From positions 62,001 to 126,000 of the forward strand of contig NZ_JAALFE010000009.1 of NCBI RefSeq assembly GCF_011059185.1: a DNA stretch of 64,000 nt, in the 5' to 3' direction. The notes under the pieces were generated by a model that saw only the letters and a program-made list of their open reading frames with translations, was not told where the DNA came from and ran no database searches. Origin of the DNA: Paragemmobacter kunshanensis (GTDB taxonomy: Bacteria; Pseudomonadota; Alphaproteobacteria; Rhodobacterales; Rhodobacteraceae). The first letter of the stretch is position 1; the number at the start of each line of letters is the position of its first letter. Of the stretch, positions 1 to 64,000 are shown one piece after another. A program made the position numbers and the translations under genes.

Positions 1-80
1 AAAAGCGCGAGCCCCAAGGCCAGCCGTCCCGTTCCGGCGCGGTGCCGGTTGCGGGAGGAAACGAGGAATGGGAAGCCCCC

Positions 81-154
81 TGGAGGCGGGTACCGGAATC
101 GAACCGGTCTTCACGGATTTGCAATCCGCTGCGTAACCTCTCCGCCAACCCGCC
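81..154 (-). tRNA. tRNA-Cys (anticodon GCA)
   Basis: A complete 74-nt cloverleaf reads on the minus strand, with the CCA tail encoded (complement of 81-83). The acceptor stem pairs GGCGGGT with ACCCGCC. The anticodon stem GGATT/AATCC encloses a loop carrying GCA, so it decodes UGC/UGU as cysteine. A T-arm with the usual GTTCGATTC core is present. It is transcribed away from the taurine genes. Confidence 0.95.
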
Positions 155-260
155 ATGCCCAGAGGTGCGGCCTGATTAGGCGATACGGCAGGCGGGCGCA
201 AGGGCCGGGATGGGGGGAAATGCCGGGGATGGGTGGGGCGTCCTGCGGGGGCGGTTTCAT

Positions 261-293
261 CTGGCCTTAACAACGTCGCCGCTCTGGCCCTAT
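261..293 (+). promoter_or_regulatory. Putative TauR operator upstream of tpa (paired direct repeats)
   Basis: Two direct repeats, CTGGCCTTAA at 261-270 and CTGGCCCTAT at 284-293, lie 23 bp apart start to start, 85 nt before the tpa start codon. The same arrangement with the same period occurs before xsc (3715-3747). From memory, direct repeats of the CTGGACTTAA type are the reported TauR site in Rhodobacter capsulatus. Seen directly: the repeats and spacing. Inferred: TauR binding. Confidence 0.75.
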
Positions 294-377
294 CGGGGCG
301 GGCGGCGGTGGGGGATGATGGGGAAGATGGACCCTGCGATTTGCGGGGCTTGCCCCGTTTCACGAAAGGACGCGCCC

Positions 378-1760
378 ATGGAAGGGTTGGATCGTTTCAA
401 CGACATCAGCGAAGTGGTCGAGGCCGACCGCGCCCATGTCTGGCATCACCTGAGCCAGCATAAGCAATACGAGACCGGCATCGACCCGCGCGTGATCGTG
501 GAAGGCAAGGGGATGAAGGTCTGGGATGCCAAGGGGAAAGAGCATCTCGATGCCGTCTCGGGCGGGGTCTGGACGGTGAATGTGGGCTATGGTCGCGAAA
601 GCATCGCCAATGCGGTGCGCGACCAGCTGATCAAGATGAACTATTTCGCAGGCGCCGCCGGGTCGGTGCCGGGGGCGATCTTTGCCCAGCGGCTGATCGA
701 GAAGATGCCGGGGATGAGCCGGGTCTACTATTCGAACTCGGGTTCGGAAGCGAATGAGAAGGTCTACAAGATGGTGCGCCAGATCGCGCATCGTCACCAT
801 GGCGGCAAGAAGTGGAAGATCCTGTATCGTGACCGCGACTATCACGGCACGACCATTGCCGCGCTGGCCAGCGCCGGGCAGGACCAACGGGCGATGCAAT
901 ATGGCCCCTTCCCGGACGGGTTCGTGCGGGTGCCGCACTGCCTTGAATACCGCAAGCAATGGGATGTGGAGAACTATGGCGAGCGCGCGGCGGATGCCAT
1001 CGAAGAGGTAATCCTGCGCGAAGGCCCGGATACGGTGGGCTGCCTGATCCTTGAACCCGTAACGGCAGGGGGCGGCGTGATCGTGCCGCCGAAGGGCTAT
1101 TGGGAACGGGTGCAGGAGATCTGCCGCAAATACGACATCCTCCTGGCCATCGACGAGGTGGTCTGCGGCGTGGGCCGGACGGGGACGTGGTTCGGCTATC
1201 AGCATTACGGCATCCAGCCCGATTTCGTGACCATGGCGAAGGGCGTGGCCTCGGGCTATGCCGCGATTTCCTGCACCGTGACGACCGAGCGGGTCTTCGA
1301 GATGTTCAAGGACGACCCGACCGATCCGATGAGCTATTTCCGCGACATCTCGACCTTCGGGGGCTGCACCAGCGGGCCTGCGGCGGCGCTGGAGAACATG
1401 GCGATCATCGAGCGCGAGGGGCTTCTGGAGAACACGGTGAAGATGGGCGACTATTGCCTGTCGAACCTGCAGGCGCTGATGGAGAAGCACAGGATCATCG
1501 GTGATGTGCGCGGCAAGGGCCTGTTCCTTGGTGCCGAACTGGTGGCGGACCGGGCGACCAAGGAACCCGCGCCAGAGGCGAAATGCCAGGCGGTGGTGGC
1601 CGATTGCATGGCGCAGGGGGTGATCATCGGGGTGACCAACCGGTCGATCCCGGGGCTGAACAACACGCTGTGCCTGTCGCCCGCGCTGATCGCGACGAAG
1701 GATGACATCGACCACATCACCGGGGCCATTGACGGCGCGCTGACCCGCGTCTTCGGCTAA
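378..1760 (+). CDS. tpa: Taurine:pyruvate aminotransferase
   Basis: A class III PLP-dependent aminotransferase of 460 residues that transfers the amino group of taurine to pyruvate, giving sulfoacetaldehyde and alanine in the cytoplasm. The PLP lysine is Lys288, in the context TMAKGVASG, and the preceding LAIDEVVCGVGRTG segment is the usual cofactor-binding region. The start at 378 is chosen because AAAGGA lies 7 nt upstream; longer in-frame starts have no ribosome binding site and would run over the putative TauR operator. Omega-amino acid:pyruvate aminotransferases are close relatives, so the name leans on context: tauR and xsc follow directly. A strong hairpin terminator follows the gene. 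The putative TauR repeats upstream suggest taurine-dependent activation. Confidence 0.9.
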   Translation: MEGLDRFNDISEVVEADRAHVWHHLSQHKQYETGIDPRVIVEGKGMKVWDAKGKEHLDAVSGGVWTVNVGYGRESIANAVRDQLIKMNYFAGAAGSVPGAIFAQRLIEKMPGMSRVYYSNSGSEANEKVYKMVRQIAHRHHGGKKWKILYRDRDYHGTTIAALASAGQDQRAMQYGPFPDGFVRVPHCLEYRKQWDVENYGERAADAIEEVILREGPDTVGCLILEPVTAGGGVIVPPKGYWERVQEICRKYDILLAIDEVVCGVGRTGTWFGYQHYGIQPDFVTMAKGVASGYAAISCTVTTERVFEMFKDDPTDPMSYFRDISTFGGCTSGPAAALENMAIIEREGLLENTVKMGDYCLSNLQALMEKHRIIGDVRGKGLFLGAELVADRATKEPAPEAKCQAVVADCMAQGVIIGVTNRSIPGLNNTLCLSPALIATKDDIDHITGAIDGALTRVFG

Positions 1761-1785
1761 GTCATCGTCCTTGCAAGGAAATTGC

Positions 1786-1824
1786 GCGCGGCCCCTGTGG
1801 GACAGGGGCCGCGCCTTCCTTTTG
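1786..1824 (+). terminator. Rho-independent terminator of tpa
   Basis: A perfect 13-bp stem (1786-1798 with 1802-1814) with a GGG loop starts 25 nt after the tpa stop and is followed by a T-rich stretch (1816-1823). It should end the tpa transcript, so tauR and xsc are probably separate transcripts. Confidence 0.85.
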
Positions 1825-1863
1825 TCTCGCCTGCGCGCCTCTGCGCTTCGGCTCGGGTTTCCT

Positions 1864-1916
1864 GGGTATTTGGGCCAAGATGAAGGGGCATGGGCTTCAT
1901 CTTGGGAAAAATACCC
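1864..1916. repeat. Long imperfect inverted repeat (REP-like) between tpa and tauR
   Basis: Arms of 22 bp (1864-1885 and 1895-1916) match except for three bases, around a 9-nt spacer. The arms begin GGGTATTT and end CCAAGATGAAG. I recall similar intergenic palindromes as common in Rhodobacterales genomes. It may form a bidirectional terminator-like hairpin, but it has no clear T-tract. Confidence 0.7.
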
Positions 1917-2033
1917 TCGGGGGGAGGCCCGCAGGGCCGTGGGGGGCAGAAGGCCCCCTGCCGAGGCTGCCGCCCGGCTTGACGCCCGGCAGGCGCGCGC
2001 GCCTTATGGCCGGATCATGCGGAGAGGCGGCGG

Positions 2034-3494
2034 ATGGAGATACCTGTCGAGAGTTTCTATCTGCCCGAAGGCGGCGGTGGCAGCCTGCAGCAGCGCATCC
2101 GGCAGATGGTGGCCGAAGGGATCCTGGCCGGGCGGTTCCGCGCGGCGGACAGGATGCCTTCGTCGCGGGGGCTTGCGGCGCATCTGGGGGTAAGCCGGAT
2201 CACCGTGACGCTGGCCTATACCGAACTGGTCGCGGCGGATTACCTGACGGCGCGGGGGCGGTCGGGGTATTTTGTCAGCGAGGGCGTGCCGGTGCAGCCG
2301 GAATTCCGCCCCGTTCCGAAGGTGGAAAGCAGCGTGGACTGGGAGGCGCTGTGCGGGGGCCGCTTTTCCCGGATGGAGCGGGTGGAGCGGCCCGAGGACT
2401 GGCGCTCCTACCCCTATCCCTTCATCTACGGGCAGGCGGATCCGGCGCTGTTCGACCACCAGAACTGGCGGCTTTGCGCGCTGCAGGCGCTGGGGCGGCG
2501 GGAGTTCGAGACGCTGACGGCGGATCGCTATGAGCGGGACGATCCGCTGCTGATCGAATACCTTCTCAGGAACATCCTGCCCCGCCGGGGGATCGAGGCG
2601 CGGCCTTCGGAGGTGCTGGTCACCATGGGGGCGCAGAATGCGCTGTGGCTGGCGGCGCAGGTGCTGCTCAGGCCCGGGGGGCATGCGGTGGTGGAAAATC
2701 CGGGCTATCCGGGGTTCCGGGCGATGTGTGCGCAGGCGGGCGCACGGGTGACGCCCGTGGCGGTGGACGAGGGGGGGCTGTCGGTGGACAGCCTGCCTGC
2801 GGGGGTGGATGTCGTCTTTACCACCGCAAGCCACCAGAGCCCCACCAATGCCACCATGCCCGTGGCACGCCGGACAGCCCTTCTGCGGGCGGCGGAAGAG
2901 CGGAATTTCCTTGTGGTTGAAGACGATTACGAGTTCGAGATGAGTTTCCTGAAACCTGTTTCGCCCTCGATCAAGTCGCTCGATTCCGGGGGGCGCGTGG
3001 TGCATGCGGGATCCTTTTCGAAATCCATCTTTCCGGGGCTTCGCCTGGGCTGGCTGGTGGGGCCGGAGCCCTTCATCCGCGAGGCGCGCGCGCTCAGGGC
3101 GCAGGTGCTGCGCCATCCGCCGGGGCAGTTGCAGCGGACGACGGCGCATTTCCTGTCGCTTGGGCATTACGACGCGCTGGTGAACCGGATGAAGGCCGCC
3201 TTCGCCAAGCGGCGCAAGGCGATGGAAGAGGCGATTTCCCAGCACGATCTGAAGGTTGCGGGGCAGGGCGGGTTCGGCGGGTCCTCCTTCTGGATGGAGG
3301 CGGCGCCCCATATGGATACCGAGGAAATGGCGCTGCGCCTGCGGGCGGAAGGGGTTCTGATCGAACCGGGGCGGGTGTTCTTTCATCCCGGCACCGAAGA
3401 GCGGCACTTCTTCCGGCTGGCCTACAGTTCCATTCCCGTGGGCAAGATCCCCGAAGGGATCGCCCTGGTTGCCAGGGCCATGCGCGGGATGTGA
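2034..3494 (+). CDS. tauR: MocR-type transcriptional activator of taurine genes
   Basis: A GntR/MocR fusion regulator of 486 residues. The N-terminal winged helix (about residues 15-80) contains the recognition segment SSRGLAAHLGVSRITV. The rest is a class I aminotransferase-like domain with PLP lysine Lys330 in GSFSKSIFPG. Family members bind PLP plus an amine effector; for TauR the effector is taurine. The start is preceded by GGAGAGG. It sits between tpa and xsc on the same strand, separated from tpa by a strong terminator. The 3' side is bounded by a 331-nt gap holding the probable TauR operator for xsc. The identification as TauR is from context plus architecture; other MocR proteins such as PdxR or GabR share the same fold. 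Confidence 0.88.
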   Translation: MEIPVESFYLPEGGGGSLQQRIRQMVAEGILAGRFRAADRMPSSRGLAAHLGVSRITVTLAYTELVAADYLTARGRSGYFVSEGVPVQPEFRPVPKVESSVDWEALCGGRFSRMERVERPEDWRSYPYPFIYGQADPALFDHQNWRLCALQALGRREFETLTADRYERDDPLLIEYLLRNILPRRGIEARPSEVLVTMGAQNALWLAAQVLLRPGGHAVVENPGYPGFRAMCAQAGARVTPVAVDEGGLSVDSLPAGVDVVFTTASHQSPTNATMPVARRTALLRAAEERNFLVVEDDYEFEMSFLKPVSPSIKSLDSGGRVVHAGSFSKSIFPGLRLGWLVGPEPFIREARALRAQVLRHPPGQLQRTTAHFLSLGHYDALVNRMKAAFAKRRKAMEEAISQHDLKVAGQGGFGGSSFWMEAAPHMDTEEMALRLRAEGVLIEPGRVFFHPGTEERHFFRLAYSSIPVGKIPEGIALVARAMRGM

Positions 3495-3599
3495 GGCGGC
3501 GGGGGGGTAAGGGGGGGCGGTTGCCCCCCCTTCGGCCTGCAAGCCCTTGCGTGCGCTGGGTTTATCTTCCGGTTTGGCCCGGATGGACGGTGCCGCTGC

Positions 3600-3634
3600 C
3601 GGTGCAGACAGCCGGTGCAGACGGCGGTGCAGAC
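3600..3634. repeat. Three direct repeats CGGTGCAGAC
   Basis: The 10-mer CGGTGCAGAC occurs at 3600-3609, 3613-3622 and 3625-3634, at periods of 13 and 12 nt, in the tauR-xsc gap. No function is evident. The rest of this 331-nt gap holds the palindrome at 3683, the TauR-type repeats at 3715-3747 and the leader hairpin at 3771. Confidence 0.55.
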
Positions 3635-3682
3635 GCGCGCCGGGCTCAGGGTGCGTTAACCATATGGGCGGGCGGAGGGGAG

Positions 3683-3703
3683 GTCCCGGGTCAAGCCCGG
3701 GAC
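3683..3703. repeat. Perfect GC-rich palindrome in tauR-xsc gap
   Basis: Eight-bp arms GTCCCGGG and CCCGGGAC flank the 5-nt loop TCAAG. I recall this palindrome as very common in intergenic regions of Rhodobacterales and related Alphaproteobacteria. It lies just upstream of the TauR-type repeats and could end read-through from tauR, although it has no T-tract. Confidence 0.65.
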
Positions 3704-3714
3704 GGGGTTGGCAT

Positions 3715-3747
3715 CTGGACTTAAGCGGCCCGATTTTCTGGCCCTAA
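3715..3747 (+). promoter_or_regulatory. Putative TauR operator upstream of xsc (paired direct repeats)
   Basis: CTGGACTTAA (3715-3724) and CTGGCCCTAA (3738-3747) are direct repeats separated by 13 nt, giving a 23-bp period identical to the pair before tpa. The second repeat ends 78 nt before the xsc start, close to the 84 nt seen at tpa. The conserved position and phase argue for activator binding just upstream of the two promoters. Confidence 0.78.
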
Positions 3748-3770
3748 GCTTCGGGGCCGGGTCGCGGATA

Positions 3771-3795
3771 GAAAGGGGCGAGAGACGCCCCTTTC
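3771..3795 (+). promoter_or_regulatory. Perfect hairpin in the xsc leader
   Basis: GAAAGGGGCG (3771-3780) and its exact complement CGCCCCTTTC (3786-3795) flank a 5-nt loop AGAGA, 30 nt before the xsc start. It lies downstream of the TauR-type repeats, so it should be in the transcribed leader. A role in mRNA stability or translation control is possible but unproven. Confidence 0.55.
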
Positions 3796-3825
3796 GGGCG
3801 CGATGACCCCAGGCGGAGACGACCC

Positions 3826-5601
3826 ATGCGGATGACGACGGAAGAGGCTTTCGTGAAGGTGTTGCAGATGCATGGCATCGACAATGCCTTCGGCATCATC
3901 GGATCGGCCTTCATGCCGATTTCGGACCTGTTCCCCAAGGCGGGCATCACCTTCTGGGACTGCGCGCATGAGGGATCGGGCGGCATGATGGCGGACGGCT
4001 TCACCCGCGCCTCGGGCCGGATGTGCATGATGATCGCGCAGAACGGGCCGGGGATCACGAATTTCGTGACGGCAGTCAAGACCGCCTATTGGAACCACAC
4101 GCCGCTCTTGCTCGTCACGCCGCAGGCGGCGAACCGGACGATCGGGCAGGGGGGCTTTCAGGAAGTGGAGCAGATGGCCCTGTTCAAGGACATGGTCTGC
4201 TATCAGGAGGAGGTGCGCGATCCGTCCCGCGTGGCGGAGGTGTTGAACCGCGTGATCCTGAACGCCAAGCGCCATTCGGCGCCCGCGCAGATCAACATGC
4301 CGCGGGATTACTTCACGCAGGTGATCGACATCGACCTTCCCGCGGTGGTGGAATTCGAGCGGCCTTCGGGTGGGGAGGCGGCGATTGCGGAAGCGGCGGC
4401 GCTGCTGTCATCCGCCAATTTCCCGGTGATCCTGAACGGGGCGGGGGTCGTGATCGGCGGGGCGATTCCGGCGAGTATGGCGCTGGCGGAGCGGCTCTCG
4501 GCGCCGGTCTGTGTGGGCTATCAGCACAATGACGCCTTCCCCGGCAGCCATCCGCTGTTTGCGGGGCCTTTGGGATACAATGGCAGCAAGGCGGGGATGG
4601 AGTTGATCCAGAAGGCCGACGTCGTGCTGGCGCTGGGGACGCGTTTGAACCCGTTTTCCACCCTTCCCGGCTATGGGCTGGATTACTGGCCCAAGGAGGC
4701 CAAGATCATCCAGGTGGATATCAACCCCGCGCGGATCGGGCTGACGAAGCGGGTCACGGTCGGCATCGTGGGGGATGCGAAGAAGGTGGCGGAGGGAATT
4801 CTGGGCAAGCTGTCCTCGTCCGCCGGAGAGGCGGGGCGGAAGGAGCGGCTGGACCTGATCGCCACCACGAAGAGCCGTTGGGCGCAGCAGCTGGCGTCGA
4901 TGGACCATGAGGATGACGATCCGGGGACGAGCTGGAACGAACGCGCGCGGGCGGCGAAGCCGGATTGGATGAGCCCGCGCATGGCCTGGCGCGCGATTCA
5001 ATCGGCGCTGCCGAAGGAGGCGATCATTTCCTCCGATATCGGGAACAATTGCGCCATCGGGAATGCCTATCCGACCTTCGAGGCGGGACGGAAGTACTTG
5101 GCCCCCGGCCTGTTCGGGCCTTGTGGCTATGGTCTGCCCTCCATCGTGGGGGCGAAGATCGGCTGCCCGGATGTGCCGGTGGTGGGCTTTGCCGGGGACG
5201 GGGCGTTCGGGATCGCCGTGACGGAGTTGACGGCCATCGGGCGGCCGGAATGGCCTGCGGTGACGATGGTGGTGTTCCGCAATTACCAGTGGGGGGCGGA
5301 GAAGCGGAATTCGACCCTGTGGTATGACGACAATTTCGTGGGCACGGAACTCGATACGCAGGTGAGCTATGCCGGGATCGCGCGGGCCTGCGGGTTGCAG
5401 GGCGTGCAGGCGCGGACGATGGAGGAACTGCGGGAGGCGCTGGCCAAGGCCGTGGAGGATCAGATGGTCCACGGCAAGACCACGCTGATCGAGGCCTTGA
5501 TCAATCAGGAGTTGGGAGAGCCGTTCCGGCGGGATGCGATGAAGAAGCCTGTTGCCGTGGCGGGGATCTCTGCTTCGGACATGCGTCCGCAGGTGGTTTG
5601 A
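3826..5601 (+). CDS. xsc: Sulfoacetaldehyde acetyltransferase
   Basis: A thiamine diphosphate enzyme of 591 residues that converts sulfoacetaldehyde and phosphate into acetyl phosphate and sulfite in the cytoplasm. The activating glutamate is Glu49 in CAHEGSGG, and the ThDP/Mg motif begins at GDG 457-459 in GFAGDGAFGIAV. Length and the N-terminal MTTEEAFVKVLQMHGI segment fit the Xsc family rather than acetolactate synthase. Start at 3826; an ATG at 3832 is an alternative. The stop overlaps the next start (TGATG), so the downstream permease is translationally coupled. The TauR-type repeats lie about 80 nt upstream. This appears to be the first gene of the xsc-TSUP-ackA-soeABC operon. Confidence 0.95.
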   Translation: MRMTTEEAFVKVLQMHGIDNAFGIIGSAFMPISDLFPKAGITFWDCAHEGSGGMMADGFTRASGRMCMMIAQNGPGITNFVTAVKTAYWNHTPLLLVTPQAANRTIGQGGFQEVEQMALFKDMVCYQEEVRDPSRVAEVLNRVILNAKRHSAPAQINMPRDYFTQVIDIDLPAVVEFERPSGGEAAIAEAAALLSSANFPVILNGAGVVIGGAIPASMALAERLSAPVCVGYQHNDAFPGSHPLFAGPLGYNGSKAGMELIQKADVVLALGTRLNPFSTLPGYGLDYWPKEAKIIQVDINPARIGLTKRVTVGIVGDAKKVAEGILGKLSSSAGEAGRKERLDLIATTKSRWAQQLASMDHEDDDPGTSWNERARAAKPDWMSPRMAWRAIQSALPKEAIISSDIGNNCAIGNAYPTFEAGRKYLAPGLFGPCGYGLPSIVGAKIGCPDVPVVGFAGDGAFGIAVTELTAIGRPEWPAVTMVVFRNYQWGAEKRNSTLWYDDNFVGTELDTQVSYAGIARACGLQGVQARTMEELREALAKAVEDQMVHGKTTLIEALINQELGEPFRRDAMKKPVAVAGISASDMRPQVV

Positions 5602-6341
5602 TGCCCTTTGACCTGTCCCTGATCGGGACGGTCTGGATGGGGGTGGCGGTGCTGGGCGCGGCCTTCATCCGGGGTTATTCGGGGTTCGGCTATTCGGCCA
5701 TCGTGATTGCGGCGTCATCGCTGGTGATGAACCCGCTGAACATGGTGGCGGTGGTGGTGATCCTGGAAACCGCCATGTCGCTGCAGGCGGCGCGGGGCAT
5801 TTCGGCGGATGTGGACTGGCGGCGGGTCTGGCTGATGCTGGCGGGGGCGGCGGTGGGCTTGCCGCTGGGCCTTTGGGCGCTGACGGGGATATCCGAGGAT
5901 GCGGCGCGGGCGGTGATTTCGGCCTATGTGCTGGTGATGTGCGGGGTGCTGCTGGCGGGCTGGCGGCTGGCGCGTGAGGCGCGGGGGATATCGAACCTCG
6001 GGATGGGGGTCGTGTCGGGGCTGGCCAATGCGCCGGGGATGGGGGGGCTGCCGATTGCGGCCTTCTTTGCCGCGCAGCCGATGCGGGCGGCGGTTTTCCG
6101 GGCGACGCTGATTGCCTATTTTCCCCTGTTGGACCTCTATTCCGCGCCCTTGTACTGGTGGGCGGGGCTGGTGACCTGGGACACGCTTTGGGCATCGCTG
6201 ATCGCGCTGCCCTTGACGTTCCTTGGCAACTGGCTGGGAAGCCGGCATTTCCTGAACACCGATCCGCAGGATTTCCGGCGGTTTGCGATCCTGCTGCTGG
6301 CGGGGTTGGCGGGGTTGGGTCTGCTGAAGGCGGTGCTGTGA
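5601..6341 (+). CDS. TSUP-family permease, probable sulfite exporter (TauE/SafE)
   Basis: A 246-residue integral membrane protein of the TauE/SafE (TSUP, formerly DUF81) family, with roughly seven to eight hydrophobic segments across its length. The N-terminal FIRGYSGFGYSAIVIAA and the mid-protein SGLANAPGMGGLPIAAFF are the two glycine-rich repeats typical of the fold. Its place directly after xsc, overlapping it by one base and overlapping ackA at its own stop, points to export of the sulfite made by Xsc. The ATG at 5601 is preferred over a TTG one codon earlier. TSUP members also move other sulfur compounds and organic anions, so the substrate is inferred from context. Confidence 0.82.
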   Translation: MPFDLSLIGTVWMGVAVLGAAFIRGYSGFGYSAIVIAASSLVMNPLNMVAVVVILETAMSLQAARGISADVDWRRVWLMLAGAAVGLPLGLWALTGISEDAARAVISAYVLVMCGVLLAGWRLAREARGISNLGMGVVSGLANAPGMGGLPIAAFFAAQPMRAAVFRATLIAYFPLLDLYSAPLYWWAGLVTWDTLWASLIALPLTFLGNWLGSRHFLNTDPQDFRRFAILLLAGLAGLGLLKAVL

Positions 6342-7480
6342 TGACGGTGCTGGTCGTCAATGCGGGGTCGTCCAGCGTGAAGGTGGCGGTGTTCGATGAG
6401 GGCCTGCGCGAGGTGCTGGCGGGACGGGTGACCGAGATCGGCGGCGCGGCGCGGGTGGAGGTGGGGCCTCTGGTCGGGGCGCGGGTGGTTCCGGATCATG
6501 CGGCGGCGATGGCACTGGTCTTCGAGGCGATGGAGGAGGCGGGGGTTTCCGTCGGGTCGTTGAAGGCGGCGGCGCATCGGGTGGTGCATGGGGGGGCTTC
6601 GCTAGTCGCGTCCTGTCGGGTGACAGGGGCGGTGATGGCGGAGGTGGAGGCCTGCGTGCCGCTGGCGCCTTTGCACAATCCGGCGAACCTGACGGGGATG
6701 CGGGCGGTGGGGGCCTTGGTGCCGGACCTGCCGCAGTTTGCGAGTTTCGACACGGCCTTCCATGCGACGGTGCCGGAGGTCGCGGCGCGCTATGCGCTGC
6801 CTGCGGAGGCCGAGGCGCTGGGGCTGCGGCGCTATGGGTTTCACGGGATCAGTTACGCGTCAGTTGTTCGAAAAGTGCAAGAAATGGGGGGTGTGGCGGC
6901 TTCCAGGCGGATGCTTGTGTTCCATTTGGGCAATGGCGCGTCGGCTTGCGGGATCGTGGATGGGCGGTCGGTCGGGACGACGATGGGGTATTCCCCGCTG
7001 GACGGGCTGACCATGGGGACGCGGGCGGGGGGGATTGACGGGAATGCCGTGCTGCGGCTGGCGGAGGTGCATGGGATCGCGGGGGCGGGGCGAATATTGA
7101 ACCGGGAGAGCGGGTTGCTGGGGCTGGGGGGCGCGTCGGACATGCGGGCCTTGCGGCGGGCGGGAACGGAGGAGGCGCGGTTCGCGGTGGCGCATTTCTG
7201 TTACTGGGCGGTGCGGCATGGCGGCAGCCTGATGGCGGCGATGGGGGGGCTGGATGCCGTCTGCTTCACCGGCGGGATCGGGGAGAATGACGCAGGCGTT
7301 CGGGCGGAAATCTTGCGGGGGTTGGGCTTTGCTGGCGTAAGGTTCGACGCGGCGGCGAATGCGGCGGGGGCGGAGGTGCTGCATCCCGAAGGGGCGGATG
7401 TCGCTGTCTGGATAGTCGCGGCAGAGGAAGAGCGTCAGATTGCGATGGAGGCCATGCATCTGATGGCGGGGGGCGCGTGA
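6341..7480 (+). CDS. ackA: Acetate kinase
   Basis: A 379-residue ASKHA-fold kinase that interconverts acetyl phosphate + ADP and acetate + ATP. The N-terminal LVVNAGSSSVKVAVFD is the family signature, and FHLGNGASACG plus MGTRAGGIDGN are the nucleotide and active-site loops. It is embedded between the sulfite permease and soeA with overlapping stops and starts (6341 and 7480), so it is clearly part of the taurine operon. Many relatives instead carry phosphotransacetylase (pta) here to make acetyl-CoA. With ackA, the acetyl phosphate from Xsc can yield ATP directly, with acetate then re-activated or excreted. It is slightly shorter than the usual ~400 residues, but the motifs are complete. Confidence 0.92.
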   Translation: MTVLVVNAGSSSVKVAVFDEGLREVLAGRVTEIGGAARVEVGPLVGARVVPDHAAAMALVFEAMEEAGVSVGSLKAAAHRVVHGGASLVASCRVTGAVMAEVEACVPLAPLHNPANLTGMRAVGALVPDLPQFASFDTAFHATVPEVAARYALPAEAEALGLRRYGFHGISYASVVRKVQEMGGVAASRRMLVFHLGNGASACGIVDGRSVGTTMGYSPLDGLTMGTRAGGIDGNAVLRLAEVHGIAGAGRILNRESGLLGLGGASDMRALRRAGTEEARFAVAHFCYWAVRHGGSLMAAMGGLDAVCFTGGIGENDAGVRAEILRGLGFAGVRFDAAANAAGAEVLHPEGADVAVWIVAAEEERQIAMEAMHLMAGGA

Positions 7481-10251
7481 TGGGACAGCCGAGGGTCGAG
7501 ACGTCGCGACAGGTTTCGGACGAGGTGCGGAAGACCACCTGCTACATGTGCGCCTGCCGCTGCGGGATCAATGTGCATCTGACGAGCGGCAAGGTCACCT
7601 ATATCGAGGGGAACCGCGACCATCCGGTGAACAAGGGGGTTCTCTGCGCCAAGGGGGCGTCGGGGATCATGCAGGTGACGGCGCCGTCGCGTCTGCGCGC
7701 GCCGCTACGGCGGGTGGGGCCGCGCGGGTCGGGGGCGTTCGAGGAGATCACGTGGGAGGAGGCGCTGGAGACGGCGGTTTCGTGGTTGAAGCCGCTGCGG
7801 GAGGAGGCGCCGGAGAAGCTGGCCTTCTTTACCGGGCGGGATCAGAGCCAGAGTTTCACGGGCTGGTGGGCGCAACAGTTTGGCACGCCGAATTATGCCG
7901 CCCACGGGGGGTTCTGTTCCGTCAACATGGCGGCGGCGGGGATTTATACGATCGGGGGGGCGTTCTGGGAATTCGGGCAGCCGGATTGGGCGCATACGAA
8001 GCTTTTCGTGCTGTTCGGGGTGGCGGAGGACCATGACAGCAATCCCATCAAGATCGGCATCGGCAAGCTGAAGGCGCGGGGGGCGAAGGTCATTGGCGTG
8101 AACCCGGTGCGGACGGGGTATAATGCGGTTGCGGATGAGTGGGTGGGGATCACGCCCGGTACGGATGGGCTGCTGATCCTGTCGCTGATCCATTGCCTGC
8201 TGGAGGCGGGGAAGATCGACCTTGATTACCTTGCGCGGTGGACGAATGCGCCTTTGCTGGTGAATTCGGCGGAAGGGCCGGAGAAGGGGCTTATCCTGAA
8301 GAATGCCGAAAGCCAGCCCTTCGTCATCGACAAGCGGACGGGGATGCCTGCGCCTTGGGACGGGGCGGGGGTGCAGCCGGACCTTGGGGCGGTGTGGCAG
8401 GGGCATCGGACGGTGTTCCAGCATATGGCGGAGCGGTATCTGTCCGAGGACTACGCGCCGGAGGCGGTGGCCGCGCGCTGTGGCGTGCCTGCGGGGCGGA
8501 TACGGGCGCTGGCGGCCGAGATGGCGCGGGTGGCGTTCGACGAGGCGTTCGAGTTGCCGGTGGAATGGGTGGATTTCCGGGGGGACCGTCATGCCAGCAT
8601 GACGGGGCGGCCTGTTTCCTTTCACGCGATGCGGGGGATTTCGGCGCATTCGAACGGGTTCCAGACGGCCCGCGCGCTGCATCTGTTGCAGATCCTGCTG
8701 GGGACGGTGGAGGTGCCGGGGGGATACCGGTTGAAGCCGCCCTATCCCAAGCCCGTGGAGGCGCATCCGACGCCGCATTTCGTGGCGGCGCCGGGGAAGC
8801 CTTTGAGCGGGCCTCACCTCGGCTATGTGCGGGGGCCGGAGAACCTGGCGCTGAAGGAGGACGGGACGCCCTGGCGGATCGACAAGGGGTTTACCTGGGA
8901 GAACCCGTTTTCCGCGCATGGGTTGATGCATATGGTCATCCCCAATGCCCATGCGGGGGACCCTTACAAGGTGGATACGCTGTTCCTCTATATGGCGAAC
9001 ATGTCGTGGAATTCGTCGATGAATTCGGCGCGCGTCATGGAGATGCTGACGGACAAGGGGGAGGACGGGGAATATGTGATCCCGCGCATCATCTATTCGG
9101 ACGCCTATGCGTCGGAGATGGTGGCCTATGCCGATCTGATCCTGCCGGATACGACCTATCTGGAGCGGCATGATTGTATCAGCCTTCTGGATCGCCCGAT
9201 ATCCGAGCCGGATGCGGCGGGGGATGCGATTCGCTGGCCTGTGGTGGAGCCGGATCGTGATGTGCGGGGGTTCCAGTCGGTGCTGCTGGACCTTGGGGTG
9301 CGGCTGGGCCTGCCGGGGATGGTGAACCCGGATGGGACGGCGAAGTTCAAGGATTATGCGGATTATATGGTGAACCATATCCGGCGGCCCGGTGTGGGGC
9401 CGCTGATCGGCTTCCGGGGCGCGGATGGGGCTGCCGAGGGGCGGGGCGAGGCGAACCCCGACCAGTTGGCGCGCTATATCGAGAATGGCGGTTTCTATCA
9501 GGCGCATGTGCCGGAGGGGGCGGCCTATATGAAGCCGTGGAATGCCGCCTATCAGGACTGGGCGGTGGCGACGTCCTTCTATGAAACACCGCAGCCCTAT
9601 CTGTTTTCGATCTGGTCGGAGCCGATGCGGAAGTTCCAGCTGGCGGCCGAGGGGCAGGGGTTCCTGCAACCCCCCGATCACCTGCGGGAGCGGTTGAAGC
9701 TGGCGATGGATCCGTTGCCTGTCTGGTACGCGCCCTTCGGGGAGGAGGCGGGGGAGGATTTCCCCGTCCATGCGATCACCCAGCGGCCCATGGCGATGTA
9801 TCATAGCTGGGGGTCGCAGAATGCGTGGCTGCGGCAGATTCACGGGAAGAATTACCTCTATGTCCCGACCGCGATCTGGGAGGGGCAGGGGTTCGAGGAG
9901 GGGGACTATGCGCGGGTGACCTCTCCGACTGGCGAGATCGTGGTGCCTGTGGCGCATATGGCGGCCTTGAACAGGGACACGGTCTGGACGTGGAACGCGA
10001 TCGGCAAGCGGCGGGGGGCCTGGGCGCTGGATGAAGGCGCGGCGGAGGCCAATCAGGGGTTCCTTTTGAACCACCTGATTTCGGAAGTGCTGCCGGGGGC
10101 GGGGCGGGTGTCCAATTCGGACCCGGTGACGGGGCAGGCGGCCTGGTTCGATCTGCGGGTGCGAGTGGAGCGGGTGGGGCCGCGCGACGTGGCGGAGCCG
10201 GTGTTCGATACGCTGCCGCGCGTGGTGCCGAAGGGGAGGGGGCGGGCGTGA
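7480..10251 (+). CDS. soeA: Sulfite dehydrogenase (quinone), molybdopterin subunit
   Basis: A 923-residue molybdo-bis-MGD oxidoreductase of the DMSO reductase/polysulfide reductase type. An N-terminal [4Fe-4S] motif is formed by Cys21, Cys24, Cys28 and Cys56. There is no twin-arginine signal before it, so the subunit stays in the cytoplasm, as in SoeABC, which oxidises sulfite to sulfate and passes electrons to quinone. The start at 7480 overlaps the ackA stop. An iron-sulfur subunit and a membrane anchor follow, after a 130-nt gap filled with hairpin repeats. Tetrathionate, polysulfide and DMSO reductases are related; the taurine/Xsc context makes sulfite the best substrate. Confidence 0.88.
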   Translation: MGQPRVETSRQVSDEVRKTTCYMCACRCGINVHLTSGKVTYIEGNRDHPVNKGVLCAKGASGIMQVTAPSRLRAPLRRVGPRGSGAFEEITWEEALETAVSWLKPLREEAPEKLAFFTGRDQSQSFTGWWAQQFGTPNYAAHGGFCSVNMAAAGIYTIGGAFWEFGQPDWAHTKLFVLFGVAEDHDSNPIKIGIGKLKARGAKVIGVNPVRTGYNAVADEWVGITPGTDGLLILSLIHCLLEAGKIDLDYLARWTNAPLLVNSAEGPEKGLILKNAESQPFVIDKRTGMPAPWDGAGVQPDLGAVWQGHRTVFQHMAERYLSEDYAPEAVAARCGVPAGRIRALAAEMARVAFDEAFELPVEWVDFRGDRHASMTGRPVSFHAMRGISAHSNGFQTARALHLLQILLGTVEVPGGYRLKPPYPKPVEAHPTPHFVAAPGKPLSGPHLGYVRGPENLALKEDGTPWRIDKGFTWENPFSAHGLMHMVIPNAHAGDPYKVDTLFLYMANMSWNSSMNSARVMEMLTDKGEDGEYVIPRIIYSDAYASEMVAYADLILPDTTYLERHDCISLLDRPISEPDAAGDAIRWPVVEPDRDVRGFQSVLLDLGVRLGLPGMVNPDGTAKFKDYADYMVNHIRRPGVGPLIGFRGADGAAEGRGEANPDQLARYIENGGFYQAHVPEGAAYMKPWNAAYQDWAVATSFYETPQPYLFSIWSEPMRKFQLAAEGQGFLQPPDHLRERLKLAMDPLPVWYAPFGEEAGEDFPVHAITQRPMAMYHSWGSQNAWLRQIHGKNYLYVPTAIWEGQGFEEGDYARVTSPTGEIVVPVAHMAALNRDTVWTWNAIGKRRGAWALDEGAAEANQGFLLNHLISEVLPGAGRVSNSDPVTGQAAWFDLRVRVERVGPRDVAEPVFDTLPRVVPKGRGRA

Positions 10252-10256
10252 GGAAG

Positions 10257-10371
10257 GCGAAAACTGACGCAGCTTTCGCGTCGAATTCTGACGCAGAATT
10301 CGGGGAGCGGACCTTCGGTCCGCTTTCGGAATTTGTGTCAAATTCCGCGCCGTTTTCTGCGTCAGAAAACG
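10257..10371. repeat. Array of five consecutive hairpins in the soeA-soeB gap
   Basis: Hairpins lie at 10257-10279 (9 of 10 bp), 10282-10302 (9 bp, loop ACG), 10306-10324 (8 bp, loop TTC), 10327-10347 (9 bp, loop TGT) and 10351-10371 (9 bp, loop CGT). All but the third close on CTG-NNN-CAG or TTG-NNN-CAA. The first two carry the ACG loop and the last two the complementary orientation, so the whole array is an inverted pair. A matching array is at 15254-15375. Confidence 0.85.
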
Positions 10372-10381
10372 GGGGCCGGGC

Positions 10382-11119
10382 ATGACGGGATTGCCGGAGC
10401 GGACGGAGAAAAAGCTGGGTCTGGTGATCGACCTGGATACCTGCGTGGGCTGTCACGCCTGCGTGACCGCCTGCAAGGGGTGGAACGATCAGGGTTATGG
10501 CGCGCCGCTGTCGGATCAGAACCCCTATGGGGCGGATCCTTCGGGGACTTTCCTCAACCGGGTTCACAGCTATGCCGTGCAACCTGATGAGATGCCTGCG
10601 CAGATCATCAATTTTCCCCGGTCCTGCCTGCATTGCGAGGAGGCGCCCTGTGTCACCGTCTGCCCGACGGGGGCGAGCTACAAGCGGGCCGAGGATGGCA
10701 TCGTCCTGGTGAACGAGGATGCCTGCATCGGCTGCGGGCTGTGTGCCTGGGCCTGCCCCTATGGCGCGCGGGAACTGGATCAGGCGGCGGGGGTGATGAA
10801 GAAATGCACGCTTTGCGTGGACCGGATCTATAACGAGGCCCTGCCGGAAGAGGACCGGGAGCCTGCCTGCGTGCGCACCTGCCCCACCGGGGCGCGGCAT
10901 TTCGGGGATTTCGCCGATCCCGAAAGCAAGGTGAGCCGCCTGACGGCGGAGCGCGAGGGGTTTGTGCTGATGCCGGGGATGGGGACGAAGCCGGTGAACC
11001 GCTATCTGCCGCCGCGCCGGAAGGACCGGCCGGAAGAGGCGAGCCTGCTTGCGCCGCTGCTTGACATCCGGGCCGGCGGGCTGGCGGGATGGCTGGACCG
11101 CGTTCTGGGGAAGATCTGA
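10382..11119 (+). CDS. soeB: Sulfite dehydrogenase iron-sulfur subunit
   Basis: A 245-residue ferredoxin-type electron transfer subunit with four cysteine clusters: CVGCHACVTAC near residue 20, CLHCEEAPCVTVCP near 82, CIGCGLCAWACP near 115, and KKCTLC with ACVRTCP near 140-170. This four-cluster DmsB/PsrB pattern passes electrons from the molybdenum subunit to the membrane anchor. It starts at 10382, right after the hairpin array, and its stop is directly followed by the soeC start. No signal peptide, in keeping with a cytoplasmic complex. Confidence 0.9.
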   Translation: MTGLPERTEKKLGLVIDLDTCVGCHACVTACKGWNDQGYGAPLSDQNPYGADPSGTFLNRVHSYAVQPDEMPAQIINFPRSCLHCEEAPCVTVCPTGASYKRAEDGIVLVNEDACIGCGLCAWACPYGARELDQAAGVMKKCTLCVDRIYNEALPEEDREPACVRTCPTGARHFGDFADPESKVSRLTAEREGFVLMPGMGTKPVNRYLPPRRKDRPEEASLLAPLLDIRAGGLAGWLDRVLGKI

Positions 11120-12055
11120 ATGCATCCGGCACCTTCCGTCATCCTGTTCACTGTCCTGTCGGGGGCGGGGTTCGGTTTTCTGGCGCTGCTGGGGGTCTTC
11201 GGGGCCTCGGGCACGGCGGCCTTCTTCCTGTGGGGGCTGGGCTACGGGATGGCGGTGGCGGGGCTGGTGTCATCGGCCTTTCACCTGGGCAATCCGCGGC
11301 GGGCGCTACTGGCCTTCACGCAATGGCGGACAAGCTGGCTGTCGCGCGAGGCCTGGGCTTCGGTCATCGCGCTGGGGCTGTTTGCGCCGCAGGCTTTGGC
11401 GGATTGGCTGGGGTTTGACTGGGGGCAGGGCTTCTGGGGGCAGGGCTTCTGGGGGCGGGGCTTCGGGATCGCGGGGGCGGTGATGGCGGGGGTGACGGTC
11501 TTTGCCTCGGCCATGATCTATGCGCAGATCCGGGCGGTGCCGCGCTGGCATCACTGGACGGTGCCGCTGGTCTTTCTGGCCTATTGGGCGACGGGGGGGG
11601 TGGTGCTGGCTGGGGTGGCGCCGCTGGCGCTGCCGGCGCTGTGCGTGCTGGGGGGGGTGCTGGCGCTGCACTGGCATTTCGGGCGGCATGCCTTTGCGCG
11701 GGCGGCGGAGACGATGGAAAGCGCCACGGGCCTTGGCCGGATCGGGGCGGTGTCGGTCTTTGAGCAGCCGCATACGGGCGGGAATTACCTGCTGCGCGAG
11801 ATGATCCATGTGGTGGGGCGCAAGCATGCCGAAAGGGTGCGGATGATCGCCATGGTCTGTTCGGTGATGCTGCCTGCCATGGCGCTGGCCTGGCTGGGCG
11901 GGGTGACGGGGGCGGTGCTGGCGGCGCTGACGCATCTCCTGGGCGCGCTGGCGCAGCGCTGGCTGTTCTTTGCCGAGGCCGAGCATGTGGTGGGGCTTTA
12001 CTACGGGCAGCGGGGGGCGGGGGTGGCCTCTGGTTCGGGGGGCCGCGCGCGCTAG
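11120..12055 (+). CDS. soeC: Sulfite dehydrogenase membrane anchor (DmsC-type)
   Basis: A 311-residue polytopic membrane protein of the DmsC family, with about eight hydrophobic helices spread from residue 6 to 295. It begins with HPAPSVILFTVLSGAGFGFLAL and is expected to bind quinone and hold SoeAB at the cytoplasmic face. It directly abuts soeB with no gap. A repeated GFWGQGFWG segment around residues 101-112 comes from a short tandem DNA repeat (GGGGCAGGGCTTCTG, 11422-11460), a local oddity in a loop. The next gene begins 24 nt later. Confidence 0.85.
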   Translation: MHPAPSVILFTVLSGAGFGFLALLGVFGASGTAAFFLWGLGYGMAVAGLVSSAFHLGNPRRALLAFTQWRTSWLSREAWASVIALGLFAPQALADWLGFDWGQGFWGQGFWGRGFGIAGAVMAGVTVFASAMIYAQIRAVPRWHHWTVPLVFLAYWATGGVVLAGVAPLALPALCVLGGVLALHWHFGRHAFARAAETMESATGLGRIGAVSVFEQPHTGGNYLLREMIHVVGRKHAERVRMIAMVCSVMLPAMALAWLGGVTGAVLAALTHLLGALAQRWLFFAEAEHVVGLYYGQRGAGVASGSGGRAR

Positions 12056-12079
12056 CTTTGCCTGCGGAGGCCCGCGCCC

Positions 12080-12763
12080 ATGTTCATCCTGACGCCCGAG
12101 ACGATCTGGAACCCCCATGTGCTGGAGATGCGGCAGGTGCCGCGCCGCGTCTTTGGCCGGGTGATGATCTTTCCGCGCCGGATGGCGGGGGTCGGGGGGG
12201 CGGGGATCGGGCTGTGGCTGCGGCTGATCTTCGAGGTGGAGGTGCTGCGCTATCTGGTGGCGCTGGTGCCCTTTCTGCTGGGGGCGGTGCTGTTTCCACG
12301 CTATGCGCTGGCCATCGCGCAGGCGCCGCTGCCGATGCTGATCGTGATCTATTTCGTGGAGGCGAAGCTGCTCAGGCTGAGCCGGGCGCGGGCGAAGGCG
12401 CTGGCCAGCGCGGCCGAGGTGGAGCGGGGGATGGACCTGCTGCGCCTGCGGGCGGTGGCGGTGCTGTCGAAGCTTGCGGCGGGGCGGGGGCTGGCGGAGG
12501 GGCGGCTGCATCTGGTGGTGGAACAGTCGGAGATCTGGCGGATGCCGCCCCTGACGCTGGTTTCGGTGCAGGCGGAGGCGGGGCCCGAGGTGCTGGCCCT
12601 GTCAGAGGCGGAGCGGGCGCTGGTGGCGGGGCTGTTCGATGCGGATTTCACCGAGCGCGATCTGTTGCGGATCAACCTGGCTTCGGGCGACTGCCTGCGC
12701 GATGTGGCCTTTGATGTGCGGGGCGTGTCGGCCCATGCGCGGCTGGCGGCGCTGATCGGTTAG
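12080..12763 (+). CDS. Hypothetical membrane-associated protein downstream of soeC
   Basis: A 227-residue protein I do not recognise. Residues about 35-80 contain one or two hydrophobic segments (GIGLWLRLIF, YLVALVPFLLGAVLF), followed by PMLIVIYFVEAKLLRL. The C-terminal 130 residues are soluble, with alternating charged helices. The start at 12080 follows GCGGAGG. It lies 24 nt behind soeC on the same strand, so it may be co-transcribed with the sulfite oxidation genes. Its stop overlaps the stop of the convergent VWA gene. A role in assembly of the complex is only a guess from position. Confidence 0.6.
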   Translation: MFILTPETIWNPHVLEMRQVPRRVFGRVMIFPRRMAGVGGAGIGLWLRLIFEVEVLRYLVALVPFLLGAVLFPRYALAIAQAPLPMLIVIYFVEAKLLRLSRARAKALASAAEVERGMDLLRLRAVAVLSKLAAGRGLAEGRLHLVVEQSEIWRMPPLTLVSVQAEAGPEVLALSEAERALVAGLFDADFTERDLLRINLASGDCLRDVAFDVRGVSAHARLAALIG

Positions 12764-14010
12764 CGGGAGAGGTCGAGCAGGGTTCCCCAATCCGGGCGCG
12801 GCGCGTGGCGGGCGTCGGGGACGGCCCAGATGACGGGGAAGCGCGGTCTGGGGGGGAGGGGGGCCTCGAGATCCGTCAGCACGATTAGGAGGGAGGGGCC
12901 GAGGGCCGCCGCCTGCGCGAAGGCGGGGGCGAAGGCGGTGCCGCCGCCGCGCGGGGCATCCAGCGCGCGCAGTTGCGCCATGGCGGTGGCGGGATGGAGC
13001 CGGACCGGCGGGGCGGGGGCGTCGTCGAAGGGGATGAGGTGGGTTTCGGCCCCGCTGCGGCGGGCGATGGCCGCAACCTCGGCCATCAGGAGCGCGAGGG
13101 CATCATCGGTGAGGCTGCTGGAGGTATCGAGCGCGATCACCACGCGGGGGGCGGGGGCATGGCGGGCGAGGCCCGGCTGGAAGGCGGGTTCGGGGGTGCC
13201 TGTCGCCAGCGACTCGGCCATGGCGGCGATGAAGGGGCGGGCCGGGCGGCGATGGGTGGGGGTGGGCCGGTCCAGCGTGGCACGGGTGAGGAGGCGGCGC
13301 AGGATCACCTCCCACGGGGTTTCGGGGCTGGGGATATCGGCAAGGCGCAGGTTGGCGGCGCCGATGCCGCGCCCGGCAAGGCGGCCTGCCTCCAGCGCGC
13401 GGGAGAGGTGGCGGTGCCAGTCGGCATCGGTCCTTGTTTCGGCGCTGTCGGCGGGGCCGGCATCGGGTTTGACATCGGGCTGGAAGCCCTGCGCGGTGGC
13501 ATGGGCAAGGGCGCGGGATTGCGCGTCGCCGCCCGCGCCTTGGCTGGTGTCGCGCAGGCGGTGATAGAGGCGGTCCACGTCCCAATCGGCCAGCGCCTGG
13601 CGGGGGGCGGCGGCCGTGTCAAGCGCGCTGGCCAGAAGGCCCGTCAGGGTGAGGGCGGGGCGGGGGATCGCATAGCCCGCGACGAGAAGGGTTTCGTTCA
13701 CGATGGCATCGGCGGCGATCTGCCAGAGGCGGGGATCGAAGCGGTCGCCCATGCGCAGCGCGAGATTGGCAAGGCGGGGCGAGTGGCGCAGCGCCACATG
13801 CAGGATGTGATGGGCGGCGAGGCCCATCTGTTCATGCCGGGGGAGGGTGGCGAATTCGGGGCCGTAATGGATGGTCTGGCCCGTCGTCTCGGCGGCTGGC
13901 CCATGGTCGCGGTCGCGGTGATCGCACCAGAGGGCGAGTGCGGCCATGGCCGGATCCTGTTCATTGAGCGCGCGGAGCGCGGTGGTGGCGCGGGCGCTGT
14001 GGCGTGTCAT
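12760..14010 (-). CDS. VWA-domain protein with DUF2201-like metallopeptidase N-terminus
   Basis: A 416-residue protein with two parts. The N-terminal half has the zinc-binding-like motif HHILHVALRH (about residue 67), typical of the DUF2201 putative metallopeptidase domain. The C-terminal part begins near residue 285 with VIALDTSSSLTDD, a MIDAS motif (DxSxS) of a VWA-like domain. Such proteins work with MoxR-type ATPases, and a MoxR gene lies 24 nt upstream on the same strand, so the pair is probably one operon. Family knowledge suggests a chaperone-like or metal-insertion role, but no client is encoded next to it. Start at 14010. Confidence 0.8.
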   Translation of the reverse strand: MTRHSARATTALRALNEQDPAMAALALWCDHRDRDHGPAAETTGQTIHYGPEFATLPRHEQMGLAAHHILHVALRHSPRLANLALRMGDRFDPRLWQIAADAIVNETLLVAGYAIPRPALTLTGLLASALDTAAAPRQALADWDVDRLYHRLRDTSQGAGGDAQSRALAHATAQGFQPDVKPDAGPADSAETRTDADWHRHLSRALEAGRLAGRGIGAANLRLADIPSPETPWEVILRRLLTRATLDRPTPTHRRPARPFIAAMAESLATGTPEPAFQPGLARHAPAPRVVIALDTSSSLTDDALALLMAEVAAIARRSGAETHLIPFDDAPAPPVRLHPATAMAQLRALDAPRGGGTAFAPAFAQAAALGPSLLIVLTDLEAPLPPRPRFPVIWAVPDARHAPRPDWGTLLDLSR

Positions 14011-14034
14011 TCCTGCCCCATCATTCGGGCCCCA

Positions 14035-15153
14035 TCATTCAAGACCCTGGGCCTGCCGCTCGGCCCGGTATTCGGCATAGGCGGCGGAGCTGCGGAAGGC
14101 CTCGGTGAGGCCCGTGGTCAGGGCCTTCTGGATGAGGAGTTCGAAGCCGTGGGTGCAAAGCTCGGCCAGGGGAAGGCGGGCGAAGGGGGCATCGGGGCGC
14201 AGGCGGGGCAGGTGGCGGAGGTCGGCCATCACCTCGATCACCTTTGGCAGGCTGGCGGCGTCGGCGGCGCCGATCAGGGCATAGGTGAGGGCGGTGAGGC
14301 CGGTCATCGTCTGGGGGTAGAGGTCGGGGCGCTTTGCCTTTGAGGCCTCCAGCAGGTCGGCCACCTGGACGGTGGCGGCGATTTCTTCGGCCACCAGCAG
14401 GAATTCGGCGGCGGCGGCATCGCCGATGGTGCCCGCGATCATGGGGGCGCGGAGGCGGGGATCGGGGATGGCCTTGAGGATATCCGAGACGCGGACCCAG
14501 GAGCGGGGGGTGCAGGCGATGGTGAGGCCGCGGCGCAGCGCGTCTTCGGAATTTTCCAAGAGGTCGGGGCGGGTGCGGATGAAGGTGATGACGGCGGGGT
14601 GAAGGTTGCGCGGGACGGCATAACGGGCGAGCCAATCCGCAGGCTCGGCCCTGATATGGAGGTGGATCAGGCGGTCGGCCAGCGCGGTGCCCATCTCATA
14701 GGCAACCGCGCCGTCATCAGTGCCATTGCCGGCGGCGACGAGGAAGCAGGAGGCGGGGAGGTGGTGGCGGCCGACGCGGCGTTCCTGAAGGAGGCCATAG
14801 ACCGTGGGTTGCAGGCTGGGGGCGGCGGCGGTGAGTTCGTCGAGGAAGAGGATGGCGGGGCGGGCGGGATCATCCGGCAGGTCTTCGGGGCGATACCAGA
14901 CGGTGCGGCGGGTGGCGTGGTCGTAGAAGGGCAGGCCGCGCAGGTCCTGCGGTTCGATCGTGGTGAGGCGCAGGTCGTAGAGTTGCGCGCCGGTTTCAGC
15001 CGCGAGTTGGGCCACGATGTCGGATTTGCCGATGCCGGGGCGGCCATGCAGCATCCAGGCGGCGGTGAGGGTGCCTGATCCCTGCGCGGCATGGGCGGCC
15101 CGGAGGAGGGCGAGCGCCTCGCCGGCCGAAACGGGGGCGGTGTTCACGGTCAT
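14035..15153 (-). CDS. MoxR-family AAA+ ATPase
   Basis: A 372-residue AAA+ ATPase. The Walker A-like segment is LHGRPGIGKSDIVAQLA near residue 35, Walker B is AILFLDELTAA near 98, and a sensor-type segment FLVAAGNGTDD follows. The start at 15153 is chosen because the region upstream, although open, is the hairpin-repeat DNA and has no coding character. It is followed after 24 nt by the VWA/DUF2201 gene, its likely partner. MoxR ATPases act as cytoplasmic chaperones for complex assembly or activation. Confidence 0.85.
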   Translation of the reverse strand: MTVNTAPVSAGEALALLRAAHAAQGSGTLTAAWMLHGRPGIGKSDIVAQLAAETGAQLYDLRLTTIEPQDLRGLPFYDHATRRTVWYRPEDLPDDPARPAILFLDELTAAAPSLQPTVYGLLQERRVGRHHLPASCFLVAAGNGTDDGAVAYEMGTALADRLIHLHIRAEPADWLARYAVPRNLHPAVITFIRTRPDLLENSEDALRRGLTIACTPRSWVRVSDILKAIPDPRLRAPMIAGTIGDAAAAEFLLVAEEIAATVQVADLLEASKAKRPDLYPQTMTGLTALTYALIGAADAASLPKVIEVMADLRHLPRLRPDAPFARLPLAELCTHGFELLIQKALTTGLTEAFRSSAAYAEYRAERQAQGLE

Positions 15154-15253
15154 GGCGGGCCTTCCTGCGTGCTGTCCCGGGCCAGAGCCTAGCGGGCGGC
15201 GGGCATTCGGCAAGGTGGGGGCGGTTGTCCTTGGGCGGGGGGCGGCTGGGGAG

Positions 15254-15375
15254 GCGATTTCTGACGCAGAAATCGCGCCGAATTCTGACGCAGAATTCGG
15301 GGGGAAAGCCTGGGCGCAAAGGTCGGGGGGCGGAATTTGCGTCAAATTCCGTGCCGTTTTCTGTGCCAGAAAACG
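15254..15375. repeat. Second array of CTG-ACG-CAG hairpins
   Basis: Four perfect hairpins lie at 15254-15276 (10 bp), 15279-15299 (9 bp), 15331-15351 (9 bp) and 15355-15375 (9 bp). The second hairpin is identical over 21 nt to that at 10282-10302. The first has different stem bases but full pairing, meaning compensatory change. The array sits in the 352-nt gap between the MoxR start and the TSUP start; the rest of that gap shows GC-rich direct repeats (GGGGCGGTTGTCCTTGGGCGG at about 15218 and 15418) and no gene. Confidence 0.85.
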
Positions 15376-15505
15376 GGGAGGCGCGACGGTGATGTGTTCG
15401 TCGGGCAAGAGGATGGCGGGGCGGTTGTCCTTGGGCGGGGGGCGGCCTAAGACTGGGGCATGCGGGCCTGCGGAGGGCGGGCCGGGCGGGAAGGGATTCG
15501 CGGAT

Positions 15506-16333
15506 ATGGACGGAATTGATCTGGCCAGCCTGGTGCCGATCATCGGCGCGCTGATCGTGGCCGGGGCGCTGATCGGGCTTTTGGCGGGGGTGTTCGGGAT
15601 CGGGGGCGGGGCGATTTCGGTGCCCATCTTCTTTGAACTCTTCCGGGTGCTGGACTATCCCGAAGAGGTGCGGATGCCGCTGGCGGTGGGCACCTCGCTG
15701 GCGGTGATCATCCCGACCTCGCTGAATTCGGCGCGGGGGCATTTCCTGCGCGGGACGGTGGACATGGATCTGTTGCGGATCTGGGCCGTGCCGGTGGTGC
15801 TGGGCGTGGTCGCGGGATCGGTGATCGCGCGCTATGCCGATCCGATCGTGTTCCAGCTGGTCTTCATCTTCGTGGCCGGGATCAACGCGGCCAAGATGCT
15901 GACCGGGGGGAAGGGATGGCGGCTGGCGGATGGGCTGCCGGGGCGGAATACCTTGATCGCCTATGGCGGAGGGATGGGGGTATTGTCGGCGCTTATGGGT
16001 ATCGGCGGGGGGGCGATCACCAATCTGCTGCTGACGCTGCATGGCTATGACATCCGGCGGTCGATCTCGACCGCGGCGGGGGTGGGGGTGCTGATCGCGC
16101 TGCCCGGGACGCTGGGCTACATGCTGGCGGGATGGGGCAAGCCGGGCCTGCCGGGCGATGCGCTGGGCTATGTGAGCCTGCTGACCTTCGCGCTGACGGT
16201 GCCGACCACGCTTTTGACGACGCGGTTCGGGGTGAAGCTGGCGCATACCCTGCCCAAGCGGGTGCTGGAGGTGGGGTTCGGGATCTTCCTGCTGACGGTC
16301 TGCGCGCGGTTCATCTGGGACATGCTGGCCTGA
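15506..16333 (+). CDS. TSUP-family (TauE/SafE) membrane permease
   Basis: A 275-residue membrane permease with about eight hydrophobic segments. The two inverted halves each carry the family glycine-rich motif: LLAGVFGIGGGAISVP near residue 27 and LSALMGIGGGAITNLLL near 160. This is a different branch from the xsc-linked permease and closer to generic sulfite/organosulfonate exporter-like proteins. Start at 15506; upstream codons of the open frame run through the hairpin repeat and are unlikely to be translated. An SDR gene follows 10 nt later with a strong ribosome binding site. Substrate unknown. Confidence 0.78.
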   Translation: MDGIDLASLVPIIGALIVAGALIGLLAGVFGIGGGAISVPIFFELFRVLDYPEEVRMPLAVGTSLAVIIPTSLNSARGHFLRGTVDMDLLRIWAVPVVLGVVAGSVIARYADPIVFQLVFIFVAGINAAKMLTGGKGWRLADGLPGRNTLIAYGGGMGVLSALMGIGGGAITNLLLTLHGYDIRRSISTAAGVGVLIALPGTLGYMLAGWGKPGLPGDALGYVSLLTFALTVPTTLLTTRFGVKLAHTLPKRVLEVGFGIFLLTVCARFIWDMLA

Positions 16334-16343
16334 GGAGGGGATC

Positions 16344-17105
16344 ATGGCGCTGGCGGTTGTGACGGCCGGGACATCGGCCATCGGGCGGCATCTGGTGGTG
16401 GCGCTGGCGGGGGCGGGGCATGACGTGGCGCTGAGCCATCTGGGCAGCGCCGCGCTGGCCGATGAGGTGGCGGCGGAGGTGGCGGCGCTGGGGCGGCGCT
16501 GCCTGGCGGTGGAGGCGGATGCGGGGGACGAGGCGGCGGTGGCGGATTTTCACGCCCGGGCCGCCGACTGGGCGGGGGCCGCGCCTGCGGTGCTGGTGAA
16601 CAATGCCGGGATCCAGACCTGGGCGGGGCTTCTGGACCTGCGGGCGGATCAGTGGGACGCGGTGATGCGGACAAACCTGCGCGGCACCTTCCTGAACACC
16701 CAGGCCGCGGCGCGGCTGATGGTTGCGGGCGGCGTGGCAGGGGCCATCGTGAACCTTGGATCCGGCTGCAACAAGTTGGCCTTCCCGAAGCTGGTGGATT
16801 ACACCGCCTCGAAGGGCGGGATCGAGCAATTCACCAAGGCCGCGGCGAGCGAGCTTGGCCCGCATGGCATCAGGGTGAATTGCGTGGCGCCGGGGGCGAT
16901 TGCCACCGAGCGGACGGCGGCAGAGGCGGGGGATTATGCCGCGACCTGGAGCCCGATCACGCCGCTGCGCCGGGTGGGCACGCCCGCCGATATCGCGGGG
17001 CCGGTGCTGTTTCTGTGTTCGCCGGCCGCGGGCTTTGTCACCGGGCAGACGCTGTGGGTGGATGGCGGGGTATTCTCGCAGGCCCCCTGGCCCTATGAGG
17101 CCTGA
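16344..17105 (+). CDS. SDR-family oxidoreductase
   Basis: A 253-residue classical short-chain dehydrogenase. The cofactor loop reads TAGTSAIGRH rather than the usual TGxxxGIG, a small deviation. NNAG is present near residue 89 and the catalytic Tyr-Lys pair is in YTASKGG near 152. The C-terminus GQTLWVDGG is typical of 3-oxoacyl-ACP reductase/glucose dehydrogenase-like SDRs. AGGAGGGG lies just before the start. The 3' end overlaps the 3' end of the convergent hybrid kinase by 13 nt. Substrate unknown. Confidence 0.82.
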   Translation: MALAVVTAGTSAIGRHLVVALAGAGHDVALSHLGSAALADEVAAEVAALGRRCLAVEADAGDEAAVADFHARAADWAGAAPAVLVNNAGIQTWAGLLDLRADQWDAVMRTNLRGTFLNTQAAARLMVAGGVAGAIVNLGSGCNKLAFPKLVDYTASKGGIEQFTKAAASELGPHGIRVNCVAPGAIATERTAAEAGDYAATWSPITPLRRVGTPADIAGPVLFLCSPAAGFVTGQTLWVDGGVFSQAPWPYEA

Positions 17106-20100
17106 GCCTTCTTCGCCGGGGGCCGCGCGGCGGTGAGCGGGACGGGCGCGGCTGCCGGTGGGGCGACGCCCAGATGGCGGGCGAGGATCGCCTTGAGTTC
17201 GGTGGGCGAGATCGGCTTGACCACGTAATCCGTCATCCCGGCGGTGAAGGCGAGATCGCGGTCGGCATCCAGCGCATTGCCGGTCAGCCCGATGATGGGC
17301 ACGGCGGCCTTGGCCGTGGGCAGGGCGCGGATGCGGCGGGTGGCTTCGATGCCGTTCATCACGGGCATCTGGCTGTCCATCAGGATCAGGTCGAAATCCT
17401 GTTCGAGCAGGGCCTGAAGCGCCTCGGCGCCGTTGGTGGCGGTGGCGGTGTCCATGCCGTGCCGGGCGAGAAGCGCGCCGGTCAGTTCGAGGTTGAGCGG
17501 GTTGTCATCGACGATCAGCGCGCGGCGCTGCGCGATGGAGGGGGCGCCCGCATCGGGGGCGGGGGCGGGCAGCGGCTCGGGCTGGGTGGTGGAGGTAGCG
17601 GGCTGGAACATCGACAGGAGGCGGGCCAGCATCAGATCGGGTTCGGCGGGCTTGACCAGCAGATCACGGAAGCCCGCCGCATGGGCGCGGTCGACGATTT
17701 CCTGCCCGCCGCGATGGGCCAGAAGCAGGAGCGGCGGCGTGGCCGTGCCGTGCCTTTCGCGCAGCAGGCGGGCGGTGGCGAAGCCGTCGGGATCGGGCAT
17801 CTGGCTGTCGATCAGGATGGCATCGAAATCGGCAGTGCCTGCATCGGGCAGGCGGGCGGCAAGGGTGACCATGGCCCCGGCGGCGCGCAGATGTTCGGCG
17901 ATGGCGGCGGCGGCATGGGGGTTGTCGTCGATCACGAGGAAGCGCCGGCGGGCCAGCATGTCGGCCCTGGGGGCCTGTTGCGCATCGGGCAGGGCGGCCA
18001 GCGGCAGGTCGATCCAGAAGGTGCTGCCCTGGCCCGGGCGGCTGTCGACGCCGACATCGCCCTGCATCAGATCGGCAAGCTGGCGGCAGATCGCAAGGCC
18101 AAGACCGGTGCCGCCATAGAGGCGGGCCGTCGATTCCTCGGCCTGGGAAAAGCGCTGGAAGAGGCGGCTGATCTGATCCTCGGTCAGGCCGATGCCGGTA
18201 TCGCTGACCGAGAACATCAGGCGACCCGCCTGCGAGCGGCGCACGCGCAGGGTGATCTGGCCCTGTTCGGTGAATTTCAGGGCATTCGTGAGGTAGTTCA
18301 TCAGGATCTGCGTGATGCGCAGCGGATCGCCCAGATAGCGCGTGGCAAGCGCCGGATCGCATTGCACGACGAGTTCGATCCCCTTGTCGGCGGCGGCGGC
18401 GGCGATGGTGTCGGTGGCGGCCTTGACGATCGAGGAGAGGCGGAATTCGGTCTTTTCGATCCGCAGCTTGCCCGCCTCGACCTGCGACAGGTCCAGCACA
18501 TCGTTGACGATCATCAGCAGATGCCGCCCCGATCCCTGCAGCTTGCGCACATAATCGCGCTGGTGTTCCGAAAGCGGCGAGTCGAGCAGGAGTTCCGTAA
18601 AGCCCAGCACGGCATTGATGGGCGAGCGCAGCTCATGGCTCATATGGGCGAGGAATTCGGATTTCAGCCGGGCGGCCTGTTCGGCGATGTCGCGGGCCGC
18701 GGCCATCTGCAGGCTGGCCTGATGCTGTTTCGAGATGTCGTCGATCACGAGGACCGCGCCATTCTGCGGGCGCAGGGGATCGACGGCATTGGCGCGCAGC
18801 CCGATCCAGAGCGTGCTGCCATCGCCGCGGCGGATCTCGACCGAGGTGCTGAAGATATGGCCCTGGGCCATTTCGGTTTCGGCCTGTTCGAGGAGCGAGG
18901 CCCAGTCCGAGGCATCGCGGAAGAGGGTGGCGGGCGAGGCGCCGATCAGCAGGTCGCGCGGGATGAGAAGGATTTCGGCCAGCGAGGGGTTGCAGGTGCG
19001 GATCATCCCGTCGCGCATCAGGGCGATGCCGCTGGCGGCGGTGGTCAGCAGGGTTCCCAGTTCCTCGTTCAGGCGGGTGAGTTCCTCGGTCCTTGTGGCG
19101 ACCTCGGATTCCAGGGTGCGCTGATGGGCGGCGAGGGTGGCTTCGGCCTGGCGTTTGACGGTGATGTCGGTCCAGGCGGTGTAGATGTCGACATGGCCAT
19201 CGTTGCGGGCGGCGGTGAGGATCACCTCGGCCAGCAGGGGCGTGCCGTCGGCGCGGAGATATTCCCAGTCGAAACGCGTGCTTTCGCCCGCCATGGCGGC
19301 GGCCATGAGGCGGGCGATCCGGTCGTGCGAGGCTTCGCCGCCGGGCTGGCGGTCGGGGGAGATATCCTCGATCCGGCGGCCGACAAGGCCGCTGCCGGGC
19401 GGGTGGCCCAGCATGGCATGGGCGGCGGCGTTGACATCGGTGAAGATGCCGTCGCGGATCACGCCGATGGCCTGGGCCGATTGCTGGAAGGTGCGGCGGA
19501 AGCGGTCTTCGCTATGGGCGTGGCGGGCGATGGCGCGGGCGACGGTGGCGCGGCCCGCCATGCGCGAGGTGACAAGGTTGAGAAGCAGGCGTTCTTCGGG
19601 GGGCAGGCTTGTCACAGCGCCGTCGGGGCTGGCGAGGGCGATTTCGCCTTCGGCCACATCCTCGACCAGGATGGGCAGGCTGAAGAGGGGGGTGATCCCG
19701 GCGGGGATGTCGTCGTGCCAGAGGCCCATGTAGCGGATGCGGAAGCGATACTGACCGGGCTTGCCGCAACTGTCGGACAGCGCGCGGGCGATGTCGGCAA
19801 GGATGTCGTCGGTGGGGCGGGCCATGTCTTCGGTGGCGAGGAAGACGCGGTGGAGGCAATCCTGTTCGCGAAGGCGGCGGTGGAGGCTGTCTTCGATCCG
19901 GGCGCGGGCGGCGGAGACCTGGCGCAGGCGGCGCAGGAGAAGGGCCGTCAGGCCGAGGGCGAGCGCCGCGCCGAAAAGGAAGAAGGGAAGATGGGGATGG
20001 GCGTGTTCAGGGACGGCGGTCTGGGCCGCTGCGAGGCGGGGAAATCCGGTAACCGCTGCCAGCGCGGCCAGCGTGACCCTGACGCGGCGGTGCCAGCGTC

Positions 20101-20212
20101 CCGGTCGAGGGGCAGGATCTGCGACGGTGCGGCGAGGGCGCATGGTCGGCCGGGCTTTGGTCATCCTGCATTCCTGGTCGGCGGGTGGGAAGACCCTGGT
20201 CCGCCGTGTCAT
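17093..20212 (-). CDS. Hybrid sensor histidine kinase with two receiver domains
   Basis: A 1039-residue membrane kinase. A basic N-terminus is followed by a signal-anchor-like helix (about 47-65) and a second helix (76-93). After this come a GAF-like region (about 115-220), two PAS domains (about 240-360 and 385-510), a HisKA H-box (AHMSHELRSPINAVLGF), an ATPase domain with DTGIGL and GGTGLGLAI, and two receivers with phosphoacceptor Asp in LIDSQMP and LMDSQMP. No Hpt domain follows, so an external phosphotransfer protein is needed. An in-frame ATG 16 codons in (20164) is an alternative start. The 237-nt gap upstream is AT-richer than its surroundings and should hold the promoter. Signal and target are unknown. 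Confidence 0.85.
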   Translation of the reverse strand: MTRRTRVFPPADQECRMTKARPTMRPRRTVADPAPRPGRWHRRVRVTLAALAAVTGFPRLAAAQTAVPEHAHPHLPFFLFGAALALGLTALLLRRLRQVSAARARIEDSLHRRLREQDCLHRVFLATEDMARPTDDILADIARALSDSCGKPGQYRFRIRYMGLWHDDIPAGITPLFSLPILVEDVAEGEIALASPDGAVTSLPPEERLLLNLVTSRMAGRATVARAIARHAHSEDRFRRTFQQSAQAIGVIRDGIFTDVNAAAHAMLGHPPGSGLVGRRIEDISPDRQPGGEASHDRIARLMAAAMAGESTRFDWEYLRADGTPLLAEVILTAARNDGHVDIYTAWTDITVKRQAEATLAAHQRTLESEVATRTEELTRLNEELGTLLTTAASGIALMRDGMIRTCNPSLAEILLIPRDLLIGASPATLFRDASDWASLLEQAETEMAQGHIFSTSVEIRRGDGSTLWIGLRANAVDPLRPQNGAVLVIDDISKQHQASLQMAAARDIAEQAARLKSEFLAHMSHELRSPINAVLGFTELLLDSPLSEHQRDYVRKLQGSGRHLLMIVNDVLDLSQVEAGKLRIEKTEFRLSSIVKAATDTIAAAAADKGIELVVQCDPALATRYLGDPLRITQILMNYLTNALKFTEQGQITLRVRRSQAGRLMFSVSDTGIGLTEDQISRLFQRFSQAEESTARLYGGTGLGLAICRQLADLMQGDVGVDSRPGQGSTFWIDLPLAALPDAQQAPRADMLARRRFLVIDDNPHAAAAIAEHLRAAGAMVTLAARLPDAGTADFDAILIDSQMPDPDGFATARLLRERHGTATPPLLLLAHRGGQEIVDRAHAAGFRDLLVKPAEPDLMLARLLSMFQPATSTTQPEPLPAPAPDAGAPSIAQRRALIVDDNPLNLELTGALLARHGMDTATATNGAEALQALLEQDFDLILMDSQMPVMNGIEATRRIRALPTAKAAVPIIGLTGNALDADRDLAFTAGMTDYVVKPISPTELKAILARHLGVAPPAAAPVPLTAARPPAKKAQAS

Positions 20213-20449
20213 TTCCGTCCCTGTCGCATTAGCAAAGATTAAGATCCATAAGCCATGGCGACCTTACTTTTGGATAGTTCAACCTGAAAGTGTGTGTTTT
20301 TTAAGTCGCGGATGTGGAAACTCTCGGTCCTTGGGGCAGGGATGGTGTGTTCTGGCGGGCCAACCTCTGCCTGCGGTGGGGGGCGCAGCCGGGGCAGCGG
20401 GGCAGGCGGCACCGTCGGCGCGGCGGGCCTGCAACCCGGGGTGGTGGCG

Positions 20450-21115
20450 TCAGGCGGCGCTGCGGAGGAGTTTCTGCAGCTCTTCCGTCAGTTCGGCCAC
20501 CTTGGTGGCGCGCACCGCGGTTTCATTGGCGATGCGGCCCACCTCGCCCGAGACGACGGCGAAACCGGCCCCGGCCTGCCCGGCGCGGGCGGCCTCGATC
20601 CGGGCGTTGATGGCGAGGATGCGGAGTTCGCGCAGGACGCTGAGGATGGGCCGGGTTTCGGAAACCAGCGTCCGGCAATGGGCGGCGATTTCGGCGTTGC
20701 GGGCGGTGCTTTCGGCCTCGTCCCTCTTGCGGGCCTCGTAATCGAGGACGACGCCTTCGAGGAAGAGCAGCTCGCCCGCGGGATCGAAGACGCCGCCGCC
20801 CACCTCATGCACCCAGCGGGCGGAGCCGTCGGGGCGGACGAGGCGGTAGTCCACGGTCCAGTTCTGCCGCCCGAGCAGGGCCGCGTCGACGGCGGCAAAG
20901 ACCTTGTCGGCATCTTCGGGGTGGCAGAGCCCGGCATAGGAGCGCTGCGGAGGGTTGAGGAAATCGGAGGAGGGATGGCCGGTGAGTTCGGTGACCGCGC
21001 CTTCCATCAGCAGCATGGAATAGTCGCGATCATTGCGGCACCGATAGACGAAGCCGTTCGTGCGATGCACGATGCTTCCGATCACCTCACGCCCGTCGAT
21101 CATCGCGCCGTCCAT
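20450..21115 (-). CDS. Soluble PAS protein with truncated chemoreceptor signalling tip
   Basis: A 221-residue cytoplasmic protein. The PAS domain (about 10-130) ends with LVRPDGSARWVHEVGGGVFD, a PAS_3-type signature. After a short helical linker comes INARIEAARAGQAGAGFAVV, which matches the highly conserved hairpin tip of methyl-accepting chemotaxis proteins that contacts CheA/CheW. Only one tip-sized segment is present, with no HAMP domain or membrane helix. Start at 21115 is chosen for the upstream AGGAGGCGGC. It may couple a PAS ligand or redox signal to a chemosensory array, or act on its own through dimerisation. Confidence 0.78.
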   Translation of the reverse strand: MDGAMIDGREVIGSIVHRTNGFVYRCRNDRDYSMLLMEGAVTELTGHPSSDFLNPPQRSYAGLCHPEDADKVFAAVDAALLGRQNWTVDYRLVRPDGSARWVHEVGGGVFDPAGELLFLEGVVLDYEARKRDEAESTARNAEIAAHCRTLVSETRPILSVLRELRILAINARIEAARAGQAGAGFAVVSGEVGRIANETAVRATKVAELTEELQKLLRSAA

Positions 21116-21247
21116 GCCGCCTCCTGTCTGGTTGACCGGGGGCAGGGCCGCCTGGGCCTGCCCTTCCGGGATGCTTTCCACCTGAACGGTTGCAAGGCGC
21201 GGAACTTTACGCCCTGCGCGCAGGGAAAGGTGGAAAAGCGGCGGGAC

Positions 21248-22024
21248 CTAGCGCGCGCGGGGGCGGGCCCAGGCCATGCCGGCAAGGCGCGGATCGGTTG
21301 CAAAGCTGCCGGGCGGGAATTCGAGGCCGAGGCGCGGATGTTCGCGCAGCGCCTGCACGCCGGCGGGGCCGATGCGGATGCGCCAGGTCTGCCGGTCTGT
21401 CGGCTGGGGGGCGGCGAAGGCGCGGCAGGTGAGGACGGCGAGGTTCGCCCCGCCCCCCGGATCGCGGACGGAGCGGTAGCGGAGGATGCCCACACCCAGC
21501 CCGCGCGCGGCATCGGCGAGCGCCTGGCAGGGGGCATAGTCGGTGGGGTGGGTCCAGAGGGCACTGTCGGCGGCGAGGCGGCCTGCCGTCAGGTCAAGCG
21601 CGAGGGGCGTGGCCAGATCGGCGGCGAAGGCGGTGTATTCGGCGGCATCGTCGGGGAAGGGGGTGGCGGGGCTTTCGGCGTAGAAGAGGGTGCGGTAGAA
21701 GGCCATCTCGGCGGCGGCCACCTCGGGCGTTTCGGCGCCATACCAGACACCGGGCGTCAGGCCCGCGCGGCGGAAGCGCGAGCCTGCGGGATAGGGGCGA
21801 TAGCGGAAGGGCGTGGCGAGAAGGTAGTCGAGTGCGCGGCATTCGGCGGGCAGCGGCGGCTTGGTCGCATCGAGGATGTCTTCGAGGACGGCCTGTTCGG
21901 CAAGCGTGTCGACAAGTTTCAGGGTGGAGACCCTGTGCTGCGCCTCGACGAAGCGCCAGGCGCGGCCCGAAAGGGCGCGCGCCTCAGAGCGGAGCGCGTC
22001 TGGCGTCCAGATAGGCGGTGACAT
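21248..22024 (-). CDS. RES-domain toxin
   Basis: A 258-residue RES-family protein; characterised members break down NAD+ as toxins. Conserved features include the Arg in AGSRFRRAG, the Tyr/Glu segment in GVWYGAETPEVAAAEMAFYR, and a Ser-bearing region later on. The start at 22024 overlaps the end of the upstream antitoxin by 41 nt, so the two are translationally coupled. The order antitoxin then toxin is the usual one for RES/Xre pairs. Family size (about 150 residues for the core) is exceeded by an N-terminal helical extension. Confidence 0.85.
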   Translation of the reverse strand: MSPPIWTPDALRSEARALSGRAWRFVEAQHRVSTLKLVDTLAEQAVLEDILDATKPPLPAECRALDYLLATPFRYRPYPAGSRFRRAGLTPGVWYGAETPEVAAAEMAFYRTLFYAESPATPFPDDAAEYTAFAADLATPLALDLTAGRLAADSALWTHPTDYAPCQALADAARGLGVGILRYRSVRDPGGGANLAVLTCRAFAAPQPTDRQTWRIRIGPAGVQALREHPRLGLEFPPGSFATDPRLAGMAWARPRAR

Positions 22025-22364
22025 CGACCAGACCCTGCACCTGTGCCATGCGATCGAGGGGCCGCGCCGCGAGCGCGGTGTTGGGCGCTGTGAGCCAGCG
22101 CCGGGCCACGCCTTCATCGCCGCCGGTGATGGCATCGAGCGAGCGGAAGGCGCGCACCAGAAGGGCGGCGAGTTCGAAGGGTTTGGAGCCCGGTTCGAGC
22201 AGGCTGTCGCCGCGTTTCCAGCGCGAGACGGTCGCTTCGGAGACGCCGACGATATCGGCCAGTTGCCGCCCCGACAGGCCGAGCCTGTCTGCGGCGCGCA
22301 GCGCAGCCCGGGTCAGCACGGCGCCCGGGGCGGGGATGGGGGCGATCTGGGGGGAAAGGGTCAT
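21984..22364 (-). CDS. Xre/MbcA/ParS-type antitoxin
   Basis: A 126-residue antitoxin. Residues about 28-55 form a helix-turn-helix (LSGRQLADIVGVSEATVSRWKRG). The C-terminal half (70-126), with RSLDAITGGDEGVARRWLTAPN, is the Xre/MbcA/ParS toxin-binding domain. The start at 22364 has AGGAGGAAGC directly before it. Upstream, a 10-bp palindrome lies between the -35 and -10 elements and is a probable autoregulatory operator. Confidence 0.88.
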   Translation of the reverse strand: MTLSPQIAPIPAPGAVLTRAALRAADRLGLSGRQLADIVGVSEATVSRWKRGDSLLEPGSKPFELAALLVRAFRSLDAITGGDEGVARRWLTAPNTALAARPLDRMAQVQGLVDVTAYLDARRAPL

Positions 22365-22384
22365 GCTTCCTCCTGTCTGGTGGA

Positions 22385-22413
22385 AATATAGGGCAGAAAG
22401 CTTTCCAGTGAAA
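22385..22413 (-). promoter_or_regulatory. Toxin-antitoxin promoter with internal palindromic operator
   Basis: On the minus strand, TTTCAC (22413-22408) and TATATT (22390-22385) are 17 bp apart, and the perfect palindrome GAAAGCTTTC (22396-22405) lies in the spacer. This is the classic position for repression by the helix-turn-helix antitoxin. Confidence 0.6.
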
Positions 22414-22743
22414 GGGGTGTCTTGTGCCGGGATGTCTTGCAGTGGCGGGGCGGGTGTCGGGGCACGGGGGGCGAGCGGTCCTTGCGTGCGGGGTGCGCGG
22501 GGGGGGCAGCCGCGCGGCACGGTGGGTGAGGGCGCGCGGATTGATTCGGGGGTGCGTGCTGCCCAGGCGATGCCTGTGCGCCCGTCCTGCCTGCCCCGTC
22601 GGCCGGGGTGGCAGGCCCGGGAGGGGGAGTGGTGCTGCGCTGCGGCGTGCGGGGGCGGGGGCGGAAACGCGCGGATTCGGGCGGAAGGCGGGGGAAGGGC
22701 GCTGCAGGTGCAGCCTGTGGGCTGGGGCCATTTCGCAGATACC

Positions 22744-22771
22744 TTGCATATAGTATTACTTTTGATATCGT
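22744..22771 (+). promoter_or_regulatory. Probable promoter of the sugar ABC operon
   Basis: An AT-rich island in an otherwise GC-rich 457-nt gap. TTGCAT (22744-22749) and TATCGT (22766-22771) are separated by 16 bp, about 50 nt before the binding-protein start. The spacer ATAGTATTACTTTTGA may contain a regulator site. The remainder of the gap (22414-22740) is GC-rich, with no gene or motif I can support. Confidence 0.5.
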
Positions 22772-22821
22772 TTCCCGGCCACCCTGAGGAGAGTGGCCAA
22801 AAGATCCAACGGGAGGAAATC

Positions 22822-23793
22822 ATGACGCTTTTCAGGACTCTCGCGCTTGGCGCGGGGATGGTTGGCTTGTTGCTGTCGACAGCGCATGCCGAAGGGTTGC
22901 AGGGCAAGATCATCGGGTTTTCGCAGATCGGTTCGGAATCGGGCTGGCGCGCGGCAGAGACCAGCGTGACCAAGGCCGAGGCCGAGGCGCGGGGGATCGA
23001 CCTGAAATTCGCCGATGCCCAGCAGAAGCAGGAAAACCAGATCAAGGCGATCCGCGGCTTCATCGCGCAGGGGGTGGATGCGATCCTTGTGGCGCCGGTG
23101 GTGGCGACGGGCTGGGAGGAAGTGCTGACCGAGGCGAAGGAGGCGGAGATCCCCGTGGTGCTGCTGGACCGCGGGATCGAGGGGCCGGAGGATCTGTATC
23201 TGACCTCGGTCGCGTCGGACCAGGTGAAGGAGGGCCGCGTCGCGGGCGAGTGGCTGGCGGGCACGGTGGGCGAGGCGCAATGCAACATCGTGGAATTGCA
23301 GGGGACGGTCGGTTCCTCGCCCGCGATCAACCGCAAGCAGGGCTTTGAAGAGGCAATTGCGGGCAAGGCCAACCTGGCGATCATCCGCAGCCAGACGGGG
23401 GATTTCACCCGGTCGAAGGGCAAGGAAGTGATGGAAGGCTTCCTGAAGGCGGAAGACGGCGGCAAGAACATCTGCGCGGTCTATGCCCATAACGATGACA
23501 TGGCCGTGGGTGCGATCCAGGCGATCAAGGATGCCGGGCTGAAGCCGGGCAGCGATATCCTTGTCGTGTCCATCGACGCGGTGCCGGATATCTTTGCCGC
23601 CATGGTGGCGGGCGAGGCGAATGCCACGGTGGAACTGACCCCGAACATGGCAGGCCCCGCCTTCGATGCGCTGCAGGCCTATTGGGATGCGGGCACGGAG
23701 CCTGCGAAGTTCATCATCACCGAGTCGAAGCTTTATACCCCGGCGGATGATCCGCAGGGCGAATACGAGCGGCGCAAAGACCTCGGATATTAA
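22822..23793 (+). CDS. ytfQ: Sugar ABC transporter periplasmic binding protein (YtfQ-like)
   Basis: A 323-residue periplasmic binding protein of cluster B. A Sec signal peptide occupies residues 1-23 with cleavage after AHA. The mature start (IIGFSQIGSESGWRAAETSV, then QQKQENQIKAIRGFIAQGVDAI) is strongly YtfQ-like; E. coli YtfQ binds galactofuranose. It is the first gene of a four-gene ABC operon, preceded by GGGAGGAAA. A 13-bp hairpin after the stop probably stabilises its mRNA over the rest of the operon. The sugar specificity is by family resemblance. Confidence 0.88.
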   Translation: MTLFRTLALGAGMVGLLLSTAHAEGLQGKIIGFSQIGSESGWRAAETSVTKAEAEARGIDLKFADAQQKQENQIKAIRGFIAQGVDAILVAPVVATGWEEVLTEAKEAEIPVVLLDRGIEGPEDLYLTSVASDQVKEGRVAGEWLAGTVGEAQCNIVELQGTVGSSPAINRKQGFEEAIAGKANLAIIRSQTGDFTRSKGKEVMEGFLKAEDGGKNICAVYAHNDDMAVGAIQAIKDAGLKPGSDILVVSIDAVPDIFAAMVAGEANATVELTPNMAGPAFDALQAYWDAGTEPAKFIITESKLYTPADDPQGEYERRKDLGY

Positions 23794-23811
23794 GGTTTCC
23801 TCTCCGGGGTG

Positions 23812-23845
23812 CCATCGGGCCGGGTATGCGTGCCCGGCCCGATGG
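23812..23845 (+). promoter_or_regulatory. Intra-operon stem-loop after ytfQ
   Basis: A perfect 13-bp stem (CCATCGGGCCGGG at 23812-23824 with its complement at 23833-23845) has an 8-nt loop and no T-tract. Such hairpins between a binding-protein gene and the ATPase gene usually protect the upstream mRNA and lower downstream expression. Confidence 0.65.
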
Positions 23846-23904
23846 AATTGATTTATGCGCGGGAAGGGCGGACAGTCGCGATGACGGCAGCGAGGGGGGC
23901 GGGC

Positions 23905-25431
23905 ATGACGGAGACAGGGGTCGCGGGGGCCGCGCCCGTTCTGGAGGCGCGCGGCATCGTCAAGATCTTTGGCCAGCACCGGGCGCTGGACGGGGTGGAT
24001 TTCGCGGCGCATGGCGGCGAGGTGCATGCGCTTCTGGGTGAGAATGGCGCGGGGAAATCGACGCTGATCAAGATCCTGACCGGGGCCTATCAGCCGGACG
24101 GGGGCGAGTTGCTGCTGGAGGGCGCGCCGATCCATCTGCGCGATCCGCTGCAGGGGCAGGGCTTCGGGATCGGGACGGTCTATCAGGAGGTGAACCTGCT
24201 GCCCAACCGTTCCGTGGCGGAGAACCTGTTCCTGGGCCGACAGCCGACGCGGTTCGGCCTGATCGACCGCCGGTCGAGCGAGGCGCAGGCGGCCGGGCTT
24301 CTGGCGCGCTATGGGCTGGAGATCGACGTGCGGGCGGAGCTTTCGGAATATTCCGTGGCGGTGCAGCAGATCGTGGCCATCGCCCGGGCGGTGGAGCTTT
24401 CGGGCAAGGTGCTGGTGCTGGACGAGCCGACGGCGAGCCTTGACCGGAACGAGGTGCTGCGCCTGTTCGAGGTGGTGCGCGGGCTGAAGGCGCGGGGGCT
24501 GGCCATCATCTTCATCACGCATTTCCTGGACCAGGTCTTTGATCTGGCCGACCGGGTGACGATCCTGCGCAATGGGCGGAAGGTGGCGACACAGCCGCTG
24601 GCGGCGCTGAATGCCACGGATGTGGTGCGGATGATGCTGGGCAAGGATGTGGCCTTCGACCATCAGGGATCGGCGCTGGCCGGGGCGGCGAAGGGGGCGG
24701 TCAGGGTGGAATTCCGGGGGATGGGGCGCAAGGGCATGGCCCCCTTCGACCTGGCGGTGCATGAGGGCGAGGTGGTGAGGGTGGCCGGTCTGCTGGGATC
24801 GGGGCGGACGGAAGTGGCGCGGCTGATGTTCGGCGTGGACGCGGCGGAGGGCGGCGAGGTGCTGGTGGATGGCCGGCCGGTGGCGATCCGCAATCCCGCC
24901 GAGGCGGTGGCGGCGGGCTTCGGCTTTTGCCCCGAGGATCGCAAGATCGACGGCATCTTCGGCGACCTTTCCGTGCGCGAGAACATCATCATCGCGCTGC
25001 AGGCCAAGCTGGGCTGGTTCAAGGCGCTGAACCGCGACGATCAGGTGGAACTGGCGGGCCGCTATGCCGAGGCGCTGGACATCCGCGCGGCGGACCATGA
25101 CATGCCGGTGAAGCTGCTTTCCGGGGGAAACCAGCAGAAGGTGATCCTGGCGCGCTGGCTGGCCATCGACCCGACCTTCCTGATCCTGGACGAACCGACG
25201 CGCGGCATCGACGTGGGGGCGCATGCCGAGATCGTGCGCACCATCAACCGGCTGCGCGAGGAGGGGCTGGCGCTTTTCGTCATCTCGTCCGAGCTGGACG
25301 AGGTGGTGGCCTATTCGAACCGCATCGTCGTGATGCGCGACCGCGAGATGGTGGCGGAACTGGACGGCCAGGACATCGCCCCCGACGCCATCGTTCAGGC
25401 CATTGCCGGCACGCAGGGAACCCGCCCATGA
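23905..25431 (+). CDS. ytfR: Sugar ABC transporter ATPase (two-domain, YtfR-like)
   Basis: A 508-residue protein with two ATPase domains fused in tandem, as in MglA/RbsA/YtfR. The first has Walker A LLGENGAGKST near residue 44, signature-region SEYSVAVQQIVAIARA and Walker B VLVLDEPTASLD. The second half has the degenerate Walker A-like LLGSGRTEVARLMFG, signature LSGGNQQKV and FLILDEPTRGIDVG. Start at 23905 (GAGGGGGGC upstream) or 23881 cannot be settled. It overlaps the next gene by 4 nt (ATGA). Confidence 0.88.
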   Translation: MTETGVAGAAPVLEARGIVKIFGQHRALDGVDFAAHGGEVHALLGENGAGKSTLIKILTGAYQPDGGELLLEGAPIHLRDPLQGQGFGIGTVYQEVNLLPNRSVAENLFLGRQPTRFGLIDRRSSEAQAAGLLARYGLEIDVRAELSEYSVAVQQIVAIARAVELSGKVLVLDEPTASLDRNEVLRLFEVVRGLKARGLAIIFITHFLDQVFDLADRVTILRNGRKVATQPLAALNATDVVRMMLGKDVAFDHQGSALAGAAKGAVRVEFRGMGRKGMAPFDLAVHEGEVVRVAGLLGSGRTEVARLMFGVDAAEGGEVLVDGRPVAIRNPAEAVAAGFGFCPEDRKIDGIFGDLSVRENIIIALQAKLGWFKALNRDDQVELAGRYAEALDIRAADHDMPVKLLSGGNQQKVILARWLAIDPTFLILDEPTRGIDVGAHAEIVRTINRLREEGLALFVISSELDEVVAYSNRIVVMRDREMVAELDGQDIAPDAIVQAIAGTQGTRP

Positions 25432-26480
25432 CGCGACAGACTGTCGACCTTCGCCCCAACGGGCAGCCCCCCGTTCCCCGGCCGCGCCCGGTGGCGCAGG
25501 TCCTGATGCGGCCGCAGGTGATCGCTCTGGCGGCGGTGCTGGGGGTGAACTGGCTGCTGTTTCCGGGCTTCTTCAGCATCACATGGCAGGATGGCCGCCT
25601 GTTCGGCAGCCTGATCGACGTGCTGAACCGGGGCGCGCCGGTGGCGATACTGGCCATCGGCATGACGATGGTGATCGCGACCAAGGGGGTGGACCTTTCG
25701 GTGGGCGCGGTGATGGCGATCAGCGGGGCGGTGGCGGCGACGCTGGTCTCGGCCGGGGTATCGGCGCCGGTGGCGGTGCTGGCCGCGCTGGCGGCGGGGC
25801 TTTTGTGCGGCTTGTGGAACGGGGTGCTGGTGACGGTGCTGGAGATCCAGCCGATCATCGCGACGCTGGTCCTGATGGTGGCGGGGCGGGGCGTGGCGCA
25901 GCTGATCACCGAGGGCACGATCGTCACCTTTTCGGACCCGGTGCTGATCTTCATCGGGACCGGGGCCTTTCTGGGCCTGCCCATGCCGGTGGTGATCGCG
26001 CTGGTCCTGATGGTGGCGGCCACGCTGATCGTGCGGCGCACGGCGCTGGGCCTGCTGATCGAGGCGGTGGGGGTGAACCGGTCGGCCGCGCGTTTCGCAG
26101 GGCTTTCGGCGGGGGCCTTTCTGGTGGCCGTCTATGCCTTTGCCGGGGTCTGCGCCGCCATTGCGGGGCTGATCGTGGCGGGCGACATCCGCGGGGCGGA
26201 TGCCAACAATGCCGGGCTGTGGCTGGAGCTGGATGCGATCCTTGCGGTGGTGATCGGGGGCACGTCTCTTCTGGGGGGGCGGTTTTCGATCCCCATGGCG
26301 GTGCTGGGGGCGATCATCATCCAGGCGATGAACACGGGCATCCTGATTTCGGGCTTCAGCCCCGAGTTCAACCTTGTGGTGAAGGCCGCGGTCATCGTGG
26401 CGATCCTGATCCTGCAATCGCCCCATGCGGCGCTGCTGGTCCGCCGCCTGCGAGGACTTCAGTCGGGAGCGGGAAAATGA
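25428..26480 (+). CDS. ytfT: Sugar ABC transporter permease (YtfT-like)
   Basis: A 350-residue permease with about nine to ten hydrophobic helices. TKGVDLSVGAVMAISGAV and the later IPMAVLGAIIIQAMNTGIL are conserved in RbsC/YtfT permeases. Its start overlaps the ATPase stop and its stop overlaps the next permease start (ATGA both times), so all are translationally coupled. It pairs with the following permease to form a heterodimeric channel. Confidence 0.88.
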   Translation: MTRQTVDLRPNGQPPVPRPRPVAQVLMRPQVIALAAVLGVNWLLFPGFFSITWQDGRLFGSLIDVLNRGAPVAILAIGMTMVIATKGVDLSVGAVMAISGAVAATLVSAGVSAPVAVLAALAAGLLCGLWNGVLVTVLEIQPIIATLVLMVAGRGVAQLITEGTIVTFSDPVLIFIGTGAFLGLPMPVVIALVLMVAATLIVRRTALGLLIEAVGVNRSAARFAGLSAGAFLVAVYAFAGVCAAIAGLIVAGDIRGADANNAGLWLELDAILAVVIGGTSLLGGRFSIPMAVLGAIIIQAMNTGILISGFSPEFNLVVKAAVIVAILILQSPHAALLVRRLRGLQSGAGK

Positions 26481-27436
26481 ATCGCAGCCTGCGGCCCCTG
26501 CTGGCCACGACCCTGATCTTCCTTCTGGCCTATCTGCTGGCCGTCACGCAGCAACCGGCGATGCTGTCGACGCGGGTGCTGGGCAATTTCCTGACCGACA
26601 ATGCCTTTCTGGGCATCGCGGCGGTGGGGATGACCTTCGTCATCCTGTCGGGGGGGATCGACCTTTCGGTGGGGGCGGTGATCGGCTTCACGACGGTGCT
26701 GATCGCGGTCCTGATCATGTGGCTGGACCTGCATCCCCTGCTGGCCTTTGCCATCGCCTTGGGGGTGGCGACGGGCTTTGGCGCGGTGATGGGGGCGGCG
26801 ATCCATTACCTGCGGGTGCCAAGCTTCATCGTGACACTGGCGGGAATGTTCCTGGCGCGGGGTGGGGCATCGGTGCTGTCGCCGGATTCGATCGGGATCG
26901 ACCATGCCTTCTACAAGGTGATCCAGAAGAGCTATGTCCTGCTGCCGGGCGGGGGGCGGCTGACGGTGGTGGGGATGATCATGCTGGCGGTCTTTGCCGT
27001 GGCGATCCTGCTGGCCCATCGCACGCGGTTCGGATCGAATGTCTATGCGCTGGGCGGATCGGAGACATCGGCAGCGCTGATGGGGGTGCCGGTGGCGCGC
27101 ACGACCATCGGGATCTATGCGCTGTCGGGTTTTCTGGCGGGCCTGTCGGGGGTGGTCTTCTCGCTTTATACCTCGGCCGGCTATTCGCTGAATGCGCTGG
27201 GGGTGGAACTGGATGCCATTGCCGCCGTCGTCATCGGGGGCACGCTGCTGACCGGGGGCTATGGCTTTGTTGCGGGGACTTTCATCGGTGTCATGTTGCA
27301 GGGATTGGTGCAAACCTACATCGTCTTTGACGGCACGCTGTCGAGTTGGTGGACCAAGATTGTCGTCGGCGCGCTTTTGTTTATGTTCATCCTGCTGCAG
27401 CGGCTGGTCTTTCGCGCCGGGCCGCGACGAACATAA
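26477..27436 (+). CDS. yjfF: Sugar ABC transporter permease (YjfF-like)
   Basis: A 319-residue permease of the RbsC family and partner of the preceding one. ILSGGIDLSVGAVIGFTT and the near-C-terminal GGTLLTGGYGFVAGTFIGVMLQG are typical. The start at 26477 overlaps the previous stop. It is the last transport gene; the regulator begins 19 nt later on the same strand. Confidence 0.88.
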   Translation: MNRSLRPLLATTLIFLLAYLLAVTQQPAMLSTRVLGNFLTDNAFLGIAAVGMTFVILSGGIDLSVGAVIGFTTVLIAVLIMWLDLHPLLAFAIALGVATGFGAVMGAAIHYLRVPSFIVTLAGMFLARGGASVLSPDSIGIDHAFYKVIQKSYVLLPGGGRLTVVGMIMLAVFAVAILLAHRTRFGSNVYALGGSETSAALMGVPVARTTIGIYALSGFLAGLSGVVFSLYTSAGYSLNALGVELDAIAAVVIGGTLLTGGYGFVAGTFIGVMLQGLVQTYIVFDGTLSSWWTKIVVGALLFMFILLQRLVFRAGPRRT

Positions 27437-27454
27437 GCCCTTGGACCTGATGCG

Positions 27455-28177
27455 ATGAGCGAACCCGGGAGCCTGATCCGAACGCTCTCCGGTCGTCCTG
27501 CGGCGCGGAACTATCATTCCTATGTCATCAACGAGGTGGGCCGGGCCATCGTGGCGGGCGAGATGCCGGTGGGATCGGGGCTGCCGGGCGATGCCGAGAT
27601 GATGATCCGCTTCGGCGTGTCGCGGACGGTGCTGCGCGAGGCGCTGAAGACGCTGGAGGCGAAGGGGCTGGTGGAGGCGCGGGCCAAGGTGGGCACGCGG
27701 GTGCTGCCGCAATCGCGCTGGAACCTGTTTGACCGGCAGGTGCTGAGCTGGAAGCTGGAAAGCGGGCCCTCGCCGGAATTCCTGGAGAAGGCCCGGGCGG
27801 TGCGGACGGGGCTGGAGATCCTGGCCGCGCGCGAGGCGGCGCGGCACCGGGATGCCGAACATGTGCGGCTGCTGAACTACTGGCTGCACCAGCGGGCGGC
27901 GATGACGGGCCAGCCGGAACCCTTTGCGCTGGCGGTGTTCGAGATCCATCGCGTGGTGGCCGAAGCCTCGGGCAATCCGTTCCTGCGGGCGGCCTCGGGG
28001 GTGGTGGAGTTCGGGGTGGTGCATGATGTGCTGGGGCGGCTGGATGCCGAGGGCCGCCCGCCCGCGGCGGGCCTGGCCCCGGCGCTTGCCGCGGAGTACG
28101 AGGCGCTGGTCCGCGCCATCGAGCGCGGCGAGCCGGAGGCGGCGGCGGCGGCGATGCTGCGGCTGGTCGGGGGGTAG
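27455..28177 (+). CDS. GntR-family (FadR-type) regulator
   Basis: A 240-residue regulator. The winged helix (about 15-85) includes DAEMMIRFGVSRTVLREALKTLEAKGLV. The C-terminal all-helical FCD-type domain includes FEIHRVVAEASGNPFL. The canonical second histidine cluster near the C-terminus is missing, so metal binding may be weak or altered. Its position right after the transporter suggests local control of sugar uptake, with an AT-rich candidate promoter/operator near 22744-22771. The stop lies 7 nt from the convergent LysR gene. Confidence 0.8.
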   Translation: MSEPGSLIRTLSGRPAARNYHSYVINEVGRAIVAGEMPVGSGLPGDAEMMIRFGVSRTVLREALKTLEAKGLVEARAKVGTRVLPQSRWNLFDRQVLSWKLESGPSPEFLEKARAVRTGLEILAAREAARHRDAEHVRLLNYWLHQRAAMTGQPEPFALAVFEIHRVVAEASGNPFLRAASGVVEFGVVHDVLGRLDAEGRPPAAGLAPALAAEYEALVRAIERGEPEAAAAAMLRLVGG

Positions 28178-28184
28178 GGGGCCG

Positions 28185-29096
28185 TCAGGCCCCGCTGGGC
28201 GAGCCTGACACGCGCTGGCGTGCGATCTGCACGAAGCCTTGCAGTTGCGGCGCCCGGTTGGCGCGTCTCCACACGAGGATGGTGCTGCTGCGGAAGGCGG
28301 GATGCATGATCGGGCGCACCTCGACATTGCGGCCGAGGAAGCCGATCAGGCTTTCGGGATAGATCGTGACGCCAAGCCCCGCCGCGACGAGGCCAAGCAG
28401 GGCGAGGGTGTTGGACGCCTCGAGCGCGACGCGCAGCGCGATTCCTTCGCCGGAGAACATGTCGTTGAGGCGCCAGCGATATTCTTCCCATTCGCGCATG
28501 TCGCCCAGGATGATGTCCTGGTCGGAAAGGTCGGCCGGGGTGATGGTCGGGCGCAGGAGAAGGGGGTGGTTGCGCGGGGTGACCACGTAGAGCGTTTCCG
28601 ACGAAAGCTGGATCGACTGGTAATCGCGATGATCGAAGGGGCCGATCATGTAGCCCGCGTCGATTTCACCATTGGCGAGGGCGATCTTCTGGCCCTGGGT
28701 GCGGATGTATTGCAGGCGGACATCGACATGGGGGTGGGCGCGGCGGAAGCGGGCGATGGCCGACGGCATGAGTTCGGTGGCCGCGAAGGCCATGTAGGCG
28801 ATGCGCAGGATGCCGGCCTTGCCTTCGGCGATGCGGCGGGCGGAGCGGATGCTTTCGCCATAAGCGCGCATCAGTTGGGAATTGTCTTCGTAGAAGCGCT
28901 GGCCGGCCTCGGTCAGCGATACTTCGCGGGTCGTGCGATCAAGCAGGCGGAAGCCGAGGGTCTGTTCAAGCTTCTGGATGCGTCGGCTGAGGGCGGATTG
29001 GTCGAGATGCAGCCTGTCGGCGGTGCGGCGGAAGTTCAATTCCTGGGCGAGGGCGAGGAAGGTCTGGACATTGTCCAATCCGGGCAGGGGCGGCAT
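28185..29096 (-). CDS. LysR-family transcriptional regulator
   Basis: A 303-residue regulator with an N-terminal helix-turn-helix (NVQTFLALAQELNFRRTADRLHLDQSALSRRIQKLE) and a substrate-binding domain from about residue 90. It is divergent from the N-carbamoylsarcosine-amidohydrolase gene, with a 197-nt shared gap that holds a 7-bp inverted repeat fitting a LysR box. It is probably the local activator of the first hydantoinase operon. Confidence 0.85.
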   Translation of the reverse strand: MPPLPGLDNVQTFLALAQELNFRRTADRLHLDQSALSRRIQKLEQTLGFRLLDRTTREVSLTEAGQRFYEDNSQLMRAYGESIRSARRIAEGKAGILRIAYMAFAATELMPSAIARFRRAHPHVDVRLQYIRTQGQKIALANGEIDAGYMIGPFDHRDYQSIQLSSETLYVVTPRNHPLLLRPTITPADLSDQDIILGDMREWEEYRWRLNDMFSGEGIALRVALEASNTLALLGLVAAGLGVTIYPESLIGFLGRNVEVRPIMHPAFRSSTILVWRRANRAPQLQGFVQIARQRVSGSPSGA

Positions 29097-29119
29097 GGGG
29101 TTCCGATCCGGGGTAGGGG

Positions 29120-29140
29120 TTGATGCATCATGCGCATCAA
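29120..29140. promoter_or_regulatory. Candidate LysR operator
   Basis: TTGATGC (29120-29126) and GCATCAA (29134-29140) form a perfect inverted repeat around a 7-nt centre, in the divergent gap between lysR and the amidohydrolase gene, 23 nt from the lysR start. The T...A-bounded dyad matches the general LysR-box pattern. Confidence 0.55.
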
Positions 29141-29293
29141 TAAAGGATGAACCGTCATTTCACAGCGGTCAATCCACCTGTCACTTTGCCTTTCAGGGCC
29201 AGCCGATCCCTTGATTGACGGGTGGCCGACCTCGTGGCCCCGGCGGGTGCGCCCAAGGCGCATGCCGCATCAAAGACAGACAGGAGATGGACA

Positions 29294-30016
29294 ATGAGCG
29301 ACGTTGACGCCAAGGAACTGGACCGGCTGCTGCAGCAGGCGTTCGACACGGCGAGCAAGCTGTACAAGGAGCGCGGCTTTCAGCGCCGCGTGGGATTCGG
29401 CAAGCGGCCCGCGCTGGTGAGCGTGGATCTGGCGAATGCCTGGACGCGACCGGGCAATCCCTTCACCTGCGATCAGGAGAAGATGGATAACGAGATCATC
29501 CCCGGCATGCAGAAGCTGCTGAAGGCGTTCCGAGCGGCGCATCTGCCGGTGGTTCACGTGACCACGGCCTACGAGATCACCGACCGAAATGCCGATTTCA
29601 CCGACATGGGCCTGTGGCACAACAAGATTCCGATCGATGTGGTGAACCTGAAGGACAAGGAGCTTTGGGCCATCGACAGCCGCATCGCGCCGGTGGAGGG
29701 GGAATATACGCTGCTGAAGAAGCGTGCGTCGGCCTTCCATGGCACGGAACTGGCGGGCATCCTGCGGGCCAACAATGTGGACACGATCCTGGTCACCGGC
29801 GTGACTGCCTGCGCCTGCGTGCGCCAGACGATCTGTGACGGGCTGGCCGATGGGTTCCGCACCATCGCGGTGAAGGAAGCCATCGGTGACCGGGTGCCGG
29901 GCGCGGTGGCCTGGAACCTCTTCGACATCGACGCGAAGTTCGGTGACGTCCACACGGTGGATGACTGCGTGGCCTATGTCGACGGACTGGCCGCGCAGAA
30001 GATCGCGGCAGAGTGA
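29294..30016 (+). CDS. Isochorismatase-fold amidohydrolase, N-carbamoylsarcosine amidase-like
   Basis: A 240-residue cysteine hydrolase. The likely catalytic triad is Asp45 (VSVDLANAW), Lys142 or Lys143 (LLKKRASAF) and Cys175 (GVTACACVRQT), the arrangement of N-carbamoylsarcosine amidohydrolase, which yields sarcosine, ammonia and CO2. Size is close to that enzyme (about 264 residues). It leads an operon with HyuA and HyuB; in creatinine breakdown an ATP-dependent N-methylhydantoinase (HyuAB) makes N-carbamoylsarcosine, so the context supports the call. Related enzymes act on maleamate, nicotinamide or ureidoacrylate, so the exact substrate is open. Start at 29294 with CAGGAGAT upstream. Confidence 0.75.
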   Translation: MSDVDAKELDRLLQQAFDTASKLYKERGFQRRVGFGKRPALVSVDLANAWTRPGNPFTCDQEKMDNEIIPGMQKLLKAFRAAHLPVVHVTTAYEITDRNADFTDMGLWHNKIPIDVVNLKDKELWAIDSRIAPVEGEYTLLKKRASAFHGTELAGILRANNVDTILVTGVTACACVRQTICDGLADGFRTIAVKEAIGDRVPGAVAWNLFDIDAKFGDVHTVDDCVAYVDGLAAQKIAAE

Positions 30017-30021
30017 CCCCC

Positions 30022-30050
30022 GGCGCCGGGCCGCCTGGCCCGGCGCCTTT
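30022..30050 (+). promoter_or_regulatory. Strong stem-loop between amidohydrolase and hyuA1
   Basis: A perfect 11-bp GC-rich stem (30022-30032 with 30037-30047), loop GCCT, is followed by TTT. It starts 6 nt after the amidohydrolase stop and may partly terminate or stabilise the transcript, giving more amidohydrolase than HyuAB. Confidence 0.6.
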
Positions 30051-30092
30051 CATCGCCCGTCAGAGGCGGCTTTCCCGACAGGAGCAAGAGCG

Positions 30093-32171
30093 ATGGCCAG
30101 AATTGGCGTAGATGTAGGCGGAACCAATACCGACCTCGTGCTGGAATGCGCGAAGGGGGTTTTCTATCACAAGGTCCCGACAACCCTGAAGAACCAGTCC
30201 ATCGGCGTGGTCGAAGGGGTGCAGGGCATCTGCCGCATGGCGGGCATCGCGCCCAGCGAGGTGGAGACCATCGTGCATGGCACCACCACGGCGACGAACA
30301 TCACGATCGAACACAACGGCGCGGAATGCGGGATGATCACGACGGAGGGCTTCCGCGACATCCTGCATATCGGGCGTCACAAGCGGCCCTTTAATTTCTC
30401 GCTGCATTTCGATGTGCCATGGCAGAGCCAGCCCCTGGTGAAACGGCGGAACCGGATTTCGGTCGCCGAGCGTATCCTGCCGCCCACGGGCGAGGTTGCC
30501 ACGCCGCTGGACGAGACGGCGGTTCGGGCGGCCTGCGCGGTGTTCCGCAAGCGGGGGATCAACTCGGTCGTCATCGGTTTCATGTTCGCCTTTCTGAATG
30601 ACGTGCATGAAGTGCGCGCCAAGGAGATCGTGCTGGAGGAGATGCCGGAAGCCTATGTTACGCTGTCGTCGGAGGTGGCCAAGGTGATGCGGGAATATGA
30701 GCGGTTCTCGACCGCGGCGATGAATTCCTATGTCGGGCCGAAGACAGCCTTCTATCTGCGCGATCTGGACAGCCGCCTGCGTGAGGCGGGGGTGACGTCG
30801 AAGCTGCGGATCATGCAGTCCAATGGCGGGGTTTCCACGGTGGAAGCCTGTGCGAAGCGGCCGATCCGCATCCTGATGTCGGGCCCTGCGGGCGGGGTGA
30901 TCGGTGGCGCGTCCGAGGGCGCGATGGCGGGCGAGGCGAACATCATCACGGTGGATATCGGCGGGACATCGGCCGACATCTCGACCATTCCCGGCGGGGC
31001 GGTCAAGATCATGAACCCACGCGACACCTATGTATCCGGGCATCCCGTGCTGACGCCGATGATAGACCTGGTGACCATCGGTGCGGGCGGTGGATCGGTG
31101 GCCTTCATCGACGAGGCGGGGGCGTTCCATGTGGGGCCGCGTTCTGCCGGGTCGGAGCCGGGGCCTGCCTGCTATGGCCGGGGCGGGACGGAGCCGACGG
31201 TGACCGATGCGCAGATCGTGCTGGGGCGACTGGACCCGGACATGGCGCTGGGGGGCGACCTGAAGCTGGATGCCAGCCTGTCGCATCAGGCCATCGAGGA
31301 AAGGATCGCGCGGCCGCTGGGCCTGTCGGTCAAGGAGGCGGCGCTGGGGATCATCCGGATCATCAACAACAGCATGGCCCTGGCGATCCGGTCGAATTCC
31401 GTGGCGCGCGGGGTCGATCCGCGGGAGTTCTCCATCATGCCCTTCGGCGGGGCGGGGCCCCTGCATGGGGTGGCGCTGGCCGAGGCAATGAGCTGCAAGG
31501 ATGTGATCGTGCCGGTGGCGCCGGGGATCACGGCGGCGGTGGGTCTGCTGAAGACCGACCTGCAATACGAACATACCGAAGCGGTGATCGTTGAGCTGAT
31601 GAAGGCGGGCGAGGCGGATTTCGCCCGGATCAACGCCGCCGTGGCAGCGCTGCGGGCAAGGGTGCAGGCGGAACTGGACGGCGACGGAATTCCGCGCGAC
31701 CAGCAGAGCATCGCCGTGATTGCCGAATGCCGCTATCACGGGCAGGGGTTCGAGTTGCGCGCGGCCATGCCCGAGGAGGCAGTGACCGCCGGGAACCGCC
31801 ATGTGATCGCGGACAGTTTCCACGACCAGCATCAGCAGGATTACGGCTACAGCTATCGCAGTGCCGAGGTGGAGTTGATCACCCTGCGGGCAATCGGGCA
31901 GGCGGCGGTGCGGCGGATCGAGATTCCGTCCATTGCGACGACGGATGGCAGCAGCATCGACCGGGCGCTGATGTTCGTGCGGCCCACCACATTTGACGAC
32001 GGGCGCACGCTGGAGACGCCGCGCTATGACCGGACGAAGCTGTATGCGGGGGACCGCGTGCCGGGGCCTGCGCTGCTGCATCAGCACAATGCGACGACGC
32101 TCGTTCCGCCCGGCTATGTGGCCGAGACGCTGGACTATGGCAACACACGCATCCGACTGATCGGCGCGTAA
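30093..32171 (+). CDS. hyuA: Hydantoinase/oxoprolinase subunit A (copy 1)
   Basis: A 692-residue ATP-binding subunit of the hydantoinase/5-oxoprolinase family. The N-terminal IGVDVGGTNTDLVLE and central TVDIGGTSADISTI are the two phosphate-binding motifs of the ASKHA fold. With HyuB it opens cyclic amides such as N-methylhydantoin with ATP hydrolysis. It is very similar to the copy at 37804 (for example GFRDILH-GRHKRP-NFSL-FDVPWQS in both). GACAGGAGCAAG precedes the start at 30093. It is followed by hyuB after 12 nt. Acetone/acetophenone carboxylase subunits are also relatives; the carbamoyl hydrolase neighbour favours hydantoin-like substrates. Confidence 0.85.
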   Translation: MARIGVDVGGTNTDLVLECAKGVFYHKVPTTLKNQSIGVVEGVQGICRMAGIAPSEVETIVHGTTTATNITIEHNGAECGMITTEGFRDILHIGRHKRPFNFSLHFDVPWQSQPLVKRRNRISVAERILPPTGEVATPLDETAVRAACAVFRKRGINSVVIGFMFAFLNDVHEVRAKEIVLEEMPEAYVTLSSEVAKVMREYERFSTAAMNSYVGPKTAFYLRDLDSRLREAGVTSKLRIMQSNGGVSTVEACAKRPIRILMSGPAGGVIGGASEGAMAGEANIITVDIGGTSADISTIPGGAVKIMNPRDTYVSGHPVLTPMIDLVTIGAGGGSVAFIDEAGAFHVGPRSAGSEPGPACYGRGGTEPTVTDAQIVLGRLDPDMALGGDLKLDASLSHQAIEERIARPLGLSVKEAALGIIRIINNSMALAIRSNSVARGVDPREFSIMPFGGAGPLHGVALAEAMSCKDVIVPVAPGITAAVGLLKTDLQYEHTEAVIVELMKAGEADFARINAAVAALRARVQAELDGDGIPRDQQSIAVIAECRYHGQGFELRAAMPEEAVTAGNRHVIADSFHDQHQQDYGYSYRSAEVELITLRAIGQAAVRRIEIPSIATTDGSSIDRALMFVRPTTFDDGRTLETPRYDRTKLYAGDRVPGPALLHQHNATTLVPPGYVAETLDYGNTRIRLIGA

Positions 32172-32183
32172 GGAGGACTTGCG

Positions 32184-33965
32184 ATGAACAAGATGACCAA
32201 CCCCGCCGCCGTAGCCGTGGACCCGATCACGCTGCAGGTGATCCGGGGCAGCTTTGAGACCATCGCCGAGGAGATGGGGCATGTCCTTTACCGCATGTCG
32301 TTTTCTTCGATCATCCGGGAAAGCCAGGATCTGGGGGCCGGGCTGTTCGATGTGAACTTCAACACGCTGTGCGAGTCGGAATCGACGCCGATGCATATCG
32401 GGTCGATCCCCGGCTATCTGCGCGGCATCGCCGAAACGCTGGAAGATGGCGAGTGGTACGAGGGCGATGTGGTGGTGCATAACCACCCTTACTTCGGTGC
32501 CTCGCACACGCCGGACCTGGCGATCGTGGTGCCGGTGTTCTTTCAGGGGCGGTTGGTGGGCTTTGCTGGCAATACCGCGCATCATGTCGATATCGGGGCG
32601 GCGACGCCGGGACTGATCATCGACGTGCCGGATGTCTTTGCCGAAGGGATGCTGTTTGCCGGCACGAAGCTGTATCGCAAGGGTGAGCCAAACAATGCGA
32701 TGTGGAACTACATCCGCAGGAACAGCCGCGCTGCCGGGCAGCTGGTGGCGGATATCGAGGCGCAGGTCGCCTCTGCCCGGTTGGGGGCGAAGCGATTTGT
32801 CGAGCTGTTGGAGAAATACGGCGAGGGCATGGTCTTTGCCGCGGCAACCCAGTTGATGGACTATGCCGAGCGCATGACGCGGGCCCGGATCAGCGAAATC
32901 CCGGACGGAGATTACAGCGCCGAGGGCTGGCTGGATGATGACGGGCGCAACCGTGACCGGCGGCTGAAAGTGAAGGTTACGGTGCGGGTGCGCGGCGACG
33001 AGGTGGAGGTCGATCTCACGGGATCCGCCGATCAGACGCCCACGGCCTATAACGTGCCGTTCGAAGGATCGACGAAGGTGGCGGCCTATGCGGGGTTCCG
33101 GAAGCTGCTGCTGGATGCGGCGACATCGGATCTGCGGGTGCCATCGAACGAGGGATCGTTCCGCCCGATCAAGGTGACGGCGCCGCTCGGGTCGATCTTC
33201 AATCCCAGGGCCCCGGCCAGTGCCGAGGCGCGGTTCACGCAATGCAACCGGATGATCGACCTTATCATCCGCGCGCTGGCCCCGGTGATGCCGGAGAAGG
33301 TGATCGCAGGGTCTTCCGCCTCGATCAGCTTTGCCGCCTATTCGGGGGTGCGGCCTTCGGGGGATTACTGGGTGTTCCTTGAGGTGAACGAGGGTGCCTA
33401 TGGCGGGCGGCCCCGGTCGGACGGACCCGACAGCATCGACAACCTGATGGCCAATACGCGGAACAACCCGCTGGAGGATCTGGCCATGCATATCCCGATG
33501 ATCTGCGACCGATACGAGTTGCGCGACGACCTGCCGCCCGGCGCGGGGGAGTATCGCGGCGGGATCGGGGTGGTGAAGGCGCAGAGGGTGCTGACGCCAG
33601 CCTTCATCACGCATGAATCCGAGCGCCATTCCGACGCGCCCTGGGGCATCTTCGGCGGGCATGACGGGGTGGTGGGGCGCTGCACCATCAGCAATCCGGG
33701 CCGGCCGGGCGAGGCGCGGGAGATGCATTCCAAATTCTCGGGCCTGGCGGTGGAGGCGGATGACGTGATGACCTATTACAGCCCGAATGGCGGCGGTTAT
33801 GGCGATCCGCTGAAACGCCCGCCGGTCAAGGTGCTTGAGGATGTGCTGGACGGGTTCTGTTCGGTCAGCCATGCGCGCGAGGTCTATGGCGTGATCGTGG
33901 ACGCTGAGGCCGAGACGGTGGACATGGTAGCGACCGAGGCGCTGCGGGCCGGGATGAGGCAGTAA
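32184..33965 (+). CDS. hyuB: Hydantoinase/oxoprolinase subunit B (copy 1)
   Basis: A 593-residue HydB-family subunit that carries the hydrolytic half of the ATP-dependent ring-opening enzyme. GDVVVHNHPYFGASHTPDLAI and the C-terminal SPNGGGYGDPLKRP are typical family segments. AAGGAGG precedes the start, 12 nt after hyuA1. It closely resembles the copy at 39904 along its length. A Rho-independent terminator about 60 nt after the stop ends this three-gene operon. Confidence 0.87.
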   Translation: MNKMTNPAAVAVDPITLQVIRGSFETIAEEMGHVLYRMSFSSIIRESQDLGAGLFDVNFNTLCESESTPMHIGSIPGYLRGIAETLEDGEWYEGDVVVHNHPYFGASHTPDLAIVVPVFFQGRLVGFAGNTAHHVDIGAATPGLIIDVPDVFAEGMLFAGTKLYRKGEPNNAMWNYIRRNSRAAGQLVADIEAQVASARLGAKRFVELLEKYGEGMVFAAATQLMDYAERMTRARISEIPDGDYSAEGWLDDDGRNRDRRLKVKVTVRVRGDEVEVDLTGSADQTPTAYNVPFEGSTKVAAYAGFRKLLLDAATSDLRVPSNEGSFRPIKVTAPLGSIFNPRAPASAEARFTQCNRMIDLIIRALAPVMPEKVIAGSSASISFAAYSGVRPSGDYWVFLEVNEGAYGGRPRSDGPDSIDNLMANTRNNPLEDLAMHIPMICDRYELRDDLPPGAGEYRGGIGVVKAQRVLTPAFITHESERHSDAPWGIFGGHDGVVGRCTISNPGRPGEAREMHSKFSGLAVEADDVMTYYSPNGGGYGDPLKRPPVKVLEDVLDGFCSVSHAREVYGVIVDAEAETVDMVATEALRAGMRQ

Positions 33966-34026
33966 GGCCGCGCCCCCTTCTTCTTGATTGCGCGGGCAAG
34001 TCTCCCCTGAGGTGTCCGCGCCGACT

Positions 34027-34053
34027 TCCGGCCTGCTTGCAGGCCGGATTTTT
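34027..34053 (+). terminator. Rho-independent terminator after hyuB1
   Basis: TCCGGCCT (34027-34034) and AGGCCGGA (34041-34048) form an 8-bp stem with a 6-nt loop (extendable inward), followed directly by five T. It separates the first hydantoinase operon from the acyl-CoA dehydrogenase operon. The rest of the 213-nt gap should hold the next promoter. Confidence 0.85.
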
Positions 34054-34178
34054 CGTTTCATGGCCCCCGGGAAGGAGGCGGCCATGATCCAGCGCGATAG
34101 CTGGATGCGTGTCTGATCATTTCCTTTTGCGACGGATTCCTGCGACCAATCGGGCAGAAGCGAGAGGACGCAGGACAG

Positions 34179-35360
34179 ATGGCCGATTTTTCTCCGACTG
34201 CCGATTATGCCGAGATCCGCGATGGCGTGGCGAAGGTCTGCGCCGAGTTTCCGGGCAGCTACTGGCGCGATCTGGATGCGCGGCGGGCCTATCCGGATGC
34301 CTTCGTGCAGGCGCTGATCCGGGCGGGATGGCTGGGTGCGATGATCCCCGAGGCCTATGGTGGATCGGGCCTGCCGCTGACGGCGGCGGCGGTGATCCTG
34401 GAGGAGATCCATCGGCAGGGATGCAATGCGGCGGCGTGTCATGCGCAGATGTACACGATGGGAACGCTGCTGCGGCATGGCAACGCGGCGCAGAAGCGCG
34501 CCTATCTGCCGGGGATTGCGGACGGGTCGCTGCGGTTGCAGGCCTTTGGCGTGACGGAACCCACGAGCGGCACGGATACGCTGTCGCTGAAGACGGTGGC
34601 GCGGCGCGAGGGCGACGGCTGGATCATCAACGGGCAGAAGATCTGGACCAGCCGGGCGGAGCATTCGGACCTGATGATCCTGCTGGCGCGCACCACCCCG
34701 CGCGAGGCGGCGGCGTCGCGGACGGACGGGCTTTCGGTGTTTCTGGTCGACCTGCGCGGACTGGTAGGGAACGGCATCACCATCCGGCCCATCCGCACGA
34801 TGATGAACCATGCCACGACCGAGGTCTTCTTCGACAATGTGCGCATCCCAGCCGATGCCCTGATCGGGGAAGAGGGGAAGGGGTTCCGCTATATCCTGTC
34901 GGGGATGAATTCCGAGCGGATACTGATTGCCGCCGAATGCATCGGGGATGCCAAGTGGTTCCTGCAGAAGGGCGCGGATTATGCGCGGGAGCGGGTCGTG
35001 TTCGGCACGCCCATCGGGCAGAATCAGGGGGTTCAGTTCCCGCTGGCGCGGGCCTGGGCGCATATGACGGCAGCGGAGGCGATCGTCTATCGCGCGGCGG
35101 CGATCTATGATGCAGGGCAGAATCCGGGGGTAGAGGCGAATACAGCCAAGATGCTGGCCGCCGATGCAAGCTGGGAGGCGGCGGAAGCCTGCCTTCAGAC
35201 CCATGGCGGCTTCGGTTTTGCCGAGGAATATGACGTGGAGCGCAAGTTCCGCGAGGCACGGCTGTATCAGGTGGCCCCTATTTCCACGAATCTGATCCTG
35301 TGCCACATCGCCGAGCAGGTGCTTGGATTGCCCAAGAGCTATGGTCCGGGGCGCGGTTGA
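34179..35360 (+). CDS. Acyl-CoA dehydrogenase family protein with altered active-site loop
   Basis: A 393-residue flavoprotein. LQAFGVTEPTSGTDTLSLKT (near 122) is the FAD-binding signature, and the C-terminal HGGFGFAEEYDVERKFREAR is typical. Where most acyl-CoA dehydrogenases have Y-E-G-T with the catalytic glutamate, this protein reads LYQVAPISTNLI, so that glutamate is absent. Members whose base lies elsewhere (such as isovaleryl-CoA dehydrogenase) exist, so it may still be active. Its stop overlaps the next start (TGATG), coupling it to a family III CoA-transferase, and a carbamoylase follows. A CoA-thioester step in breakdown of the ring-opened product is inferred. Confidence 0.82.
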   Translation: MADFSPTADYAEIRDGVAKVCAEFPGSYWRDLDARRAYPDAFVQALIRAGWLGAMIPEAYGGSGLPLTAAAVILEEIHRQGCNAAACHAQMYTMGTLLRHGNAAQKRAYLPGIADGSLRLQAFGVTEPTSGTDTLSLKTVARREGDGWIINGQKIWTSRAEHSDLMILLARTTPREAAASRTDGLSVFLVDLRGLVGNGITIRPIRTMMNHATTEVFFDNVRIPADALIGEEGKGFRYILSGMNSERILIAAECIGDAKWFLQKGADYARERVVFGTPIGQNQGVQFPLARAWAHMTAAEAIVYRAAAIYDAGQNPGVEANTAKMLAADASWEAAEACLQTHGGFGFAEEYDVERKFREARLYQVAPISTNLILCHIAEQVLGLPKSYGPGRG

Positions 35361-36490
35361 TGGCGCGCGATCTGGAGGGACTGCTGGTGGTTGCGTTGGA
35401 GCAGGCGGTGGCGGCCCCGCTTTGCACGGCGCGGCTGGCGGATGCGGGCGCACGGGTGATCAAGGTGGAACGTCCGGGCGGGGATTTCGCGCGGGGCTAT
35501 GACCGGCTGGTACATGGGGAAAGCGCCTATTTCGTCTGGGCCAACCGGGGGAAGGAGTCGATCTGCCTGGACCTGCGGGTGGCGGAGGATCTGGCGCTGC
35601 TGAAACGCATGGTCGCGCAGGCGGATGTCTTTGTGCAGAACCTTGCGCCGGGGGCGGCGGAGCGGCTGGGGCTGGGGGCCGAGGCGGTGCGGGCGGGGAA
35701 TCCCGGGCTGATCCATCTGTCGATCTCGGGCTATGGCGACGAGGGGCCGTATCGGGAGCAGAAGGCCTATGACATGCTGATCCAGGGCGAAAGCGGGCTT
35801 CTGTCGATCAACGGTACGCCCGAGGGCGCCGCGCGGGTGGGGATTTCGGTCTGTGACATCGCGGCGGGTGAGACGGCCTTTGCCGCCGTGCTGCAATCGC
35901 TGCTGGCGCGGGGGATACGCGGAGAGGGTCGCGCGGTGGAGGTGTCGCTGTTCCACACGATGGCCGACTGGATGAATGTGCCCTATCTGCAGGCGGCCTA
36001 TGGCGGGGCGACACCGCCGCGCGTCGGGCTGCGGCATCCGTCGATCGCGCCCTATGGGGCCTTCGATTGTGCCGATGGGCGGCAGGTTCTGCTGGCGGTG
36101 CAGAGCGATCGCGAATGGGCGATGCTGGCGGCACGGGTTCTGGGGCAGGCGGAGTTGGCCGATGATCCACGTTTTGCCACCAATGTGGCGCGGGTGGCCC
36201 ATCGGGAGGCGGTGGAGGCGCTGATCGCGCCGGTTCTGGCTGGGATCGACCGCGAGGCGGCCATGGCGCGGCTGGGCGCAGCGGGGATTGCCTGCGGGCG
36301 GCTGTCGGGGATGGAGGATCTGGCGGTGCATCCGCAAGCGCGGCGGATCACGGTGGAGAGCCCGACAGGGCCTGTCGCGATGATGGCGCGCGGTGTTCGG
36401 TTCAGCGATGGCGAGGCGGGCGCGGGGGCGGTTCCAGCGCTGGATCAGCACGGGGCGGTGTTGCGCGCAGAATTCGGGCAAGGGGGATAG
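35360..36490 (+). CDS. CaiB/BaiF family III CoA-transferase (nucleophile position is His)
   Basis: A 376-residue family III CoA-transferase. NRGKESICLDLR (about 63-74), GYGDEGPYREQKAYDMLIQGESGL and the later GLRHPSIAPYGAF are family segments. In the segment aligned with formyl-CoA transferase VSMQD, where Asp is the acyl nucleophile, this protein has VSLFH, with His199. That would block the usual anhydride mechanism or signal another activity. The start overlaps the acyl-CoA dehydrogenase stop, and the carbamoylase begins one nucleotide after the stop. Possible roles: activation of a carboxylate by CoA transfer, or a diverged function. Confidence 0.8.
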   Translation: MARDLEGLLVVALEQAVAAPLCTARLADAGARVIKVERPGGDFARGYDRLVHGESAYFVWANRGKESICLDLRVAEDLALLKRMVAQADVFVQNLAPGAAERLGLGAEAVRAGNPGLIHLSISGYGDEGPYREQKAYDMLIQGESGLLSINGTPEGAARVGISVCDIAAGETAFAAVLQSLLARGIRGEGRAVEVSLFHTMADWMNVPYLQAAYGGATPPRVGLRHPSIAPYGAFDCADGRQVLLAVQSDREWAMLAARVLGQAELADDPRFATNVARVAHREAVEALIAPVLAGIDREAAMARLGAAGIACGRLSGMEDLAVHPQARRITVESPTGPVAMMARGVRFSDGEAGAGAVPALDQHGAVLRAEFGQGG

Positions 36491-36491
36491 G

Positions 36492-37430
36492 ATGGCACGA
36501 CACCTGATAACAGCGGCGGCGCAGATGGGGCCTATCGCACGCAGCGAGACCCGCGCCGATACGGTGCGGCGTCTGGTCGGGATGATGGGCGAGGCGCGGG
36601 GACGGGGGGCGGAACTGGTGGTATTCACCGAACTGGCGCTGACCACCTTCTTCCCGCGCTGGATGATCGAGGACGAGGCGGAACTGGACAGCTTCTATGA
36701 GGCTGCGATGCCTTCGCCCGCGACGCAGCCGCTGTTCGACGAGGCGCAGAAGCTGGGGATCGGGTTCAGCCTCGGCTATGCGGAACTGGTGGTCGAAGGG
36801 GGCGTGAAGCGGCGTTTCAACACGTCGATCCTGGTGGACAGGACGGGGAGGATCATCGGCAAGTATCGCAAGGTGCATCTGCCCGGCCATGACGCGCCAC
36901 AGCCGGGGCGGGCGTTTCAGCATCTGGAGAAGCGGTATTTCGAGCCTGGCGATCTGGGCTTTCCGGTCTTTCGCGGCTTTGGCGGCGTGATGGGCATGGC
37001 GATCTGCAACGATCGGCGCTGGCCCGAGACCTATCGGGTGATGGGGCTGCAGGGGGTGGACATGGTCATGCTGGGCTACAACACGCCTTTTGATCATACC
37101 GGCGACGAGGCGGTGAACAGCCTTACCTTGTTCCACAACCACCTGTCGATGCAGGCCGGGGCCTATCAGAACGCGACCTGGGTTGTCGGCACCGCAAAAT
37201 GCGGGACAGAGGAAGGATCGAAGATGGGCGGGCAAAGCGTCATCATCGCGCCATCGGGCGAGATCGTGGCGCAGGCCGTGACCGTGGAGGACGAGGTGAT
37301 CACCGCGAAATGCGATCTCGACATGGGGCGCATCTACAAGGAGACGATCTTCAACTTCGCCCGCCATCGCAGGCCGGAACACTATGGGCTGATCGTGGAG
37401 CGGACGGGGGCGATCCTGCCGCCGGAATAG
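36492..37430 (+). CDS. N-carbamoyl-D-amino-acid hydrolase-like carbon-nitrogen hydrolase
   Basis: A 312-residue nitrilase-superfamily amidohydrolase. The triad is Glu47 (FTELALTTF), Lys127 (KYRKVHLPG) and Cys172 (MAICNDRRWPE), the same numbering as I recall for Agrobacterium D-carbamoylase (304 residues). NDRRWPE is characteristic of that branch. It would remove the carbamoyl group from a ring-opened hydantoin, giving an amino acid, ammonia and CO2. It begins one nucleotide after the CoA-transferase stop. A long hairpin lies after its stop. N-carbamoyl-beta-alanine amidohydrolase is the main alternative. Confidence 0.83.
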   Translation: MARHLITAAAQMGPIARSETRADTVRRLVGMMGEARGRGAELVVFTELALTTFFPRWMIEDEAELDSFYEAAMPSPATQPLFDEAQKLGIGFSLGYAELVVEGGVKRRFNTSILVDRTGRIIGKYRKVHLPGHDAPQPGRAFQHLEKRYFEPGDLGFPVFRGFGGVMGMAICNDRRWPETYRVMGLQGVDMVMLGYNTPFDHTGDEAVNSLTLFHNHLSMQAGAYQNATWVVGTAKCGTEEGSKMGGQSVIIAPSGEIVAQAVTVEDEVITAKCDLDMGRIYKETIFNFARHRRPEHYGLIVERTGAILPPE

Positions 37431-37472
37431 ACCGCACAGGACAGGCGCAAGGCAGAGAGGCGCGGGCATGCT

Positions 37473-37510
37473 GCGCGGGGCGACCGGAGAGAGACCGGAT
37501 CGCCCCGCGC
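37473..37510 (+). promoter_or_regulatory. Long stem-loop after the carbamoylase gene
   Basis: An outer perfect 11-bp stem (37473-37483 with 37500-37510) and an inner CCGG/CCGG pair form a stable hairpin without a T-tract. It probably marks the 3' end of the operon or protects the message. The rest of the 373-nt gap (37511-37803) is relatively AT-rich around 37540-37650, contains the dyad AATCAT-TG-ATGATT at 37633-37646, and should hold the hyuA2 promoter. Confidence 0.55.
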
Positions 37511-37803
37511 GGCGTTGTGCGTGTGCTTTGTACATTCCTGACATGTGCTGGCGGAAATCAGATATCGCATCAGGATATGAAGCGACGAATTCGGCAGCGC
37601 AGTTCGGCATGGCTTTGGGAAGAAACCTCAGGAATCATTGATGATTATCGCGCGGCGTGCGGCTGGTAACGAATGGCGCATCCGCGACGCTGCCCTGTCT
37701 ACTGTATGCAAAATCCTGTTTGCGGAAGGGCTGAGTCGTGGCTCAATCTGCGGATCACGGGGCCGAGGCGGGACAGGAGCCGAGGCAGGACAGGGAGACA
37801 GGG

Positions 37804-39900
37804 ATGATACGCGTTGGGGTTGATGTCGGCGGGACGTTCACGGACCTGGTGCTGGAGCGGGTCGAAGGCGCGCGGCGGCAGGTCTTCACCCACAAGGTCG
37901 CATCTACCATCGCGGATCAGTCGATCGCCGTCGTGCGGGGTGTGGTTGAATTGTGTGCCATCGCGGGCGTGCAGCCGGACCAGATCGACGCGCTGTTTCA
38001 TGGCACGACGGTGGCGACGAACATCGTGATCGAACGCAACGGGGCCGAGGTGGGGATGATTACCACGCGTGGCTTTCGCGACATTCTGCACATGGGCCGG
38101 CACAAGCGGCCGCACAATTTTTCGTTGCAGTTCGACGTGCCATGGCAGAGCGCACCGCTGATCAAGCGACGCAACCGGATCGTGGTGGACGAGCGCATCC
38201 TGCCGCCGGACGGCCGGGTGGAGATGAAGCTGGACGAAGATCAGGTGGAGCGAGCGGCGGAACTGTTCGCCGAACGGGGCTTGGAAGCCGTGGTCGTTGG
38301 GTTCCTGTTCTCCTTCCTGAACAACGACCACGAGATGCGTGCGGCGGAAATCGTGCGGCGGGTGTTGCCCGAAGCCTTTGTCTGCGCCTCGTCCGAAGTG
38401 GTGAACACGATCCGCGAATACGAGCGGTTCTCGACTGCGGCTATGAACGCCTATATCGGGCCGAAGACCAAGCGCTATCTGGACAACCTGCAGCGGCGTC
38501 TGGCCGGGGCCGGGGTGCGGGCCATCGTGCGGATCATGCAGTCGAATGGCGGGATCAGCACGGTGGAGCAGGCCAGCCGGAACCCGGTGGGGCTGTTGCT
38601 GTCGGGTCCGGCGGGGGGGGTGATCGGCGGGCGCTGGACCGGCGCTGCCTGCGATCAGCGCGACATCATCACGATAGATATCGGCGGTACCTCGGCCGAT
38701 ATCAGCGTGATCCGCGACGGGGCCCTGACGATCAAGAATCCGCGCGACACGGAGGTGGCTCATCTGCCCGTGCTGGTGCCGATGATCGACATCGACGCCA
38801 TCGGCGCGGGGGGCGGATCCATTGCCTATGTCGACAGCGGCGGGGCGTTCCGGGTTGGGCCGAAATCGGCAGGGGCGGAGCCGGGGCCCGCCTGTTACGG
38901 CAAGGGCGGCACGCATCCCACGGTGACGGATGCACAGGTGGTGCTGGGGCGGCTGGATCCCGAGCATTTCCTGGGCGGCGGGCTGGCGATTGATCCGGCC
39001 CTGTCGGAGCAGGCGATCCGCATGCATCTGGCCGAGCCGCTTGGCATGAGCGTGAAGGACGCGGCGCTGGGCGTTCTGAAGATCATCAACAACAACATGG
39101 CGCTTGCAATTGCCTCTAATTCCGTGGCGCGGGGGATTGATCCGAGGAACTACAGCCTGATGGCCTTTGGCGGGGCGGGGCCCCTGCATGGGGTGGCGCT
39201 GGGCGAGATGATCGCGGCGAAGAACGTGATCTCGCCCTTGCATCCGGGGATCACGGCGGCGATGGGCCTTCTGGTGACGGAGCCGCGCTATGAATTCACC
39301 CAGTCTTCGCTGGCGATTCTGCAGGCGGCGGGCGCGGCGGAACTGGCGGCGGTGAACGGGGTCTACGACCGGCTGAAGGAGGAGGCGGCGGCGCAGCTGG
39401 CGGCGGACGGGATTCCGCCGGAGCGGCAGAAGTTCGAGAGGGTGGCCGAGTGCCGCTATGTCGGGCAGGGCTTCGAGTTGCGGGTACCGGTGCCTGACGG
39501 GCCTTTCACGGCGGAGAGCGCGCAGGAAATGGCGCGGCGGTTCTTTGCGGTGCATCGCACGGAATATGGCCATGCCTTTGAGGATCAGGCGGTGCAGATG
39601 GTCACCCTGCGGGTGATCGGATCGTCGGAGTCTGACACGCTGATGCTGCCAATGCTGGAGACCGGGGGGCGGCGGAACCCTTCGGAGGCGGCGCTTTACG
39701 CCCGGCTCACCACCTTTGACAGCGGCGAGACGATCCAGACGCCGCGCTTTGACCGGATGAAGCTAAGGGCGGCAGATGTCGTCGTGGGGCCTGCCGTGAT
39801 CGTGCAGCAGAATTCGACCACCATCGTGCCGCCCGGCTATGCCGCGACGGTGCGCAAGATCGGCGATCTGGTGATCGCCCGCGACATGCAGGAGGGCTGA
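37804..39900 (+). CDS. hyuA: Hydantoinase/oxoprolinase subunit A (copy 2)
   Basis: A 698-residue ATP-binding subunit. VGVDVGGTFTDLVLE at the N-terminus and TIDIGGTSADISVI in the middle are the two ASKHA phosphate loops. It is a close paralogue of the 30093 gene. The ATG at 37804 (GGGAGACAGGG upstream) is preferred over a GTG 22 codons earlier, which adds a charged, non-conserved tail. hyuB2 follows within 3 nt. Its partner hydrolase is probably the D-carbamoylase-like gene just upstream. Confidence 0.85.
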   Translation: MIRVGVDVGGTFTDLVLERVEGARRQVFTHKVASTIADQSIAVVRGVVELCAIAGVQPDQIDALFHGTTVATNIVIERNGAEVGMITTRGFRDILHMGRHKRPHNFSLQFDVPWQSAPLIKRRNRIVVDERILPPDGRVEMKLDEDQVERAAELFAERGLEAVVVGFLFSFLNNDHEMRAAEIVRRVLPEAFVCASSEVVNTIREYERFSTAAMNAYIGPKTKRYLDNLQRRLAGAGVRAIVRIMQSNGGISTVEQASRNPVGLLLSGPAGGVIGGRWTGAACDQRDIITIDIGGTSADISVIRDGALTIKNPRDTEVAHLPVLVPMIDIDAIGAGGGSIAYVDSGGAFRVGPKSAGAEPGPACYGKGGTHPTVTDAQVVLGRLDPEHFLGGGLAIDPALSEQAIRMHLAEPLGMSVKDAALGVLKIINNNMALAIASNSVARGIDPRNYSLMAFGGAGPLHGVALGEMIAAKNVISPLHPGITAAMGLLVTEPRYEFTQSSLAILQAAGAAELAAVNGVYDRLKEEAAAQLAADGIPPERQKFERVAECRYVGQGFELRVPVPDGPFTAESAQEMARRFFAVHRTEYGHAFEDQAVQMVTLRVIGSSESDTLMLPMLETGGRRNPSEAALYARLTTFDSGETIQTPRFDRMKLRAADVVVGPAVIVQQNSTTIVPPGYAATVRKIGDLVIARDMQEG

Positions 39901-39903
39901 GAT

Positions 39904-41691
39904 ATGGGGCAGGACATGGACAGGACCATTGATCCGATCACCTTGCAGGTCATCGGGGGGGCGCTGCATGCGATCGCCGAGCAGATGGGGAACGTGCTGT
40001 ACCGCATGTCCTATTCGTCGATCATCCGCGAAAGCCAGGACCTTGGCGCGGGGTTGTTCGATCTGGATTACAATACGCTGTGCGAAAGCGATTCCACACC
40101 AATGCATATCGGGTCGATCCCCGGCTATCTGCGCGGGATCGAGAAGAGTATTCCCAAGGATTCCTGGCGGCCAGGGGATGTGGTGATCCACAACCACCCC
40201 TATTACGGAGCCAGCCATTCGCCCGATATCGGGATCGTGATGCCGATCTTCTATCGCGGCGAGCTGGTCGGATTTTCGGCCAATACGGCGCATCACCTGG
40301 ATATCGGGGCGGCAACGCCGGGGCTGATCATCGACGTGCCGGATGTCTTTGCCGAGGGCATGTTGCTGAACGGGCTGAAGCTGGCCGAGGCGGGTGTCCG
40401 GAACGAGACGCTCTGGCGCTATATCAGTGGCAATACGCGGGTGCCCGGGCTGGTGATGCGCGATCTGGAAGCGCAGATCGCGGCGGCGGAACTGGGGGTG
40501 AAGCGCTATTGCGAGCTGATGGACACCTATGGGCGCGACACCGTGGAACAGGCCGCGGCGCAGCTCATGGACTATTCCGAGCGCATGTTGCGGCGCGAGA
40601 TCGCCAAGATCCCCGACGGGGATTACACCGCCGAAGGGTTCATGGATGATGACGGGCGGACGCGTGACGTGCGGCTGCCGATCAAGGTGACAGTGCGGGT
40701 GCGGGGCGATGATGTGGAGGTGGACCTGACCGGGTCTTCGCCTCAGGTGCCCACGGCTTTCAACGTGCCCTTCGAGGGTTCCACCAAGGTGGCCTGCTAT
40801 TTCGCCTTCCGGGCGTTGCTGCTGGATACCTATACCAATCAGGAATACATCCCGCAGAACGAGGGGTCATTCCGGCCGGTGAAGGTGACGGCGCCGCTCG
40901 GGTCCATCTTCAACCCGATCGCACCCGCCGCCTGCGAGGCGCGGTTCAACCAGATCCAGCGTGTCGTGGACCTGATCATCAAGGCACTGGCACCGGTCCT
41001 GCCGGAGAAATCGACGGCGGGGAATGCGGCCTGTCTTTCCTTTGCCTCTTATTCGGGCGTGCGCGAGAGCGGGGATTACTGGGTGTTGATCGAGGTGAAC
41101 GAAGCGGCGATGGGGGGGCGGCCCCATTCCGATGGGCCGGACACGATCGAGGAATTGATGCGCAACACGCGCAACAACCCGCTGGAGGATCTGGGCATGC
41201 ATCTGCCGATGATCTGCGACCGCTACGAGATCCGCGACGACGTGTTCCCGGGGGCGGGAAAGTATCGTGGGGGCATGGGCGTGGTGAAATCCCAGCGCTT
41301 TCTTACTCCGGGCTTCATGACGCATGAAAGCGACAGGAACGAGGACGCGCCCTGGGGGATCTTTGGCGGGACGGATGGCGTTCCGGCGCGGGTGCGTATC
41401 CACAATGCGGCGCGGGCAGAGGAGCCGCGCGATGTGCATGCCAAATTCTCGGGCATGCGGGCCGAGTTGGGGGATGTTGTCAGCTATCTGTCGCCATGCG
41501 GGGGCGGGTTCGGCAACCCGTTGGAGCGTGCGCCGGCCAAGGTGCTGGACGATTTGCTGGATGGTTTCATCAGTGCAGACCATGCGCGCGAGGTTTATGG
41601 CGTGGTCTTCAAGCCTGTCTCCAACGGCTATGGCTGGGGGTTGGACGAAGCCGCGACCGAGGCCCTGCGCGCCCAGCGTCGCGTGGCATAG
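39904..41691 (+). CDS. hyuB: Hydantoinase/oxoprolinase subunit B (copy 2)
   Basis: A 595-residue HydB subunit, paralogous to the 32184 gene (shared runs include SSIIRESQDLGAGLFD and ATPGLIIDVPDVFAEGM). AGGAGG at 39890-39895 supports the start at 39904; an ATG at 39916 is possible. It forms a tight pair with hyuA2. A LysR gene with a TTG start follows after 17 nt and may be co-transcribed. Confidence 0.87.
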   Translation: MGQDMDRTIDPITLQVIGGALHAIAEQMGNVLYRMSYSSIIRESQDLGAGLFDLDYNTLCESDSTPMHIGSIPGYLRGIEKSIPKDSWRPGDVVIHNHPYYGASHSPDIGIVMPIFYRGELVGFSANTAHHLDIGAATPGLIIDVPDVFAEGMLLNGLKLAEAGVRNETLWRYISGNTRVPGLVMRDLEAQIAAAELGVKRYCELMDTYGRDTVEQAAAQLMDYSERMLRREIAKIPDGDYTAEGFMDDDGRTRDVRLPIKVTVRVRGDDVEVDLTGSSPQVPTAFNVPFEGSTKVACYFAFRALLLDTYTNQEYIPQNEGSFRPVKVTAPLGSIFNPIAPAACEARFNQIQRVVDLIIKALAPVLPEKSTAGNAACLSFASYSGVRESGDYWVLIEVNEAAMGGRPHSDGPDTIEELMRNTRNNPLEDLGMHLPMICDRYEIRDDVFPGAGKYRGGMGVVKSQRFLTPGFMTHESDRNEDAPWGIFGGTDGVPARVRIHNAARAEEPRDVHAKFSGMRAELGDVVSYLSPCGGGFGNPLERAPAKVLDDLLDGFISADHAREVYGVVFKPVSNGYGWGLDEAATEALRAQRRVA

Positions 41692-41708
41692 GGAGCGGGG
41701 TAGGGCGG

Positions 41709-42632
41709 TTGGAATTTGTCGATCTGCAGTATTTCGTAAGCATTGCCGAAACCGGAAGCTTCACGAAATCGGCCTTGCAGAACAATGTCGCGCAATCGGC
41801 ATTGAGCCGCCGCGTGCGCGATCTTGAGGCGGAGATGGGCACGGCGCTGTTCTATCGAAACGGCCGTGGGGTGGTGCTGACCGAGGCGGGGGAGACGTTT
41901 CTTGCTGCCGCGCGGGGGATACTCGCGCAGCGCGAGGCCTTGCGGCAGGACATGCGCCGCGCCTCGGGCGAGTTGGACGGGACCGTGAAGCTGGCGGTGC
42001 CGCCCTCGGTCGGGCTGGTGCTGCTGGCGCCCCTGCTTCGCCAGATCCGGGCGGACCATCCGCGCATCCGGATGCGGGTGCTGGAGGGGTTCAGCGGGCA
42101 TGTGGCGGACTGGCTGGCGGCGGGCAAGGTCGATCTGGCGGTGCTCTACAAGATGAAGTCCAGCACGCTGCTGGATGCGGAACATCTGTTGTTCGAGGAC
42201 ATGTTCCTGATTTCGGCCCCCGATGCACCGCCCATCGGGCGGGCGGATGCGGTGAGCATGGCAGAGGTGGCGGGCGAGGAATTGGTATTGCCGGGCAGCC
42301 CGCACGGATTGCGGCTGCTGGTCGAAGATGCGGCGGCGCGGGCGCAGGTGACGCTGACCGTGGGCATGGAGGTGGAAACGCTGCCCACGATTTATGATCT
42401 GGTGCGTACGGGCGGTCTGCGGACGATCCTGCCGCTGGCGGCGGTGAAGGAGCAGGTCGCAGAGGGGCGGCTGCGGGCGCAGCACATCATGGATCCGGTG
42501 ATCAGCCGCGAGCTGATCCTGGCCCATGCGCCGCATCGGGCAGCGGCACCGGTGACGAAGGCCGTCGTGCGGTTGATCCGCAGCAAGATCGGGGAATTAG
42601 TCCGCTCGGGCGCCTGGGACGGGCGCATCTGA
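41709..42632 (+). CDS. LysR-family transcriptional regulator
   Basis: A 307-residue regulator with an N-terminal helix-turn-helix (LQYFVSIAETGSFTKSALQNNVAQSALSRRVRDLE) and effector-binding domain from about residue 90. The only sensible start is a TTG at 41709, which gives the N-terminus EFVDLQYF typical of the family; the open frame upstream belongs to hyuB2 in another phase. It resembles NAC/Cbl-like members with a short linker. It is flanked by hyuB2 and the ene-reductase gene on the same strand and may control both. Confidence 0.82.
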   Translation: MEFVDLQYFVSIAETGSFTKSALQNNVAQSALSRRVRDLEAEMGTALFYRNGRGVVLTEAGETFLAAARGILAQREALRQDMRRASGELDGTVKLAVPPSVGLVLLAPLLRQIRADHPRIRMRVLEGFSGHVADWLAAGKVDLAVLYKMKSSTLLDAEHLLFEDMFLISAPDAPPIGRADAVSMAEVAGEELVLPGSPHGLRLLVEDAAARAQVTLTVGMEVETLPTIYDLVRTGGLRTILPLAAVKEQVAEGRLRAQHIMDPVISRELILAHAPHRAAAPVTKAVVRLIRSKIGELVRSGAWDGRI

Positions 42633-42657
42633 GCGGGGTCAAATCAGGGAGATCAGG

Positions 42658-43839
42658 ATGAGCGAAGCCTATCCGACACTGTTTTCACCCGTGACGCTGG
42701 GGCCGATGACCCTGCGGAACAGGATTGCCATGGCACCGCTGACCCGCCAGATGGCCCATGCCGATGGCACGCCGACGGACGAGATGGCAGCCTATTACGC
42801 CCGGCGCGCGCGGGGTGGCTTGGGGCTGATCATCACGGAAGGCACCTATGAGCAGGAGGCCTTCCAGTCGCGGGCCTATCTGTCGCAGCCGGGCATCGCC
42901 AATGCCGCCCATGTGGCCGGCTGGCGACCGGTCTGCGAGGCGGTCCATGCGCACGGGGCGAAGATTGTCATCCAGTTGATGCATGGGGGGCGGGTGTCGG
43001 ATCCGCGCGTTCTAGGCGGCGCGCCGCCGGTCAGTGCTTCGGCCACGCAAAGCGGCGGATGGACGCTTTATACGGACAATGACTATGAAAAGGGCATCCG
43101 CAACATTCAGGGAGCCTGGCCGAAGGTGACATTCGGCCAGGCCCGGGCGCTGACGGTGGAGGAGATCCACGCGGTTGCGGACGGGTTTGCAGCCGGGGCG
43201 AAGCGGGCCGTCGAGGCGGGGGCGGACGGCGTGGAGGTGCATGGCGCGAACGGCTATCTGCTTTGGCAGTTCATCACGCCCAAGACCAACCTGCGCACGG
43301 ATGAATTTGGCGGCAGCCCGGAGAACAACGTCCGGTTCGCGCGGCTGGTGGGCGAGAGGATCCGGGCCGCCATCGGGCCGGACAAGGCGATCATCCTGCG
43401 GCTGTCGCAGGATGGGGTGGATGATTTCACCGGGGCCTGGCCCGGCGGCACCGCCTATGCCAAGGCGGTGGGCAAGGCGCTTGCGGGGTCGGATTACGAC
43501 GCGCTGCATTGGGCAAGTTTCAACTATCTGGACAACCGATTTGCCGATGATCCGACGCCGATGCCGACGGTAATACGCCGGGCGTCAGGGTTGCCGGTGA
43601 TCACCAACGGGGGGATCGCCGATGGCGCGCAGGCGGAAGCCGCGCTGACATCCGGGGCCGGCGACATGGTGGCCATAGGGAGGCCGATCTTTGCCCATCC
43701 CGACTGGCCCTATATCGTGCGGTCGGGGGTTCCCTATCCCTGGCTGGACTTTGACCGGAAATACGTGGTCCAGCCGCCGCTGGATTTCGGGCTGGCCTAT
43801 CCGACGGGCCTTGTCGATCCGGGCTGGCCTCTGCCATGA
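42658..43839 (+). CDS. Old Yellow Enzyme family alkene reductase
   Basis: A 393-residue FMN-dependent NAD(P)H oxidoreductase of the OYE/NemA type. LFSPVTLGPMTLRNRIAMAPLTR is the N-terminal FMN-binding strand, HGANGYLLWQFITPKTN carries the substrate-binding His/Asn pair, and NGGIADG and AIGRPIFAHPDW are the phosphate-binding loops. It reduces activated C=C bonds such as in maleimides, enones or nitro compounds. It starts 25 nt after lysR and overlaps the hydratase gene by 4 nt. Confidence 0.88.
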   Translation: MSEAYPTLFSPVTLGPMTLRNRIAMAPLTRQMAHADGTPTDEMAAYYARRARGGLGLIITEGTYEQEAFQSRAYLSQPGIANAAHVAGWRPVCEAVHAHGAKIVIQLMHGGRVSDPRVLGGAPPVSASATQSGGWTLYTDNDYEKGIRNIQGAWPKVTFGQARALTVEEIHAVADGFAAGAKRAVEAGADGVEVHGANGYLLWQFITPKTNLRTDEFGGSPENNVRFARLVGERIRAAIGPDKAIILRLSQDGVDDFTGAWPGGTAYAKAVGKALAGSDYDALHWASFNYLDNRFADDPTPMPTVIRRASGLPVITNGGIADGAQAEAALTSGAGDMVAIGRPIFAHPDWPYIVRSGVPYPWLDFDRKYVVQPPLDFGLAYPTGLVDPGWPLP

Positions 43840-44660
43840 GCGGGGACCATGCCGATTGGATCGGGCGGGGGACGGTCCGCAGGGACCGGCTGTCGACGCG
43901 TCTGATCGGCCAGTTCCGGGCGACGCTGCCCGACCTGCTGTGCGAGGAGGAGGTGCCACCGGGGCTGTTCTGGACCCTGGCCCCGGATGCGTTGCCGCCC
44001 GAGGATCTGGGGCGGGACGGGCATGCGCGGCCGGGGATCGCGCTGCCCGCGCTGCCCTTGCCGCGCCGGATGTGGGCGGGGGGGGAGATCAGGTTTCTCC
44101 ATCCCCTGCAGGCGGATGATGAGGTGGAGCGCGACAGCCGGATCGAAGCGATCACACAGAAAACGGGATCGACGGGAGCACTGATCTTCATCGCGGTGCG
44201 GCACGACTATCGGGTGGGGGCTCGGCTGTGCATCAGCGAGCGGCAGGATCTTGTCTATCGCGCCGATCCGGTGCCGGGGCAGGCGGTGCCGGATCATCCC
44301 CCGGCACCCGACCTTGGGCAGCCGGTGGCGGCGGTGGCGTTACTGTCCGATCCGGTGCGGCTGTTCCGGTTTTCGGCCATGACCTTCAACGGCCATCGCA
44401 TCCATTATGACGCCGATTATGCGCGACAGGTGGAGGGCTATGGTGGGCTGGTGGTGCATGGGCCGTTGCAGGCGGTGGCGATGATGAACCTTGCGACGAA
44501 GGTGCTGGGGCATGTGCCGGAGGTGTTTTCCTATCGCGGCCTGTCCCCCCTGATCGCGGGCGAGGCGGCCGAAGTGCAGGCGCATCGCGACGACGCAGGG
44601 CTGGCCCTGCGCGTGGTGAAGACGGGCGGATCCGTGACCATGGCGGGGCGGGCGGGATAG
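43836..44660 (+). CDS. MaoC/HTD2-like hydroxyacyl-CoA dehydratase
   Basis: A 274-residue two-hotdog protein. The N-terminal FAS1-like dehydratase half includes MWAGGEIRFLHPLQADDEVERDS; the C-terminal half has the hydratase motif FNGHRIHYDADYARQVEGYGGLVVHGP with the catalytic His/Asp. Family members include mesaconyl-C4-CoA and itaconyl-CoA hydratases. It overlaps the ene-reductase gene by 4 nt and ends 3 nt from the convergent AraC gene. With the CoA-transferase and acyl-CoA dehydrogenase it suggests a short CoA-thioester pathway for the carbon skeleton. Confidence 0.8.
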   Translation: MSGDHADWIGRGTVRRDRLSTRLIGQFRATLPDLLCEEEVPPGLFWTLAPDALPPEDLGRDGHARPGIALPALPLPRRMWAGGEIRFLHPLQADDEVERDSRIEAITQKTGSTGALIFIAVRHDYRVGARLCISERQDLVYRADPVPGQAVPDHPPAPDLGQPVAAVALLSDPVRLFRFSAMTFNGHRIHYDADYARQVEGYGGLVVHGPLQAVAMMNLATKVLGHVPEVFSYRGLSPLIAGEAAEVQAHRDDAGLALRVVKTGGSVTMAGRAG

Positions 44661-44663
44661 ACG

Positions 44664-45623
44664 TCAGTCGTTGCACGCCGCGGTGATCTGCGCGCGATAG
44701 CCGGACGGGGTCTGGCCGAACTTTGCCTTGAACAGGCGCGAAAACTGCGCCTGGTCGGAAAATCCGAAGCGATATGCAATGTCGGACATCTGGCCGGGAT
44801 TGGGCATCTGGAGCAGGTCGCGCGCGGCCTTGAGACGTTCTTCCCGGACGAATTGCGAGACGGTGCAGTTCACCTCGGCAAAGAGTTCATGAAGGTAGCG
44901 CTTCGAGATGCCCACGGCGTCGGCGATGATTTCCGGCGAGAGATCGGGGTTCGACAGATCCCGCAGGATCACGTTTTCGGCGCGCCGGCGGTGGGCATCG
45001 CGCACCGAAGAGCCGGCACCCTGTTCCACCTCGCTCGTCCGGTCGAGGGCGAGGGCGAGGAGTTCGACCAGATGGCGGCTGAGGACAGCATCGCTATTGG
45101 GATCGGAGCTGGCATGGCGTTGGATCTGCTGCGCCATGGTGGTGAAGAGGGAGCCGATGCCTTCGCGCCCGTTGAAGACCAGGGCGCAGTAGCGATCGGG
45201 ATTGCGGAGCTTGGTCGCGAGGACGGGCTTTGCGATCTTGAGCACACAGAGGTCGTTCGCGTTGGCATAGGAGAAGCGATAGGGTTCGTCGCCGCGTTCC
45301 AGGATGAAGCCGCCCGGATCGCAGCGCACCTCGCGGCCCAGTTGGCGGAAATCGACGGGCGACTTGCGTGGGATTGTGATGAGGTACTGCTCTTCCGTGG
45401 CGGAGGAGATGTGATGGCGGTGGCGTTCGTACTGCACCGCTTCGGTACACAGGCGCGACAGCGAGATATCGCCAACGTTGCTGTGTTCGAGCTGGCCTTC
45501 GAACCGTGCGGCATCGCGGAAGGTCAGGTCGAGCGGGAAATACGCCTCGGCGATCACCGCGTTCCAGTGCCCGGCGCGCGCCGACGCGGGCAGTCTGTCC
45601 GTGCTGTGCAGGCTGCGTGTCAT
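44664..45623 (-). CDS. AraC-family transcriptional regulator
   Basis: A 319-residue regulator. Residues about 30-200 form an AraC-binding-like domain of the type found in FeaR/AlkS-like activators. The C-terminal double helix-turn-helix (about 215-315) contains SPEIIADAVGISKRYLHELFAE and MSDIAYRFGFSDQAQFSRLFKAKFGQTPSGYR. It is divergent from the hyuB3-pxp operon with a 310-nt gap, which holds GTGACAA direct repeats, so it probably activates that operon. Start at 45623. Confidence 0.85.
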   Translation of the reverse strand: MTRSLHSTDRLPASARAGHWNAVIAEAYFPLDLTFRDAARFEGQLEHSNVGDISLSRLCTEAVQYERHRHHISSATEEQYLITIPRKSPVDFRQLGREVRCDPGGFILERGDEPYRFSYANANDLCVLKIAKPVLATKLRNPDRYCALVFNGREGIGSLFTTMAQQIQRHASSDPNSDAVLSRHLVELLALALDRTSEVEQGAGSSVRDAHRRRAENVILRDLSNPDLSPEIIADAVGISKRYLHELFAEVNCTVSQFVREERLKAARDLLQMPNPGQMSDIAYRFGFSDQAQFSRLFKAKFGQTPSGYRAQITAACND

Positions 45624-45757
45624 TGGGTGTGCCCACCGTTTCCGGGTGCGTGTCGTATTCAATGATCCTCTTTGCGGGACAGGAGTCAATTCCGCAATGC
45701 AATCCAGATATGCCGTGGCGCGACCGCCCGGTGAAGTTTCGCGCCGAGGTGCGCGGA

Positions 45758-45834
45758 GTGACAAATCCTTGTGCGCCCGGTGACAAGACGGAGGGGCAGG
45801 GGTGCTGCAACCTGTCGGCAAGAACCAATGACAA
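45758..45834 (+). promoter_or_regulatory. Candidate AraC-type sites upstream of hyuB3
   Basis: GTGACAA occurs at 45758-45764 and 45780-45786, 22 bp apart (two helical turns), with a weaker copy ATGACAA at 45828-45834. AraC-type activators often bind direct repeats with about this period. No other motif in the 310-nt gap (45624-45933) could be supported beyond the GAGGAGG ribosome site before hyuB3. Confidence 0.45.
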
Positions 45835-45933
45835 GGCCGGGATTCGGCCGACACAGGGAGAGCGATTCCGATCCGTCCGCAGGGACTGCGGCGACGAGGA
45901 TCCCTGTGCGGCGATCCCCCAGAGGAGGATGAC

Positions 45934-47691
45934 ATGGCTGCACGAAACGTCGATCCGATCACATTGTCCGTTGTGCGCGGGGTGCTGGAGACGACCCAGC
46001 GCGAGATGACGCTGGCGCTGGAACAGACCGCGCGATCATCGGTGTTCAACCTGGCGCATGACTATTCGACGGCACTGTTCAACCATACGCCCGAGATGAT
46101 CCTGCAGGGGCAGGACATTCCCATTCATCTGGGCAGCCTGATCCCGGCGATGAAATCGGTGGCAAGCTATTTTGCCGGTGACATCCATGACGGCGATCTG
46201 ATGCTGCACAACGATCCCTCCTATGGCGGCAGCCACATCATCGACACCTGCATGTACATGCCGGTGTTCTATGAGGGCGAACTGGTCTTCTGGACGGTAT
46301 GCAAGGGCCACCTGACCGATATCGGCGGGCCGGTTCCGGCGGGATACAACCCCAATGCAACAGAGATCTATGCCGAGGGGCTGCGCATTCCGCCGGTCAA
46401 GATCTGGGACAAGGGCAAGCCGCGCAACGACGTGATGAACCTGCTGCTGTCCAACATGCGGGCGCGGCGCGATCAGGAAGGTGATTTTAACGCGCTGATC
46501 GGGGCCTGCCAGGTGGGTGCGCGCAACCTGAAGCGGCTGATGGACAAATACGGCAAGGCAATGGTGCAGGAGTGCATCGCCGAATTGCTGGACATGGCAG
46601 AGCATCACATGCGGTCGCTGATCGCCGAGGTGCCGGACGGCACCTATAGCGGAACGGCGATCCTGGAGGATGCCGGCCACGGCTATGGCGATTTCGAGAT
46701 CACCGCGACGGTGACGATCAAGGGCGACGGGTGCCATATTGCCATCAACAGCCCTCCGCAGATTCCCTATTTCATCAACAGCTATGAGGGAAACAGCCAT
46801 TCCGGTGTCTATCTGGGGCTGATGATGTTCGCGCAACTGCCGCCCCCTTACAACGAGGGGCTGTATCGCTGCGTTACAACCGACATGGGTCCGAAGGGGA
46901 CGCTGTGCAACGCGAAGTCGCCCGCGCCGCACATGAACTGCACCACGACGCCGATGGAGACCCTGACCGATGCGGTGCGGCTGGCCTTTGAACAGGCGGC
47001 GCCGGCCAAGGTTTCGGCAAGCTGGGGCCATGCCAATGGCTGCAACATCGCAGGATGGGACAAGCGGCATGACGAGGAATATGTGACGATGGTCCTGGCC
47101 TCGATCATCTCGGGGGCGGGGGCCACGGCGCAGGCAGATGGCTGGCATGCGGTGGGGCCAGAATGCTGTTTCGGGGCGCTGACGAGCGGCGATATCGAGA
47201 TGCTGGAACACAGCTATCCGATCATCATCCACCGTTATTCGCTGATGGAGGACAGCGGCGGGGCGGGCAAAAACCGGGGTGGATCCGGCACCTGCTGGGA
47301 GGTGGAGCCGCTCGACACGCCTATGACGCTGATCACTTTCGGCGAGGGACGGCGCATCCCGGCGATGGGGGCGGCGGGGGCGAAATCCGCGATGGTGGAA
47401 AAGAAGGTGGGGCGGCTGGAGGTGACCCGGAACGGGCAGACCCAGATCATCACCAACAACGTGATCGAGACGATCCAGCCCGGTGAAAGGGCTGCAAACA
47501 AGAACCCTGGCGGCGGCGGTTTCGGCAACCCGTTCGAGCGGGATGTGCAGAAGGTGGTCGAGGATGTGCGCAATGGTCTGGTGAGCCTTGAAGGCGCGCG
47601 CCTGGACTACGGCGTGGTCATCACGGACCGCGAGAGCCTGACCGTCGATGCCGATGCCACCGCGAAACTGCGCGCAGCGGCGGCTGCCTGA
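45934..47691 (+). CDS. hyuB: Hydantoinase/oxoprolinase subunit B (copy 3, divergent)
   Basis: A 585-residue HydB-family subunit. GDLMLHNDPSYGGSHIIDTCMYMP and the C-terminal KNPGGGGFGNPFERDVQKV are the family hallmarks, but overall it is clearly more distant from copies 1 and 2 than they are from each other. Here the order is B then A, the reverse of the other pairs. The start follows GAGGAGG. It opens a probable seven-gene operon through pxpC. Acetone/acetophenone carboxylase beta-type subunits and caprolactamase are related, so a lactam or carboxylation role is possible. Confidence 0.85.
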   Translation: MAARNVDPITLSVVRGVLETTQREMTLALEQTARSSVFNLAHDYSTALFNHTPEMILQGQDIPIHLGSLIPAMKSVASYFAGDIHDGDLMLHNDPSYGGSHIIDTCMYMPVFYEGELVFWTVCKGHLTDIGGPVPAGYNPNATEIYAEGLRIPPVKIWDKGKPRNDVMNLLLSNMRARRDQEGDFNALIGACQVGARNLKRLMDKYGKAMVQECIAELLDMAEHHMRSLIAEVPDGTYSGTAILEDAGHGYGDFEITATVTIKGDGCHIAINSPPQIPYFINSYEGNSHSGVYLGLMMFAQLPPPYNEGLYRCVTTDMGPKGTLCNAKSPAPHMNCTTTPMETLTDAVRLAFEQAAPAKVSASWGHANGCNIAGWDKRHDEEYVTMVLASIISGAGATAQADGWHAVGPECCFGALTSGDIEMLEHSYPIIIHRYSLMEDSGGAGKNRGGSGTCWEVEPLDTPMTLITFGEGRRIPAMGAAGAKSAMVEKKVGRLEVTRNGQTQIITNNVIETIQPGERAANKNPGGGGFGNPFERDVQKVVEDVRNGLVSLEGARLDYGVVITDRESLTVDADATAKLRAAAAA

Positions 47692-47714
47692 AACCCGGAC
47701 CGAGGATAACCGAA

Positions 47715-49793
47715 ATGCAGAACCAATATCGTTTGGGCATCGACGCGGGCGGCACCTTCACGGATTTCATCCTTGCCGATCGCGAAGGGGAGGTGCGCAT
47801 CTTCAAGGCCCTGTCCACCCCGCAGGACCCGACGCAGGCCATCCGCAACGGTCTTGCCCTGATCGAGGAGGAGACGGGCATCAAGGCGGGCGAGATCGTG
47901 TCGCATGCCGATCTGTGCATCAACGGCACGACCGTGGGGCTGAACGCGCTGATCCAGCACAAGGGCGCGCGGACGGGGCTGATCGCCACGGCCGGCCATG
48001 AGGACTCAATCGAGATCCGTCTGGGCCATAAGGAAGACGGCTATCGTTATGATCCGGAATATCCTCCGGCGCGGATGCTGGTGCCGCGCTATCTGCGGCG
48101 CGGGGTGCGCGAGCGGGTGGTGTCGACTGGCGCGGTGCATATCCCGTTGCACGAGGAGGATGTGCGCGCGGCCTGCGCGCATTTCCTGCGCGAGGGCGTG
48201 GAGTCGGTGGCGATCAGCTTTGTCTGGTCGGTGCTGCATCCCGAGCATGAGATGCGCGCGGCCGAGATCGTGCGCGAGATGATGCCGGATGTGCGCCTAA
48301 CCGTGGGCAGCCAGCTTTACCCGCAGGTGCGGGAATATACCCGCACCTCGACCGCTATCGTGAACGCCTATCTGGCGCCGATCCTGTCGCGCTATGTAGA
48401 GGCGGTGGATGGCTACTTCCGAAGCCTGGGGGCGAAGAACCCGGTGCGCTATTTCCAGTCGAATGGCGGGCTGGCTCTGGGGTCGGTGGTCAGCGATCAA
48501 TCGGTCTATGCGATCAATTCCGGCCCGGCCTCTGCGCCGCAGGCGGCGCTCTATATCGGCGAGCCGTGGGATTTGAAGAACATCATCACGGTGGACATGG
48601 GGGGCACCTCGTTCGACATCACGCTGACGCGGGACGGGCGGGCGAATGTGTCGAAGAACATAGACTTCCTGCGCTATCGCATCGGCATCCCGATGATCCA
48701 GGTGGAAACGCTGGGCGCGGGGGGTGGGTCCATCGGCTGGATCGACAGCATGGGCCTGTTGCAGATGGGCCCGCAATCGGCGGGATCCGAGCCGGGGCCT
48801 GCCTGCTATGATCAGGGCGGCGAGAAGCCCACGACGACGGATGCCAACCTTGTGCTGGGCTATCTGAATCCCGATGGACTGGTGGGCGGACGCTTGCCGC
48901 TGAACGTGACCAGGGCGCGGACGGCCATCGAGACGCATCTGGCCCGGCCGCTGGGCTTGACCGTGGAGCAGGCGGCCTTTGGCATGTTCACTATCGTGAA
49001 CAACAACATGGTGAACGCCATCCGCCGCGTGTCGGTGGAGCGTGGCTATGATCCGCGCGACTTCGTGCTGAACTGCGCGGGCGGCGCGACCGGGGCGCAT
49101 ATCTCGGCGCTGGCGCGGGAAATGGGCATCCGGCGGGTGCTGGTGTCGAAACTGGCCTCGGGCCTTTGCGCCTATGGGCAGATCATTTCGGATGTGAAGT
49201 ACAACTACATGGCTCCGGCGCCGGTGCGGCTGGAGGGCGCAGTGGCTGCGGAGCGGCTGGACGGGCTGTTCCGGGGGCTGGAGGCGCGAGGGATCGCGGA
49301 CCTGGCCGCCGACGGGTTCGGCGAGGACCGCGTCACGATCCGGCGGTCGCTGGACATGCGCTATGTGGGACAGGTGCATGAATGCACCGTCGACGTCGAC
49401 CCCTTCCCGCTGGACGAAGCCGCGCTAGAACGTTTACGGTCGGCGTTCCATGCGCGCCATGAAGAGCTTTATACCTATTCCGAGCCAGGCAGTGTCGTGG
49501 AGGTCGTGAATGTGGAAAGCGCCATCTGGGGCCAGGTGGACAAGCCGAAGCGGATGTCGATCGCGCAGGGAGCTGGCGCCGACAAGGCGCTGGTCGGGAC
49601 GCGAGAGATGATCTTCACGGCCGACGGGGTGGCACGCTCTGCCCCGGTCTATGCGGGCGATCTGCTGGGGGCAGGGGACCGGATCGTGGGCCCCGCGGTG
49701 ATCGAGGAAGTGACTACGACCGTGGTGATCGAACCGGACTGGACGGCCGAACTGCACGAGTCGGGGGTCTATGTTCTGGATTACAGGGGCTGA
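47715..49793 (+). CDS. hyuA: Hydantoinase/oxoprolinase subunit A (copy 3, divergent)
   Basis: A 692-residue ATP-binding subunit with LGIDAGGTFTDFILAD at the N-terminus and TVDMGGTSFDITLT centrally as the ASKHA phosphate loops. GAGRGGSIG-type and SEPGPACY segments are conserved, but it is a different subgroup from copies 1 and 2. It follows hyuB3 by 23 nt and precedes pxpA by 12 nt. Together with the biotin-linked genes it may act on a lactam or cyclic imide. Confidence 0.86.
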   Translation: MQNQYRLGIDAGGTFTDFILADREGEVRIFKALSTPQDPTQAIRNGLALIEEETGIKAGEIVSHADLCINGTTVGLNALIQHKGARTGLIATAGHEDSIEIRLGHKEDGYRYDPEYPPARMLVPRYLRRGVRERVVSTGAVHIPLHEEDVRAACAHFLREGVESVAISFVWSVLHPEHEMRAAEIVREMMPDVRLTVGSQLYPQVREYTRTSTAIVNAYLAPILSRYVEAVDGYFRSLGAKNPVRYFQSNGGLALGSVVSDQSVYAINSGPASAPQAALYIGEPWDLKNIITVDMGGTSFDITLTRDGRANVSKNIDFLRYRIGIPMIQVETLGAGGGSIGWIDSMGLLQMGPQSAGSEPGPACYDQGGEKPTTTDANLVLGYLNPDGLVGGRLPLNVTRARTAIETHLARPLGLTVEQAAFGMFTIVNNNMVNAIRRVSVERGYDPRDFVLNCAGGATGAHISALAREMGIRRVLVSKLASGLCAYGQIISDVKYNYMAPAPVRLEGAVAAERLDGLFRGLEARGIADLAADGFGEDRVTIRRSLDMRYVGQVHECTVDVDPFPLDEAALERLRSAFHARHEELYTYSEPGSVVEVVNVESAIWGQVDKPKRMSIAQGAGADKALVGTREMIFTADGVARSAPVYAGDLLGAGDRIVGPAVIEEVTTTVVIEPDWTAELHESGVYVLDYRG

Positions 49794-49805
49794 GGAGGGG
49801 ACGGC

Positions 49806-50519
49806 ATGACCATCATCAACTGTGACATGGGCGAAGGGTTCGGCCTCTATCGGATCGGCGATGACGAGGGGCTCATGCCGCTGATCGACGTGGCCAATGT
49901 GGCCTGCGGATTTCATGCGTCCGATTTCAACCACATGCGGCGAACGGTGCAACTGGCCGCGCGGCATGGCGTGAAGGTGGGGGCGCATCCGTCCCTGCCG
50001 GATCTGCAGGGCTTTGGCCGCCGGGAGATGAAGATCGGGCGCGAGGAACTGGTCAACTGCATGATCTATCAGATCGGGGCGCTGAAAGGGTTCCTCGAGG
50101 CCGAAGGCATGGCGTTGAACCATATCAAGCCGCACGGATCGCTTTATGGCATGGCTGCGCGGATCGAGGATGTGGCCAATGCCGTGGCGGATGTTGCCGA
50201 CATCTTCCGCGTGCCGCTGTTCGGTATGGCCGGGACGCTGCACGAGACGATCTATACCGCGCGGGGCCATGCCTTCGTGTCGGAATTCTATGCCGACCTA
50301 GACTACAACGATCAGGGCGGGCTGATCATCACCCGCGAACATGCGGCGACCGATCCGGCGCTGGCGGCTGCGAATTGTCGCCGCGCAGTTGCCGAGGGCA
50401 AGGTGACCAGCGTGGGCGGCGTCGATGTGGCGGTCCGCGCCGATGCAATCTGCGTGCATTCCGATACGCCCAACGCTGTGGCCGTGGCCGAGGCGGTGCG
50501 TGCCGCCGTAGCGGCCTGA
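49806..50519 (+). CDS. pxpA: LamB/YcsF family protein, 5-oxoprolinase subunit A
   Basis: A 237-residue LamB/YcsF protein. The N-terminal INCDMGEGFG and ANVACGFHASD, then KVGAHPSLPD and HIKPHGSLYG, are the signature metal/active-site segments of the family. In Bacillus subtilis and E. coli PxpA acts with PxpB and PxpC to open 5-oxoproline using ATP. Here pxpB and pxpC are in the same operon but separated from pxpA by a biotin carrier and biotin carboxylase. AGGAGGGG precedes the start. Confidence 0.88.
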   Translation: MTIINCDMGEGFGLYRIGDDEGLMPLIDVANVACGFHASDFNHMRRTVQLAARHGVKVGAHPSLPDLQGFGRREMKIGREELVNCMIYQIGALKGFLEAEGMALNHIKPHGSLYGMAARIEDVANAVADVADIFRVPLFGMAGTLHETIYTARGHAFVSEFYADLDYNDQGGLIITREHAATDPALAAANCRRAVAEGKVTSVGGVDVAVRADAICVHSDTPNAVAVAEAVRAAVAA

Positions 50520-50549
50520 TCCCATTCAACCGAAGACGAGGACCGAGAC

Positions 50550-50786
50550 ATGAGCAAGCAGATCCTTTCGCCCCTTCCCGGCACCTTCTATCGGCGCCCC
50601 TCGCCCGACAAGCCGGCCTTCAAGGAGGTGGGTGACCCGGTTGCCGTGGGTGACGTCATCGGGCTGATCGAGGTGATGAAGTCCTTTAACGAGGTGCAGG
50701 CGGATCAGGCCGGCACGATCATCGGATTTCCCGTCGATGACGAGGAACCGGTGATGGCGGGTCAGCCGCTTGTCGATCTGGGCTGA
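50550..50786 (+). CDS. Minimal biotin carboxyl carrier protein
   Basis: A 78-residue protein that is almost only the biotinyl domain: SPLPGTFYRRPSPDKPAFKEVGDPV, then IEVMKSFNEVQAD with the biotinylated Lys in VMKSF, then GQPLVDLG. AccB of fatty acid synthesis is about 150 residues with a Pro/Ala-rich N-terminus, which is missing here. The biotin carboxylase gene follows after 3 nt. In this operon it most likely serves PxpB/PxpC as carboxyltransferase rather than acetyl-CoA carboxylase. Confidence 0.85.
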   Translation: MSKQILSPLPGTFYRRPSPDKPAFKEVGDPVAVGDVIGLIEVMKSFNEVQADQAGTIIGFPVDDEEPVMAGQPLVDLG

Positions 50787-50789
50787 GCA

Positions 50790-52172
50790 ATGGCGATCCG
50801 CAAGCTTCTGATCGCCAACCGGGGCGAGATTGCCGTACGGATCATCCGCGCGGCCAGAGAGTTGGGCATCAGGACCGTGCAGGTCTACAGCATGGCCGAT
50901 GCCGACAGTCTGGCGGTGAAGCTGGCCGATGAGGCCGTGCCGATCGGCCCGCCTGCCGCGGCAAAATCCTATCTGAAGATCGACACGATCCTTGAAGCGG
51001 CGCGGTTGACCGGGGCGGATGCGGTGCATCCGGGCTATGGCTTTCTGGCCGAGAACGCGGATTTCGCCGATGCAGTGGAGGCGGCGGGCATGATCTGGGT
51101 CGGCCCCAAGGGCGATGCGATCCGGGTAATGGGTGACAAGGTCGCCGCGCGGATCGCCGCGGAACGGGCGGGCGTGCCTGTCGTGCCGGGGTCGGACGGG
51201 CGGGTGGACGACCCAGAACAGGCGCGCGCCATCGCGCTTGCCATCGGGTTTCCGGTGATGATCAAGGCCGCCGCCGGTGGGGGCGGGCGGGGCATCCGCA
51301 TCGCCCATGACATGGAGGAGTTCGACCGCCTGATGCTGCAGGCCAGCGCTGAGGCGAGGGCGGCCTTCGGGGACGGGGGCCTGTATCTGGAAAAGGTGAT
51401 CGAGCGCGCGCGGCATATCGAGGTGCAGATCCTTGGAGACGGCACGCGCGCCGTGCATTGCTTTGAGCGGGAATGTTCGCTGCAACGCCGCCGCCAGAAG
51501 GTCTGGGAAGAGGCGCCGTCGGCTGCCTTGCCGCAGAGCTTGCGGGAGAAGCTCTGCGCTTCGGCCGTGTCTCTTGCTGAGTCGGTGGGGTATCGCGGGG
51601 CGGGGACGCTGGAATATCTGTATGACGACCAGAGCGGGCAGTTCTTTTTTATCGAGATGAACACGCGGATCCAGGTTGAGCATCCGGTGACCGAGATGGT
51701 CACTGGGTTGGATCTGGTGCGCGAGATGATCCGGGTGGCGGGGGGAGAACCCCTGCGAATGCGGCAGGACGAGATCGTCCTGCGCGGGCATGCCATTGAA
51801 GTGCGGATCAATGCCGAGGACCCGGCGCGCAACTTTCAACCGGGGCCGGGAACAGTGGCCGCGCTGTCGGTGCCTGGGGGGGCGGGGGTGCGGTTCGATA
51901 CGATGCTGTATCAGGGCTATACCGTGCCGCCCTTCTACGACTCGCTTCTGGGAAAGCTGATCGTCTGGGACGAGGACCGCAGCGCCGCGATCGCGCGCAT
52001 GGCGCGGGCCTTGGACGAATTGTCAGTCGAGGGGCTGCCTACGACGAAACCCCTGCACGAGCTGCTCGCGCGCGACCCCGAGGTTGCGGCGGCGGCTTTT
52101 CACACGCGCTGGCTGGAACCCTGGCTGGAGCGAAATGCACACCGGCTTGGCACTGAGGAGACCACGGAATGA
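50790..52172 (+). CDS. accC: Biotin carboxylase
   Basis: A 460-residue ATP-grasp biotin carboxylase that carboxylates biotin with bicarbonate and ATP. The N-terminal LIANRGEIAVRIIRAARELGI, the glycine loop AAAGGGGRGIRIA, the EKVIERARHIEVQILGD segment and the catalytic FFIEMNTRIQVEHPVTEM are intact. The length is close to AccC (449). It starts 3 nt after the carrier gene and overlaps pxpB by 4 nt, so it is dedicated to this operon. A housekeeping role in fatty acid synthesis is unlikely because accA, accD and full accB are absent. Confidence 0.9.
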   Translation: MAIRKLLIANRGEIAVRIIRAARELGIRTVQVYSMADADSLAVKLADEAVPIGPPAAAKSYLKIDTILEAARLTGADAVHPGYGFLAENADFADAVEAAGMIWVGPKGDAIRVMGDKVAARIAAERAGVPVVPGSDGRVDDPEQARAIALAIGFPVMIKAAAGGGGRGIRIAHDMEEFDRLMLQASAEARAAFGDGGLYLEKVIERARHIEVQILGDGTRAVHCFERECSLQRRRQKVWEEAPSAALPQSLREKLCASAVSLAESVGYRGAGTLEYLYDDQSGQFFFIEMNTRIQVEHPVTEMVTGLDLVREMIRVAGGEPLRMRQDEIVLRGHAIEVRINAEDPARNFQPGPGTVAALSVPGGAGVRFDTMLYQGYTVPPFYDSLLGKLIVWDEDRSAAIARMARALDELSVEGLPTTKPLHELLARDPEVAAAAFHTRWLEPWLERNAHRLGTEETTE

Positions 52173-53044
52173 ATACCAGATACTCCTTCGGCGGCGATGA
52201 GCACATCTTCGTGGAGTGCGACGAGGAGATGTCGCTTGAAGCCTTTTTCAAGGGCATGTCGATCACGACCGCGCTCAGGGAAGCGAAGATCAGGGGCGTG
52301 ACGGAAATTTGCCCGGCGAATGCGTCGTTTCAGGTGCGCTTTGATCCGGATGTCATCGCTCCCGAGGCGATGTTGTCGGAGCTGAAGGCGCTGGAGGCGG
52401 CGGCGCAGGCGGCACCTTCGGTGCTGGAGACGCGGATCATCGAGGTGCCGGTCTATTACAACGACCCCTGGACCCATGAGACGCTGATGCGGTTTCGCGA
52501 GCGGCATCAGGACCCGACCTCGACCGATGTGGAATACACGGCGCGGATCAACAATCTGGATGGTGTGGACGGGTTCGTGAAGGCCCATTCCGGTGCGCCC
52601 TGGTTCGTGTCGATGGTGGGGTTCGTGGCCGGCCTGCCGTTCCTTTATCAGATGGTGGACCGCGCGCGGCAGATACAGTCGCCCAAGTACCTGCGCCCGC
52701 GGACGGATACGCCGCGTCTGACCGTGGGGCATGGCGGCTGTTTCGGCTGCATCTATTCGGTGCGGGGGGCGGGCGGTTATCAGATGTTCGGCATCACGCC
52801 GATGCCGATCTACGACCCGAACCAGACGGTTCCCTACCTGCGCGATTTCATGTGCCTGTTCAAACCCGGCGACATCGTGAAGTGGAAGCCCATCGGGCGC
52901 GAGGAATACGACCATACCGTCGCCGAGGTGGATGCGGGCCGCTGGATGCCGCGCATCGCGCCGGTGACCTTTTCGCTGGCAGAGTTCCAGAAGGACATCG
53001 ACGGGACCAACACCCGGATCATGGAGGCGCTCAATGGCCATTAA
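52169..53044 (+). CDS. pxpB: 5-oxoprolinase/urea carboxylase-type carboxyltransferase subunit 1 (KipI-like)
   Basis: A 291-residue AHS1/KipI-family protein. The central EVPVYYNDP, the GFVAGLPFLYQM segment and the SVRGAGGYQMFGITPMPIYDP segment are conserved in the family and in the carboxyltransferase part of urea carboxylase. It overlaps the biotin carboxylase stop (ATGA) and pxpC by 11 nt. With the carrier and carboxylase genes it can be read as a separate-gene version of urea carboxylase's transferase domain. Confidence 0.87.
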   Translation: MNTRYSFGGDEHIFVECDEEMSLEAFFKGMSITTALREAKIRGVTEICPANASFQVRFDPDVIAPEAMLSELKALEAAAQAAPSVLETRIIEVPVYYNDPWTHETLMRFRERHQDPTSTDVEYTARINNLDGVDGFVKAHSGAPWFVSMVGFVAGLPFLYQMVDRARQIQSPKYLRPRTDTPRLTVGHGGCFGCIYSVRGAGGYQMFGITPMPIYDPNQTVPYLRDFMCLFKPGDIVKWKPIGREEYDHTVAEVDAGRWMPRIAPVTFSLAEFQKDIDGTNTRIMEALNGH

Positions 53045-54017
53045 TGTCATCAAGCCGGGGCTTTCCACCACGGTGCAGGATCTGGGGCGGCCCGGATATT
53101 ACCACATCGGCATTCCCACCTCTGGCGCGATGGACATGCTGTCGCTGGCTGCGGCGAACCTGCTGGTTGGCAACCCGGCGGGGGCCGCGGCGCTGGAGGC
53201 GGTGTTCATGGGGCCGGAACTGGAATTCACCGCCGATGCGATGGTGGCGGTGACCGGGGCCGACATGCCGCCGAAGGTGGACGGGCAGGAACAGGCGGGC
53301 TGGACGGCCTTTCCGGTGAAGAAGGGGCAGGTGCTGAGCTTCGGCTTCCTGAAGGCGGGGGCGAGGGCCTATATCGCTGTGTCGGGCGGGATCGACGTGC
53401 CGGTCGTGCTGGGATCGCGGTCGACCTATACGCTGGGGGCGCTTGGCGGGTTCGAGGGACGCAAACTGCAGGCGGGCGACGTGCTGCCGATGGCGGCAGG
53501 GTCGGGTGCCCGTTCCAGTGTCAGTGCCGGTCGGTCTGTGCCCGAGGAGTTACGGCGCAGGCCGGGGGCGCCGGCGGAATTGCGGATGCTGCCCGGGCTT
53601 TACTGGCATCGCATCACCGAGGCTGCCGGGGAGCGGTTCTTCGAGGACACCTGGAAGGTCGCCCCCGAGGCGGACCGGATCGGATACCGCTTCAAGGCCG
53701 GGCAGCCGCTTGAATTCGTGGACCGCGAACAACCCTTCGGGGCAGGATCAGATCCGTCGAACATCGTGGATGCCTGCTATCCCTATGGATCGGTCCAGGT
53801 GCCGGGCGGCACGGAGCCCATCGTTCTGCATCGTGACGCGGTGTCCGGAGGCGGCTATTTCATGGTCGGGACGGTCATCTCGGCCGACATGGATCTGATC
53901 GGGCAGTTGCAGCCGCATACGCCGACCCGGTTCGTGAAGGTGACGATGGAAGAGGCGCTGGCGGCCCGGCGCGATCGCAAGGCGGTGCTGGAGGGCATCG
54001 CCGCGGCGCTGGCCTGA
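53034..54017 (+). CDS. pxpC: Biotin-dependent carboxyltransferase/5-oxoprolinase subunit (KipA-like)
   Basis: A 327-residue AHS2/KipA-family protein. VIKPGLSTTVQDLGRPGY is the family N-terminus; AYIAVSGGIDVPVVLGSRSTYTLGALGGFEGR is the most conserved block, and the C-terminal SGGGYFMVGTVISADMDLIGQL closes the domain. The start lies within the end of pxpB, so the two subunits are translationally coupled as expected for a stable complex. It is the last clear member of the hyuB3-hyuA3-pxpA-carrier-accC-pxpB-pxpC operon; the next gene begins 61 nt on. Confidence 0.88.
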   Translation: MAINVIKPGLSTTVQDLGRPGYYHIGIPTSGAMDMLSLAAANLLVGNPAGAAALEAVFMGPELEFTADAMVAVTGADMPPKVDGQEQAGWTAFPVKKGQVLSFGFLKAGARAYIAVSGGIDVPVVLGSRSTYTLGALGGFEGRKLQAGDVLPMAAGSGARSSVSAGRSVPEELRRRPGAPAELRMLPGLYWHRITEAAGERFFEDTWKVAPEADRIGYRFKAGQPLEFVDREQPFGAGSDPSNIVDACYPYGSVQVPGGTEPIVLHRDAVSGGGYFMVGTVISADMDLIGQLQPHTPTRFVKVTMEEALAARRDRKAVLEGIAAALA

Positions 54018-54078
54018 CGGCGCAGGGAAAACAGGCGCGGGCGTCCGTCCGCCCGCGCCCGACCTTGTGCGAGGACAG

Positions 54079-55314
54079 ATGTACGAAGCCGAAGATCAGA
54101 CCCAGCTTGCTGCGCCGCCGCATGTTCAGCGGCGGGTGCTGCGTGTTCTGGGCACATCGATCACTCTGCTGCCGCCGGTGCGCGATCAGGCGCGGGCGGA
54201 TCTGGGCTTCGACATCGTTTTCGAGGAGATGGATTTCCTGGATTGCCAGAGGCAGGCAGCGATGCGGCCGGATGGCTATGACGTCTATGAGCAATGCTTT
54301 CACAACCTGGACATCGTGTGGTTCTGGGGGGCGTTGCAGCCCATCGACATCGCGCGCATCGCGGAATGGGACAATATCTCGGATCTGGTGAAACTGGGCG
54401 GTGTATCGAAATATGCCGGGCGCGGCCTTGGCGATGCGCCCGTGAAGAAGCTTTATATCCAGCCGGGCGGATTTCTGGGATCAAAGCCATCGCGCCATAT
54501 CAGCATGTTGCCCACCGTGCACAACATGGACAGCTTCGGCTTCGATGCGCGGGTATTCGGGACGGGGACGGATCCGCGGCCAAGCTGGGCCTGGCTGCTG
54601 GATCGCCGGGCGAAGGGGCGGATAGCGCTGGTCGATGAGCCTGCGATCGGGTTTTTCGATGCGGCCCTGGCGGCCGAGGCATCGGGGGAGCTTGAGTTTG
54701 CCGATATCGGCAACATGACCATCGACGAGATCAACGCGCTGATGAAGCTTCTGGAGCGCAAGCGGGTGGAGGGATACTTCTGCGGCACCTGGCGCGGCGG
54801 GGAGGAAGCGGCTTCGCTGGCGGAAGCCGGCAGCGTGGCGGTGCAGAGCATGTGGTCGCCCGTATACGGCAAGCTTCGCGCGGCGCGTCCGCATTTCATC
54901 GAGGCGGCGCCGACCGAGGGCTATCGGGCCTGGCATGGCGGGGCGAGCCTGTCGCGCCATCTGCGCGGGGCGGTGCTGGACATGGCCTATGAATATCTCA
55001 ACTGGTGGCTTTCGGGTTTCGCCGGGGCAGTGATGGCGCGGCAGGGCTATTACATCTCCAACCCGGCCCGCGCCCGCGATCACCTGTGCCCCGAGGAATG
55101 GGCCTATTGGTACGAAGGGGCCGCAGCCGCGCGCGATCTGGCCGGGCCGACGGGGGAGACGACCGTGAAGGCGGGGGAGCGCCGGGCGGGAGGCGCCTAT
55201 ACGGACCGGGCGCGCAAGATCGTGATCTGGAACACGGTCATGGACGAGTACAACTACGCTGCACGCGCATGGGACCGATTTGTCCGCCGTGTTCAGGATG
55301 GGGGCGAGGCATGA
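54079..55314 (+). CDS. Solute-binding-protein-like protein without a signal peptide
   Basis: A 411-residue protein related to spermidine/putrescine-type (PotD/extracellular binding protein 1) solute-binding proteins. It is paralogous to the binding protein at 60897: both have LR-LG-S-T near the N-terminus, and WWLSGFAGAVMARQGYYISN here matches YWLSGGPAVAVSEQGYYSPN there, followed by YWYEG versus FWYEG. Unlike that protein it begins MYEAEDQTQLAAPPHVQRR, with no Sec or Tat signal, and the 61 nt upstream cannot supply one. GAGGACAG precedes the ATG at 54079 (a GTG at 54067 is possible). It overlaps the GntR gene by 4 nt. A cytoplasmic ligand-sensing or enzymatic role is suggested. Confidence 0.78.
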   Translation: MYEAEDQTQLAAPPHVQRRVLRVLGTSITLLPPVRDQARADLGFDIVFEEMDFLDCQRQAAMRPDGYDVYEQCFHNLDIVWFWGALQPIDIARIAEWDNISDLVKLGGVSKYAGRGLGDAPVKKLYIQPGGFLGSKPSRHISMLPTVHNMDSFGFDARVFGTGTDPRPSWAWLLDRRAKGRIALVDEPAIGFFDAALAAEASGELEFADIGNMTIDEINALMKLLERKRVEGYFCGTWRGGEEAASLAEAGSVAVQSMWSPVYGKLRAARPHFIEAAPTEGYRAWHGGASLSRHLRGAVLDMAYEYLNWWLSGFAGAVMARQGYYISNPARARDHLCPEEWAYWYEGAAAARDLAGPTGETTVKAGERRAGGAYTDRARKIVIWNTVMDEYNYAARAWDRFVRRVQDGGEA

Positions 55315-56294
55315 TCCGTTCGGCCAATCCCCTGGCGCAGGAGCCGCGCTATGAGCTGATCGCCCGGGTTCTGCGCGAGAACATCGCGGCCGGCATCCTT
55401 CCGGAAGGGTTCGTGCTGCTGGAGGGGCCGATCGCCACGGTGATGCAGACAAGCCGCGTGCCGGTGCAGGCGGCGTTGCGGCAGTTGCTGGAAGAGAGAC
55501 TGATCAGCCGCTTTGACGGAAGGGGTTATCTGGTGGGGCGGGTGACGGCCGGGACAGTGCCGATCCGGCGCGACATCCGGGAGCTGGACCTATTGATCCC
55601 ACCGATGGTGGATGATGCCCTGCAGACGCGCGGGACATGGCGCCATGTCTATGACGAGGTCGAGGAAGAGGTGGCGTCCTGCCAGATCTTCGGCGAGTTC
55701 CGCATCGTCGAGACGGAGCTTGCCGAGCATCTGGGCGTCAGCCGCACCGTCGTCCGCGACGTGCTGGCGCGGTTGCAGGAGAGGGGGCTGATTCGGAAGA
55801 GTGCCGCCTCGCACTGGATCGCGGGGCCGCTGACCGCGCGGACCGTCAGCGACAAGTTCGAGCTGCGCGGCATCGTCGAGCCTGCCGCGCTGCGGCTTGC
55901 CGCGCCGCATATCCGTTATGCCGAGGTGGAGGACCTGCTGGAGCGAATCGAAACCGACCCGGCGATCACGCCACAGGAGATGGCGGATGCGCTTATGGAA
56001 CACTGCATAGCGCAGGCACCAAACACCGCCCTTGTTGAGATGATCCGCAGCAACCGCCTCCTTCTTTCGGCAGTGGATCGGGCGCTGATCCGCCTGGGGC
56101 TGCCCCCGGACGAGGACACGATTGAGCAATATCAGACGCTGCTGGACCTCATTTCCAGGCATCCCATTGATTCCGCTTGTGAATATTTGCGGGATCACCT
56201 GTCCATCACCGCGCGGCGCTATCTGGCGCGGATGAAGATCGTCGCTGTCATCCCTGAGGCGGGAGCCTTTGCGCCGTATCTGAGTCCGCAGTAA
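55311..56294 (+). CDS. GntR-family regulator with two winged-helix domains
   Basis: A 327-residue regulator. Residues about 13-76 form one GntR winged helix (YELIARVLRENIAAGILPEG ... VPVQAALRQLLEERLISRF). A second complete one is at about 113-172 (TELAEHLGVSRTVVRDVLARLQERGLI), followed by an FCD-type helical domain (about 175-310). Normal FadR-type proteins have only one. The start overlaps the stop of the signal-less solute-binding-like gene, so the two are co-translated. A terminator and then the promoter of the ABC operon follow, so it probably controls that operon. Confidence 0.8.
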   Translation: MIRSANPLAQEPRYELIARVLRENIAAGILPEGFVLLEGPIATVMQTSRVPVQAALRQLLEERLISRFDGRGYLVGRVTAGTVPIRRDIRELDLLIPPMVDDALQTRGTWRHVYDEVEEEVASCQIFGEFRIVETELAEHLGVSRTVVRDVLARLQERGLIRKSAASHWIAGPLTARTVSDKFELRGIVEPAALRLAAPHIRYAEVEDLLERIETDPAITPQEMADALMEHCIAQAPNTALVEMIRSNRLLLSAVDRALIRLGLPPDEDTIEQYQTLLDLISRHPIDSACEYLRDHLSITARRYLARMKIVAVIPEAGAFAPYLSPQ

Positions 56295-56345
56295 AACGAA
56301 TATTGCGTACCATTGTTCGCAATTATCGTGAGCGCTGTTCGCTCG

Positions 56346-56374
56346 CGGCCTGTTTTTCGGCCGTTTGTTTTCCT
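56346..56374 (+). terminator. Rho-independent terminator after the double winged-helix gene
   Basis: CGGCC (56346-56350) and GGCCG (56359-56363) form a short stem around a T-rich 8-nt loop, followed by TTTGTTTTCC and more T-rich sequence. It separates the regulator from the ABC transporter operon. Upstream, ATTGCG (56302-56307) and CGCAAT (56318-56323) form another dyad that may be an operator. Confidence 0.65.
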
Positions 56375-56417
56375 TTTCTTGCTCAAAATATGCCATGGCG
56401 TGCAATTTGATATGCCG

Positions 56418-56446
56418 TTGACAGATGGCAAAACTACCTATGTTAT
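56418..56446 (+). promoter_or_regulatory. Sigma-70-type promoter of the ABC transporter operon
   Basis: A perfect -35 box TTGACA (56418-56423) and a -10 box TGTTAT (56441-56446) are separated by 17 bp in an AT-rich stretch, one of the best sigma-70-type matches noticed in the window. The start codon of the ATPase gene is 70-109 nt downstream depending on the start chosen. Confidence 0.7.
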
Positions 56447-56554
56447 ACGAAGTACAGTTTATGCGGGTCGTGTGACTCGGTCGTCCGGCTGGTTTCGGAC
56501 AGCAATCAAAAAGGGGTGGCCGCGAAGCGACCCCAGCACACAGGTGAGGTGGAT

Positions 56555-57631
56555 TTGGACACGTCGGTCTTCAGACTGGACGGCGTCACCAAGCGCTATG
56601 GCGACTTGGTTGCGCTTGACAATGCATCGCTGGAGGCGGGTGCGAACGAGTATATCTCGTTCCTCGGCCCGTCCGGGTCGGGCAAGACAACCTTGCTGAG
56701 GGTGATCGCCGGTTTTGAGGCGCCCGAAGCGGGGCGAGTCTTCTTCAACGGGCGCGACATTACCAATCTGCCTGCGCATGAGCGCGGTATCGGCTTCGTC
56801 TTCCAGAATTTCGCGCTGTTCCCGCATCTGACTGTGATCCAGAATGTCGGCTTCGGTCTGACACATGGGAAATCCGGGCTGAGCGCGGCCGAGATCGAGC
56901 GGCGCAGCCTCGAGATGATCGAACTGGTCGGCCTGTCGGGGATGGAAGGGCGAGGGGTCGATCAGATCTCGGGCGGCCAACGGCAGCGGGTGGCGCTGGC
57001 GCGGACGCTGACCATGCATCCGAAGCTGGTGCTTCTGGATGAACCCCTAGGCGCGCTGGACGCCAATCTCCGGTCGCGGATGCGGACGGAGTTGCGGGCA
57101 ATCCGCGAAAGGCTGGGCGTGACCTTCGTCCATGTGACGGGCAGCGAGAATGAGGCGTTGGCGATGGGCGATCGCGTCGTCGTGCTGGACCGGGGGCGCA
57201 TCATCCAGACCGGGACGCCGGGCGAGGTGTATGACAGCCCCGCTTCGCCTGACGTGGCGCATTTTCTGAACCGGTTCAACCTGTTCGACGGCAATCTTTC
57301 GGGAGGCCGGTTCAACGGCGTGTTCGGTTCCGTGCCGGTGCCGCGCAGCGTGCGGTCCGACCGGGATGTCTATGCCGTGCGCTATGACCGGATGCGGGCA
57401 CTGCCGGTTTCCGCCGATGCGGCGGGCCCGGCCATCAAGGCGCGCTTCGTGGCTTCGGAATACCTCGGATCGTCGATGATGAACTTCTTCGAGGCCGAGG
57501 ATGGCCATGTGATCGAGATGGAGCATCACCTGAGCCTTGGCACCCCCCAAACCTTCGAGGCGCGGCAGGACTATCTGCTGACCTGGAACCCGGAACAGGC
57601 CATCGTCTTTGGTCGCGAGGCATCCCGATGA
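56555..57631 (+). CDS. Spermidine/putrescine-type ABC ATPase 1, H-loop histidine missing
   Basis: A PotA-like ATPase of about 358 residues. Walker A FLGPSGSGKTTLL, Q-loop FVFQNFALFPHL, signature ISGGQRQRVALA and Walker B LVLLDEPLGALD are intact, and a TOBE-like regulatory domain follows from about residue 245. After Walker B, where relatives read VTHDQ-EA with the switch histidine, this protein reads VTGSENEA, so the H-loop histidine is glycine. The start is uncertain: TTG at 56555 (GAGG 5 nt upstream) is preferred to GTG at 56549 or 56516. It overlaps the permease gene by 4 nt. A second ATPase with a normal H-loop ends the operon. Confidence 0.82.
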   Translation: MDTSVFRLDGVTKRYGDLVALDNASLEAGANEYISFLGPSGSGKTTLLRVIAGFEAPEAGRVFFNGRDITNLPAHERGIGFVFQNFALFPHLTVIQNVGFGLTHGKSGLSAAEIERRSLEMIELVGLSGMEGRGVDQISGGQRQRVALARTLTMHPKLVLLDEPLGALDANLRSRMRTELRAIRERLGVTFVHVTGSENEALAMGDRVVVLDRGRIIQTGTPGEVYDSPASPDVAHFLNRFNLFDGNLSGGRFNGVFGSVPVPRSVRSDRDVYAVRYDRMRALPVSADAAGPAIKARFVASEYLGSSMMNFFEAEDGHVIEMEHHLSLGTPQTFEARQDYLLTWNPEQAIVFGREASR

Positions 57632-58500
57632 GCAGCCAGATCTCCATTCAGAAACGTCAGTCCAAGACCACCCGCTGGTTGCTGGCGCCGGGCATCATCT
57701 GGATGTCGCTGTTCCTGGTCGTGCCGATCCTGATGATCGTCTACGTGTCCTTCTGGACGCAGACGACCTTCAACATCTCACCCGATCCGACGCTGGCGAG
57801 CTGGAAGCAGTTCTTCTCGTCCGACACCTATACCGGCTCGCTGTGGACCACGGTGCGGATCTGGCTGATCGTTCTGGCCTGCACCTTTGTCGTCGGCTAT
57901 CCGACCGCGCTTTTCGTGGGGCTCTTCGTCAAGTCGAAGACGCTGTCGACGGTTCTGCTGGTGATCTGCGTGATTCCTTTCTGGACATCGTTCCTGATCC
58001 GCGTGCTGGCCTGGCGGCCGATGCTTGGCAAGGAGGGCGCGATCAATATCGTGCTGCTGAAACTGGGGATCATCCAGCAGCCAATCGAGGTGCTGTTGTT
58101 CACCGAACTGTCGGTGATCATCGGGATGACGCAGATCTATTGCGTGTTCATGGTCGGCCCCATTGCCTTCATGCTGAGCCGGATCGACCGCAACATCATC
58201 GAGGCGGCACGCGATCTGGGTGCGGGGTTCGGGCGGATCTTCTGGAAGATCATCTTCCCGCTGTCGCTGCCGGGTGTCGTGGTGGGCGCGATCTTCGTGT
58301 CGGTCATGGTGCTGGGTGAATTCGCGACTTCGGGCGCACTGTCGGGCCGGAAGGTGAACCTGCTGGGCAACATCATCGTGACGCAGGTTGGTTCGCTGAA
58401 ATGGGCGATGGCGTCGGTCGTGGGGGTGATCCTGACGGTGGTCATGGGCATCGTGATCGCGGGCTTCCTGCGCATCGTCGATCTGAAGCGGGAGCTGTAA
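57628..58500 (+). CDS. ABC transporter permease (PotB-like)
   Basis: A 290-residue permease with about six helices; residues 20-50 are the first helix (LLAPGIIWMSLFLVVPILMI). The EAA loop is EAARDLGAGFGRIFWKIIFPLSLPG near residue 190, which contacts an ATPase. The start overlaps ATPase 1 (ATGA). It belongs to the spermidine/putrescine/2-aminoethylphosphonate-type importers. Confidence 0.88.
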   Translation: MSSQISIQKRQSKTTRWLLAPGIIWMSLFLVVPILMIVYVSFWTQTTFNISPDPTLASWKQFFSSDTYTGSLWTTVRIWLIVLACTFVVGYPTALFVGLFVKSKTLSTVLLVICVIPFWTSFLIRVLAWRPMLGKEGAINIVLLKLGIIQQPIEVLLFTELSVIIGMTQIYCVFMVGPIAFMLSRIDRNIIEAARDLGAGFGRIFWKIIFPLSLPGVVVGAIFVSVMVLGEFATSGALSGRKVNLLGNIIVTQVGSLKWAMASVVGVILTVVMGIVIAGFLRIVDLKREL

Positions 58501-58503
58501 GTC

Positions 58504-59355
58504 ATGGAATCGCGCATCCTGAAACCCGCGCTTGGCCTTTACGTCGCGCTGTTCGTGCTGTTCCTTTACGGGCCGTTCGTGGTGCTGACGATCATCTCGT
58601 TCCAGCAGGGGCCTGAGGGCGGGCCGCAGTTCCCGATCATCGAATGGTCCACCTACTGGTATCGCCACATCTTTGGGCTGACCCCGCCGTCACGCATCGC
58701 GCCGCTGCCTTTCGGCGAGGCCTTGCTGCGGTCGCTGGTGCTGGCCTTCATGACGATGGTGGTGTCCACCGTGCTGGGCGTGATGTCGGCACAGGCCTTC
58801 CGGCGCAAGTTCAAGGGATCGGGCGTCGTCTTCTACCTGATCGTGCTGGGCATGATGGTGCCGGGCGTGCTGACCGGGCTGGGAACGTCGCTCTTGGCCA
58901 ACAACGTGATCGGGATCGAGCGGCACTGGTACACGACCGCCTTTGCCACCCATGTGGCCTATACCTTTCCCTTTGCCTTCCTTGTGATGCTGGCGATCCT
59001 GAACCGCTTTGACGCCTCTGTCGAAGAAGCGTCCTGGTCGCTGGGGGTGGATCCCTGGACCACCTTCCGCAAGGTGACCTTCCCGCTGATCTTCCCGGGC
59101 GTGCTGTCGGCGATGCTGTTTGCCTTCACGCTGTCGCTGGACGAATTCCCCCGGACGCTGTTCGCTTCTGGGCGGGATCAGACCCTGCCGCTGGCGATCT
59201 ACGGGACTTTCTCGGTCGAGATCCATCCCAACATCTTTGCCTTCGGGGTGCTGACGACGCTGTTCTCCTTTGCGCTTTTGTCGGTCTACGGGCTGCTGAT
59301 GGCGATGTCCGTGCGGCGCGCGAGGAAGATGGCCATGCAGGAGGATATCGCATGA
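58504..59355 (+). CDS. ABC transporter permease (PotC-like)
   Basis: A 283-residue permease partner with about six helices. Its EAA loop is EEASWSLGVDPWTTFRKVTFPLIFPG near residue 176. It starts 3 nt after the first permease and overlaps the SDR gene by 4 nt. Together with the first permease it forms the channel fed by the Tat-exported binding protein at 60897. Confidence 0.88.
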   Translation: MESRILKPALGLYVALFVLFLYGPFVVLTIISFQQGPEGGPQFPIIEWSTYWYRHIFGLTPPSRIAPLPFGEALLRSLVLAFMTMVVSTVLGVMSAQAFRRKFKGSGVVFYLIVLGMMVPGVLTGLGTSLLANNVIGIERHWYTTAFATHVAYTFPFAFLVMLAILNRFDASVEEASWSLGVDPWTTFRKVTFPLIFPGVLSAMLFAFTLSLDEFPRTLFASGRDQTLPLAIYGTFSVEIHPNIFAFGVLTTLFSFALLSVYGLLMAMSVRRARKMAMQEDIA

Positions 59356-60083
59356 CCGTCGCTGGGACAGTCATCGTTACCGGAGCGGGATCGGGCATCG
59401 GGCGGGCGATCGCGCTGCAGTTGGCTGCGGATGGGTTCAACGTGATGGTGAACGACTTCCGGGCTGCCGCAGCGGCGGCGGTTGCGGCGGAGATCGGTGC
59501 AAGGGCGCGCAGCTGCGGGGGGGATGTGTCGGACGAGGCGGATGTTGCGTCCATGGTGACCGAGACGGAGGCAGCCTTCGGGCCGGTCACGCATCTGGTG
59601 AACAACGCAGGCCATGTGCATCAGGGGCGGTTCACCGACCTGACCACGGCGGATTTCGACCGGATGCTTGCGGTACATCTGCGCGGCACCTTCCTGTGTA
59701 CGAAGGCGGTGATCGAGGGGATGCTGGCGCGCAAGTCTGGGGCGGTGGTCAACGTTGCCTCGCAGCTGGGCCAGATCGGTGGGGTAGAGCTGGTCCACTA
59801 CAGCGCTGCCAAGGCCGGGATCATAGGTCTGACCAAAGCGCTGGCGCGCGAGGTTTCGGCGCAGGGGGTGCGGGTGAATGCCGTGGCGCCGGGCCCCATC
59901 AACACGCCGCTGGTGCGCAGCCTGTCGGAAGACTGGCAGCGCGCGAAGGCCGCAGAATTGCCGCTGGGCCGGTTCGGAGAGCCGGAGGAAGTGGCAGCGA
60001 CGGTGTCCTTCCTGTGTTCGCCTGCGGCGTCCTTGTTCGTGGGCCAGACGCTGGGGCCAAATTCGGGAGACGTGATGCTATGA
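59352..60083 (+). CDS. SDR-family oxidoreductase
   Basis: A 243-residue classical SDR. TGAGSGIGRAIALQ is the cofactor loop, NNAG lies near residue 82, the catalytic Ser lies in VNVASQLGQIGG, and YSAAK holds the Tyr-Lys pair. The C-terminus GQTLGPNSGDVML is typical of 3-oxoacyl-ACP reductase-like members. It is set between permease and second SDR with ATGA overlaps on both sides, so it belongs to the transporter operon and probably oxidises or reduces the imported compound. Confidence 0.85.
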   Translation: MTVAGTVIVTGAGSGIGRAIALQLAADGFNVMVNDFRAAAAAAVAAEIGARARSCGGDVSDEADVASMVTETEAAFGPVTHLVNNAGHVHQGRFTDLTTADFDRMLAVHLRGTFLCTKAVIEGMLARKSGAVVNVASQLGQIGGVELVHYSAAKAGIIGLTKALAREVSAQGVRVNAVAPGPINTPLVRSLSEDWQRAKAAELPLGRFGEPEEVAATVSFLCSPAASLFVGQTLGPNSGDVML

Positions 60084-60835
60084 CCGAGACCGTTCTGATC
60101 ACCGGGGCCGGTATCGGCATCGGAAGGGCCAGCGCCAGGGCCTTTGGCGCGGCCGGATATCATGTGGTGGTGACCGACATCCTGGCCGCCGAGGGGCAGT
60201 CCTGCGTCGACGAGATCGTGGCGGCGGGCGGCAGTGCCGAGTTTCACGCGCTGGACGTGCGGTCGACCGAGGCTGCCGATGCGCTGGTCGCTAAGATCGA
60301 GGCGGAGCGGGGCGGGATCGACGTCATCGTCGCCAATGCAGGCATCGCGCACAAGGTGCCGTTGCCCGTGCTGAGCGACGAGAAGTGGGATTTCACTTTC
60401 GACATTGATTTGAAGGGGATCTTCCGGGTCGTGCGTCCGGCATTAGCGGGGATGAAGGCGCGCAGGAAGGGATCCGTCATTGCGCTGTCTTCGATCATGG
60501 GCGTGGCCTACGGCTGGGACGAACATGTGCATTACTCGGCCGCGAAGGCGGGGGTTGTGGGTTTGGTGCGCGGCCTGGCGGTGGAACTGGCGCGCGACGG
60601 CATCCGCGTGAACGGCGTGGCGCCTGGATACATCCGCACTGCACAACTGCTTTCGAAGGAGAATTCGCTGGGCCCCGAGGGCGCCGAGAAGGCCGGTGAA
60701 TTCATCCCCATGGGGCGCATCGGCGAGCCTGAGGAGATCGCCGACGTGATCCTGTTCCTGGCATCCAACGGCGCCCGATACATGACCGGACAGGTCGTGG
60801 TCGTGGACGGAGGATTGCTCGTCGGGCGCTACTAG
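60080..60835 (+). CDS. SDR-family oxidoreductase
   Basis: A 251-residue classical SDR. TGAGIGIGRASARAFG is the cofactor loop with VTDI after strand 2, which suggests NAD preference. ANAG lies near residue 88, SSIMG carries the catalytic Ser and YSAAK the Tyr-Lys pair. The C-terminus GQVVVVDGG is typical. It overlaps the first SDR by 4 nt; the two may act in sequence. A 61-nt gap with AACAGGAGG leads into the binding-protein gene. Confidence 0.85.
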   Translation: MTETVLITGAGIGIGRASARAFGAAGYHVVVTDILAAEGQSCVDEIVAAGGSAEFHALDVRSTEAADALVAKIEAERGGIDVIVANAGIAHKVPLPVLSDEKWDFTFDIDLKGIFRVVRPALAGMKARRKGSVIALSSIMGVAYGWDEHVHYSAAKAGVVGLVRGLAVELARDGIRVNGVAPGYIRTAQLLSKENSLGPEGAEKAGEFIPMGRIGEPEEIADVILFLASNGARYMTGQVVVVDGGLLVGRY

Positions 60836-60896
60836 CGTGCGGCGGGGCAAGAAGAAGACGTCAATACCAACAGACGGAAAAACAGGAGGTAACTAC

Positions 60897-62120
60897 ATGA
60901 ATACTCAGTCGCTTTCGCGGCGCCGTTTCCTGCAGGGGACTGCAGGCAGCGTGGCGCTGGCCGCAGGGGGGATGCCCTTCCTCGGCGCGCAGCAGGCCTT
61001 TGCCGCCGATCTGGCGTCGCAGGAACTGCGCACGGTCGGCCTGTCGGTCACGGTACAGGAACGCATCCTGACCGAATTCCAGGCGGCCTCGGGCGTGAAG
61101 GCCGTGTCGGGCAAGGCCGACATCTTCCCGAACACCCAGACCGAACTGCTGTCGGGTTCGACCGCCTATGACTGCTGGGAAACCATCGGCGAGCGTCTTC
61201 CGGCCATCGTGCAGACCGATCTGGTCGCGCCGATCCCGACCGCTTCGCTGACCAACTGGACGGGCGTCGGCGAGTCCTTCCTCAAGCCGTCGGACAAGTG
61301 GGAACCCCGTGCGCAGATCGTGGGCCAGATCTGGACCGACGAGAGCCAGACCGCGCTGAACATGGTGCCGACCGTCTACAACTTCGACTCGATCGGGTTC
61401 CGGCCCGACCTCGTCGATGCGGAAGAAGCCTCGAACTGGTCGGCTCTGTTCGACCCCAAGTTCAAGGGCAAGACGGGCCTGAACGTGGACCCGCTTATTG
61501 CCTTCGGACAGGCCGTCATGGCGATGAACGAACTGGGCCTTTCGGAAGTGCCGAACCCGGGCAACCCGGATGCGGCGGCGATCGAGGAAGCGGCGAAGTT
61601 CCTGATCTCCAAGAAGAAGGAAGGCCAGTTCCGCGCCCTGTGGGGTGACTTCGGCGAATTGGTGAACCTGCTGGCCTCGGGCGAGATGATCCTGGCCGAT
61701 GCCTGGCAGCCGGCCGTCATGGCGGTGAAGGCGCAGGGCGTTCAGTGTTCCTATGCAACGATGAAGACCGGCTATCGCGGTTGGGCAATCGGGGTGTCGG
61801 CGCTGAAATCCTCGCCCAACTTCGATGCGGTCGTCGCCTATGCCGACTACTGGCTGTCGGGTGGCCCGGCGGTCGCTGTGTCGGAACAGGGCTACTATTC
61901 GCCCAACGACAGGGTGAAGGCCGTCATGGCGCCCGAGAAGTACGCCTTCTGGTACGAAGGCGCGCCGTGGGTCGGTGCGGAAGAGCGCGGGATCAAGGAA
62001 GGCGACCTGCGCGATGGCGGTTCGCTGGCGACGCGTGCGGCGAATGTCGCCTACTGGCACCAGTGGCCGGATGAATATGACCTGCTCATCCAGAAGTGGG
62101 ACGAGTTCCTGTCGGCCTGA
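60897..62120 (+). CDS. ABC transporter solute-binding protein with Tat signal
   Basis: A 407-residue periplasmic binding protein of the PotD/extracellular binding protein 1 type. The N-terminus contains the twin-arginine motif SRRRFLQG followed by a hydrophobic stretch and AFAAD cleavage region (about residue 38), so it is exported folded by Tat. It is paralogous to the signal-less protein at 54079. A strong AGGAGG ribosome site precedes the start. A stem-loop follows the stop and probably raises its mRNA stability over the neighbours. Confidence 0.88.
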   Translation: MNTQSLSRRRFLQGTAGSVALAAGGMPFLGAQQAFAADLASQELRTVGLSVTVQERILTEFQAASGVKAVSGKADIFPNTQTELLSGSTAYDCWETIGERLPAIVQTDLVAPIPTASLTNWTGVGESFLKPSDKWEPRAQIVGQIWTDESQTALNMVPTVYNFDSIGFRPDLVDAEEASNWSALFDPKFKGKTGLNVDPLIAFGQAVMAMNELGLSEVPNPGNPDAAAIEEAAKFLISKKKEGQFRALWGDFGELVNLLASGEMILADAWQPAVMAVKAQGVQCSYATMKTGYRGWAIGVSALKSSPNFDAVVAYADYWLSGGPAVAVSEQGYYSPNDRVKAVMAPEKYAFWYEGAPWVGAEERGIKEGDLRDGGSLATRAANVAYWHQWPDEYDLLIQKWDEFLSA

Positions 62121-62135
62121 TCCGACGCGAAACCT

Positions 62136-62162
62136 GCGGTCGGGGCGATCTGCCCCGGCCGC
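62136..62162 (+). promoter_or_regulatory. Stem-loop after the binding-protein gene
   Basis: GCGGTCGGGGC (62136-62146) and GCCCCGGCCGC (62152-62162) pair over 11 bp with one G-T mismatch and a 5-nt loop. No T-tract follows. As after ytfQ, it lies between a binding-protein gene and an ATPase gene, the usual place for a message-protecting hairpin. Confidence 0.6.
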
Positions 62163-62192
62163 ACCCAAGACCAGACATCCGGGGACTTTCCA

Positions 62193-63296
62193 GTGGCCTA
62201 CGACCTGCAGCTTTCGCATATCGGCAAGGTTTACGACAACGGCACGCCTGCCGTGATCGATTTCAACCTTGATGTGGACAAGGGAGAGTTCATCGCCTTT
62301 CTCGGCCCGTCGGGCTGTGGCAAGACGACGACCCTGCGGATGATCGCGGGGTTTGAATCGATCACTTCGGGTGATCTGCTGATCCGGGGCCGGCGGGTGA
62401 ACGACCTGCAGCCGGAGAAGCGACCGACTTCGATGATCTTTCAGAACTACGCGCTGTTTCCACATCTGACGGTGCGGCAGAACGTGATGTTCGGGCTGGA
62501 GGTGAAGGGCCTGCCCGCCGCCGAGGCGAACCGCAAGGTGGACCGCATCCTGGACAAGCTTGGCCTGTCCGACGTGGCCGACATCCGCCCCACGCGGCTT
62601 TCGGGGGGGCAGCGGCAGCGGATCGCGCTAGCGCGGTCGCTGGTGGTAGAGCCCGATATCCTGCTGCTGGACGAGCCGCTGGGTGCGCTGGATGCGAACC
62701 TGCGCAAGTCGATCCAGAACGAATTGAAGCTGTTGCAGCGCGATCTGGGAATCACCTTCGTCTTCGTGACCCATGCGCAATCCGAGGCGCTGGCGCTGTC
62801 GGACCGGATCGTGGTGATGAATGCGGGGCGGGTGGAGCAGATCAGCCCCCCGCGCGAGCTGTATACCCGGCCGCAAAGCATCTTTGTGGCGCGGTTCATC
62901 GGGGCAAACACACTGATTTCGGGCAGCGTGCGTGGCACGCAGGGGGGGCATCTGGCAGTGGAGACGGCCTTTGGCACGCTGTTGGCGGAGCCTTCCGCCG
63001 GGATGCCGGCGGCTGGGGCCGCGGCGTCGATCGTGCTGCCGGCGGAGGCGATGCATGTCCTGCCCGCCACGATGCCCGAGGCCGAGATCAGGGCAAGCCA
63101 TGGTGCCAATCTCGTGCCATGCCGGATCACGCGTCTGCAGTTGGTAGGCCATATCCTGCAAATCGGGATGGTACTGCCCAACGGCGAGGCAGTGACCCTG
63201 GAAGGACATGCGGACAAGTATCGCGACACGCTGTCGGCGGGGAGCGAGGCCGTCGTGGCATGGAACCCGTCCGATGCAACCCTGATCGTCCAGTAG
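62193..63296 (+). CDS. Spermidine/putrescine-type ABC ATPase 2
   Basis: A 367-residue PotA-like ATPase with all motifs: Walker A FLGPSGCGKTTTL, Q-loop MIFQNYALFPHL, signature LSGGQRQRIALA, Walker B ILLLDEPLGALD, and an intact H-loop VTHAQSEALALSD. A TOBE-like domain follows from about residue 235. It begins with GTG at 62193. It and ATPase 1 flank one set of permeases, so the importer may use a heterodimer of one canonical and one degenerate ATPase. The amidase gene starts 7 nt after its stop. Confidence 0.88.
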   Translation: MAYDLQLSHIGKVYDNGTPAVIDFNLDVDKGEFIAFLGPSGCGKTTTLRMIAGFESITSGDLLIRGRRVNDLQPEKRPTSMIFQNYALFPHLTVRQNVMFGLEVKGLPAAEANRKVDRILDKLGLSDVADIRPTRLSGGQRQRIALARSLVVEPDILLLDEPLGALDANLRKSIQNELKLLQRDLGITFVFVTHAQSEALALSDRIVVMNAGRVEQISPPRELYTRPQSIFVARFIGANTLISGSVRGTQGGHLAVETAFGTLLAEPSAGMPAAGAAASIVLPAEAMHVLPATMPEAEIRASHGANLVPCRITRLQLVGHILQIGMVLPNGEAVTLEGHADKYRDTLSAGSEAVVAWNPSDATLIVQ

Positions 63297-63303
63297 GCAG
63301 ACC

Positions 63304-64000
63304 ATGATCGGGCAGACGGCAAAGACACTCGCAGAGGACATGCGGGCGGGGCGGCGCGATCCGCTTGATCTGGTGGTCGAAGTGTTCGACCGGATCGCAG
63401 CCCATGACGATGGGGCGCTGTTCATCCGCCAGACCCGGGAACGGGCCGAGGCCGAGGCGCGGGCCGCGCGGGAGCGGCTTCGGGCAGGTAATCCGGCGAG
63501 CCTTCTGGACGGCGTTCCACTGGCCTGGAAGGACCTGTTCGATCTGAAGGGCACGGTGACGACGGCCGGATCGGAGGTGCTGCGCGGGGCGGCAACTGCG
63601 GGGCAGGACGCGGACTTGGTTCGGGCAGGGATGCGTGCAGGGCTGGTCACGGTGGGGACCGTGAACATGACGGAATTCGCCTATTCCGGCATCGGCCTGA
63701 ACCCGCATCACGGCACGCCGCGCAATCCGCGCGACAAGGCGGTGCATCGCTCGCCGGGCGGATCTTCGTCAGGCAGCGGGGCGGTGGTGGCGGCAGGGAT
63801 CGTGCCTTTGTCCATCGGCACGGATACCGGCGGGTCGATCCGGATACCGGCGGCGTTCAACGGGGTGGTGGGATACAAGACTTCGACCGGCCATCACCCG
63901 ATGGGGGGGGTGTTTCCCCTGTCGCGGACGCTGGATACGCTGGGGCCGCTGGCGCATACCGTCGAGGATTGCGTGCTGGTCGATGCGGCCCTGCGCGGTT
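63304..64000 (+). CDS. Amidase signature family enzyme (5' part, cut by window end)
   Basis: The first 232 residues of an amidase-signature hydrolase; the reading frame runs off the window. The Ser-cisSer-Lys triad is visible: Lys76 in LAWKDLFD, Ser155 in PGGSSSGSG, and Ser178 in GTDTGGSIRIPA. Start at 63304, 7 nt after the ATPase stop, so it belongs to the transporter operon. Family members hydrolyse simple amides, Glu-tRNA amides or allophanate. The urea-carboxylase-like genes upstream make an allophanate-hydrolase-like or amide-hydrolase role attractive but unproven. Confidence 0.85.
   Translation, partial: MIGQTAKTLAEDMRAGRRDPLDLVVEVFDRIAAHDDGALFIRQTRERAEAEARAARERLRAGNPASLLDGVPLAWKDLFDLKGTVTTAGSEVLRGAATAGQDADLVRAGMRAGLVTVGTVNMTEFAYSGIGLNPHHGTPRNPRDKAVHRSPGGSSSGSGAVVAAGIVPLSIGTDTGGSIRIPAAFNGVVGYKTSTGHHPMGGVFPLSRTLDTLGPLAHTVEDCVLVDAALRG

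Follow-up and report, generated by a model that had tools for sequence, protein, structure and literature searches.

Seven adjoining genes of Paragemmobacter kunshanensis, at 45934-54017 of the 64,000-nucleotide stretch of DNA analysed here (the window), encode a HyuBA pair, PxpA, a stand-alone biotin carrier, a biotin carboxylase and two carboxyltransferase-like subunits related to PxpB and PxpC. Do these parts form one enzyme or several, and which reaction would they catalyse? All seven appear in the ORF list as intact reading frames on the + strand, with intergenic gaps, in order from HyuB to PxpC, of 23, 12, 30, 3, -4 and -11 bp; the single seven-gene cluster claimed in the earlier note is thus borne out, and the genes are probably co-transcribed as one operon. 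Several of the starts are preceded by stretches that look by eye like Shine-Dalgarno sequences.

Gene cluster and surroundings

The earlier note drew the borders of the cluster at 45934..54017; the seven genes stand, the limits do not, as the cluster extends to transporters, dehydrogenases, an amidase and a GTPase. Upstream, divergent from capB on the - strand, lies an AraC-family regulator (44664..45623; start and name assigned by eye), homologues of which are divergent to CapBA in many loci, in both of the arrangements mentioned below. Downstream, all on the + strand, follow a solute-binding-protein-like protein (54067..55314), which has no evident signal peptide as judged from homologue N termini and in NCBIfam matches only YdcS, remotely and well under the cut-off; a GntR regulator (55311..56294) with two GntR DNA-binding stretches (PF00392) and an FCD domain (PF07729); an ABC transporter of one ATPase and two permeases (56516..59355), Pot-like by eye, whose homologues in relatives are annotated as ABC transporter; two SDR dehydrogenases (59352..60835), whose homologues at locus L177 match adh_short; a second solute-binding protein, with a Tat-like signal by eye, and a second ABC ATPase (60897..63296); and the N-terminal part of an amidase (63304..64000), which continues beyond the window end, is seen as a full ORF at locus L181 and is 57% identical to a Rhizobium amidase over 232 aa. 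Beyond the window end, a deacetylase and a CobW-type GTPase belong to the cluster. Some neighbours of the block, here or in relatives, namely a permease that its record calls allantoin permease, an amidase and a PuuE-like deacetylase, are compatible with ureide or amide chemistry; none of the permease, deacetylase and amidase matches reaches the cut-off of the family whose name it is given here.

The HyuBA pair and the five-gene block

HyuB (45934..47691) and HyuA (47715..49793) match PF02538 with 521 bits and PF01968 with 288 bits, respectively, and both exceed the 1000-bit cut-offs of the NCBIfam caprolactamase models, HyuB that of CapB (NF050157, 1111 bits) and HyuA that of CapA (NF050156, 1216 bits); in phmmer they match 6yra_B with 917 bits and 6yra_A with 836 bits. 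The CapB metal ligands D41, H99, D102 and H124 are identical in HyuB, and the equivalents of CapA D11 and D295 in HyuA, following the residues given in PMC8453981; 14 of the 15 listed pocket positions of CapAB are identical, the remaining one being Ile to Cys, and the position that corresponds, by the offset used, to CapA Lys40 of the same paper is Pro. By these matches HyuBA is specifically a caprolactamase-type pair, which retains the ATP-dependent HyuBA of the earlier note and sharpens its identity by the CapA and CapB cut-offs. With CapAB of Pseudomonas jessenii (PDB 6yra) it has in common that it passes both family cut-offs and shares the metal ligands; it differs in that its activity is a predicted one and in sharing its operon with a five-gene biotin block.

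This block, PxpA-carrier-AccC-PxpB-PxpC, has its five genes in unbroken order at 70 of the 72 loci that could be checked, these being what remained of 80 loci (the best 80 of at least 574, chosen by similarity to the window PxpB) after setting aside 8 with too little flank; PxpA is present in all 72 and forward in 71. Since the five-gene order is intact in 70 of 72 relatives, the arrangement is not due to chance. Locus L085 has no AccC match, and L128 and L130, from one genus, have block-type PxpABC while the short stretches around it lack AccC; for L130 neither AccC nor carrier is found in the 14 kb read around it. One five-gene block among the relatives is adjoined by bioB.

The association with HyuBA is looser. 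Of 64 full-flank loci, 25 carry CapBA of at least 60% identity near the block, in one or other of two arrangements, and a further 9 carry other HyuAB; the remaining 30 have no HyuAB within the available flanks. CapB, counted at E up to 1e-150, occurs together with the block in 9 of 12 CapB genomes, compared with the block in 24 of 196 genomes overall (P = 2.4e-7, with the kinship of genomes ignored). Together with the co-directional, closely spaced genes, this co-occurrence would be expected if the HyuBA pair joined PxpA and the biotin-carboxylase subunits in one complex acting on one substrate, as the earlier note had proposed. Against this, 3 of the 12 CapB genomes are without the block, 15 of the 24 block genomes are without a close CapB, in 3 of the 9 genomes having both they lie on different contigs, and according to PMC8453981 the CapAB pair is by itself an active caprolactamase when given ATP and bicarbonate. 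Because 30 of 64 loci show no HyuAB in their flanks and CapB occurs without the block, HyuBA is not obligatory; co-occurrence of the seven genes, which the earlier note had put up for survey, holds for the five-gene unit (70/72) and fails for HyuBA as an obligate partner. A single seven-part complex is rejected as the leading reading, HyuBA being separable from the block, and is quite improbable. The core five-gene set is widespread and is conserved as a unit separate from HyuBA.

Carboxyltransferase and biotin parts of the block

The PxpB-like subunit (52169..53044; carboxyltransferase subdomains C/D) matches PF02682 with 131 bits, and the PxpC-like subunit (53034..54017; subdomains A/B) matches PF02626 with 303 bits. 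Both stay below the models of their namesakes, PxpB with 66.9 bits against a cut-off of 145.55 (TIGR00370) and PxpC with 227.9 against 500 (NF045499), and they score 117.7 and 240 bits, respectively, on urea_carbox; no chain reaches the single-chain urea carboxylase model TIGR02712 (cut-off 1303.85 bits), the top one being AccC with 518 bits. In urea amidolyase of K. lactis, Lys1605 is most likely the essential general base, according to PMC5770610; its equivalent in the window PxpB is Lys 173. All 116 block PxpB, among them that of the window, have this lysine, as do 22 of 22 urea carboxylase rows, which were told apart from other PxpB by open-frame length; the other PxpB have Arg (19/19).

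The same division is recovered in trees. Block PxpB, urea carboxylase and one intermediate are separated from all other PxpB with SH-aLRT 99 in a quick tree and with bootstrap/SH-aLRT 100/99 in a careful tree of 39 of the 77 rows, and the same split is seen for PxpC with SH-aLRT 90 in a quick tree; long branches among ordinary PxpB gave warnings in all three runs. Of 116 block loci, the quick PxpB tree used 35, the PxpC tree 34 and the careful PxpB tree 13, the last without ordinary PxpB L147, L152, L155 and L156 and without 12 urea carboxylase rows. Duplicates were dropped (L160, identical to L126; L164 to L008; L038 to L155), the PxpC tree is without L167, which repeats the gene of L134, and without L091, whose PxpC is broken in two, and in the 77-row PxpB tree two pairs of urea carboxylase rows are the same gene. 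In these trees, then, the block PxpB and PxpC group with urea carboxylase and not with ordinary PxpBC.

Two markers were tried and given up. The fold does not arbitrate between urea carboxylase and PxpABC, as the PxpC model (mean pLDDT 75) matches E. coli YbgK (E 1.1e-29) and urea amidolyase (E 1.1e-28) about equally. Nor is the lysine a strict marker of biotin use, as five Arg-type PxpB also adjoin AccC; in three regions examined further, AccC is fused to a biotin carrier beside the Arg-type PxpB.

The remaining genes supply a hydrolase-like protein and the biotin parts. PxpA (49806..50519; LamB/YcsF family) matches PF03746 with 291 bits and exceeds the cut-offs of two subfamily models (NF003814, 257 against 226; NF003816, 218 against 213), while staying below those of the equivalog models NF003812, NF003813 and NF003815. 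The 78-aa biotin carrier (50550..50786) matches PF00364 with 54.6 bits and NF005457 with 121 bits (cut-off 87); of its biotin motif EVMKS, with the putative biotin-accepting position at Lys 44, E41, M43 and K44 are invariant in all 76 carriers found in 116 loci, many of which are too short to reach the carrier gene. In a carrier search of four block genomes, G420 and G517 had carriers only in frames of 144-154 aa and no 78-aa one. AccC (50790..52172) exceeds the cut-offs of NF009471 (PRK12833; 770.5 bits against 686) and of the general accC model TIGR00514 (632 against 626.5), and its 11 catalytic positions are invariant in 111 of 111 relatives scoring over 550 bits. The genome also encodes BirA. 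The earlier note had argued from the biotin parts to N-carboxylation; the invariant residues speak for it, but the premise that such genes point away from an oxoprolinase is weakened, since Arg-type PxpB also adjoin AccC.

NCBIfam names AccC and the carrier as acetyl-CoA carboxylase, and the score on the general accC model would fit an accessory acetyl- or acyl-CoA carboxylase; however, the nine proteins scanned with domain models include no AccA/AccD-type carboxyltransferase, the carboxyltransferase genes present group with urea carboxylase, and further AccC relatives, at 54% or less, are encoded elsewhere in the genome, so that this reading is barely credible.

PxpABC oxoprolinases are not known to need biotin. 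The block could be an ordinary enzyme of this kind lying next to spare acetyl-CoA carboxylase genes, as is suggested by the two PxpA subfamily scores, by the PxpC fold being as near to YbgK as to urea carboxylase, by L128 and L130 with no biotin genes nearby, and by 7 of 36 block genomes that are without another PxpC-type gene (frame under 600 aa). The E. coli 5-oxoprolinase (YbgL/YbgJ/YbgK; PDB 1xw8, 5dud) likewise has its PxpA, PxpB and PxpC in one operon, but here the urea-carboxylase-type Lys replaces Arg throughout, PxpB and PxpC fall under their cut-offs and carrier and AccC sit within the operon; the other 29 of the 36 genomes have another PxpC-type gene, and P. kunshanensis itself has an ordinary pxpABC besides the block. 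An ordinary PxpABC is therefore rather improbable.

The kinship of PxpB and PxpC would also fit a split urea (or guanidine) carboxylase in which the downstream amidase acts as allophanate hydrolase. The Rhizobium homologue of the cluster amidase is hit by the models of amidase, AtzE and allophanate hydrolase, and a permease named allantoin permease adjoins the block of Roseateles, with a 54% homologue by the block of genome G555; yet on the allophanate hydrolase model TIGR02713, whose cut-off is 511, this Rhizobium protein, of which the sequence is partial, reaches 161 bits, and PxpA is present in every checkable locus, whereas urea carboxylase is not known to use PxpA. This reading is unlikely, though not negligible. 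A PxpB search found no urea carboxylase in the genome of P. kunshanensis, and the same search found it in other genomes. Compared with urea carboxylase of Kluyveromyces lactis (PDB 3va7, 5i8i; TIGR02712), the block has the biotin carboxylase, the carrier and the KipI/KipA-type carboxyltransferase with its lysine in common, but it spreads them over four chains where that enzyme has a single one, is paired with PxpA and forms a tree branch of its own. The split urea-carboxylase-like enzyme of the earlier note is supported in that each part has its own gene, the lysine is kept and the tree grouping agrees.

Proposed mechanism and meaning

The block consists of recognizable subunits with intact active-site residues, is akin to urea carboxylase and is conserved as a unit. 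The urea-carboxylase-type lysine, the tree grouping, the invariant residues of carrier and AccC, BirA and the second pxpABC together suggest that the five genes most likely encode a split urea-carboxylase-type N-carboxylase whose product is hydrolysed by PxpA. With the caprolactamase-type pair, the operon would then encode two distinct systems, each dependent on ATP and bicarbonate, by which unreactive amide rings are opened, a reading to which we give a probability of about two in three. In the first, CapA would use ATP and bicarbonate to activate a lactam, which would be opened at the CapB metal site. In the second, AccC, drawing on ATP and bicarbonate, would carboxylate the biotin that the carrier bears on Lys 44; PxpB and PxpC, as a joint carboxyltransferase with Lys 173 as general base, would transfer the carboxyl group to a nitrogen of the substrate, either of an amide or of a ureide, the substrate being presumably a lactam or cyclic ureide; PxpA, the presumptive hydrolase of the N-carboxylated product, would cleave the adjacent activated amide bond; and the carbamate left after this step would lose CO2. 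That the second system runs in full from carboxybiotin through carboxylation of a ring nitrogen and ring opening to CO2 release, as a lactam or cyclic-ureide hydrolase, is tentative, with a chance somewhat short of even.

The earlier note called the system not yet described, which stands for its function but not for its make-up. The PA0493-PA0496 operon of P. aeruginosa, adjoined by PA0492, comprises a biotin-requiring protein, an AccC homologue (55% to AccC) and two 'allophanate hydrolase' genes according to PMC6249292, PMC5521831 and PMC8768829, the first of which calls its function unknown; likened by annotation alone, its make-up appears similar to that of the block. Among the titles and abstract openings listed from the open PMC literature, none gave a function for the five-gene block. 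Two chains of PDB entry 9yx5, V and W, resemble PxpC and PxpB, and the entry also contains a biotin carboxylase alpha3 chain; it is not among the matches listed in the fold search with the PxpC model.

If the split N-carboxylase is right, many proteobacterial genes named 'acetyl-CoA carboxylase' or '5-oxoprolinase subunit' would be misnamed parts of one biotin-dependent N-carboxylase, urea-carboxylase chemistry would exist in unfused form, and a testable connection would arise between urea carboxylase and the use of ATP by PxpABC. It would also place an N-carboxylase next to caprolactamase, which attracts interest for breaking down nylon-6. The ordinary pxpABC of the same genome offers an internal comparison for the block. 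Should the block be a lactam or cyclic-ureide hydrolase, it would provide a further route for unreactive lactams, besides CapAB/OplA and plain PxpABC, and would explain the operons with HyuAB, whose enzymes would attack that very ring or the one that follows it.

The seven-gene operon and its biotin parts

Seven intact genes lie on the plus strand at 45934-54017, separated by intergenic gaps of 23, 12, 30, 3, -4 and -11 bp; their family matches are HyuB, HyuA, PxpA, a 78-residue biotin carrier, a biotin carboxylase (AccC) and both halves of a KipI/KipA-type carboxyltransferase (PxpB-like and PxpC-like), so that the gene calls of the earlier note were correct throughout. To judge from its sequence, the operon most likely encodes a biotin enzyme of urea-carboxylase type, divided into separate subunits and accompanied by PxpA, adjoining a caprolactamase-type pair. 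The interval between pxpC and a solute-binding protein gene holds a strong GC-rich hairpin (54032-54061) with a terminator-like score on the minus strand.

Across 116 loci, the carrier residues Glu41, Met43 and Lys44 do not vary among the 76 carriers found (those missing belong mostly to loci too short to reach the carrier gene), and 11 positions that are catalytic in E. coli AccC are invariant in the 111 AccC proteins scoring above 550 bits. The organism's own genome contains BirA, another AccC-like gene (54% identity) and two longer biotin-carboxylase proteins. On an Acidiphilium plasmid typed as conjugative (region L178), bioB lies directly 3' of the five-gene block running from PxpA to PxpC (16159-17139 of that region).

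Kinship of the carboxyltransferase with urea carboxylase

Both halves of the carboxyltransferase score higher with the urea carboxylase model than with those of their nominal families, whose cut-offs they miss: PxpB reaches 117.7 bits vs 66.9 (PxpB cut-off 145.55), and PxpC 240 vs 228 (PxpC cut-off 500). In Kluyveromyces lactis urea amidolyase, Lys1605 is described as most likely the essential general base in carboxyl transfer; in the K1605A variant kcat falls to 9.5% (available text of PMC5770610). The residue aligned to it is Lys in all 116 block proteins, the window's included, in 22/22 urea carboxylase rows and in one intermediate; it is Arg in all 14 PxpB proteins without AccC nearby and in all five with AccC nearby.

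In quick trees (SH-aLRT), block and urea carboxylase each form one branch, and together with the intermediate they separate from the rest, with supports of 99, 99 and 99 for PxpB (77 rows) and 99, 99 and 90 for PxpC (75 rows); a careful PxpB tree of 39 rows gives 100/100, 100/99 and 100/99 (bootstrap/SH-aLRT), all three runs carrying long-branch warnings, mostly on ordinary PxpB. The careful tree strengthens the kinship of the block with urea carboxylase. Fold is no arbiter between the two families, since the predicted PxpC model (mean pLDDT 75) resembles YbgK of E. coli and urea amidolyase about equally well (E 1.1e-29 and 1.1e-28, respectively); PDB 9yx5, in which PxpB-like and PxpC-like chains occur with a biotin carboxylase alpha3 chain, is absent among the matches listed for this search.

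Conservation of the block and its association with HyuBA

A scan of genome contigs with PxpB found at least 574 relatives, of which the best 80 were taken; 72 had enough flank, and 70 of these show the order PxpA-carrier-AccC-PxpB-PxpC on one strand, the exceptions being L085, where no AccC was found, and L116, where PxpA is inverted. Close PxpB (at least 66% identity) occurs in 24 of 196 genomes of the order; the next identities are about 31%, a gap that marks the block as a distinct family. Two loci of one genus (L128 and L130) carry block-type PxpB and PxpC with PxpA, and no AccC within their short extent; neither AccC nor carrier lies in the 14 kb around L130 (L219), and a carrier search of both genomes returned longer carriers only, located elsewhere. 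In one region (L215, 4741-8260), ABC transport genes are followed by consecutive genes for PxpB, PxpC, carrier and AccC, with no PxpA match; this is possibly a split carboxylase of urea type from an intermediate clade. Three others (L216-L218) are a second biotin-linked arrangement, in which PxpA and Arg-type PxpB/PxpC are followed by an AccC-carrier fusion with an AMKM motif.

Both HyuBA subunits exceed the NCBIfam caprolactamase cut-offs of 1000 (HyuB 1111, HyuA 1216 bits) and have PDB 6yra as best match. When residues named in the available text of PMC8453981 are placed via the offsets of the 6yra alignments, all four CapB metal ligands are identical in HyuB, as are CapA D11 and D295 in HyuA; at 15 other CapB pocket positions (13 residues plus two vicinal cysteines), HyuB agrees in 14 and has Cys for Ile in the remaining one. 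Caprolactamase produced in E. coli as CapAB needs ATP and bicarbonate, according to the same text.

The earlier note had read HyuBA as joined to the biotin block. CapBA lies near the block in 25 of 64 full-flank loci (14 downstream, 11 upstream), with other HyuAB at 9 and none within the flanks covered at 30. Close CapB (E up to 1e-150) occurs in 12 of the 196 genomes, the block in 24 and both in 9, vs 1.5 expected (hypergeometric P 2.4e-7, uncorrected for kinship); in six of the nine the two are linked within about 7 kb, and in three they lie on different contigs. The association is real, yet not obligatory.

Possible published counterparts, neighbourhood and possible substrates

A make-up similar by annotation is already in print for P. 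aeruginosa: PA0493-PA0496 form an operon that includes homologues of AccB and AccC, its precise function being given as unknown (PMC6249292), PA0492-PA0496 are jointly lowered upon ParB excess (PMC5521831), and PA0495 and PA0496 are termed allophanate hydrolase (PMC8768829). The two split carboxyltransferase genes, then unstudied, appear in the available text of a 2011 survey (PMC3199775). None of the titles and abstract openings listed in searches of open PMC papers gave a function for the five-gene block.

In the window, a solute-binding-protein-like gene (54067-55314) lacks an evident signal peptide, as do its homologues, and may perhaps encode a cytosolic sensor; it adjoins a gene for a GntR regulator whose single chain contains two GntR DNA-binding stretches (55311-56294). 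A second solute-binding protein (60897-62120) has a Tat-like signal. The segment 29222-41691 contains two further HyuA-HyuB pairs, an isochorismatase-family gene and a carbon-nitrogen hydrolase gene, together with an acyl-CoA dehydrogenase and a CoA-transferase recognised by eye; it may be a larger island for degrading N-heterocycles. With an aminotransferase, a GntR/MocR regulator, Xsc-like and TauE-like proteins and a kinase, also assigned by eye, 210-7480 resembles a cluster for the breakdown of taurine or sulfoacetaldehyde.

Across five annotated plasmid regions and L220 (the region around the G555 block), the block's neighbours include, in varying part, ABC transporters, two SDRs, an amidase, a deacetylase and a CobW-type GTPase; homologues of the last three also occur in the organism's own cluster past the window end. 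A permease named for allantoin in its record accompanies a Roseateles block (L177), and L220 contains a homologue at 54%. Such names carry little evidential weight: the permease (26.6 bits, NCS1 cut-off 353.1), the deacetylase (83.4, PuuE cut-off 424.6) and the partial amidase (220, AtzE cut-off 425.75) fall below the model cut-offs. Without naming a single compound, the neighbours point to cyclic amides or ureides.

The organism's own genome also holds another PxpC, with an ordinary PxpB barely above its cut-off (147.1 vs 145.55) and PxpA adjoining. Another PxpC-type gene, in a frame of under 600 aa, is present in 29 of 36 block genomes, the block's PxpC being the only one in 7; the block is thus usually an addition.
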